DNA of 34,986 nt from an uncultured Pelagibacteraceae bacterium. GTDB taxonomy: Bacteria > Pseudomonadota > Alphaproteobacteria > Pelagibacterales > Pelagibacteraceae. The notes under the pieces were generated by a model. It saw only the letters and a program-made list of their open reading frames with translations. It made no database searches and was not told where the DNA came from. Positions 1 to 34,986 of this stretch are shown here, piece after piece. Within the stretch, counting starts at the first letter, position 1, and the number at the start of each line of letters is the position of its first letter. A program made the position numbers and the translations under genes. The stretch spans positions 1-34,986 of the forward strand of contig CACKVV010000008.1 in NCBI GenBank assembly GCA_902603665.1, in the 5' to 3' direction.

Positions 1-317
1 TATCAAAAATTCATGCAGCACACTCTTTGGGTGCTTCTAAAAAACAAATTTTAAGACATGTTATTTTCCCTAATTCTCTACCTGAAATATTAACCGGTAT
101 AAGAGTTGCTGTTGGTATGTGTTGGGGCACATTAGTAGCTGCAGAGTTTTTAGCTGGTACAACTGGTATTGGTTTTGTTGAAAACGTTGCTAAAAAGTAC
201 TTTCAGTATGAGGTAATTTGGATCACAATATTTATAATGGGAATGTTAGGTCTTTTGTTTGATATTACTCTTAGAAAAATTATCGATAAAACTATACCTT
301 GGAGAGGTAAAGGCTAA
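1..317 (+). CDS. ABC transporter permease, nitrate/sulfonate/taurine type (partial, 5' end outside window)
   Basis: Frame 3 is open from the window edge (..KIHAAHSLGASKKQILRHVIFPNSLPEILTGIRVAVGMCWGTLVAAEFLAG), with the EAA-type permease loop typical of SsuC/TauC. The ORF-track TTG at 27 is an internal codon. Confidence 0.85.
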   Translation, partial: SKIHAAHSLGASKKQILRHVIFPNSLPEILTGIRVAVGMCWGTLVAAEFLAGTTGIGFVENVAKKYFQYEVIWITIFIMGMLGLLFDITLRKIIDKTIPWRGKG

Positions 318-335
318 TTTCAACTCATAAACTTA

Positions 336-560
336 ATGAATAAAAATAAAATATTAGAATGGACAGGCGTTATAACTGCTATTGTTTATTCACTACTAGT
401 TGCCTTAAACATTGGTGCTGAATTTTTAGGTTTTGCATTATTGTTAATTTCTGCAATTTTAATTGGTTTGTGGGCGTATTTAGGAAATCATAGAGGAATT
501 TTACTACTTCAAATTTTTTATGCTACAGCTGGTATCATTGGAATGTTTAGATGGTTTTAA
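336..560 (+). CDS. Small membrane protein (about 3 TM helices), unknown function
   Basis: 74 aa hydrophobic ORF, ATG start, directly downstream of the permease and overlapping the next gene. Confidence 0.6.
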   Translation: MNKNKILEWTGVITAIVYSLLVALNIGAEFLGFALLLISAILIGLWAYLGNHRGILLLQIFYATAGIIGMFRWF

Positions 561-1564
561 TGAAAAAAGAAAAGTTAAAAAAATTACTGACAAAAGTATT
601 TCTAAAATATAAATTAAGCAAAGCACATGCAAAGATTTGTTCTGATGCACTAGTTAATGCAGAGTTAGTTGGCGCCACTGGTCATGGTGTATCTAGGTTA
701 AAAATTTATTGTGATAGAATAAGTAAAAAATTAATTAATCCAAAGCCAAAGTTTAAATTTAAAAAAATATCTCAATCCATAATGCAAATAGATGCTGATG
801 ACAGTATTGGTTTTGTAGCTGCTGATATTGGAATTAAAAAAGCAATTGAGAGCGCCAAAAAAACAGGACTAGGTTTGGTTGGTATAAAAAGAAGTAGTCA
901 TTATGGTTTATCAGGATACTACGCAGAACAAGCAGTTAAAAAAAATTTATTAACATTAATTTTTACTAATGCTCCTCCCGCTATAGCTCCTCATGGTGCA
1001 TTAAAAACTTTGTTTGGAACAAATCCAATTTGTTTTGGAACACCTACTTCTTCAAAAGTTCCTTTTATTTTAGATACATCTGTATCAATGATAAATAGAG
1101 GTAAAATAAGAGTTGCAGCAAGAACAGGATCTAAAATACCAGAAGGAGTTGCATTAGATAAATATGGAAGACCAACCACAGATGCAGCTAAAGCTTTAAA
1201 AGGTGTGCAGTTGCCTATTGCTGGATTTAGAGGATCGGGTTTAGCGTGGATGGTTGATATTTTAAGTGGTGTTTTCACTGGAGGAAATCATGGAGGAAAA
1301 GTTAAAGATCCATTTGATGATTTTTCAGGTCCTCAAAACATTGGTCATTTATTTATTGTCATGAAGTCAAATTTATTTGTTAAAAATTTTAACTCAAGAA
1401 TTAAAGAAAATATAAGAAGAGTTAAAAAACTCCCGAAACTAAAAAATATAAAAGAAATTATGTATCCAGGACAAAATAAGTTTAACAGATATAAAAAAAA
1501 TTTTTATAAAGAGATTAAAATTACAGATGATATTAAAAAAGATATTGAAAAACTCTTGAATTAA
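551..1564 (+). CDS. Malate/L-lactate/sulfolactate dehydrogenase (Ldh2/ComC) family oxidoreductase
   Basis: Family motifs: ATGHGVSRL, GTNPICFGTP, VAARTGSKIPEGVALDKYGRPTTDAAKAL, FRGSGLAWMVDILSGVFTGGNHG. The start may be the ATG at about 560 rather than 551. Confidence 0.85.
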   Translation: MVLMKKEKLKKLLTKVFLKYKLSKAHAKICSDALVNAELVGATGHGVSRLKIYCDRISKKLINPKPKFKFKKISQSIMQIDADDSIGFVAADIGIKKAIESAKKTGLGLVGIKRSSHYGLSGYYAEQAVKKNLLTLIFTNAPPAIAPHGALKTLFGTNPICFGTPTSSKVPFILDTSVSMINRGKIRVAARTGSKIPEGVALDKYGRPTTDAAKALKGVQLPIAGFRGSGLAWMVDILSGVFTGGNHGGKVKDPFDDFSGPQNIGHLFIVMKSNLFVKNFNSRIKENIRRVKKLPKLKNIKEIMYPGQNKFNRYKKNFYKEIKITDDIKKDIEKLLN

Positions 1565-1839
1565 GTTGCTACAAAAAATAAAACAGCAACAACACTCAGA
1601 AATAAACCAGTCAAAACCCTATTTTCGATTTTTTTATTTTTTTCTTGAATTTTAAGTCTGTTATTCAGTTTATTTATACAAGTCTTATGTTTGTTTTTTT
1701 TATTATTGCTTAACTCTACTTTATTTAGTTCAGCATTTAATGTTTTTGGATCAGATACGTTTGCATCTGATCCATTGGGGTCAAATTTTGAATTAATTAA
1801 AATTTTTGGATTTAATTTTGTTAAAGTCTCAGTACTCAT
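1561..1839 (-). CDS. Hypothetical protein with C-terminal transmembrane segment
   Basis: 92 aa ORF; charged, coiled-coil-like body plus C-terminal TM (VLTGLFLSVVAVLFFVA). Stop codon overlaps the convergent Ldh2 stop. Confidence 0.5.
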   Translation of the reverse strand: MSTETLTKLNPKILINSKFDPNGSDANVSDPKTLNAELNKVELSNNKKNKHKTCINKLNNRLKIQEKNKKIENRVLTGLFLSVVAVLFFVAT

Positions 1840-1960
1840 CTTATTTTATATAAACCGATTATAGTCTGAAAGTTTAAAAGTACTCAATCTATGACGTCAC
1901 CAAATTAGGTTTTTTTTAAATCCCTCTGTTCATTTTGGGTCGCAATCTATTATTTTGATC

Positions 1961-2809
1961 CTAATTTATCTTTTTTAAGAGAAGCACAAATATTATAGAT
2001 GTGACAAACATGATCAAAGCATATGAAGCAGTTGGTATCAAATAAATTATGTCATCGAATATTTGAGTAGATACAAATACTGCTAATGTTCCATTTTGAA
2101 GTCCACATTCTAGTGAAATACATTTTCTTTGTTCAATGCCACTTGCAAAAATTTTAGCAACATAAAAACCTAAAACCATCATTGTTACATTTAATATTAG
2201 AGTTATTATGCCAGCTCTTGATATATACATAATTATATTGTCCCATTCCTCTAACCAAATTGATATAAAAACTATCATAAAAAGAGTTAATGAAATTTTT
2301 TCAATTAAAGCTGTCCTTTTAATTATAAAATTTTGTGCAAACTTCCTTACTAACATTCCAATTAATACAGGTAATGTTACCACCAAAAACATTTTGATTG
2401 ATATCCCGCTCATTGAAATTTCCTTAGATAGGTAATTTATATCAAGTAGGTCAGCAGATTTAATTACGATAAATGGAACGGTTAAAATACTAAGTAAACT
2501 TATTATAGCTGTTAATGAAACAGAAAGAGCGACATCACCATTTGCAAATTTTGTAAGAATATTAGATGTAACACCTCCTGGTGCAGCAGCGATTATCATT
2601 ACTCCTAGAGCTAATACTGGTTGAACATTTAAAATTTTTATTAAAACAAAAGCAATTATGGGAAGTAATATTACTTGGCAGATCAATCCAACTAAAAAAT
2701 CTTTTGGTCGTTTAATTACTCTTGTAAAATCACTCGTTGTAAGATCTAAGCCCAACGTTAACATAATTAATGCCAGAGCAATTGGAGCAATTTTTGTTAC
2801 AACTTCCAT
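1961..2809 (-). CDS. Bile acid:sodium symporter (BASS) family transporter
   Basis: Multi-TM protein with IMLTLGLDL, AAAPGGVTSNILTKFANGDVALSVSLT and ECGLQNGTLAVFV motifs. ORF opens at 2905, but the conserved body begins at the Met at 2809 (MEVVTKIAPIALALIMLTLGLDL). Confidence 0.85.
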   Translation of the reverse strand: MEVVTKIAPIALALIMLTLGLDLTTSDFTRVIKRPKDFLVGLICQVILLPIIAFVLIKILNVQPVLALGVMIIAAAPGGVTSNILTKFANGDVALSVSLTAIISLLSILTVPFIVIKSADLLDINYLSKEISMSGISIKMFLVVTLPVLIGMLVRKFAQNFIIKRTALIEKISLTLFMIVFISIWLEEWDNIIMYISRAGIITLILNVTMMVLGFYVAKIFASGIEQRKCISLECGLQNGTLAVFVSTQIFDDIIYLIPTASYALIMFVTSIIFVLLLKKIN

Positions 2810-2874
2810 ATTTCTGATATTATCAAAAAATAAATGATATGTTAGTTTTTTTAAATTTTGATATAAGATTTTAG

Positions 2875-3787
2875 ATGCTTTCAGATAAATCGACAGTATG
2901 TCCAAATAATCTATTAGACCTTGCTCATCAAAAAAAGGGTATTAAAGTTGCAATAGCAAATGCTGGAAAGACACTGCCGATGATTTCAGTAATGGATGCG
3001 GTAAAAGAAAAACTGATTGTACCAGTTTTAATTGGTAACGAATCTGAAATTAAAAAAACTGCAGATGAGATAAAGTTTGATATATCTGAATACGAAATAA
3101 TAGACGAACCAGTAGAAAATAATACCGCCAAGATTGCAGCGAAATTTGCCTCGGAAGATAAAATTAAAATAATTGTTAAAGGACATATTCATACAGATGT
3201 TTTGATGAAAGAAGTTTTAAAACGAGAACATGGTTTGTTAGGCAAAAAAAGGCTTAGCCATATATGGCACATGACATTAGAAAAAGATGATAAGCCACTT
3301 ATAATTACAGATGGAGCATTAAATGTTAATCCAAATGTTAAAACTAAAATGCACATTTTAAGAAATGTAATAGATTTTTGTCATCGTATAAATATTCAAA
3401 AACCAAAGATATCAATTTTATCAGCAACTGAAGAAGTATTGGATAGTATGCAAAGTTCTCTTGATGCAAAGGAGATTACAAATTTAGCTGCAAAAGAGGG
3501 TTTTAATGCTGACATTTTTGGTCCTTTGGCTTTTGATAATAGTATATCTAAAAAAGTCAGCTGGTATTAAAGGTATAAAAAATATTGTTGCTGGAGATGC
3601 AGATGTTTTGCTAGTTCCTAATGTTGAGACTGGAAATGCGCTTGTAAAAATGATGATTTATTTTATGGGAGCCTGTGCAGCAGGTGTCGTAGTTGGAGGT
3701 AAAGTTCCAGTTGTAATTACAAGTAGATCAGACGATGCAACAGCTAGATTAGCCTCAATAGCTGCTGCAGTAGTTGCGTTAGATTAA
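2875..3787 (+). pseudogene. Phosphate acetyl/butyryltransferase (PTA/PTB) family, split by a 1-nt frameshift into ORFs 2875..3570 and 3506..3787
   Basis: N-terminal part (VAIANAGKTLPMISVMDA ... ADIFGPLAFDNSISKK) and C-terminal part (SAGIKGIKNIVAGDADVLLVPNVETGNALVKMMIYFMGACAAGVVVGGKVPVVITSRSDDATARLASIA) form one continuous PTA/PTB domain. The frame changes by +1 at tctaaaaaagtcagct (about 3547-3562). Confidence 0.85.
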
Positions 3788-3824
3788 ATTATCAAGAGAA
3801 TTAATAAAAAATATCTTTGTTGAA

Positions 3825-3867
3825 ATGAGTATTTTAATACATTAAATAACTTGATCAAAATACTCAT
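3825..3867 (+). promoter_or_regulatory. 11-bp perfect inverted repeat in the leader of the HisD/HpsN-family gene
   Basis: atgagtatttt (3825-3835) and aaaatactcat (3857-3867), 21-nt spacer. The right arm ends 2 nt before the ATG at 3870. Confidence 0.55.
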
Positions 3868-3869
3868 CA

Positions 3870-5156
3870 ATGACAATTACATACCTTAAAAAATCTCCAA
3901 AAACATCCTCAACTGACGATAATAAAACAAGGGATATAGTTCAAAATTTACTTAATGACCTGGAGAAATCTAAAGAGGAAGGTTGTAAAGAATTAACAAA
4001 AAAATTTGACAAGTATGAAGGTGAAGTAATTGTATCCAAAGATAAAATTGAGGAAATAAAAAAAAATTTAGATCAAAAAACAAAGGATGATATTCAATTT
4101 TCTTATGAAAGAGTGAGAAAATTTGCTGAGGCTCAACTTAAAAACTATGGAAACGATTTCGAAGTTGAATTATCTGATGGTTTGTATGCTGGTCAAAAAT
4201 TAGTTCCTGTTAATACTGCGGGTTGTTATATTCCAGGTGGAAGATATGCTCATATAGCTTCGGCAGTTATGAGCGTGACGACTGCAAAAGTTGCTGGAGT
4301 AAAAAAAGTAATTGCTTGTAGTCCACCAAAAGCTGAAGTGGGCGCCCACCCCACAATTATATATACTGCTGATTTGTGTGGTGCAGATGTTATTTTAAAT
4401 TTAGGTGGAGTTCCTGCGATTGCTGCAATGACATATGGTTTATTTGGTAATGCTCCAGCAGATATTTTAGTCGGTCCAGGTAATCAGTTTGTAGCTGAAG
4501 CAAAAAGAATTTTATTTGGAAGGGTTGGAATAGATTTATTTGCTGGTCCTACAGAAATTGGAATTATTGCAGATGAAACTGCTGATCCTGAGATAGTTGC
4601 AGTAGACTTAGTTGGGCAAGCTGAACATGGTTACAACTCTCCTTGTTGGTTATACACAACAAGTAAAGAGCTTGCTGAAAAAGTTATGAAAAGAGTTCCT
4701 GAATTAATTTCAGAATTACCTGAGTTACCAAGAACTAGTGCTGAGACTGCATGGAAAGATTATGGTGAGGTAATTCTTTGCGATACTGACGATGAAATGG
4801 TTAAGATAAGTGATGAATATGCTCCAGAGCATCTTGAGGTTCAAACAAAAAATTTAAAATGGTTCCATGACAGACTAACGAATTATGGATCTCTATTTGT
4901 TGGTGAAGAAACAACGGTAGCTTATGGAGACAAATGTTCTGGAACAAATCATATTTTACCAACTAAAGGAGCGGGTAAATATACAGGGGGATTATTCGTT
5001 GGAAAATTTATAAAAACATTAAGCTTCCAAAGAATGACAAAAGACTCAACAAAACTTGTGGGTGCTGCTGCGGCAAGAATTTCTAGATATGAAGGTATGG
5101 AAGCTCATGCACGAACCGGCGATGTAAGATTAAGAAAATACGGATTTTCTAATTAA
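3870..5156 (+). CDS. Histidinol dehydrogenase (HisD) family protein, likely HpsN-like sulfopropanediol 3-dehydrogenase
   Basis: 428 aa; TAGCYIPGGRYAHIASAVMSVTTAKVAGVKKVIACSPPK, VGPGNQFVAEAKRILFGRVGIDLFAGPTE, QAEHGYNSPCWL, DEYAPEHLEVQTKNLKWFHDRLTNYGSLFVGEETTVAYGDKCSGTNHILPT, C-terminus ARISRYEGMEAHARTGDVRLRKYG. Remembered HpsN sequences resemble it more than canonical HisD; no other his gene in the window. Confidence 0.8.
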   Translation: MTITYLKKSPKTSSTDDNKTRDIVQNLLNDLEKSKEEGCKELTKKFDKYEGEVIVSKDKIEEIKKNLDQKTKDDIQFSYERVRKFAEAQLKNYGNDFEVELSDGLYAGQKLVPVNTAGCYIPGGRYAHIASAVMSVTTAKVAGVKKVIACSPPKAEVGAHPTIIYTADLCGADVILNLGGVPAIAAMTYGLFGNAPADILVGPGNQFVAEAKRILFGRVGIDLFAGPTEIGIIADETADPEIVAVDLVGQAEHGYNSPCWLYTTSKELAEKVMKRVPELISELPELPRTSAETAWKDYGEVILCDTDDEMVKISDEYAPEHLEVQTKNLKWFHDRLTNYGSLFVGEETTVAYGDKCSGTNHILPTKGAGKYTGGLFVGKFIKTLSFQRMTKDSTKLVGAAAARISRYEGMEAHARTGDVRLRKYGFSN

Positions 5157-5766
5157 AAAATTTTAAAATTTCAAAAATCACATAAATTGAAATTAAGCTC
5201 ATTATTAATGAAATAATCCATTTAATTATAACCCAAGCCCTTGAATTATTAAGATATTTTGAAAAATAATTTGCTAAATATCCCAATAGGTAGAAAAATA
5301 AAAAAGAAGCAATAGAACCTCCAATACCAAAATAAATTTTATAATTAATTGGGAAATTTTTTGAAAAATTACCAAGAAAAAAAACTGTATCAGAATAAAC
5401 ATGCGGATTTAAATAAGTAAAAGCTAGTGTTTTTAATATAATTTTTTTTCTCTCATCATGTTTCTCACCTTTATCTATTTCTATGTTTTTAAATTTTTCA
5501 GAAATTTTTGTGTAAATGAAATAAATTAAAAAAATTAATAGTAAAATATTGAAAATTAGTTCAGTTATTTCATTAAAATATGTTCCAAGATACTGAAAAA
5601 GAAAAATTCCAAAAAAAATCAAAATTGTATCTGATACTGAACAAATAAAACATATTAAAAAAATATGTTGTTTCTTAATGCCCTGCTCTATTACAAAGAT
5701 ATTTTGTGGTCCTATTGCTAATATTAAACTTAAACTGGTTATAAAACCTAAAATTAAAAAACTCAT
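5149..5766 (-). CDS. LysE/ArgO family amino acid exporter
   Basis: N-terminal SLSLILAIGPQNIFVIEQGIKKQHIFLICFICSVSDTILIFFG and LAFTYLNPHVYSDTV are LysE-family hallmarks. Confidence 0.9.
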   Translation of the reverse strand: MSFLILGFITSLSLILAIGPQNIFVIEQGIKKQHIFLICFICSVSDTILIFFGIFLFQYLGTYFNEITELIFNILLLIFLIYFIYTKISEKFKNIEIDKGEKHDERKKIILKTLAFTYLNPHVYSDTVFFLGNFSKNFPINYKIYFGIGGSIASFLFFYLLGYLANYFSKYLNNSRAWVIIKWIISLIMSLISIYVIFEILKFFN

Positions 5767-6926
5767 CTTTTTTTATCTGCATTTACTATAGATAAAATAA
5801 TGAGAATTAAAAAAGGAATACAAAATAAGTTAACTGTTTTCCAGCTTGCAATAGAAATTAGTATACCTGCCAATAAACTTGCTAAAGCCATGGAAGAGAA
5901 AACTAATAAATCATTAAACCCTTGAGCTTTAAATTTTTCTTCAGGTTTATAAGTTGTGACTAATAAGCTTGTGCCAGATATAAATAAAAAGTTCCATCCT
6001 ATACCTAAAAAAATCAGACTTATAAAATAGTTTAAAAAAGATGGTTGAAAAAAAGATAATAAAATTGTGAAAAAATAGAATAAGACACCTAAATACATCA
6101 TATTACTATAACCAAACTTTTTGATTAAATTTCCAGTAACTAGCGAAGGTAAAAACATTGCCAAAACATGAAATTGAAGAACTATTCCTGTTTTTTCTAA
6201 ACTTAACTGATGCACAATATGCATACTTATTGGGGTTGCTGTCATTAAAAAAGACATTACTGCATATGCAAATGCAGCAGAGGTAATTGCTTGTAAAAAT
6301 TTTGGATCTGAAAAAAATTCTGAATAATTTCTTGAGTTATTTTCCTTATTTGAAAAAAAAGAAATTTCTCTAATATCCTTAAAAAAGAATAATAAAAATG
6401 AAGGTATTAATGTTAAAACTGCTAAAGTTAAATATGAACCTACATATAAATAATCACTTACAAAATTTTTAGTATAATTTGCCAAACCAATTCCAAGAAA
6501 AGCAGCAACTATTCCAGCTAACAATAATGATGAAATAGCTTTAGGCGCTTTTTCCTTTTCTACACTTTCTGCTGCAGCAAAACGGTATTGATGAGTAAAT
6601 GCCATTGTGGCCCCTAAAATAAATTTAGCAAAACAAAAAATAAAAAAACTTTCTATAATTATTGCATAAGCGCCTATCAAACAAGAAATTGAACCAGCTA
6701 CAGAAGCAAAAATAAATCCAAGCCTTCGTCCAATAATGCTCATTATCTTAGCAGCAAAGATTGTAGCTGCTGCTGTTCCAACAACATAAATTGATGGAGG
6801 AAGTGTAGAAAGTGTTTTTATAGAACTTAAGTCTGATCCAATAATACCACTTATAAAAACTGTAACTGTAGCGGCTGTAAAACCAAATACTTGGCTTAAA
6901 ATAAGTATGAAAAGATTTCTATTCAT
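5763..6926 (-). CDS. MFS transporter
   Basis: 387 aa, about 12 TM segments; AAKIMSIIGRRLGFIFASVAG matches the MFS loop 2-3 pattern. 4-nt overlap with the LysE ORF. Confidence 0.85.
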   Translation of the reverse strand: MNRNLFILILSQVFGFTAATVTVFISGIIGSDLSSIKTLSTLPPSIYVVGTAAATIFAAKIMSIIGRRLGFIFASVAGSISCLIGAYAIIIESFFIFCFAKFILGATMAFTHQYRFAAAESVEKEKAPKAISSLLLAGIVAAFLGIGLANYTKNFVSDYLYVGSYLTLAVLTLIPSFLLFFFKDIREISFFSNKENNSRNYSEFFSDPKFLQAITSAAFAYAVMSFLMTATPISMHIVHQLSLEKTGIVLQFHVLAMFLPSLVTGNLIKKFGYSNMMYLGVLFYFFTILLSFFQPSFLNYFISLIFLGIGWNFLFISGTSLLVTTYKPEEKFKAQGFNDLLVFSSMALASLLAGILISIASWKTVNLFCIPFLILIILSIVNADKKR

Positions 6927-7002
6927 CTATAGTGTTATTACTTGCATAAATTAAATTAAAATATAGTTCTACTAATTAATATATATAGATAAATTAGCTT
7001 TT

Positions 7003-7701
7003 ATGATTGGTATTCTTGGAGGAATGGGAACGCAGGCAGGTTTAGATTTTTGCAGCAAGCTTGCAAAATTATATAGAGGAAAACTGGATCAACAGTACCC
7101 TATGTTTATTCTTTACAACAAGTCTAATACACCAAAAAGACCTGAGAACTTGAAAAAATATTACAATGTGCTCAATGAGTTGATTAAGGGTTGTAAACTG
7201 CTATCCAAAAATAAATGTAAATTTATTGTTATGCCTTGTAATACTGCACATTATTGGCATCAAGATATTCAAAAAAAAATTAAAATACCCTTATTAAGCA
7301 TGCCCAGGGAAGTTTTTAATTATACAAAAAAAACTTGTAAAAAAAATACGAAAATAGGAATCCTTTGTACTGAAGCAACATTGAAAACAAAAGTTTACCA
7401 TCAATATTTTGATAAAAAATATGATTTTATAAGTCCAACTAAAAATTTACAAACAAGCTCTGTAAACAAATCTATTAAATATGTAAAAATGGGAAAAGTC
7501 AAAGAGGCAGAGAAAGCATTAAGACCAGCTGTTAATCAACTAATAAAAAAAAAATGTAAAAAAATTATATTAGGTTGTACAGAACTTCCTATAGCTTTAT
7601 TTGCATATAAATCTTTTAAGAAAGCAAAAGACTCTAAGTTGTTTATTGATCCAAATCTTTTATTGGCCCAAGTATGTATGAGAAAATACAAAAATAACTA
7701 A
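7003..7701 (+). CDS. Aspartate/glutamate racemase family protein
   Basis: MIGILGGMGTQAGLDF..., IVMPCNTAHYW (first catalytic Cys), KIILGCTELPIAL (second catalytic Cys). Confidence 0.9.
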   Translation: MIGILGGMGTQAGLDFCSKLAKLYRGKLDQQYPMFILYNKSNTPKRPENLKKYYNVLNELIKGCKLLSKNKCKFIVMPCNTAHYWHQDIQKKIKIPLLSMPREVFNYTKKTCKKNTKIGILCTEATLKTKVYHQYFDKKYDFISPTKNLQTSSVNKSIKYVKMGKVKEAEKALRPAVNQLIKKKCKKIILGCTELPIALFAYKSFKKAKDSKLFIDPNLLLAQVCMRKYKNN

Positions 7702-8351
7702 ATTTTTTTATTACAAACTAAATATAACTTTCTAGGAAACTTTCCCTCATCAAATTTTTCAATAAATAAATTTTCAAAACCATCTAAAAGACTATTTATT
7801 TTATCCTTAGAAAAAAAATGTATAATAAATCCATCTATTTCGTATAAATCTTCTCCTCTATGAACACCTTTTTTAAAATCTCCGTCTTCAGTGTTTCTAA
7901 CGGTATAAATATTTAAGCCTCCAGGTTTAAGTATTCTTTTTACTTCATTGTTTAAATTTATTAACTCTAAATTCGTTAATGCCATACAATATAGCATGTG
8001 AGAATAACAAGCTTCTATTGTATTATCTTTAAATGGTAATTTCTTTCTAACATCGAACTTTATTGTACGAATTGAAGAATTCAAATTTTGTTCGTTTATT
8101 TTTTTATCGATAATTGATATGCCTTTTTTACTATAATCAAGTGCAGTAATTTTAATTGAATTTTTAGCAAAAAAAATTGTGTCTCTTCCTAATCCTGCTC
8201 CTAGCTCGACAATATTTGATAAATTTTTTTCTTTTAAAACGGAAAGAGTTTTTTCTGCTGAGTAACTTTGATCTAAACCAAACATCTCAGGCTTAATTGA
8301 GAAATTAGTCTCCCAATGCTGAGATTGTTGGTTTAATATATTCTTATCCAA
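7698..8351 (-). CDS. Class I SAM-dependent methyltransferase
   Basis: IVELGAGLGRDTIFFAK motif I, ITALDYS motif II, LPFKDNTIEACYSHMLYCMAL, VKRILKPGGLNIYTVRN. Confidence 0.88.
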   Translation of the reverse strand: MDKNILNQQSQHWETNFSIKPEMFGLDQSYSAEKTLSVLKEKNLSNIVELGAGLGRDTIFFAKNSIKITALDYSKKGISIIDKKINEQNLNSSIRTIKFDVRKKLPFKDNTIEACYSHMLYCMALTNLELINLNNEVKRILKPGGLNIYTVRNTEDGDFKKGVHRGEDLYEIDGFIIHFFSKDKINSLLDGFENLFIEKFDEGKFPRKLYLVCNKKI

Positions 8352-8352
8352 A

Positions 8353-9012
8353 TTATTTAGAAGGATCTGGAACCTTTCTTAAATATGGTTTTACCGTCTC
8401 CCATCCATTTGGATATATTTTTTTCGCTTCATCATCTTTAACAGCTGGTAAAATAACTACATCTTCACCCTTTTTCCAATTAGCTGGAGTAGCTACTTTA
8501 TGTTTAGCTGTTAATTGCATTGAATCTATTGCTCTCAATATCTCTAGAAAGTTTCTTCCAGTTGCCATTGGATAAGTAAGGTACAATCCTATTCTTTTAT
8601 CTGGTCTTATTACAAAAATAGTTCTAACTGTCTCATTATCGACTGCAGTTCTACCCATTGATGTTGTTCCAGCATCACCTTCCAACATATTAAATAATTT
8701 AGCAACTTTTAGGTCTTCGTCTGCAATTATTGGATAGTTTGGTTTTGAACCTGACACATCTTTTATATCTTCTAACCATTTATTATGGTCATCAACTCCG
8801 TCTACACTAAGACCTATCACTTTCACGTTTCTTTTGTCGAACTCATCTTTCATTAAACCTAAAGCTCCAAGTTCAGTAGTACAAACTGGTGTAAAATCTT
8901 TTGGATGTGAAAATAATACACCCCAGCTGTCACCTAACCACTCGTGAAAAGAGATATCTCCCTCTGTAGTTTTAGCCTGAAAATCAGGACACATACTATT
9001 TATTTTTAACAT
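8353..9012 (-). CDS. Peroxiredoxin, 1-Cys (Prx6-like), AhpC/TSA family
   Basis: SHPKDFTPVCTTELGAL peroxidatic Cys motif, VIGLSVDGVDDHNKWLEDI, C-terminal dimerisation domain; no clear resolving Cys. Confidence 0.93.
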   Translation of the reverse strand: MLKINSMCPDFQAKTTEGDISFHEWLGDSWGVLFSHPKDFTPVCTTELGALGLMKDEFDKRNVKVIGLSVDGVDDHNKWLEDIKDVSGSKPNYPIIADEDLKVAKLFNMLEGDAGTTSMGRTAVDNETVRTIFVIRPDKRIGLYLTYPMATGRNFLEILRAIDSMQLTAKHKVATPANWKKGEDVVILPAVKDDEAKKIYPNGWETVKPYLRKVPDPSK

Positions 9013-9123
9013 TGTTTCTCTCCTTATTATAAAATTATTATATGAAAAATTGTTTTATGAAGCAAACTTTTAAGAGATTGATCAACTTTAAATTCAATTT
9101 TTAATAACTATATAGGAAGACTA

Positions 9124-9705
9124 ATGAGTGACTTTTTACAATCAATTATTAATAGAGATCCAGCAGCGAAATCCAAATTAAGTTTGATATTGACTTATCC
9201 AGGTGTTAAAGCAGTATTTTTTCATAGATTGGCTCATTTTTTTTCAGTAGCTAAATTTGATTTAATTGCGAGAATTATTTCTCAGTTTTCAAGATTCCTA
9301 ACCGGTATTGAAATTCATCCTGGTGCAAAGATTGGTAAAAATTTATTTATAGATCATGGTATGGGAGTTGTAATAGGTGAAACATCAGAAATTGGTGATA
9401 ACGTCACAATATATCATATGGTAACTTTAGGAGGTATATCTCCAAGTATTAATTCTAATAATCAAAGAAATATAAAAAGGCATCCTACATTAATGGATAA
9501 TGTAGTGGTTGGATCTGGCGCACAAATATTAGGTCCTGTAGTAGTTGGAAAAAATTCAAAAATTGGAGCAAATGCTGTTGTAACAAAAAATGTTGAGGAG
9601 AATGCTGTGATGATAGGAATACCAGCAAAGAATGTTGGAACTGCTACAGAAGAATTTAAACCTTATGCTGTCGAAAATGATAATTCAGAAAAAAATAATG
9701 ATTAA
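9124..9705 (+). CDS. cysE: Serine O-acetyltransferase (short form)
   Basis: Left-handed beta-helix hexapeptide repeats; [44 protein letters not shown]; followed directly by cysteine synthase. Confidence 0.93.
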
Positions 9706-10699
9706 TAGCAAAGATAATTTTTTACAGTCAATTGGTAATACCCCTTTAATAAAATTAAAAGCAGCTTCAGAGATTACTGGATGTAATATTTATGGAAAAG
9801 CAGAATATTTAAACCCAGGGGGATCTGTAAAAGACAGAGCGGCTTTGGCACTCATAAAAGATGCTGAAGAAAAAAAATTAATTTCAAAAGGTGGAATGAT
9901 TGTTGAAGGAACAGCAGGTAATACTGGTATAGGTTTATGTCTTCTGGGAAATTCTTTAGGTTATAAAACAACAATTGTAATGAACGATAATCAAACGCAA
10001 GAAAAAAAAGATACTTTAATAAACATCGGTGCAGATTTAAGGTTAGTACCACCAAAACCTTACATTGATGATGGCAATTATGTAAAAGTGGCGGGTAGAC
10101 TTGCAGAAGAATTAAAAAATTCAAATAATTATGGAGTAGTTTGGGCAAACCAATTTGACAATACTGCAAATGCTAAGGGTCATTATGAAACAACTGGACC
10201 TGAAATATGGGATCAAACAGAAGGAAAGGTAGACGGATTTGTTTGCGCATCAGGCACAGGTGGAACAATTGGAGGGATAAGTAGTTTTTTGAAAGAAAAA
10301 AACAAAGATATAAAAATATATTTATCTGATCCAGCAGGTTCTGCCTTATACAATTTCATTGAAAATGGTGAATTAAAATCCGAGGGTGGTTCAATAACTG
10401 AGGGTATTGGTTCCAGCAGAGTAACAGCAAATTTTGCTGAAGCAAAAATAGATGGTGCATTTTCAATTGATGACCACGAGTCTTTGCCTTTGCTTTATAA
10501 CTTAATAAAAGAAGAAGGATTAAGCTTAGGCACTAGTTGTGGTGTAAATATTGCTGGGGCAATTAGACTTGGGAAATTAATTGGTCCAGGAAAAACTATT
10601 GTAACAATTCTCTGCGACAAATCAGATAAATACAACTCAAAGATGTTTAATAAAAAATTTTTACAAGAAAAAGGCCTTCCTACTCCTAGTTGGATCTAA
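9698..10699 (+). CDS. cysK: Cysteine synthase A / PLP-dependent
   Basis: [25 protein letters not shown] (PLP Lys), [28 protein letters not shown]. The likely start is ATG 9698, overlapping the end of cysE by 8 nt; the track start at 9632 lies inside cysE. Confidence 0.9.
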
Positions 10700-10775
10700 A
10701 AATCACATACCAGTATTGTGATATAAAGTTTACAATTTTTCATTATTATTAATTAAGTTTTTAAGGAGGAATATA

Positions 10776-11060
10776 ATGAAAGACTATTTAGCAACGCATA
10801 TATTTAAGTCTGAGGAGATGAAAAAAAAATTTCATGAAGTTGTAAGTTCAACATCCCCTGAGGATTTAAAAAAAGGGGTAACTGGAGAAAAAGCTGTATG
10901 TCATATGACGATGATGGGTGCTGGCGACTCGATGAAAGTATTTTGTAAGTGGCAAGCTGAAAGTCCACAAGCAATTATTGATCAACTTGGAGACATGAAT
11001 AATTTTTTTGACACAGTATCTGAGGAATGTTCTCAAACAATGGATTTTGCAAAAATGTAA
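10776..11060 (+). CDS. Hypothetical small protein, possibly ferredoxin-like alpha/beta
   Basis: 94 aa with a strong SD (aaggaggaatataATG). Confidence 0.65.
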   Translation: MKDYLATHIFKSEEMKKKFHEVVSSTSPEDLKKGVTGEKAVCHMTMMGAGDSMKVFCKWQAESPQAIIDQLGDMNNFFDTVSEECSQTMDFAKM

Positions 11061-11070
11061 GGAGAAAACT

Positions 11071-11547
11071 ATGAAAAAAATAATAATATTAACTTTTTTT
11101 ACACTATTTACTTCTAACTTGTTAGCTGAGACAGGAAAGTTTAATGCAAGTGGAATGGGTTCATGGGAAGTGAATGTTATGAATGCTGGTAACGGCAATA
11201 TGAGTATAACTTATGATGGCAATGCTGGACTTTCAGACAAAGAAGATGGAAGTATTTTTGATAAGTCTACTATGCATTGCATTGGAGGGCTTACTTTAAC
11301 TGCAGGTAAGTTTGATGATGAAACTGGAATGTGTACGTTTTACCTAAATGACGGGGAAAAAGTATTTATAAATTATAAAGGTAAAGGAACTGGGGGCGTT
11401 GGTGGTTCTGGAGATTTCATTATTATTGGTGGAACTGGTAAATATGAAAACATTTCAGGAACAGGATTTTCAAGCAGACAAAATCTTAAAGGCAAAAGTG
11501 GTATGGCTCATTCAATGAACCAAATGAGTGGAGAGTATACTTATTAA
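11071..11547 (+). CDS. Secreted protein, possibly allene-oxide-cyclase-barrel-like
   Basis: Start at 11071 with SD aaggag and signal peptide MKKIIILTFFTLFTSNLLAE. Gly-rich GTGGVGGSGDFIIIGGTGKYENISGTG resembles AOC-like barrels. The track start at 11008 lies in the upstream gene. Confidence 0.65.
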   Translation: MKKIIILTFFTLFTSNLLAETGKFNASGMGSWEVNVMNAGNGNMSITYDGNAGLSDKEDGSIFDKSTMHCIGGLTLTAGKFDDETGMCTFYLNDGEKVFINYKGKGTGGVGGSGDFIIIGGTGKYENISGTGFSSRQNLKGKSGMAHSMNQMSGEYTY

Positions 11548-11576
11548 TAAATAATTAACTAAGAAAGGAATATTTA

Positions 11577-11960
11577 ATGGACGTAAAAGAGCAAACGAGA
11601 AAAGCATATGAGCTTTTTGGTAAAGGAGATATGGAAACTTTTTTTAATGAGATGATCGATGATAATATTGTATGGACATTTCCAGGTAAAGAAGGTGTCC
11701 ATCCATTGTCAGGAGTTCACAAAGGTAAACAAGCTATGATGGGTGCGATGTCAAAAATTCCAGCTACATGGCCAAATTTTCATTTAAAAATTTTAGACAT
11801 GATAAGTGAAGGCAATAAAGTGTTTGTTAGAGTACATGCAACAGCTGACAACATGGATACGATGTTTGGTCATTATTTTGAAGTTAGTGATGAAGGTAAA
11901 ACTAAAGTTATGATGACCTTTGATGATACTCTTAGCATGTTCAATGCAATGAAGAAATAA
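11577..11960 (+). CDS. SnoaL-like / NTF2-fold family protein
   Basis: VKEQTRKAYELFGKGDMETFFNEMIDDNIVWTFPG...HPLSGVHKGKQAMMG; SD aagaaaggaat. Confidence 0.8.
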   Translation: MDVKEQTRKAYELFGKGDMETFFNEMIDDNIVWTFPGKEGVHPLSGVHKGKQAMMGAMSKIPATWPNFHLKILDMISEGNKVFVRVHATADNMDTMFGHYFEVSDEGKTKVMMTFDDTLSMFNAMKK

Positions 11961-11997
11961 GCAACAATTGATTTTGCTGGTGTGTGGGGATAGTAAA

Positions 11998-12267
11998 ATG
12001 GTAAAAGTGGTTGGAAATTTTGAGGTAAAAGAGTGGTCTCATTGGAAAAAAAAGTTTGATGAACATGCTGGTCCAAGAGAAGCGGCAGGCATCAAAACTA
12101 TTTACGTTGGTCATGAATTAGAAAATCCAAATAAGGTACATATTGTGATGGAAACACCAGCAACAGACACTATGCAGAAATTTATGCAGAATGAAGAGAA
12201 TGCAAAAGTAATTGAGAAGTCTGGCCATATACAAGAGACTACAGTAATGAGCATTTGCTCAGATTAA
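11998..12267 (+). CDS. Hypothetical small protein (dimeric alpha/beta-barrel-like)
   Basis: MVKVVGNFEVKEWSHWKKKFDEHAGPREAAGIKTIYVGHELENPNKVHIVMETPATDTMQKFMQNEENAKVIEKSG. The conserved-looking start is ATG 11998, not 11968. Confidence 0.6.
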   Translation: MVKVVGNFEVKEWSHWKKKFDEHAGPREAAGIKTIYVGHELENPNKVHIVMETPATDTMQKFMQNEENAKVIEKSGHIQETTVMSICSD

Positions 12268-12292
12268 ATTAACAAAAAAAAGGAGGCTATAA

Positions 12293-12583
12293 ATGGAAAA
12301 AGAAATGTTAGTGCATCTTAAAATTAAAGAAGGAAAATTAGAAACCTTCATGGGATGGATGCAATCAGATGAAGGTATGGGCGTTAGAAAAAGTGTTGCC
12401 TATCCAGAAAAAACTGTTGGAGCTATGATACCAGATAAAAGTGGAATGCTATTTAAAGTTTCTGTTCATAATGAAGATGGAATGAAAGATTTTGTAACTG
12501 GAAAAAATCCTACAGCTAAAGCTATATATGCAGAATGTGTAGAGAATGCTCAGTTATATGAGTTATCTAAAGTAAATCTTTAA
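12293..12583 (+). CDS. Hypothetical small protein (possible monooxygenase-like alpha/beta fold)
   Basis: 96 aa with a strong SD (aaaaaaaggaggctataaATG). Confidence 0.6.
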   Translation: MEKEMLVHLKIKEGKLETFMGWMQSDEGMGVRKSVAYPEKTVGAMIPDKSGMLFKVSVHNEDGMKDFVTGKNPTAKAIYAECVENAQLYELSKVNL

Positions 12584-12591
12584 GTGTAATT

Positions 12592-12978
12592 ATGAAATCA
12601 ATTAAGAAATATATTTTTATATTTTTGAGTTTTACAGTAGTAAACAATGCATATGCTGAAGTTTTAAGTAAGAAAGATACTGAGAAAGCCTTAGATTGTG
12701 TTGGAATATATATGGCTAACTATTTTTTACCATCGGGCGAAACTTTTGAATATAGCATGAAAGAAAAATCAATTTCATCAGCTAAAGTTTGGAAAACATA
12801 TGCAATGGAAACTGGAATTACTGAAGCAGATTGGGATGAAAGAGTTAACAAGGCTGTAGATAAACATTATGGTTCAAAGTACAACAAAGAATTAACCGAC
12901 GATTGCCATGCTTTTTTAGAAAAGACCATACCAAATGGTAAAGAACGTGTTGAGAAGGTTGTTCAAACTTTATATTAA
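12592..12978 (+). CDS. Secreted helical hypothetical protein with two Cys
   Basis: Signal peptide MKSIKKYIFIFLSFTVVNNAYAE; mature part has two Cys (ALDCVG, TDDCHAF). Confidence 0.6.
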   Translation: MKSIKKYIFIFLSFTVVNNAYAEVLSKKDTEKALDCVGIYMANYFLPSGETFEYSMKEKSISSAKVWKTYAMETGITEADWDERVNKAVDKHYGSKYNKELTDDCHAFLEKTIPNGKERVEKVVQTLY

Positions 12979-12989
12979 AATTTCAGGTA

Positions 12990-13277
12990 ATGACTGGTTA
13001 CGTAATTTTTAATATTAAAATTACAAACCCAGAAAATTACAAAGAATATATTGAAAAAGTAAAACCAATCGCAGAGAAATTTGAAGCAGAATATATTGTA
13101 AGAGGTGGAAAATTTGAATTAGTTGAAGGTAAATGGGAACATCCAAGAACTATTGTGATAAAGTTTCCTAGTTATGAGAAAGCTCAGGAGTGGTATAACT
13201 CTGAAGAATATAAACCAATAAAGAAAATCCGTTTAGATAACGCATTATCAAATGGAATAATAATAAGAGGAGAATAA
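12990..13277 (+). CDS. DUF1330 domain protein
   Basis: GYVIFNIKITNPENYKEYIEKVKPIAEKFEAEYIVRGGKFELVEGKWEHPRTIVIKFPSYEKAQEWYNSEEYKPIKKIR is a classic DUF1330 pattern. Confidence 0.88.
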   Translation: MTGYVIFNIKITNPENYKEYIEKVKPIAEKFEAEYIVRGGKFELVEGKWEHPRTIVIKFPSYEKAQEWYNSEEYKPIKKIRLDNALSNGIIIRGE

Positions 13278-13279
13278 AA

Positions 13280-13600
13280 ATGTCAATTTTAGCAAAATAC
13301 AATAAAGCTATGGAGGATAAAGATGAGGCAGCATTAAGAGATATAATTCACGACGATTATACATTTACGATGCATAAATCAGGAACTGTTTTAAAAAAAG
13401 ACGATGTAGTAAAATGGGCAATGAGTGGAGATATCAATAGAGATAAAGTTAGAGTTATATATGAAAATGATGAAATTGGTGTTGAACATGCATTTGTAAC
13501 ATTTAATGATGGAAATAAAGAAGCTGTAATGGCTGTTTTTAAATTTAAGGACGGCAAAGTGTTTGCACTTGAAACTGGTGCAACCCCAATGAACAAATAA
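13280..13600 (+). CDS. SnoaL-like / NTF2-fold family protein (second in cluster)
   Basis: ILAKYNKAMEDKDEAALRDIIHDDYTFTMHKSGTVLKKDDVVKW...AVFKFKDGKVFALETGATPMNK. Confidence 0.75.
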   Translation: MSILAKYNKAMEDKDEAALRDIIHDDYTFTMHKSGTVLKKDDVVKWAMSGDINRDKVRVIYENDEIGVEHAFVTFNDGNKEAVMAVFKFKDGKVFALETGATPMNK

Positions 13601-13626
13601 AATATTAAAAATTTAAAATTTAAATT

Positions 13627-13848
13627 TTGTTTTCAAAAAAATACTCAAACCTATTATTTATAGTTTTAATGGGATGTGGGATGAGTTTCATGATGACCCT
13701 CCTAATAACCTATATTAACACTGGCTTTGATAAAGATTATTTTAAAAGATTTATAACTGCATGGTCTGTGAGTTTTCCAGTTGCAATGATAGCAACCTCA
13801 ATTGTTGCTCCTATAGTTAAAAAAATTGTAGATAAAATCACAAAATAA
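13627..13848 (+). CDS. DUF2798-like membrane protein
   Basis: Two TM helices; FIVLMGCGMSFMMTLLITYINTGF...FITAWSVSFPVAMIATSIVAPIVKKIV. TTG start. Confidence 0.7.
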   Translation: MFSKKYSNLLFIVLMGCGMSFMMTLLITYINTGFDKDYFKRFITAWSVSFPVAMIATSIVAPIVKKIVDKITK

Positions 13849-13864
13849 CAGTTTAATATGATTA

Positions 13865-14461
13865 ATGAATAAAGTTGATTTTTATTTTTCAATTGGAAGT
13901 ACTTATACTTATTTAACAGTTACTAGAGTATTAGATATTGAAAAGAAATTTAATGTAAAATTTAAATGGGTTCCATTTAGTGTAAGAGCAATAATGAAAG
14001 AAATGAACAACATACCTTTTCCAAAAGATAAACAGAATAAAGTTGATTATATGTGGAGGGATATAGAGAGAAGAGCTAAAGGTTATGGTTTTTTTGCAAA
14101 AACTCCTGTGCCTTACCCGTTAAGTGAATTTGATCTAGCAAATAAACTTGCAATATTAGGATTAAAGGAAGGCTGGGGGGTAGATTATGTAAGATTGACT
14201 TACAAGAGATGGTTCCAAGATGGAAAAGAACCAGCTACAGAACCAAATATTTCTGAAATATTTAATGAGCTTAGTTTGGATAAAGAAAAAATTGTAAATA
14301 AAGTAAATTCTCAAGAAATAGAAAAACAATATTTAGAAAACACTGAAAGTGCAAGATCACATAAAATATTCGGAAGTCCTTCTTTCGTTGCGGGTAACGA
14401 AATTTTTTGGGGAGATGATAGAATGGAAGATGCAATAAATTGGTCAAAAAATAATGAGTAA
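13865..14461 (+). CDS. 2-hydroxychromene-2-carboxylate isomerase / DsbA-family (kappa-GST-like) protein
   Basis: VDFYFSIGSTYTYLTVTRVLDIEKKFNVKFKWVPFSVRAIM ... ESARSHKIFGSPSFVAGNEIFWGDDRMEDAINW. Confidence 0.88.
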   Translation: MNKVDFYFSIGSTYTYLTVTRVLDIEKKFNVKFKWVPFSVRAIMKEMNNIPFPKDKQNKVDYMWRDIERRAKGYGFFAKTPVPYPLSEFDLANKLAILGLKEGWGVDYVRLTYKRWFQDGKEPATEPNISEIFNELSLDKEKIVNKVNSQEIEKQYLENTESARSHKIFGSPSFVAGNEIFWGDDRMEDAINWSKNNE

Positions 14462-14789
14462 TTTAAATGCATATGTATATTTAATTATAGCTGTAATTTT
14501 AGGAACAGCGTCCAATCTTTTTGCAAAAAGTGCTCAAGGTTTTACTCTATTAATTCCAAGTATTTTAACTGCAATTACAATTGTTGGCTGTATGTTTACA
14601 CTTTCACTTGTAATGAAATCAATTTCTGTTGGAGTTACTTACGCATCATTTGCAGGATTGTGTATTATAGCAACAAGTGTAGTAGGAGTTTTAAAATTTA
14701 ATCAAATTCCAAATTTTACAACTATCATTGGTTTATTATTAATAATTGCTGGTGTTTTAATTGTAAATCTCTTAGGTAACACAAAATAA
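14454..14789 (+). CDS. Small multidrug resistance (SMR)/EamA-like membrane protein
   Basis: 4-TM 111 aa protein; LIIAVILGTASNLFAKSAQGF and YASFAGLCIIATSVVGVLKFNQIPNFTTIIGLLLIIAGVLIVNLLG. Confidence 0.75.
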   Translation: MSNLNAYVYLIIAVILGTASNLFAKSAQGFTLLIPSILTAITIVGCMFTLSLVMKSISVGVTYASFAGLCIIATSVVGVLKFNQIPNFTTIIGLLLIIAGVLIVNLLGNTK

Positions 14790-15350
14790 TTACCATGAAG
14801 AATTGGGTTGATCTAAAAACTCAATTTCTTCAGCTGTAGATCTTCTTCCTAACATTTTATTTCTGTGAGGATATCTATGAAATCTTTTAATCACCGCCGT
14901 ATGATCTTTCCAAAATTTTTTAATTTCTAAAAAATTTGGATGATTTGATAGATAATTTGTTAATAACTTGTATGCTCTATCGTGATCGATAATTTCTTCA
15001 CTATGAATATATGGAAGTAACATAAAAAATCTTTGATATTCATCCATTTGATCAAGATATCCATTGTAAACAGCATCGTTTACAATCAATCTTGCTTTAA
15101 AATCATATTCAAAAGACTTTTTATCATTTCGATAAAGGTTTCTCGAAAACTGATCCAATAAAATAATTAAAGCTAAACAAGTTAACGGCTCATCTTGCCA
15201 ATAATCATATTCATTTGAAATAGCTTTATTGTGATCTTCTCCAAATTTTTCTCTGATTAACTGATCAAATTTTTCATCTTTTTTAAATTTTTTCTCAACT
15301 ATTAGGTCATCAAACCAGAAATCTAGGATTGCTTGAGCTCTATCATTCAT
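14790..15350 (-). CDS. DUF924 family protein
   Basis: ILDFWFDD...FDQLIREKFG...LALIILLDQFSRNLYR...FFMLLPYIHSE; characteristic DUF924. Confidence 0.9.
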   Translation of the reverse strand: MNDRAQAILDFWFDDLIVEKKFKKDEKFDQLIREKFGEDHNKAISNEYDYWQDEPLTCLALIILLDQFSRNLYRNDKKSFEYDFKARLIVNDAVYNGYLDQMDEYQRFFMLLPYIHSEEIIDHDRAYKLLTNYLSNHPNFLEIKKFWKDHTAVIKRFHRYPHRNKMLGRRSTAEEIEFLDQPNSSW

Positions 15351-15735
15351 AAATTTCGTCTACTTTAACTTGATATGACTCAACTAATTTATTTGTTTCA
15401 TTTGCCATTCCAACTACTGCGTTAAGTTCAGCAAGCATATCTTTTGATGCTCCTTTCTTGATTGCAGCAGAACTATGAGATTTTATGCAATATTCACAGC
15501 TATTTGTAATTGAAACAGCAATATAAATTAATTCTTTTGTCATCTCATCTAAAGCACCTTTTTTCATTACTTGCTGCAATGAATTCCAAGTTCTCTCTAA
15601 AGTTTCTGGCTCATTAGCTAACATTTTCCAAAAATTGTTTACTGACTTTATGTTTCTTTTTTGTTTAATGTCCTCATATATTTCTTTTACTTTTCCAGTA
15701 GCTTCGTTTTCTTCAATCATATTAAATATCGCCAT
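15343..15735 (-). CDS. Carboxymuconolactone decarboxylase / AhpD-like family protein
   Basis: ELIYIAVSITNSCEYCIKSHSSAAIKKG contains CxxCxxxH; 8-nt overlap with the DUF924 gene. Confidence 0.9.
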   Translation of the reverse strand: MAIFNMIEENEATGKVKEIYEDIKQKRNIKSVNNFWKMLANEPETLERTWNSLQQVMKKGALDEMTKELIYIAVSITNSCEYCIKSHSSAAIKKGASKDMLAELNAVVGMANETNKLVESYQVKVDEIYE

Positions 15736-15744
15736 ATCTCCTCC

Positions 15745-17427
15745 TTAGTTATAAATAGTCTCAATTTTTGGCATTAGTCTTAATAATTCTTTTGTATATT
15801 CATGTTTAGGCTTTTCAAATAATTCCTCAGTATTTGAAATTTCACATAATTTTCCATCTCTCAAAACACCTATCCTATCACACATTTGTCTAACAACTGG
15901 TAAATCATGGCTAATGAATAATATTGTAAGATTAAGTTGTTCTTGTAGATCCTTAAGTAAATTTAATATTTGTGCTTGAATACTTACATCTAATGCGGAA
16001 GTTGGTTCGTCACATACTAATAATCTAGGTTGAGTGGCTAAAGCTCTCGCAATTGATATTCTTTGTCTTTGACCACCAGAAAATTCATGTGGGTATCTCT
16101 CTGCTGAACTTTGAATTAGTTCTACAGAGTCTAATAAATCATAAATATAGTTTTTTAAATCTAGTTTAGAAATTTTTGGATTATGGAGAAGTATAGGTTC
16201 AGCAATTATATCTTTGACTTTTAATCTGCTATTTAAAGAGGAATAAGGATCTTGAAAAATCATTTGTATTTGTTTTCTGAATTGAAGCATTTCACGATTA
16301 TTTTTAATTTTGGTAATACAATTTTCATCAAAATATATCTCTCCAGAAGTTGGTTTGAATAAGTTAACAATCATTTTTGCTATTGTTGATTTTCCACTTC
16401 CACTTTCTCCAACCAAACCAAATATTTCTCCCTCTTTAATATTAAAAGAAACATCATTTACAGCCATTACACTATTTTTCGAATTTTCTGTGAAGAAATT
16501 ATCGTCAAAAGTTTTTAAAAGATTTTGAACACTTACTAAATTTTTATTTTGAATAGTTCTTTTAGTCCACCTATTTAAGATTTTAAGATTTGCTTCTTGA
16601 TTATTTTTATTTTCTTTATCTAGTATAATAAATCTAGATATTTTTTTATTTGTTGGAGGAACTGAACTGACTAAGCTCATTGTATATGATTGTTTTGGAT
16701 TAGTTAAGATTTTCTTTGTCTCTCCAATTTCTACAAGTTCGCCATTTTTCATCACAGCTACTCGATCTGTTGTTTCGGCAATTACACCCATGTCATGTGT
16801 AATAAGTATAACTGCTAGATTTCGATTTTTAGTTAAATTCTTTATTAATTCTAAAATTTGAGATTGTATAGATACATCTAGAGCTGTGGTAGGTTCGTCA
16901 GCTATAAGAAGTTCGGGCTCACAACAAAGTGCAAGAGATATAACAACTCTTTGTCTCATACCTCCAGAAAACTGATGTGGGTAATTATTAAATCTTTTTT
17001 CCGCATCTTGAATTCCTACTTCTTTTAATAACTTAATTGCTTTATTTTTTGCATCCTCGTTACTTAACTTTATATGAGTTTGAATAGTTTCAATGAGTTG
17101 TTCTCCGATTGTTATTATTGGATTTAAAGAGGTTTGAGGATCTTGAAATATTAATCCAATTTTTTTTCCTCTAAAATTTGTAAAATTTTGATTATCTTGA
17201 TGAATATTTATATCACCAAGAATAATAGACCCATTTGAAACTCTCCCTGGCTCATCAATAAGATTAATGATTGCGTTACCTATGGTACTTTTGCCTGATC
17301 CAGACTCTCCAACTAAACCTAGAATTTCTCCTTTATTTACATCTATATTTACATTTTTTGCTGCATACACGGTCTCTCTTCTCATTTTATAGTCTACTGA
17401 TAGGTTCTGTATTTTTAAAAAACTCAT
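15745..17427 (-). CDS. Dipeptide/oligopeptide-type ABC transporter, fused duplicated ATP-binding protein (DppD-DppF fusion)
   Basis: Two full ABC cassettes: GESGSGKST twice, QFSGGMRQRV and EFSGGQRQRI signatures, LLIADEPTTALD and LLVCDEPTSALD Walker B. Confidence 0.95.
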   Translation of the reverse strand: MSFLKIQNLSVDYKMRRETVYAAKNVNIDVNKGEILGLVGESGSGKSTIGNAIINLIDEPGRVSNGSIILGDINIHQDNQNFTNFRGKKIGLIFQDPQTSLNPIITIGEQLIETIQTHIKLSNEDAKNKAIKLLKEVGIQDAEKRFNNYPHQFSGGMRQRVVISLALCCEPELLIADEPTTALDVSIQSQILELIKNLTKNRNLAVILITHDMGVIAETTDRVAVMKNGELVEIGETKKILTNPKQSYTMSLVSSVPPTNKKISRFIILDKENKNNQEANLKILNRWTKRTIQNKNLVSVQNLLKTFDDNFFTENSKNSVMAVNDVSFNIKEGEIFGLVGESGSGKSTIAKMIVNLFKPTSGEIYFDENCITKIKNNREMLQFRKQIQMIFQDPYSSLNSRLKVKDIIAEPILLHNPKISKLDLKNYIYDLLDSVELIQSSAERYPHEFSGGQRQRISIARALATQPRLLVCDEPTSALDVSIQAQILNLLKDLQEQLNLTILFISHDLPVVRQMCDRIGVLRDGKLCEISNTEELFEKPKHEYTKELLRLMPKIETIYN

Positions 17428-18353
17428 TTCTTTAGTCTTGGATTAAGAGTATCTCTCATCCAATCTCCTAACAAATTTATTGAAAAAGCTAATATTACTA
17501 AAAAGATAGCGGGAAAAAATGTTATCCACCATTCTCCTGAAAACAAAAAGTCATTGCCTAGTCTTATTAGTGTGCCCAATGAAGGTGTTGTTGGTGGAAC
17601 ACCTACACCCAAAAAACTTAAAGTTGATTCAGCAATTATAGCAAGTGCCAAACCTATTGTGCCTATGACCAATACTGGTCTCATTATATTTGGTAAAATA
17701 TGTTTGAACATAATTATAATGTTAGAAACACCTATTATTGTAGATGCTGAAACATAATCCTTATTTTTTTCAACTAGTGTTGCAGCTCTTGATACTCTTG
17801 CAAACTGAGGCCACTCTGAAATTCCAATTGCAAATATTAAAACATAAATTGCCATCTCATCATGAAGTTCTCTAGAAATAATTCCTCTAGCTATACCGTC
17901 TACAAGTAGTGCCATCAAAATACTTGGAACTGTAAGCTGTACATCTGTTAATCTCATTACAATCATTTCATACTTGCCTCCAAAATATCCTGCTGTTAAA
18001 CCTAAAAAAACACCTAAAACTAAACTAAATATAATTGCTGAAAAACCAACAATTAATGAAATTCTAGATCCATAAAGTATAGTTGATAACATGTCTCTTC
18101 CTTGTCCGTCGGTACCTAAAATAAATTTAGCCACTCCTTCTTCTGTCCAAGAAGGTGGGGTGAATGCTTCCATTAAAGATAATGAAGAAGGATCAAAAGG
18201 ATCATAAGGAGATAAAAATTCTACAAAAAATGAACAGAAAAAAATAATAAATAGAATTATTGATGATATTATTGCTGTAGGTGACTTAATAAAACTAAAA
18301 TAAATATCACTATCTTTAATTCTTTCCCATGTTGTTTGTATTTTATTATCCAC
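17424..18353 (-). CDS. Dipeptide-type ABC transporter permease (DppC-like)
   Basis: GTDGQGRDMLSTILYGSRISLIVG and TLSFLGVGVPPTTPSLGTLIRLG motifs. Confidence 0.94.
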   Translation of the reverse strand: MDNKIQTTWERIKDSDIYFSFIKSPTAIISSIILFIIFFCSFFVEFLSPYDPFDPSSLSLMEAFTPPSWTEEGVAKFILGTDGQGRDMLSTILYGSRISLIVGFSAIIFSLVLGVFLGLTAGYFGGKYEMIVMRLTDVQLTVPSILMALLVDGIARGIISRELHDEMAIYVLIFAIGISEWPQFARVSRAATLVEKNKDYVSASTIIGVSNIIIMFKHILPNIMRPVLVIGTIGLALAIIAESTLSFLGVGVPPTTPSLGTLIRLGNDFLFSGEWWITFFPAIFLVILAFSINLLGDWMRDTLNPRLKK

Positions 18354-19329
18354 TAACGTTATCCCCTTTCACCCTTATTCTTGGATCAATAAAATAATAT
18401 AAAATATCAACTATAAAATTTATCATTACAAACACGAATGCTATAAAAACTAAATATGCAGACATTATTGGTATATCAACAAACTGTACTGCCTGGATAA
18501 ATAGGAAACCCATACCTGGCCATTGAAAAACTGTTTCAGTAATAATAGAAAACGCAATTAAAGTTCCAATATTAATCCCTGCAATAGTAATGACTGGGAT
18601 TAATCCATTTTTTAAAGCATGTTTATAATAAATACTTTTTTCATTAATACCTCTGGCTCTTGCAAATTTTATATAATCAGTCTGAAGTATTTCCATCATT
18701 TCTGCACGAACCAAACGAATGATATAAGTCATTTGAAATAAGCTTAAAGTTACAGATGGAAGAATTATCGCTTTCAATCCGGAGACTGTTAAAAATCCTG
18801 TAGACCAAAAACCTAGATCTACCACCTCACCTCTTCCAAATGAGGGGAGTATTCCTAAAATAACAGCAAACAAATAAATAAAAAGTATACCAATTACAAA
18901 TGTGGGGAGTGAAACTCCCAATAGTGAAATTGCTAAAATAATGTCACTAAAAAATCCCTTTCTATTAATTCCTGTGTACACACCAAGTAAGGTTCCCGAG
19001 ATTAAAGCTATTAAAGCTGAAACAACTACTAATTCAATTGTTGCTGGTAACCTCTCAATAATTAAATCAGAAACTGGTCTTCTTAATTGGTATGAAATAC
19101 CAAATTCTCCTTTTGAGGCATTTATTATAAACCTAGAAAATTGAACATAAATACCATCATTTAAGCCCAGACTTTCTCTTAATTCCTCTCTTTCTTCATC
19201 TGAAGTTTCTTCTCCAACCATATTATTAATTGGGTCGCCAACAAAATTAAAAAGAGAAAAAGAGACTAAAGCAACAACTAGCATTACTAGTGCAGATTGA
19301 AACAGACGTTTGAAGAAATAATTTATCAA
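18346..19329 (-). CDS. Dipeptide-type ABC transporter permease (DppB-like)
   Basis: SLGLNDGIYVQFSRFI, YIRLVRAEMMEILQTDYIKFARARGINEKSIYYKHALKNGLIPVITI, ETVFQWPGMGFLFIQAV. Confidence 0.94.
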   Translation of the reverse strand: MINYFFKRLFQSALVMLVVALVSFSLFNFVGDPINNMVGEETSDEEREELRESLGLNDGIYVQFSRFIINASKGEFGISYQLRRPVSDLIIERLPATIELVVVSALIALISGTLLGVYTGINRKGFFSDIILAISLLGVSLPTFVIGILFIYLFAVILGILPSFGRGEVVDLGFWSTGFLTVSGLKAIILPSVTLSLFQMTYIIRLVRAEMMEILQTDYIKFARARGINEKSIYYKHALKNGLIPVITIAGINIGTLIAFSIITETVFQWPGMGFLFIQAVQFVDIPIMSAYLVFIAFVFVMINFIVDILYYFIDPRIRVKGDNVSG

Positions 19330-19347
19330 TTTAAGAAAGTTTAGAAG

Positions 19348-19377
19348 TTACAGGCCCTTTATTTAAAGGGCCTGTAA
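19348..19377 (-). other. Perfect 13-bp stem / 4-nt loop hairpin between binding-protein and permease genes
   Basis: ttacaggcccttt-attt-aaagggcctgtaa, lying between the stop of 19387..20949 and the start of 18346..19329 on the transcribed minus strand; no T-tract follows it on the minus strand. Confidence 0.85.
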
Positions 19378-19386
19378 AAAATTTAG

Positions 19387-20949
19387 TTAATTAAAACTAG
19401 CAAAACGGAATAACGGTTCGTTATTCGGTCTTATTGGAACATCAACATTACTTTTTGATGCCCAAGAAATAACCTGATGATGTAGAGGTAAATAAGAAAT
19501 ATCATCTTTTACAATTTTCCAAGCTTTTGCAATAGCTTCATTTCTTTTATCTAAATCTACTTCACCTTCCATTACTCTAATAGCTGCGTCTACCTCAGAG
19601 TTGCTGAAATTTACCTTATTCCAGCTAGCACCAGACTCATATAAGTAGTGGAATACATAGTGACTATCTAATGTTGGAACACCCCATCCAAGCATATAAA
19701 AATCACCTTGATTGTCTTTAAGCTCTTTGAAATGTTTTGATTTTGTTTGTGCAAATAAGCTTACATTAACTCCAATTTTTCCAAGCATACCTACAACTGC
19801 AGTACAAATTGCTTCGTCATTAACGTATCTGTCATTTGGACATCTTAATTCAACATCGAAACCATTTGGATAACCTGCATCTGCTAAAAGTTTTTTTGCA
19901 GCATCAACATCGTATGGTAATCTTGCATCAAGTTCTTTAGTATAGCCATTAACACCAGGAAAAGTAATAATACCTGCTGGTTCGCTTAAGCCTCTCATTA
20001 CTTTCTTCTTAATTGCTTCAATGTCAATTGCTTGATACAGAGCTTGTCTCACTTCTTTTTTCTTAAAAGGATTATCACCAGTATTTCCTGTTCTCAGTTT
20101 ATCTGCAGCTTGGTCCATACCTAAAAATATTGTACGCATTTGTGCAGTACTGTTTACTTTGTGAGCTGATGAGCTACCAATTCTTGCTAAGTCTTGAACT
20201 GGAGCATCTGTAACTAAATCAACTTCACCTGATAAAAGTGCTGCCACTCTGGTAGCTGCATTTTTAATTGGTAGTAAATGAATTTCAGTTACCTTGTTAT
20301 CTTTCATATCACCCCACCAGTGTTTATTTCTTTTAAACACTGTTTTTGTATTTGGTTCTCTTAGAGTGATTTTGAAAGGACCTGTACCCATTGCATTTGT
20401 GGCTGAAAAAGTTTCTTGTCCAGCATCCCAGTTTTGAGCTGTAACCGCAAAATTCTTTTCACTCCAATCTCTAGACATTACAAAAATGTTAGAAAGTTGA
20501 TTTAAAAGTATAGGATTTGGTTTGCTTGTAGTTACTTTTACAGTGTATTCATCGATTGCTTCTACTCCTGACACTGTACTTATATACTCTTTAAAATCTG
20601 ATGTTCTTTGTTTTGCTCTTAAAATGCTAAAAACAACATCTCTTGATGTCATTTTAGAACCATCAGAAAATTTTACATCCTCTCTTAGTTTAAAAATCCA
20701 AGTGTTTGGATCTGTTGTGCTCCACTTGGTTGCCAACTGAGGTTCGATAGTCATATCTAAACCTCTTGTAACTAAAGCCTCATAAACTTGTCTTGAAACC
20801 TGTGTCGTTGGTCCTTCATTTTGAGCATGTGGATCAAGTGTTAAACTATCACCTTGCATTGACCATTTAATTGTTTTTGCGAACGATTGTGTTGAGACAA
20901 AAACAAATAAAAAAGTCAATAAAATCTTAAAAAACTTGAAAGTTTTCAT
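19387..20949 (-). CDS. Dipeptide/oligopeptide-type ABC transporter substrate-binding protein (SBP family 5)
   Basis: Signal peptide MKTFKFFKILLTFLFVFVSTQSFA; DSLTLDPHAQNEGPT, YEALVTRGLDMTIEPQLATKW, FKLREDVKFSDGS. Confidence 0.95.
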   Translation of the reverse strand: MKTFKFFKILLTFLFVFVSTQSFAKTIKWSMQGDSLTLDPHAQNEGPTTQVSRQVYEALVTRGLDMTIEPQLATKWSTTDPNTWIFKLREDVKFSDGSKMTSRDVVFSILRAKQRTSDFKEYISTVSGVEAIDEYTVKVTTSKPNPILLNQLSNIFVMSRDWSEKNFAVTAQNWDAGQETFSATNAMGTGPFKITLREPNTKTVFKRNKHWWGDMKDNKVTEIHLLPIKNAATRVAALLSGEVDLVTDAPVQDLARIGSSSAHKVNSTAQMRTIFLGMDQAADKLRTGNTGDNPFKKKEVRQALYQAIDIEAIKKKVMRGLSEPAGIITFPGVNGYTKELDARLPYDVDAAKKLLADAGYPNGFDVELRCPNDRYVNDEAICTAVVGMLGKIGVNVSLFAQTKSKHFKELKDNQGDFYMLGWGVPTLDSHYVFHYLYESGASWNKVNFSNSEVDAAIRVMEGEVDLDKRNEAIAKAWKIVKDDISYLPLHHQVISWASKSNVDVPIRPNNEPLFRFASFN

Positions 20950-21009
20950 TTCCCCTCCTAAAAATTATTATCAAAAATCTAGCTCAATAATGGATTAAAA
21001 AAAAGTTAA

Positions 21010-21735
21010 TTATCTGCCTAATTTCTTAAAATTATCATAGAGAATTGTTGAATATTTATTCATCGAAGACATATTAATTTTTGCATCATTATCAAATTTT
21101 GCAAGCGCACCTTTTCCTAAGTGACTTTCAAGAGCAGATTTGTATTCGGGCACACACCCCCAATCACTTACTGTAGTATCTTTGATTTCAATATGAAATT
21201 GTATCCCATAAGCATGCTCCTGAAATTTAAAAATTTGATATTTTGTTTCAGGTGATGAAGCTATTAGAGTGACAGATTTTATATTTTCTAAATCTTGAAC
21301 TTCATACGAGTGCCACTGTAGTGATTTAATTTTATTAGGGAACGCACTAAACAACTGATCTTTTTTTTTATTTTCTAAAAAATCAATATCTAACATACCA
21401 ATTTCAGGTTTTGATGATTTTACAACTTTGCCTCCAATGACTTCACCTAGCAATTGGCAACCTAAACAAAAACCTAAATAAGGTTTTTTAAAATCTATAA
21501 CAAATTCTTTAATTTTTTTTTTTTCTTCAATAAGCCAAGGGTATTCGTTTTCCATCCATGTATCCATAGGTCCACCCATACAAAACATAGCATCAAATTT
21601 ATCAAGATCTTCTGGAATTTTTTCACCTTCATCTAATTCTATAGTTGTTAAATTTATTCCATCGCTTATCATTAAATCTTTAATGTATCCTGGGTCTTCT
21701 ATTTTAATGTGTTGAAGAACAATTATATTTTTCAT
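21010..21735 (-). CDS. Type 1 glutamine amidotransferase (GMP-synthase GATase-like)
   Basis: FCMGGPMDTWMENEYPWL, PYLGFCLGCQLLGEVIGGKV nucleophile elbow, GIQFHIE. Confidence 0.9.
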   Translation of the reverse strand: MKNIIVLQHIKIEDPGYIKDLMISDGINLTTIELDEGEKIPEDLDKFDAMFCMGGPMDTWMENEYPWLIEEKKKIKEFVIDFKKPYLGFCLGCQLLGEVIGGKVVKSSKPEIGMLDIDFLENKKKDQLFSAFPNKIKSLQWHSYEVQDLENIKSVTLIASSPETKYQIFKFQEHAYGIQFHIEIKDTTVSDWGCVPEYKSALESHLGKGALAKFDNDAKINMSSMNKYSTILYDNFKKLGR

Positions 21736-22529
21736 GTTGCTGGCTTAAGCAATTTTAAAATTTTTTTATGATTAAATTTATTACTTGATGCTAAAATATT
21801 TCCAGCAAGTTTACCATTTTCATTTTTCCATGTGGTAAGTATTCCTCCTGCAGCATTTATAATGGGTATGATTGCGTGAACGTCCCAGATTTTATTTGCG
21901 CATTGAACTACAACATCTAATCTTCCTTCTGCTAATTGTGCGTAAGTTAATGCATCAAAACACGGAAAATTAACTATCTTAATAAATTTTTGAATTTTTT
22001 TTTGTTTATTAAAAGATAAGTACCCATGGAATGCTGCTGCAATCTTTGCATTTTTTAAAGAAACTTTTGAATTAACATTTAATTTAATTTTTTTTCCATT
22101 TTCAAATAAATATGAGTTTTTTTCATCTTTGTTAAGATAATACTTCTTAAGTTTAGGAAAATTTGCGAGTCCTACCATAGGAGTTCCTTTATAATTTAAT
22201 GATATTAAATTACTCCAAGTTGGATTACCGGTAACGAAAGATCTCGTTCCATCAATTGGATCAATTACCCATGAAAAATCACTTTTTGTTTTCTTGAAAC
22301 CATACTCCTCCCCCATGATTTGGTGACCTGGAAATCGATCTAAAATTTTCTTTCTAATGAATCGTTCGAAAGCTTTGTCCGAGGTTGTTACTGGATCATA
22401 GCCTTTTCCTTTTAATTTATTACTTATCTTAAAAGGTTTATCTAATTTCGAATAATAATATTTTGTAAGTTGTTTTGCCAAAAGATTAAGAAAATTAAAG
22501 TAAATTTTATAATTAAAGTTTTTGTTCAT
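21732..22529 (-). CDS. Inositol monophosphatase family protein (possibly HisN-type histidinol-phosphatase)
   Basis: MGEEYGFKKTKSDFSWVIDPIDGTRSFVTGNPTWSNLISL and KIWDVHAIIPIINAAGGILTTW motifs. Confidence 0.88.
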   Translation of the reverse strand: MNKNFNYKIYFNFLNLLAKQLTKYYYSKLDKPFKISNKLKGKGYDPVTTSDKAFERFIRKKILDRFPGHQIMGEEYGFKKTKSDFSWVIDPIDGTRSFVTGNPTWSNLISLNYKGTPMVGLANFPKLKKYYLNKDEKNSYLFENGKKIKLNVNSKVSLKNAKIAAAFHGYLSFNKQKKIQKFIKIVNFPCFDALTYAQLAEGRLDVVVQCANKIWDVHAIIPIINAAGGILTTWKNENGKLAGNILASSNKFNHKKILKLLKPAT

Positions 22530-22615
22530 TGCACCACGTATTAATAAAATATTTTAATAATACAAACGAATTTAACTTGAAAAAGAGGAGTTTTTGAAGG
22601 AATGTTTAATAAGTT

Positions 22616-23722
22616 ATGAAATTTGAAGTAAGTTCAAACAAAATATTCTCATTCATAGGATCAAATAAAGAAGAAATTCACCCCTTTTGGTTAAGAGAAC
22701 GTGTCAGTGAGAAAGAGTATCTAGATGAGGGTACTCAGCAACGATTGTTTGATCCATCTTCAATGAAGCAAACAGTTGAAATTGTAAATGCGGAAATAAA
22801 TGGAGAGTTTTTAAAAGTAAAATTTAATGATGGTGTAGACTCAAAATTTGAAATTAAAAAATTGTCAGATGAACTTAGTTTAAATTCAAACGAAATAATA
22901 GATATTGAAAAAGTAAAATGGAAATCTGATTTCAAAAATATAAAAAATTTCAAATTTTCAGATAAATTTGCTGATAGTAATGAAATGCTAAATTTACTGA
23001 TAAATTTTTACAAATATGGCTTTGTTGTTATTCAAAATGTACCAACAAATAACAATTTTCTTGTGAAATTTGGAAATATGATAGGCAGTGTTAAAAGAAC
23101 TAATTTTGGTGAATATTTCAATGTAAAATCAAAACCTAATCCAAATGATTTAGCATATACAGCGCTAAGTTTATCTCCTCATACAGATAATCCTTACAGA
23201 AATCCTTTTCCTCCATGCATACAAATTCTTCATTGTATTGAAAATGAAGTTCAAGGAGGTTATTCAACTTTAGTTGATGGATTTACAGTTACAGAAGATT
23301 TAAAAAAGTTAAATCAAGATTATTATAATATTTTAACAAGTACTAAAGTCAGATTTAAATTTTCTGATAAAGATACAATTTTAGAAAGTTGGGCTGAATT
23401 AATACATTTAGATGAAAAAGGGAATTTTCAAAATGTTAGATTTAGTCCAAGATTAGATTATGTGCCTCAAATGAAAAGAGAGAAACTTGAAATTTATTAC
23501 AATGCGAGAAAATGTTTATCAGACCTATATAATTCTGATGAGTATAGGATTGAATTTAGATTAATGCCTGGAGATTTAATGATGATGGATAATCATAGAT
23601 TACTTCATGGAAGAACGTCTTTTGATCCAAATGAGGGTAATAGATTTTTACAAGGGTGCTATTTAGACTTTGATAGTACAGAAGGTAAATTGTTACATTT
23701 GAGAAGGAAATTTAATCTTTAA
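22616..23722 (+). CDS. TauD/TfdA-family 2OG-Fe(II) dioxygenase, gamma-butyrobetaine dioxygenase-like
   Basis: N-terminal HPFWLRERVSEKEYLDEGTQQRLFDPSSM (DUF971-like); catalytic LSPHTDNPYRNPFPPCIQILHC, DNHRLLHGRTSFD, RFLQGCYLDFD. Confidence 0.88.
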   Translation: MKFEVSSNKIFSFIGSNKEEIHPFWLRERVSEKEYLDEGTQQRLFDPSSMKQTVEIVNAEINGEFLKVKFNDGVDSKFEIKKLSDELSLNSNEIIDIEKVKWKSDFKNIKNFKFSDKFADSNEMLNLLINFYKYGFVVIQNVPTNNNFLVKFGNMIGSVKRTNFGEYFNVKSKPNPNDLAYTALSLSPHTDNPYRNPFPPCIQILHCIENEVQGGYSTLVDGFTVTEDLKKLNQDYYNILTSTKVRFKFSDKDTILESWAELIHLDEKGNFQNVRFSPRLDYVPQMKREKLEIYYNARKCLSDLYNSDEYRIEFRLMPGDLMMMDNHRLLHGRTSFDPNEGNRFLQGCYLDFDSTEGKLLHLRRKFNL

Positions 23723-24302
23723 ATAATTCCTCTATTTTATTTTCGGCCTGCTTGATAGATTTTTCATAATCCAATGCCATTTGATCAGCAGCAATGATTT
23801 TAATATTTTTAATACCAAAAAAATTCAACATATGAATTAACCAGGGTGTTAAATAATCTTCATCACCTTGTATTTTAGTTCCCCCGGAAGTGATTACTAG
23901 ATAAACTTGTTTATCCTCGAGTAAGCCAATTCTATCACCGTCTTCGGAATATTTAAAAGTAAGTTTAACTCTTGCTGCAAGATCAGCCCAAGCTTTTAAC
24001 GTTGCGGGTGGACCAAAATTATATATTGGTACAGATATAATAATTATATCGCTTTCTTTTAATTCAATAACTAATTTATCAGAAAGTTCGAACATTTTTT
24101 TATGATCTTCTGTTTGTTGTTCAACTGGAATTTTCATCCCCGACTCTGTTAAACCAGAAATAAAAAGCATCTCATCATCTAAATCTCTATAGATTAATTG
24201 ATCATCTTTTTTTTTTATTTTTTGAAGTAATTTTTGAGCCAATTTTCTTGATGTTGACCCTTTTTTTCTAGCGCTACAATCAATCTGATAAATTTTTCTC
24301 AT
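23712..24302 (-). CDS. FMN-dependent NADH-azoreductase / flavodoxin-fold NAD(P)H oxidoreductase
   Basis: CSARKKGSTSRKLAQKLL, IIISVPIYNFGPPATLKAWADLAARVKLTFKYSEDG, VYLVITSGG. Confidence 0.88.
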   Translation of the reverse strand: MRKIYQIDCSARKKGSTSRKLAQKLLQKIKKKDDQLIYRDLDDEMLFISGLTESGMKIPVEQQTEDHKKMFELSDKLVIELKESDIIIISVPIYNFGPPATLKAWADLAARVKLTFKYSEDGDRIGLLEDKQVYLVITSGGTKIQGDEDYLTPWLIHMLNFFGIKNIKIIAADQMALDYEKSIKQAENKIEELFKD

Positions 24303-24305
24303 TAA

Positions 24306-25013
24306 TTATCCAAAATTTCCAAGTACAGGGATATACTCTAAAAGATAAAAACCTAATGCCTGTAATTGGTTGGTTATCATCAATATTCCTGTAATTAACA
24401 AAAGTCCACCACCAATTTTGGAAATAAGTTGCATCTTATTTTTTAAATTTTTTGAAAAAATCATAAATCTTTGAATAAGATATCCAGATAAAACGAAAGG
24501 TATTGCTAAACCTAGTGAATAAAAAAATAATAATAATACTCCTTTGTTTATACTATCTTCAACTGCAGCTAAAGCCAAGATAGATCCAAGTATTGGACCT
24601 ATGCATGGTGTCCATCCAAAACCAAAAGCCATACCAATTAAAATAGATCCAAAATTACTTGGTGTGATATTTGAATGCACTCTTTTTTCATAGTTTAAAA
24701 ATTTAATATTAATTAATCCAATTATCTGAAGAGAGAAAATTATAATAAATATTCCTGCAATAATTCTTAATTCATAAGAGTAGTCTAAAACTAATGATCC
24801 CAGAAATGTAGCAGTTGCTCCAAAACTAATAAATACAATTGAGAAACCCAATGAAAATAGAATTATTGGAAAAATGTTTGTTTTCTTACTTTCCAAAAGT
24901 TCATTTAAGGAGCTACCAGAAATATAGGATACATAGCCTGGTATCAAAGGCAAAACACACGGTGATAAAAAACTGATTAAACCTGCGCTTAATGCAATAA
25001 AAAGTTCTAACAT
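24306..25013 (-). CDS. ccdA: Cytochrome c biogenesis protein CcdA family
   Basis: ALSAGLISFLSPCVLPLIPGYVSYISG and GMAFGFGWTPCIGPILGSILALAA. Confidence 0.93.
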   Translation of the reverse strand: MLELFIALSAGLISFLSPCVLPLIPGYVSYISGSSLNELLESKKTNIFPIILFSLGFSIVFISFGATATFLGSLVLDYSYELRIIAGIFIIIFSLQIIGLINIKFLNYEKRVHSNITPSNFGSILIGMAFGFGWTPCIGPILGSILALAAVEDSINKGVLLLFFYSLGLAIPFVLSGYLIQRFMIFSKNLKNKMQLISKIGGGLLLITGILMITNQLQALGFYLLEYIPVLGNFG

Positions 25014-27697
25014 TATCCAGTATTTTTCATTGCTGCAGAAATACCGGCTATCGAAGTTAACAATGCATCATTTAAATTCTTTTTATTTTCTTTACCTTTG
25101 GTTATTTTTAGCTTTGATATAACAATTGGCTGAATAACATTGAGTACCTCTGTGTAAATATTTCTTGCAACGATAATATTCCTAAATTGTTTTCTGGAAT
25201 TAATTATTTCTTTAGGAGTTATTTTTTTATTTAATTTTTTTATTGTTTCAAATTGGTATCTTAATTTTTTACCAATCCTTATAAGTTTATGATCTGCTAA
25301 ATATTTTTCATAAACCTTTGATATTTCTGGATCAACCTTTGAAATGACCATATCTAGGATATCTAACATTGAATTAAAAAATGGCCAATTTCTTTCCATG
25401 TCTAGAAGAGTACTTTTAAATTTTTTAATTGAAGAATATCTTAATGCCTCTGCGCTACCTAACCACGCTGGTAACATAAGTCTTATTTGAGTCCACGCAA
25501 ATACCCAAGGTATTGCTCTTAAGCTTTTTATATTGTCTACATTTTTTCTCTTAGATGGTCTTGATCCAATTAAGAGTTTGCCTAAAGACACATGTGGTGT
25601 CACTGTTTTAAAATATCTAATAAAATCAGAATTTTGATTAATATTTTTTCTATATGAGCTTTTTGAAATATCTGACATTTTTTCAATTAAATCTCTCCAG
25701 TTCTTTTTTGGTGCAGGTGGAGGATTAAGAGTTGCCTCTGTAACAGCCCCTATATAACTGCATAAGTTATATTTAGCTAATGGCTCATAACCATATTTTT
25801 GCTGTATAACTTCTCCCTGATCTGTAATTCTTATTTTGCCATTAACAGAGTATGGAGGTTGAGACCTAAGTGTGGCTTGTATTGGACCGCCTCCTCTACC
25901 AGCTGAGCCACCTCTACCATGAAAAAAAGTTACATCGATTTTATATTTTTTTGCAAGTTTAACTATTTCTTCTTGTGCTTTATATTGATGCCAACTTGCG
26001 CATATTTTACCAGCATCTTTACTGGAATCTGAGTAACCAATCATCACTTCTTGTTTGTTATTTATTAATTTTCTGTACCATTTTTCTTGAAAAAGTGAGT
26101 GCATAATGGCTTTTGAGTTTATTAGATCGTCCAAAGTTTCAAATAATGGAACAACTCTTAATTTATTTTTGATTTGCGCTTCTTTTTGTAAAAATGAGAC
26201 GGTTACTATGTCAGAAATAGACGAGGTCATTGAAATGACATATGCTCCAAGGCATTCATCTGGTTGTTTAGAGATTGTTTTGAAAGTTAACCAAACTTCT
26301 TTATTTTCTTTATTTTTAAATTCAAAATTAGTTAATAAGTTTCTCTTCTTTTTAATTTGATTTGCTAAAAAATTAATTTTTTTCCTTTCGCTCCATTTAT
26401 AATAGTTTTGTTGATATTTACTTTTTATATATTCTGCAATTAATTGGGAGTGTCTGGATGACTCTTGTCTTATATCTAATCTAGCAAGATTTATTCCAAA
26501 ACATTTTGCTCTTCTCATTAAATCCAATAATTCACCACTTGCTAAATTTTCATTTTGGTTTTCTTCCAAAGATTTTCTAACAACTCTTAATGGTTTTAAA
26601 ATTTCTTCTCGTGAATTTAGCAACATTTCTTCATTCAATGGTTTGTTGTAAACTAAATGTTGTTCTATGGATCTGTGAGTAATTCTCATTTTGTCTCTGA
26701 GCGGACGTAAATAAACTCTATAGGGTTCAAATGACTCGCCAGTTTTTTTTTTAATCTCTTTTGAGCATTTTCCCATTGAATAAGATCTAATTAATTTTGT
26801 TAAAGATTTTTCATACAATTTTGCTGCCTCCCATCGAGATAATAAAATTACTTCTTTAGTCACATCTGCAGTTACATTTGGGTTACCATCTCTATCTCCA
26901 CCCATCCAAGATCCAAATTCAATTGGATTAAAATTTTTTGGAAGACCCTTGCCCATGTTTTTAACAAAAATGCTATTTAATCTCCTGTATACCTTCGGAA
27001 TAGTTTCCCACAAACTATCCTCAATTATAGCAAGTCCCCATCTTGCTTCGTCAAATGGAGAAGGCTTTGTTCTCTTCAAGTCATCTGTATTCCATATAAT
27101 TGTAATTTCATCATATAATTTTCTATCTATAATTTTTTGTTTTGAGGGGAAACTTTTCATCAATTCTCTTTGTTCTAAAAGTTCTGTAATATTGTGATAT
27201 TTTTGTATAAGTGTTCGTCTTTTTACCTCTGTAGGATGTGCTGTTAATACAATACCAATATTTAAATTTTTTGCAGTATTGTAGATTTTATTAGATGAAA
27301 TTTTTCTATCCTTAAAAAGTTCCTCAAAAATTTCCTCTATAAAAATATTTTTGTTTGCTTTAACTTTATTATTCTCGAATTCATTTAAAGTTCTTGAAGC
27401 ATCAATAGATTCTGCAAGATTTATAAAATTCATAAAATGAGAAAATGCCCTTGTAATTTTATAAGTATTATTTGGACTAATTTGACTTAATGTTTTCGAA
27501 ATTTTTTTGTATGAGTCTTTTTGTTTAATATTAGGTCTATTTGCTTTTGAAAGGTTTCTTATTTTTTCAACAAGATTAAAAAAAGTCTGTCCCTCTTGCT
27601 TTTTAATAACATTTCCCAGTATGTTTCCAAGAAGTCTTACATCATCTCTGAGGGATTTTGTTGGAATCCTCTCATAATATAAATCCCTTTTAATCAT
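25013..27697 (-). CDS. ppc: Phosphoenolpyruvate carboxylase
   Basis: VLTAHPTEVKRRT, GSWMGGDRDGNPNVT, MIGYSDSSKDAGKICASW, FFHGRGGSAGRGGGPIQATLRSQP. Confidence 0.97.
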   Translation of the reverse strand: MIKRDLYYERIPTKSLRDDVRLLGNILGNVIKKQEGQTFFNLVEKIRNLSKANRPNIKQKDSYKKISKTLSQISPNNTYKITRAFSHFMNFINLAESIDASRTLNEFENNKVKANKNIFIEEIFEELFKDRKISSNKIYNTAKNLNIGIVLTAHPTEVKRRTLIQKYHNITELLEQRELMKSFPSKQKIIDRKLYDEITIIWNTDDLKRTKPSPFDEARWGLAIIEDSLWETIPKVYRRLNSIFVKNMGKGLPKNFNPIEFGSWMGGDRDGNPNVTADVTKEVILLSRWEAAKLYEKSLTKLIRSYSMGKCSKEIKKKTGESFEPYRVYLRPLRDKMRITHRSIEQHLVYNKPLNEEMLLNSREEILKPLRVVRKSLEENQNENLASGELLDLMRRAKCFGINLARLDIRQESSRHSQLIAEYIKSKYQQNYYKWSERKKINFLANQIKKKRNLLTNFEFKNKENKEVWLTFKTISKQPDECLGAYVISMTSSISDIVTVSFLQKEAQIKNKLRVVPLFETLDDLINSKAIMHSLFQEKWYRKLINNKQEVMIGYSDSSKDAGKICASWHQYKAQEEIVKLAKKYKIDVTFFHGRGGSAGRGGGPIQATLRSQPPYSVNGKIRITDQGEVIQQKYGYEPLAKYNLCSYIGAVTEATLNPPPAPKKNWRDLIEKMSDISKSSYRKNINQNSDFIRYFKTVTPHVSLGKLLIGSRPSKRKNVDNIKSLRAIPWVFAWTQIRLMLPAWLGSAEALRYSSIKKFKSTLLDMERNWPFFNSMLDILDMVISKVDPEISKVYEKYLADHKLIRIGKKLRYQFETIKKLNKKITPKEIINSRKQFRNIIVARNIYTEVLNVIQPIVISKLKITKGKENKKNLNDALLTSIAGISAAMKNTG

Positions 27698-27716
27698 AAA
27701 AATTAATACTTTCTTA

Positions 27717-28559
27717 CTATACTAGTACAACTTTGGAGTTTTGTTCTCCCAAATTATCAACTGATAATCTCATTTTATCACCAGCTTTCAGAAATTTTTG
27801 TGGCTTCATTCCCATACCAACTCCAGGGGGAGTTCCAGTAGTTATAATATCCCCTGGATGTAAAGACATAAATTTACTCAAATATGAAACAATTATATTC
27901 ACATTAAAAATCATGGTGTTTGTGTTGCCAGTTTGCATTCTTTCACCATTTAAATCCAAAGACATATTTAAATTATTCACATCAGAAATCTCATCTTTAG
28001 TAACCAAATATGGGCCAATTGGACCGTAGGTATCATGTGATTTTCCTTTAACCCATTGACCCATTTTTTCTATTTGCCATTCTCTTTCGCTGACATCATT
28101 TACCAAACAATATCCCAAAATATGATCTTGAGACTGATTTTCAGAAATATGTTTGGTATGTTTTCCAATGACTACTCCCAATTCAACTTCCCAATCAAGT
28201 TTTTTCGAGTCTTTAGTAATTTCTATATCGTCATTTGGTCCGTTTATACAACTAGTTGCCTTCATAAATACTATGGGTTCAGTAGGAGGTTTTGCTCCAG
28301 TTTCAGCTGCGTGATCAGAAAAATTTAATCCAATAGCAACAAATTTACCTGGGTTTGTAATACATGAGCCAATTCTTTCGTTTGAGGATAGCTCTGGTAG
28401 TGAAGATAACTCTAAACTTTGTAATTTTGTAATAGTATTAAAATTTAAATGATCAGGTTTTAAATCTTGAACATGTGAACTTATATCTCTGATCTTGCCA
28501 TCTTTGTCCATTGCGGCTGGTTTTTCATTTCCTTTTTTTCCAATTCTTAATAGTTTCAT
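27717..28559 (-). CDS. Fumarylacetoacetate hydrolase (FAH) family protein, likely 2,4-diketo-3-deoxy-aldonate hydrolase type
   Basis: CITNPGKFVAIGLNFSDHAAETGAKPPTEPIVFMKATSCINGPNDDIEI, DWEVELGVVIGK, GPIGPYLVTKDEI, PGDIITTGTPPGVGMGMKPQKFLKAGD. Confidence 0.9.
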   Translation of the reverse strand: MKLLRIGKKGNEKPAAMDKDGKIRDISSHVQDLKPDHLNFNTITKLQSLELSSLPELSSNERIGSCITNPGKFVAIGLNFSDHAAETGAKPPTEPIVFMKATSCINGPNDDIEITKDSKKLDWEVELGVVIGKHTKHISENQSQDHILGYCLVNDVSEREWQIEKMGQWVKGKSHDTYGPIGPYLVTKDEISDVNNLNMSLDLNGERMQTGNTNTMIFNVNIIVSYLSKFMSLHPGDIITTGTPPGVGMGMKPQKFLKAGDKMRLSVDNLGEQNSKVVLV

Positions 28560-28578
28560 TCTATCTCCATCAATATTA

Positions 28579-29439
28579 TTAAAAATAGTTTTTAATCTCT
28601 TTAAATAAGTAACTATGATCTAAGTTATTATAACCTTTTTTTGATAGTTGTTTATATATATTTCTTATAATCTTTGAAAGTGGTAGATTTAAATTATTCA
28701 TTTTTGCTGTAATTAAAATATTTTCCATATCTTTCAATTGTGAAGATACTTTCCCTCTAGGTCTAAAATCATTATTTATCATTCTTAATCCATGTGTTTG
28801 CAATATTTTACTATCAGCCCATCCTCCTTCTAAGGCCTTTAAAACATTTTTTAAATTTAAACCTAGTTTCTTACATAATATAATTGCCTCTGATACCGCA
28901 CCAATAGTGATACCAACAATGATTTGGTTTGCTAATTTGGTAGCCTGACCAGAGGATGATTTTCCTACATAATTTGGATTTCCAAAAATCTGTAAAACTT
29001 TTAAGTTTTTTTTAAATATTCTTTTATCTCCACCAACCATTATGGCAAGGCTAGCATCCTCGGCTCCTTTAGTGCCTCCAGAAACAGGGGCATCTAAGAA
29101 ATAAACTCCTAAATTTTTTAATTTTTTATAGTTATTTAAAGCTGTAATTGGTTTTGTTGAGCTCATGTCTATTACTGTTGTTTTTTTATTTATGTTTTGA
29201 AGAAATTTTTTACTACTGATTATTTGATTTACTGCTTTATCATCGGTTAACATTGTGATAATCACATCTTTGTCCTTAACTAATTGATCAATACTTAAGG
29301 ATACAATTGCTCCATATTTTCGAAGTTTTTGAGCTTTTTTTATTGTTCTATTGAAAATACTTATCTTATTTTTAGATTTTAATAAGTTTTTGATCATTGG
29401 AACGCCCATTAATCCAGTTCCAATGAAGCCAATTTTCAT
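28579..29439 (-). CDS. NAD(P)-dependent beta-hydroxyacid dehydrogenase (3-hydroxyisobutyrate DH / tartronate semialdehyde reductase family)
   Basis: MKIGFIGTGLMGVPMIKNLLK Rossmann, FLDAPVSGGTKGAEDASLAIMVGG, GQATKLANQIIVG. Confidence 0.93.
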   Translation of the reverse strand: MKIGFIGTGLMGVPMIKNLLKSKNKISIFNRTIKKAQKLRKYGAIVSLSIDQLVKDKDVIITMLTDDKAVNQIISSKKFLQNINKKTTVIDMSSTKPITALNNYKKLKNLGVYFLDAPVSGGTKGAEDASLAIMVGGDKRIFKKNLKVLQIFGNPNYVGKSSSGQATKLANQIIVGITIGAVSEAIILCKKLGLNLKNVLKALEGGWADSKILQTHGLRMINNDFRPRGKVSSQLKDMENILITAKMNNLNLPLSKIIRNIYKQLSKKGYNNLDHSYLFKEIKNYF

Positions 29440-30189
29440 TTAATAAGTAGCTCTTCCCCCACTTAAATCAAATACAGCTGCTGTTGAAAAAGAATTTTCC
29501 TCGCTTGAGAGCCACGTTACCAGTGATGCTAATTCCTCTACTTTTGCAAATTTATTTCTTGGAATTTTTGATAACATATAATCAATATGTTCTTTGGTCA
29601 TTTGATCAAAAATTCTTGTCTTTGCAGCTGCAGGTGTAACACAATTAACTGCTATATTTTTTTGAGCTAATTCTTTTCCTAAAGATTTTGTTAGTCCGAT
29701 AACGCCTGCTTTTGATGTGCTATAGGCTCCAGCATTAGGGTTTCCCTCTTTTCCAGCAATTGAAGAAATATTTACAATTCTACCGTAATTTTGTTTAATC
29801 ATGTAAGGAACAACAGCTTTGCAGCAGTAAAAAACCGCATTCAAATTTAAATTAATAACTTTTTTCCACTCGTCTGTTGGGTAATCAGCAATTGTTGCAT
29901 TCATTCCAGTAATTCCAGCATTGTTTATAAAAATATCTATTTTGCCATAAGAATTCTCAATTTGTTTTAATGTTTTTTCAATATCATTAAAATTATTAAC
30001 ATCTACATTTTGATAAGAGCAATTTTCATTATTCAATTTTTTTAAAGCATCATTAGCTTCCTTCTCATCAATATCCCAAATCAAAACTTTAGCACCTGAG
30101 GCCAAAAATTTTTCAGTAATAGCAAAGCCAAAACCTTGGGCTCCTCCAGTTACTATTGCAACTTTATTTTTTAAATCAAAATTAATCAT
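29440..30189 (-). CDS. SDR-family oxidoreductase, similar to 2-keto-3-deoxy-L-rhamnonate/fuconate-type dehydrogenases
   Basis: AIVTGGAQGFGFAI, INNAGITG, NISSIAGKEGNPNAGAYSTSKAGV; C-terminus FDQMTKEHIDYMLSKIPRNKFAKVEELASLVTWLSSEENSFSTAAVFDLSGGRATY. Confidence 0.92.
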   Translation of the reverse strand: MINFDLKNKVAIVTGGAQGFGFAITEKFLASGAKVLIWDIDEKEANDALKKLNNENCSYQNVDVNNFNDIEKTLKQIENSYGKIDIFINNAGITGMNATIADYPTDEWKKVINLNLNAVFYCCKAVVPYMIKQNYGRIVNISSIAGKEGNPNAGAYSTSKAGVIGLTKSLGKELAQKNIAVNCVTPAAAKTRIFDQMTKEHIDYMLSKIPRNKFAKVEELASLVTWLSSEENSFSTAAVFDLSGGRATY

Positions 30190-31652
30190 ATTTTTTTCTT
30201 TTTAATTAACGGAAAACCTAAAGCAATTAAAGATAAAATAAAAAATATAAGTACAATCGGTCTTTGGAAAAACATAAGCCAGTTTCCCTCAAATATGACT
30301 AATGACTGCCTTAAAGTTCCCTCTACAAGTTCTCCAAGAATTAATCCAATAATAACGGGAACTACAGAAAAACCATATCTTCGCATAAAAAAACCAATAA
30401 CTCCAAAAAGCAACATTATCCAAACATCTGTCAAAGACTGGCTTAAAGAATAAGTGCCACAAACAGAAATTGCAAAAATCATTGGCCATAATAATTTATT
30501 TGGTACTAAAGTAATTCTAGCAAATAATTTAGCTCCAAAGAAACCTAGTATAAAAAAAAGTATGTTAGCGATTAACATTGATCCAAATATTCCATAAAGG
30601 AATTCTGGTTGTTCTCTAAAAAGATCTGGGCCTGGTCTTACTCCATGAATAATTAAACCGGTTAATATAACTGCTGTTGTAGCACTACCTGGAATTCCTA
30701 ATGCAAGTGTTGGTACCATAGCACCTCCAGTTGCGGCATTATTTGCAGCTTCAGCTCCAGCAATTCCTTCTATAGACCCTTTTCCAAAATCTTCTGGTTT
30801 TTTTGACCATCTTTTAGCCTCAGAATATCCTATTAAAGATGCAACTGTTCCACCTTCAGCAGGTAAAACTCCTATAAACGAACCTATTCCACTCGACCTA
30901 AGAATGGTTTTCCACGTCTTTTTATAATCATCTTTTGTAGGAAGTTTTACTGCTTTTAATGCAACTCTGTTAAATACCTGATTTAAAAGCGTAGATTGAG
31001 TTAACATCTCGCTAATTGCAAATAAACCAACAACAACTGGAATAAAACCAATTCCCTCAGTTAATTCATTTATTCCAAATGTAAATCTATCAATTGATGT
31101 CATAAAATCTTTACCTACTGTTGAAATTAAAATTCCAAAAGCTCCGGCAATTAAATTTTTAATTGGGCTACCTTCACCAATAGAGGCAAGCATTGTTAAA
31201 CCAAATATTGCTAAAGCAAAGTATTCTGGTTGTCCAAATTCATAAGCTAATTGTGCTAAAAGTGGCGCAAAAAATATAAGAACTAAAACACTAATTAATC
31301 CACCAACAACACTTGAAACGGTTGCCATTCCTAATGCTCTTCCAGCTTCTCCTTTTTGTGCTAATGGATAACCATCTAAACAGGTGGCAGCTGCAGCAGG
31401 AGTTCCAGGGGTGTTAATTAAAATTGCAGTTATTGCACCACCATAAGTCCCAGCACAATATATAGCAGTTAATAAAACTATTGCTGATATTGGATCTAGT
31501 GTCATTGTAAAAGGCAAAATTAATGCTCCGCCCGTTGTTGGCCCTAAACCAGGTAAAACACCTAGAACCAATCCAAATAAAGTACCAAGAAATAAAACTA
31601 TTAAAAGTTTAGAACTAAATAAAGGTGCAAGAATAAAAGATAAGTTTTCCAT
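30186..31652 (-). CDS. tctA: Tripartite tricarboxylate transporter large membrane subunit (TctA family)
   Basis: LFGLVLGVLPGLGPTTGGALILPFT, CAGTYGGAITAILINTPGTPAAAATCLDGYPLA, GIPGSATTAVILTGLIIHGVRPGPDLF. Confidence 0.95.
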   Translation of the reverse strand: MENLSFILAPLFSSKLLIVLFLGTLFGLVLGVLPGLGPTTGGALILPFTMTLDPISAIVLLTAIYCAGTYGGAITAILINTPGTPAAAATCLDGYPLAQKGEAGRALGMATVSSVVGGLISVLVLIFFAPLLAQLAYEFGQPEYFALAIFGLTMLASIGEGSPIKNLIAGAFGILISTVGKDFMTSIDRFTFGINELTEGIGFIPVVVGLFAISEMLTQSTLLNQVFNRVALKAVKLPTKDDYKKTWKTILRSSGIGSFIGVLPAEGGTVASLIGYSEAKRWSKKPEDFGKGSIEGIAGAEAANNAATGGAMVPTLALGIPGSATTAVILTGLIIHGVRPGPDLFREQPEFLYGIFGSMLIANILFFILGFFGAKLFARITLVPNKLLWPMIFAISVCGTYSLSQSLTDVWIMLLFGVIGFFMRRYGFSVVPVIIGLILGELVEGTLRQSLVIFEGNWLMFFQRPIVLIFFILSLIALGFPLIKKKKI

Positions 31653-32159
31653 TTAGCTATAATATAAATCTGTAATTATTCCAGAAGGAAATCTTAATCC
31701 TAAAATGGTTTCGAAAAAGATAAATACAATTATAGGAAATAAAATACTTACAAATAAAATAAATATTAATCTCCTTTCTCCCCAAAAATAGGAGACAATT
31801 GCTGAAAGTAACGAAATTCCTAAAAAAAAATCTAAAAATTTTGAAACAAATAAAAATAAAAGAAAACATCCTAGTGTAATATAGAATTCTGTTGGGAGTT
31901 TCTTTTCTTCCTTCCAAGATTTTTTAATAGATAGAAAAAAAATTATTAATGTTAAAGATATTATTAATAACAATAATGCTTTTGGAAAAGTTGCAGGTTG
32001 TATTCCTCGATTTAAAATTGGCGGAACAATATCAAAAGTAAAAGTAATATATAAAAGTATCGAGGATATTAAAATAATGATAAATGAAACAATAGTTGAA
32101 TCTTTAAAAAAAAAGGGCAAGCTACTGCCTGCCCTTTTTTTATTACGTACATTACTCAT
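31653..32159 (-). CDS. tctB: Tripartite tricarboxylate transporter small membrane subunit (TctB family)
   Basis: Four-TM protein between tctA and tctC with FPKALLLLIISLTLIIFFLS. The N-terminal boundary is uncertain (see terminator-like hairpin). Confidence 0.85.
   Translation of the reverse strand: MSNVRNKKRAGSSLPFFFKDSTIVSFIIILISSILLYITFTFDIVPPILNRGIQPATFPKALLLLIISLTLIIFFLSIKKSWKEEKKLPTEFYITLGCFLLFLFVSKFLDFFLGISLLSAIVSYFWGERRLIFILFVSILFPIIVFIFFETILGLRFPSGIITDLYYS
32106..32141 (-). terminator. Rho-independent terminator/attenuator-like hairpin downstream of tctC, inside the 5' end of the tctB ORF
   Basis: Minus strand: AAAAAAAGGGCA-GGCAGTAGCT-TGCCCTTTTTTTTT, i.e. a GC stem (GGGCA/TGCCC) flanked by A and T tracts, about 39 nt after the tctC stop. 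Confidence 0.75.
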
Positions 32160-32179
32160 TTGTAAATGTACTAATTTCT

Positions 32180-33154
32180 TTAGTTGATATAACCCAAAGC
32201 TTTTAATTGAGCAGTCATTTCAGCAAGCATCTCTTCCATTTGCTTACCCCACTCATCTGCACCTACAACACTTGTGTCGTCCAATCCAATTTCAGTTAAG
32301 AAATTTTTATAGTAATTGTGGCTCATAGCTTTTAGCATTCCAGTCTCTAATTGTTTTACTCTATCTGCTGGAGCACCTTTCTTAGTTACAAAACCTCTAA
32401 CAGTAGATAAAGAAACAGGAATACCGAGTTCTTTTGCTGTTGGGGAGTCACCAATTTTAGCCATTCTATTATTTGCAAGAACTACTGAAACACAAAGTTT
32501 ACCCTCATTAATTTCAGTCAAAGCCTCTCCTAAATTTAAAACACCTACATCTATATCTCCTTTAATTAGGTTTGTTTTTATTGGAGCCACACCTTTGTAA
32601 GCAACAATGGTTGGATCCTTTAATCCACCTTTTTTTGTAAATGCTATTGCACTTACGTCATCAATACCACCTGTGTGCGTTGTACCATATTTCAAAGATT
32701 TTGATTTTTGTGTGCTAATAAATTTTTTAGCATCTTTGATGTCGTTATTGCAGTTTACAACAAATAGCTGAGGATCGTCAGTTCCTCTTGCTAGAGGCTG
32801 CATATCACTCAATTTAACTTTCGTTTTTCCTAATGCCATTGATACAGCGTGACCAGTAGTCCAAGTTAAAGTGTGATTTCCATCTGCGGGTAAAGACATC
32901 ATGTAATCCATAGATGCAGCTCCACCGCCACCTTTTTTATTAACTAATTGCATGTCTTGTTTTAAAACTCTTCTTGCTCTTAACAACATCATTCTAGTAG
33001 TAACATCTGTTCCACCACCAAAACCAGCGTGGGTAATTGCTTGTATTGGATGACCATCTGCTTTTGCAGACGTAATCATTAATGGAAGAGCAACAATAAA
33101 AAATTCTGTTACTACAAAAGCTGCAGCTAAGAATAATTTAAAACTTTTTTTCAT
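32180..33154 (-). CDS. tctC: Tripartite tricarboxylate transporter substrate-binding protein (TctC/Bug family)
   Basis: Signal peptide; ITHAGFGGGTDVTTRMML, VNKKGGGGAASMDYMMSLPADG, GDIDVGVLNLGEA. Confidence 0.93.
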   Translation of the reverse strand: MKKSFKLFLAAAFVVTEFFIVALPLMITSAKADGHPIQAITHAGFGGGTDVTTRMMLLRARRVLKQDMQLVNKKGGGGAASMDYMMSLPADGNHTLTWTTGHAVSMALGKTKVKLSDMQPLARGTDDPQLFVVNCNNDIKDAKKFISTQKSKSLKYGTTHTGGIDDVSAIAFTKKGGLKDPTIVAYKGVAPIKTNLIKGDIDVGVLNLGEALTEINEGKLCVSVVLANNRMAKIGDSPTAKELGIPVSLSTVRGFVTKKGAPADRVKQLETGMLKAMSHNYYKNFLTEIGLDDTSVVGADEWGKQMEEMLAEMTAQLKALGYIN

Positions 33155-33223
33155 TATTTCCCTCTTAAGTTAATTTATATTTAAATATTTAATCATAATC
33201 TGTTAGAAACAGTAAGAGAAAAG

Positions 33224-34216
33224 ATGACAAATAAGAAAAAAAATATTGCTTTATTGCTAGGAGATCCATCCGGTATTGGACCAGAACTTATATCAAAACT
33301 TTTGACCCAAAAAGAGCTAGCGAACGCAAACATCACTGTAATTGGTGAAAAAAATATTCTAAATTCTGGAGACAAAATTACAGGAAATAACTCGGACCTA
33401 GAAATTGTTACTGATTTTGATGAAATAAATTTTGATAAAAAAAATAAATATTTTTTAGATATCTCTAAAGGTAACAACAAAGATTATAATTTATCTGAGT
33501 GCTCCGCAGAATCTGGAGAAACAGTTTTAAATGCATTAAATTTAGCACTAGAACTTGCGAAGGAGAAAAAAATTGATGCTATTAATTTTGGTCCTTTTAA
33601 CAAGACAAGTTTAAAACTAGGTGGGTGTAAATTTGATGACGAATTACATCATATGGCTGATAAGTTAAACGTTAAAAGTTTTTTTTGCGAGTTTAATGTT
33701 GTAGATAATTTTTGGACTGCTCGAGTTACATCTCATATACCTATAAAAGAAGTTTCAGAACACATTAAGAAAGATAAAATAATGGAACCTATAAAATTGA
33801 TTAATGAAGCAATGAAGTTAAATGGTATAGAAAATCCAAGAGTTGCAGTTCAAGCTCTTAACCCTCATGCAGAGTTTGGCAATGAAGAAAAAGATGAGAT
33901 AATCCCAGCAATAGAGGAAGCCAAAAAACTTGGTATTAATGCTGATGGTCCTTTGCCATGTGATACTTCTTTTATTACAGCATTTAAAAATAAAAATCAT
34001 GATTGTATTGTTGGAATGTATCATGATGCTCTTCAATCTGGACTAAAGGCTTTTGGATTTGATAGAGGAGTAACGGTTCAAGGTGGTCTTCCAATTCCAA
34101 TTACAACACCTGCGCATGGAACCGCGTTTGATATCGCTGGAAAAAATCAGGCAAAATTAGAACCAACTTTGAATTCATTTAAGATTGCATTAAGAATGGC
34201 TGAAAATAAAAATTAA
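33224..34216 (+). CDS. PdxA family protein (4-phospho-threonate/4-hydroxythreonine-4-P dehydrogenase family; PdxA2-like by context)
   Basis: IALLLGDPSGIGPELISKLL, DELHHMADKLN, ARVTSHIPI, ALNPHAEFGNEEKDEIIPAIE, DGPLPCDTSF, VGMYHDALQSGLKAFGFDRGVTVQGGLPIPITTPAHGTAFDIAG. Confidence 0.92.
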   Translation: MTNKKKNIALLLGDPSGIGPELISKLLTQKELANANITVIGEKNILNSGDKITGNNSDLEIVTDFDEINFDKKNKYFLDISKGNNKDYNLSECSAESGETVLNALNLALELAKEKKIDAINFGPFNKTSLKLGGCKFDDELHHMADKLNVKSFFCEFNVVDNFWTARVTSHIPIKEVSEHIKKDKIMEPIKLINEAMKLNGIENPRVAVQALNPHAEFGNEEKDEIIPAIEEAKKLGINADGPLPCDTSFITAFKNKNHDCIVGMYHDALQSGLKAFGFDRGVTVQGGLPIPITTPAHGTAFDIAGKNQAKLEPTLNSFKIALRMAENKN

Positions 34217-34234
34217 AATGAATTTATAAAAAAA

Positions 34235-34986
34235 ATGACAAAAATTAAAGAAATAAGAACAAAAGTTTATCAATGGAATGGTAAAACAGTTCCTCCACAA
34301 AATAATTTTTGCACAAATGCATCAGATTTACTTTATGAAAAATCAGATGCAATGGGTTCTTTCAGATTTCATGAATGGTTAATTTGTGAAGTAGAAACAG
34401 ACGAAGGTACTATAGGAATTGGTAATGCCGCTCTTGCTCCTCAATTAGTAAAAAAAACAATAGACACATATCTTGCACCTTTAGTTGTTGGAGAGGATCC
34501 ATTTGATTTTTCATATATTTGGGAAAAAATGTATAGAAGAACGCACGCATGGGGGAGAAGAGGTTTGGGCATGGTTGCTATATCTGCAGTTGATATAGCT
34601 TTATGGGATATTTTAGGTAAATTAACGAATAAACCAGTATTTAAATTATTGGGTGGAAGAACTAAGGAAAAAATTCCGGTTTATGCATCAAAGCTTTATT
34701 CCCAACCAATCAAAAATTTACAGCAAGAAGCTGAGAATTATAAAAAACAGGGTTTTAAAATGTTTAAAATGAGATTTGGCTGGGGGCCAAAAGATGGGTC
34801 AGAGGGAATGAAAAAAAACATAGAGTTAGTTGAGGCTGTAAGAGAAGTTATTGGTTATGACACAGATTTAATGTTGGAATGTTACATGGGCTGGAATTTA
34901 GATTATTCAAAAAGAATGATACCGCAGTTGGTGAAATATAACCCTAGGTGGTTAGAGGAGCCAGTAATTGCTGATGATGTAAATGG
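34235..34986 (+). CDS. Mandelate racemase/muconate lactonizing enzyme (enolase superfamily) dehydratase, partial (3' end beyond window)
   Basis: My translation from ATG 34235 is open to the window edge: [69 protein letters not shown]...[41 protein letters not shown]...[13 protein letters not shown]...[13 protein letters not shown]...WLEEPV. Missing from the ORF track because no stop is present. Confidence 0.9.

Follow-up and report, generated by a model that had tools for sequence, protein, structure and literature searches.

One section of the L-ascorbate catabolic pathway converts 2-carboxy-L-lyxonate to L-lyxonate and then to L-2-keto-3-deoxypentonate (L-KDP). The L-ascorbate pathway of Ralstonia eutropha H16 was reportedly described by Stack and colleagues in 2020, and the L-lyxonate pathway of Pseudomonas aeruginosa is said to have been described by Ghasempur and colleagues in 2014; we take these two studies to be the source of the decarboxylase role of PdxA and of the lyxonate dehydratase role used below. 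The lower arm of these pathways consists of a KDP dehydratase and a ketoglutarate-semialdehyde dehydrogenase (KGSADH) and leads to ketoglutarate. Without enzymes, diketogulonate undergoes rearrangement to 2-carboxy-L-pentonate, which slowly loses CO2 to yield L-lyxonate (PMC11066805, PMC6225978). In the Route III pentose pathway of Herbaspirillum huttiense (Watanabe et al. 2019, PMC6336799), an SDR 4-dehydrogenase and an FAH-family hydrolase act on 2-keto-3-deoxypentonate, and this route converts L-KDP to pyruvate and glycolate. Marine SAR202 bacteria encode a nearly complete ascorbate pathway with an enolase-superfamily enzyme, and their growth is enhanced by ascorbate (PMC10444878). Here, we compare these systems with a gene cluster from SAR11; no other heterotroph group is as abundant in the surface ocean (PMC12636525). 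We found no description of the cluster in SAR11 in the literature searched.

Gene content and conservation of the locus

The sequence analyzed, a 34,986-nucleotide window (G000:C8:1-34986), runs up to the point where a SAR11 contig ends. The cluster comprises two runs of genes on opposite strands, separated by a 69-bp gap (33155..33223) that gene coordinates and sequence suggest to be a putative divergent promoter region. The minus-strand run encodes TctC, the periplasmic receptor (32180..33154; PF03401, 70 bits); TctB, the small permease subunit (31653..32159; PF07331, 46 bits); TctA, the large permease subunit (30186..31652; PF01970, 536 bits), whose gene overlaps by 4 bp that of an SDR (29440..30189; adh_short, 205 bits); a HIBADH-family dehydrogenase (6-phosphogluconate/3-hydroxyisobutyrate/tartronate-semialdehyde-reductase family; 28579..29439; PF03446 and PF14833); and an FAH-family hydrolase (27717..28559; FAA_hydrolase, 233 bits, 2.8e-69). 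On the plus strand, the gene for a PdxA-family enzyme (33224..34216; PF04166, 255 bits) ends 18 bp upstream of an MR/MLE dehydratase gene (34235..34986; MR_MLE_N, PF02746, 75 bits; MR_MLE_C, PF13378, 70 bits), which the contig end truncates at residue 250. A search found no further copy. Full-length orthologues from other SAR11 bacteria have 391 amino acids, and the window fragment is 98% identical to one of these (L014:10001-11176). The initial annotation had named the FAH, SDR, TctABC, and dehydratase genes, all at the correct coordinates and borne out by strong Pfam matches, and had correctly read the SDR C terminus as SGGRATY, which we see in the translation; its inventory overlooked the HIBADH-family and PdxA-family genes.

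We scored gene neighborhoods on 80 SAR11 contigs, counting each gene only where the contig had room for it. The PdxA gene adjoins the dehydratase gene in all 76 such loci, TctC is present in 74 of 74 and TctA in 68 of 68, and the SDR gene lies beside TctA in 65 of 68, an arrangement that is far from chance. FAH is less regular, with no more than 23 of 59 loci having it at a distance of up to 10 kb. In the SAR11 genus g12, the run TctC-TctB-TctA-FAH-SDR stands divergent to GntR-PdxA-dehydratase, and these genomes contain no KGSADH; a GntR regulator occurs in some SAR11 clusters as it does in Rhodobacterales clusters. The dehydratase was found in 44 of 397 SAR11-family genomes and in about a quarter (33 of 140) of the near-complete ones. 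Because FAH is common across SAR11 (39 of 53 near-complete genomes), its genome-level co-occurrence with the dehydratase, which is not above the SAR11 background, is not significant alone, and we leave it out of the argument. One 97% complete genome (G127) has the dehydratase and no FAH, and in some SAR11 genomes (G063, G088, G054, G047, G060, and G066) PdxA occurs but the dehydratase does not.

The dehydratase and its PdxA partner

In our phylogenetic tree, the dehydratase falls within one 34-sequence clade, apart from RhmD and from a SAR11 paralogue; the SAR11 sequences are monophyletic within it (support 0.99), and its distant members are 57 to 73% identical. Identity reaches 72.6% with the dehydratase of Ruegeria pomeroyi, which is encoded beside PdxA, YncE, DHDPS, and SMP-30. 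The pairing of PdxA with this dehydratase clade is conserved in Alpha- and Betaproteobacteria; of about 25 distant loci, most have the two genes side by side or a short distance apart. Many of these loci also carry ascorbate-pathway markers (YncE, SMP-30, cytochrome b561, and amidohydrolase genes), including YncE and SMP-30 in Ruegeria (L133) and Phaeobacter (L136), YncE with an amidohydrolase and SMP-30 in Paraburkholderia (L138), b561 with SMP-30 and YncE in Sphingomonas (L139), b561 in Variovorax (L137), and YncE with an amidohydrolase in a further locus (L164). Judged by sequence, the dehydratase belongs to the clade of ascorbate-type clusters, and the locus resembles the R. eutropha H16 and P. 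aeruginosa pathways both in this pairing and in PdxA motifs.

The initial annotation had tied its reading to the dehydratase active site and to the characterized rhamnonate enzymes. In the active site, the metal ligands E215/E241/E267 and the catalytic Asp-His dyad D290/H317 are conserved in full-length orthologues, of which the window covers residues 1-250. The kinship with rhamnonate dehydratases failed, since on the RhmD model, the nearest in NCBIfam, the dehydratase scores 227.5 bits versus a cut-off of 393 and lies outside the RhmD clade; a true RhmD control, from the plasmid-borne LRA/RhmD cluster of Ketogulonicigenium robustum (L156), scores 719.5 bits and is 32% identical to the SAR11 enzyme.

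We reject a role for the PdxA-family enzyme in PLP synthesis on its score on the PLP-pathway model TIGR00557 (225 bits versus a cut-off of 290) together with a separate PdxA, about 31% identical, in most near-complete SAR11 genomes. The window protein shares with dehydratase-linked PdxAs the clade motifs D-E-L-H and T-P-A-H-G, which replace the canonical ones; D-E-[LH] and TPAHG also recur in the distant dehydratase-linked copies, and the overall identity of SAR11 PdxA to the Rhodobacterales and Burkholderiales PdxAs is only about 40 to 44%. Because PdxA pairs with the dehydratase in ascorbate-type clusters, the substrate reading shifts to 2-carboxy-L-lyxonate or L-lyxonate.

Transport and the lower arm

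Genes for TctC and TctA also accompany this dehydratase in Rhodobacterales and in other bacteria. A YncE-like enzyme for the benzilic acid rearrangement was found in 0 of 99 SAR11 genomes, with a query that recovered the Paraburkholderia, Ruegeria, and Phaeobacter copies at 44 to 48%, and the amidohydrolase-family lactonase had no close match in the SAR11 genomes searched (best 27% identity). A complete ascorbate pathway in SAR11 is thus unsupported. Since SAR11 is without YncE, TctABC probably imports 2-carboxy-L-lyxonate or L-lyxonate, so that the SAR11 cluster, unlike the ascorbate pathway, would be fed by a transporter. Among distant clusters, YncE is absent from about 5 that have TctA and present in 6 of about 20 others, a suggestive pattern in numbers that are too few.

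The FAH-family protein scores 397 bits on the diketo-deoxyrhamnonate hydrolase model NF053535 (cut-off 500), on which the FAH of a true RhmD operon reaches only 408, and its closest PDB entry is an L-2,4-diketo-3-deoxyrhamnonate hydrolase (8gsr). It carries the hydrolase dyad His83-x-x-Glu86, the same His/Glu dyad as hydrolase C785_RS20550 (PMC6336799). An AraD1-type KDP dehydratase is a less likely identity for it, given its hydrolase family, this dyad, and the occurrence of AraD1 as a separate protein in SAR11 genome G022. From shared gene order only, we propose the SDR as the L-KDP 4-dehydrogenase: in the K. robustum cluster, an SDR of the same subfamily (57% identical) sits between RhmD and an FAH (54% identical), with TctABC beside the MR/MLE dehydratase, although that cluster has no PdxA.

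Other lower arms follow the same core in relatives, namely DHDPS and KGSADH in Rhodobacterales and AraD1 and KGSADH in G022, a genome with no FAH. The KDP dehydratase and KGSADH arm of the ascorbate and lyxonate pathways is absent from the window, and KGSADH is absent from 15 of 16 SAR11 genomes, G022 being the sole exception; most SAR11 have SDR and FAH instead. A PdxA and lyxonate dehydratase core joined to three lower arms in related bacteria would be a clean case of module swapping. Route II has been described as pentose-specific (PMC11199699), and the ketoglutarate-semialdehyde modules of relatives fit a C5 pentonate substrate rather than a 6-deoxy C6 acid.

A proposed route and its alternatives

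We assign a probability of roughly two in three to the reading that SAR11 carries here a shortened form of the lower L-ascorbate route, with an SDR and FAH ending. The sequences show directly which genes are present, how they are ordered and conserved, to which clades they belong, which active-site residues they encode, and which other lower modules relatives have; from this, we infer all substrates, all reactions, and the transport ligand. TctABC would import an ascorbate-derived sugar acid, likeliest 2-carboxy-L-lyxonate (a dicarboxylate) or L-lyxonate, bound by TctC. The PdxA-family enzyme, as a 2-carboxy-L-lyxonate decarboxylase, would produce L-lyxonate by removing the additional carboxyl group, and the MR/MLE enzyme, a candidate L-lyxonate dehydratase, would convert the L-lyxonate to L-KDP. 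The SDR could oxidize L-KDP at C4 to 5-hydroxy-2,4-dioxopentanoate (2,4-diketo-3-deoxypentonate), which the FAH-family enzyme, as the corresponding hydrolase, would cleave to pyruvate (C3) and glycolate (C2). The FAH gene need not always be clustered: because D- and L-KDP yield the same achiral diketo acid, one FAH could serve other nonphosphorylative sugar clusters of the same cells.

A pentonate is thus the probable substrate, with pyruvate and glycolate as the probable products. Organic-acid import, as initially annotated, is retained, and the order dehydratase, SDR, FAH (Route III) is probably right, given the FAH dyad, the placement of SDR and FAH inside the g12 TctCBA operon, and the position of the SDR subfamily between RhmD and FAH elsewhere. 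Its deoxy-hexonate substrate is not sustained by the RhmD score, the PdxA-paired clade, or the pentonate-type modules in relatives, and PdxA points away from cleavage to C3 units only. The cluster is most likely a novel variation on known ascorbate chemistry and not a rhamnose/fucose pathway. A Route III ending is not known to have been described for the ascorbate pathway. H. huttiense processes pentoses via other dehydratases (PMC6336799), whereas SAR11 would use an imported acid with PdxA and the MR/MLE enzyme. SAR202 is likewise a marine oligotroph with an enolase-superfamily enzyme, but it belongs to another phylum with large paralogue expansions, and the TctABC/PdxA/SDR/FAH arrangement is not described there (PMC10444878).

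Two alternatives are about equally unlikely. A TTT-fed L-rhamnonate/L-fuconate Route III cluster yielding pyruvate and lactate, as initially annotated, would suit the nearest relatives of the FAH, the match of SDR and FAH subfamilies to the genuine RhmD-SDR-FAH and TctABC locus of K. robustum, and the choice of RhmD as nearest model; the dehydratase nevertheless falls well below the RhmD cut-off, the C5 modules of relatives do not fit, and the rhamnonate/fuconate route has no place for PdxA. For fuconate, the SDR reads Ala-Gly-Ala-Tyr and lacks the counterpart of FucF Arg148 (PMC11199699), which would stand three residues ahead of the catalytic Tyr and which a fucose-cluster control SDR (L155) possesses. 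Alternatively, the core from PdxA to L-lyxonate dehydratase might be kept while an unlinked aldolase or dehydratase cleaves the keto acid and the neighboring SDR and FAH serve another sugar branch. FAH is indeed not always near the dehydratase and also occurs in clusters with a xylose-dehydrogenase-like SDR, an IlvD-type dehydratase, another SDR, and an SMP-30 lactonase, but the place of the SDR beside TctA in 65 of 68 loci, the g12 operon, and the restriction of KGSADH to G022 among 16 SAR11 genomes argue against such a split.

We consider it very improbable that PdxA acts on a 4-phosphorylated tetronate of the D-threonate/D-erythronate type, with the dehydratase acting on an unrelated acid sugar. 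PdxA2 (2hi1) and D-threonate-4-phosphate dehydrogenase (6e85) are among its best PDB relatives, yet it scores 170 bits on the D-threonate-4-phosphate dehydrogenase model versus a cut-off of 583, D-E-L-H replaces the GHTE stretch of phosphate-using PdxAs (a literature search gave no confirmation of the phosphate residues), and the required four-carbon-acid kinase (PF07005, DUF1537) is missing from all 16 SAR11 genomes tested while present in three controls and G470.

Within the ascorbate-type reading, we tentatively suggest that SAR11 feeds on nonenzymatic decay products of the vitamin C of other organisms. TctABC might import 2-carboxy-L-lyxonate as such, the upstream ascorbate enzymes would therefore be dispensable and have been dropped, and the Route III ending would give CO2, pyruvate, and glycolate. 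Ascorbate decay products would then join the known diet of SAR11 as a dissolved-carbon source, given a specific, testable substrate. The crystallized enzymes 3SSZ, 3STP, and 3SQS, which are without an assigned function and for which we found no discussion in the literature searched, would likewise gain a testable one. The HIBADH-family protein scores 243.6 bits on the tartronate semialdehyde reductase model TIGR01505 (cut-off 340), and its gene adjoins FAH in all 23 loci with FAH nearby; it may take part in the further metabolism of C2/C3 units derived from glycolate.

Gene content of the locus and identity of the dehydratase

The source genome is that of a SAR11 bacterium (Pelagibacteraceae; 740 kb, 58% complete), and the right edge of the window is the end of its contig. 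Here, a tight minus-strand run leads from TctC (32180-33154) through TctB, TctA, an SDR (29440-30189), and a 3-hydroxyisobutyrate-dehydrogenase (HIBADH)-family protein (28579-29439) to an FAH-family hydrolase (27717-28559). No gap in this run exceeds 20 bp, and one pair of genes overlaps, by 4 bp. Across a 69-bp divergent gap, a PdxA-family gene (33224-34216) starts a plus-strand pair completed 18 bp further on by an MR/MLE dehydratase gene (34235-34986), which runs for 250 codons before the contig ends. The best model for the HIBADH-family protein is tartronate semialdehyde reductase, with a score below the cut-off. Directly downstream of FAH lies a PEP carboxylase gene (25013-27697), which adjoins FAH in many further SAR11 arrangements. 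The four gene classes named in the initial annotation (TctABC, SDR, FAH, and dehydratase) are all present, but the HIBADH and PdxA genes had been overlooked, and PdxA proves decisive for the interpretation.

The full-length dehydratase is nearest to the solved, function-unassigned structures 3SSZ, 3STP, and 3SQS (664-695 bits), with rhamnonate dehydratase (RhmD) structures far behind at 204 bits. On the RhmD model it scores 227 bits versus a cut-off of 393; a genuine RhmD scores 719. In our tree, the SAR11 dehydratases are monophyletic (support 0.99) and share one clade with copies from Rhodobacterales, Sphingomonas, and Burkholderiales, with RhmD and a SAR11 paralogue falling outside.

A conserved core with ascorbate-type company

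Scanning public genomes, we found the dehydratase at 88-98% identity on 80 SAR11 contigs, and it occurs in 44 of 397 SAR11-family genomes (33 of the 140 near-complete ones). Counting only contigs that leave room for the gene in question, PdxA adjoins the dehydratase in 76 of 76, TctC is present in 74 of 74 and TctA in 68 of 68, and the SDR adjoins TctA in 65 of 68. FAH lies within 10 kb of the dehydratase in 23 of 59, every time with HIBADH beside it. The core is therefore TctABC-SDR and PdxA-dehydratase, and FAH plus HIBADH is a movable addition. The two nearest relatives retain the full gene order of the window, with an aldehyde dehydrogenase after the dehydratase; in other SAR11 the core sits amid sugar modules (ROK kinase, UgpBAE, ribokinase, FucU, ABC, IolD).

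On annotated plasmids, PdxA is almost always near dehydratases of this clade, together with neighbors that vary by member: a YncE family protein, SMP-30/gluconolactonase, cytochrome b561, amidohydrolase, a DHDPS family protein, and ketoglutarate semialdehyde dehydrogenase (KGSADH). A panel search of genomes across the phylum gave the same picture. We take these to be the genes with which Ralstonia eutropha H16 catabolizes L-ascorbate. In this organism's pathway, the b561 protein reportedly oxidizes ascorbate, gluconolactonase opens the product, the WD40-like (YncE) protein rearranges it to 2-carboxy-L-lyxonolactone, an amidohydrolase opens this lactone, and a PdxA-family enzyme decarboxylates the acid to L-lyxonate. 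The L-lyxonate then reportedly enters the L-lyxonate pathway, made up of an MR/MLE dehydratase, a KDP dehydratase, and KGSADH. The ascorbate steps are reportedly from Stack et al. 2020, and the lyxonate steps from Ghasempur et al. 2014. The ascorbate pathway has been described, with citation of both these papers, as requiring an enolase-superfamily enzyme (PMC10444878).

From SAR11 to Burkholderiales, dehydratase-linked PdxAs carry two motifs: D-E-(L/H/M), in most cases with His next, and T-P-A-H-G. The corresponding residues are x-T-E and S-P-D-H-G in canonical SAR11 PdxA, and G-H-T-E and S-(A/V)-D-H-G in phosphate-using PDB relatives. The G-H-T stretch presumably binds the substrate phosphate, so its absence is consistent with a substrate that carries no phosphate. 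The histidines of TSH, NPH, and YHD, which we take to be metal ligands, are retained. The PF07005 kinase needed by D-threonate-type PdxA2 was found in none of 16 SAR11 genomes tested.

A query that recognizes YncE of other classes (44-48% identity) found it in 0 of 99 SAR11 genomes, and no close lactonase turned up in the SAR11 genomes that carry the core, so the pathway in SAR11 should start at or after 2-carboxy-L-lyxonate. Distant clusters bearing TctA, small in number, likewise have no YncE. Diketogulonate converts non-enzymatically to 2-carboxy-L-pentonate, a free dicarboxylic acid that slowly decarboxylates to L-lyxonate (PMC11066805, PMC6225978). The tricarboxylate-type TctABC is a reasonable putative carrier of this dicarboxylate.

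A swapped lower arm

Oxidation at C4 turns D- and L-2-keto-3-deoxypentonate (KDP) into one achiral diketo acid. Three endings follow the one core: a DHDPS family protein with KGSADH, in Rhodobacterales and others; AraD1 with KGSADH, in one SAR11 genome, G022 (gene order TctC-TctB-TctA-PdxA-dehydratase, accompanied by AraD1 and a divergent KGSADH), AraD1 occurring also in Sphingomonas; and the SDR with FAH, in the majority of SAR11. The last is exemplified by an operon in SAR11 genus g12 (L103; TctC 11652-12626, TctB, TctA 13161-14657, FAH 14668-15501, SDR 15494-16261), from which GntR, PdxA, and the dehydratase diverge. Among the SAR11 genomes tested, KGSADH was found in G022 only, and FAH was not found there. 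The first two endings yield ketoglutarate, and the ketoglutarate-yielding Route II is pentose-specific (PMC11199699); the dehydratase product should therefore be 2-keto-3-deoxypentonate. L-Lyxonate and L-arabinonate lead to the same L-KDP, since C4 alone remains chiral.

L-KDP is converted to pyruvate and glycolate by an SDR (C785_RS20555) and an FAH (C785_RS20550, catalytic His83 and Glu86) (PMC6336799), and the window FAH carries exactly this pair. The module logic of the initial annotation is supported, and its reaction order, SDR oxidation followed by FAH cleavage of the 2,4-diketo acid (Route III), is thus probably right. Its rhamnonate- or fuconate-type substrate and its products are probably wrong, the second product probably being glycolate rather than lactate or another C3 unit. 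Our best reading, to which we give roughly two chances in three, is that in SAR11 TctABC feeds a 2-carboxy-L-lyxonate/L-lyxonate pathway that ends by Route III. On this reading, the SAR11 cluster is a variant, not previously known, of a known pathway.

FAH is widespread in SAR11, being present in 39 of the 53 near-complete genomes, so only its operon position counts as evidence. Other SAR11 clusters combine an FAH of this kind with a sugar ABC transporter, two SDRs (one of them xylose-dehydrogenase-like), an IlvD-type dehydratase, and an SMP-30 lactonase, and most FAH-bearing genomes hold a single FAH. An FAH shared between sugar branches would explain its loose linkage to the core. Second non-phosphorylative sugar clusters of SAR11 (L105, L107, L108, L111, L112, and L114), often adjoining PEP carboxylase, variously combine UgpBAE, FAH, and the SDR, dehydratase, and lactonase types just named.

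The SDR belongs to a subfamily ending in SGGRATY, whose solved members (9jve, 9kq1, 6d9y) have no assigned function. A 57%-identical SDR in Ketogulonicigenium lies between a true RhmD and FAH, with TctABC adjoining, and other subfamily members adjoin MR/MLE genes or FAH. By gene context only, the SDR is a candidate L-KDP 4-dehydrogenase. A FucF-type assignment was rejected, as the Arg148 equivalent, present in a fucose-cluster control, is missing.

Related loci with other arrangements

Two SAR11 loci (L095 and L096, genomes G063 and G088) retain PdxA-TctABC-SDR with an SDR gene in place of the dehydratase; altered PdxA motifs in L095 (DELQ, TTAHGSAFAIA) suggest a changed or decaying function. 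PdxA without the dehydratase also occurs in four genomes of genus g9, where at L098 and L099 the dehydratase-linked type stands without TctABC or dehydratase; close by is a membrane protein of 786-798 aa that resembles a fused TRAP permease.

In a 1.6-Mb alphaproteobacterium (G306; L132, 9549-12668), amidohydrolase, PdxA, and dehydratase stand in a row with no transporter or lower arm recognized, as if the pathway were entered at the lactone. Near the core, L128 (14983-18819) and L159 have another TctABC set next to an amidohydrolase, perhaps for the lactone 2-carboxy-L-lyxonolactone. On Marinovum algicola plasmid pMaD4 (L134), dehydratase, DHDPS, and KGSADH are flanked by two sulfatase-plus-sugar-ABC sets with no PdxA nearby, so this module also serves another feed. 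The Ketogulonicigenium robustum plasmid locus (L156, NZ_CP019938.1, 5807-12559), with RhmD (719 bits), SDR, and FAH, and a 2-hydroxyacid dehydrogenase plus TctABC on the opposite strand, is likely a TTT-fed rhamnonate Route III cluster of the kind first proposed for the window.
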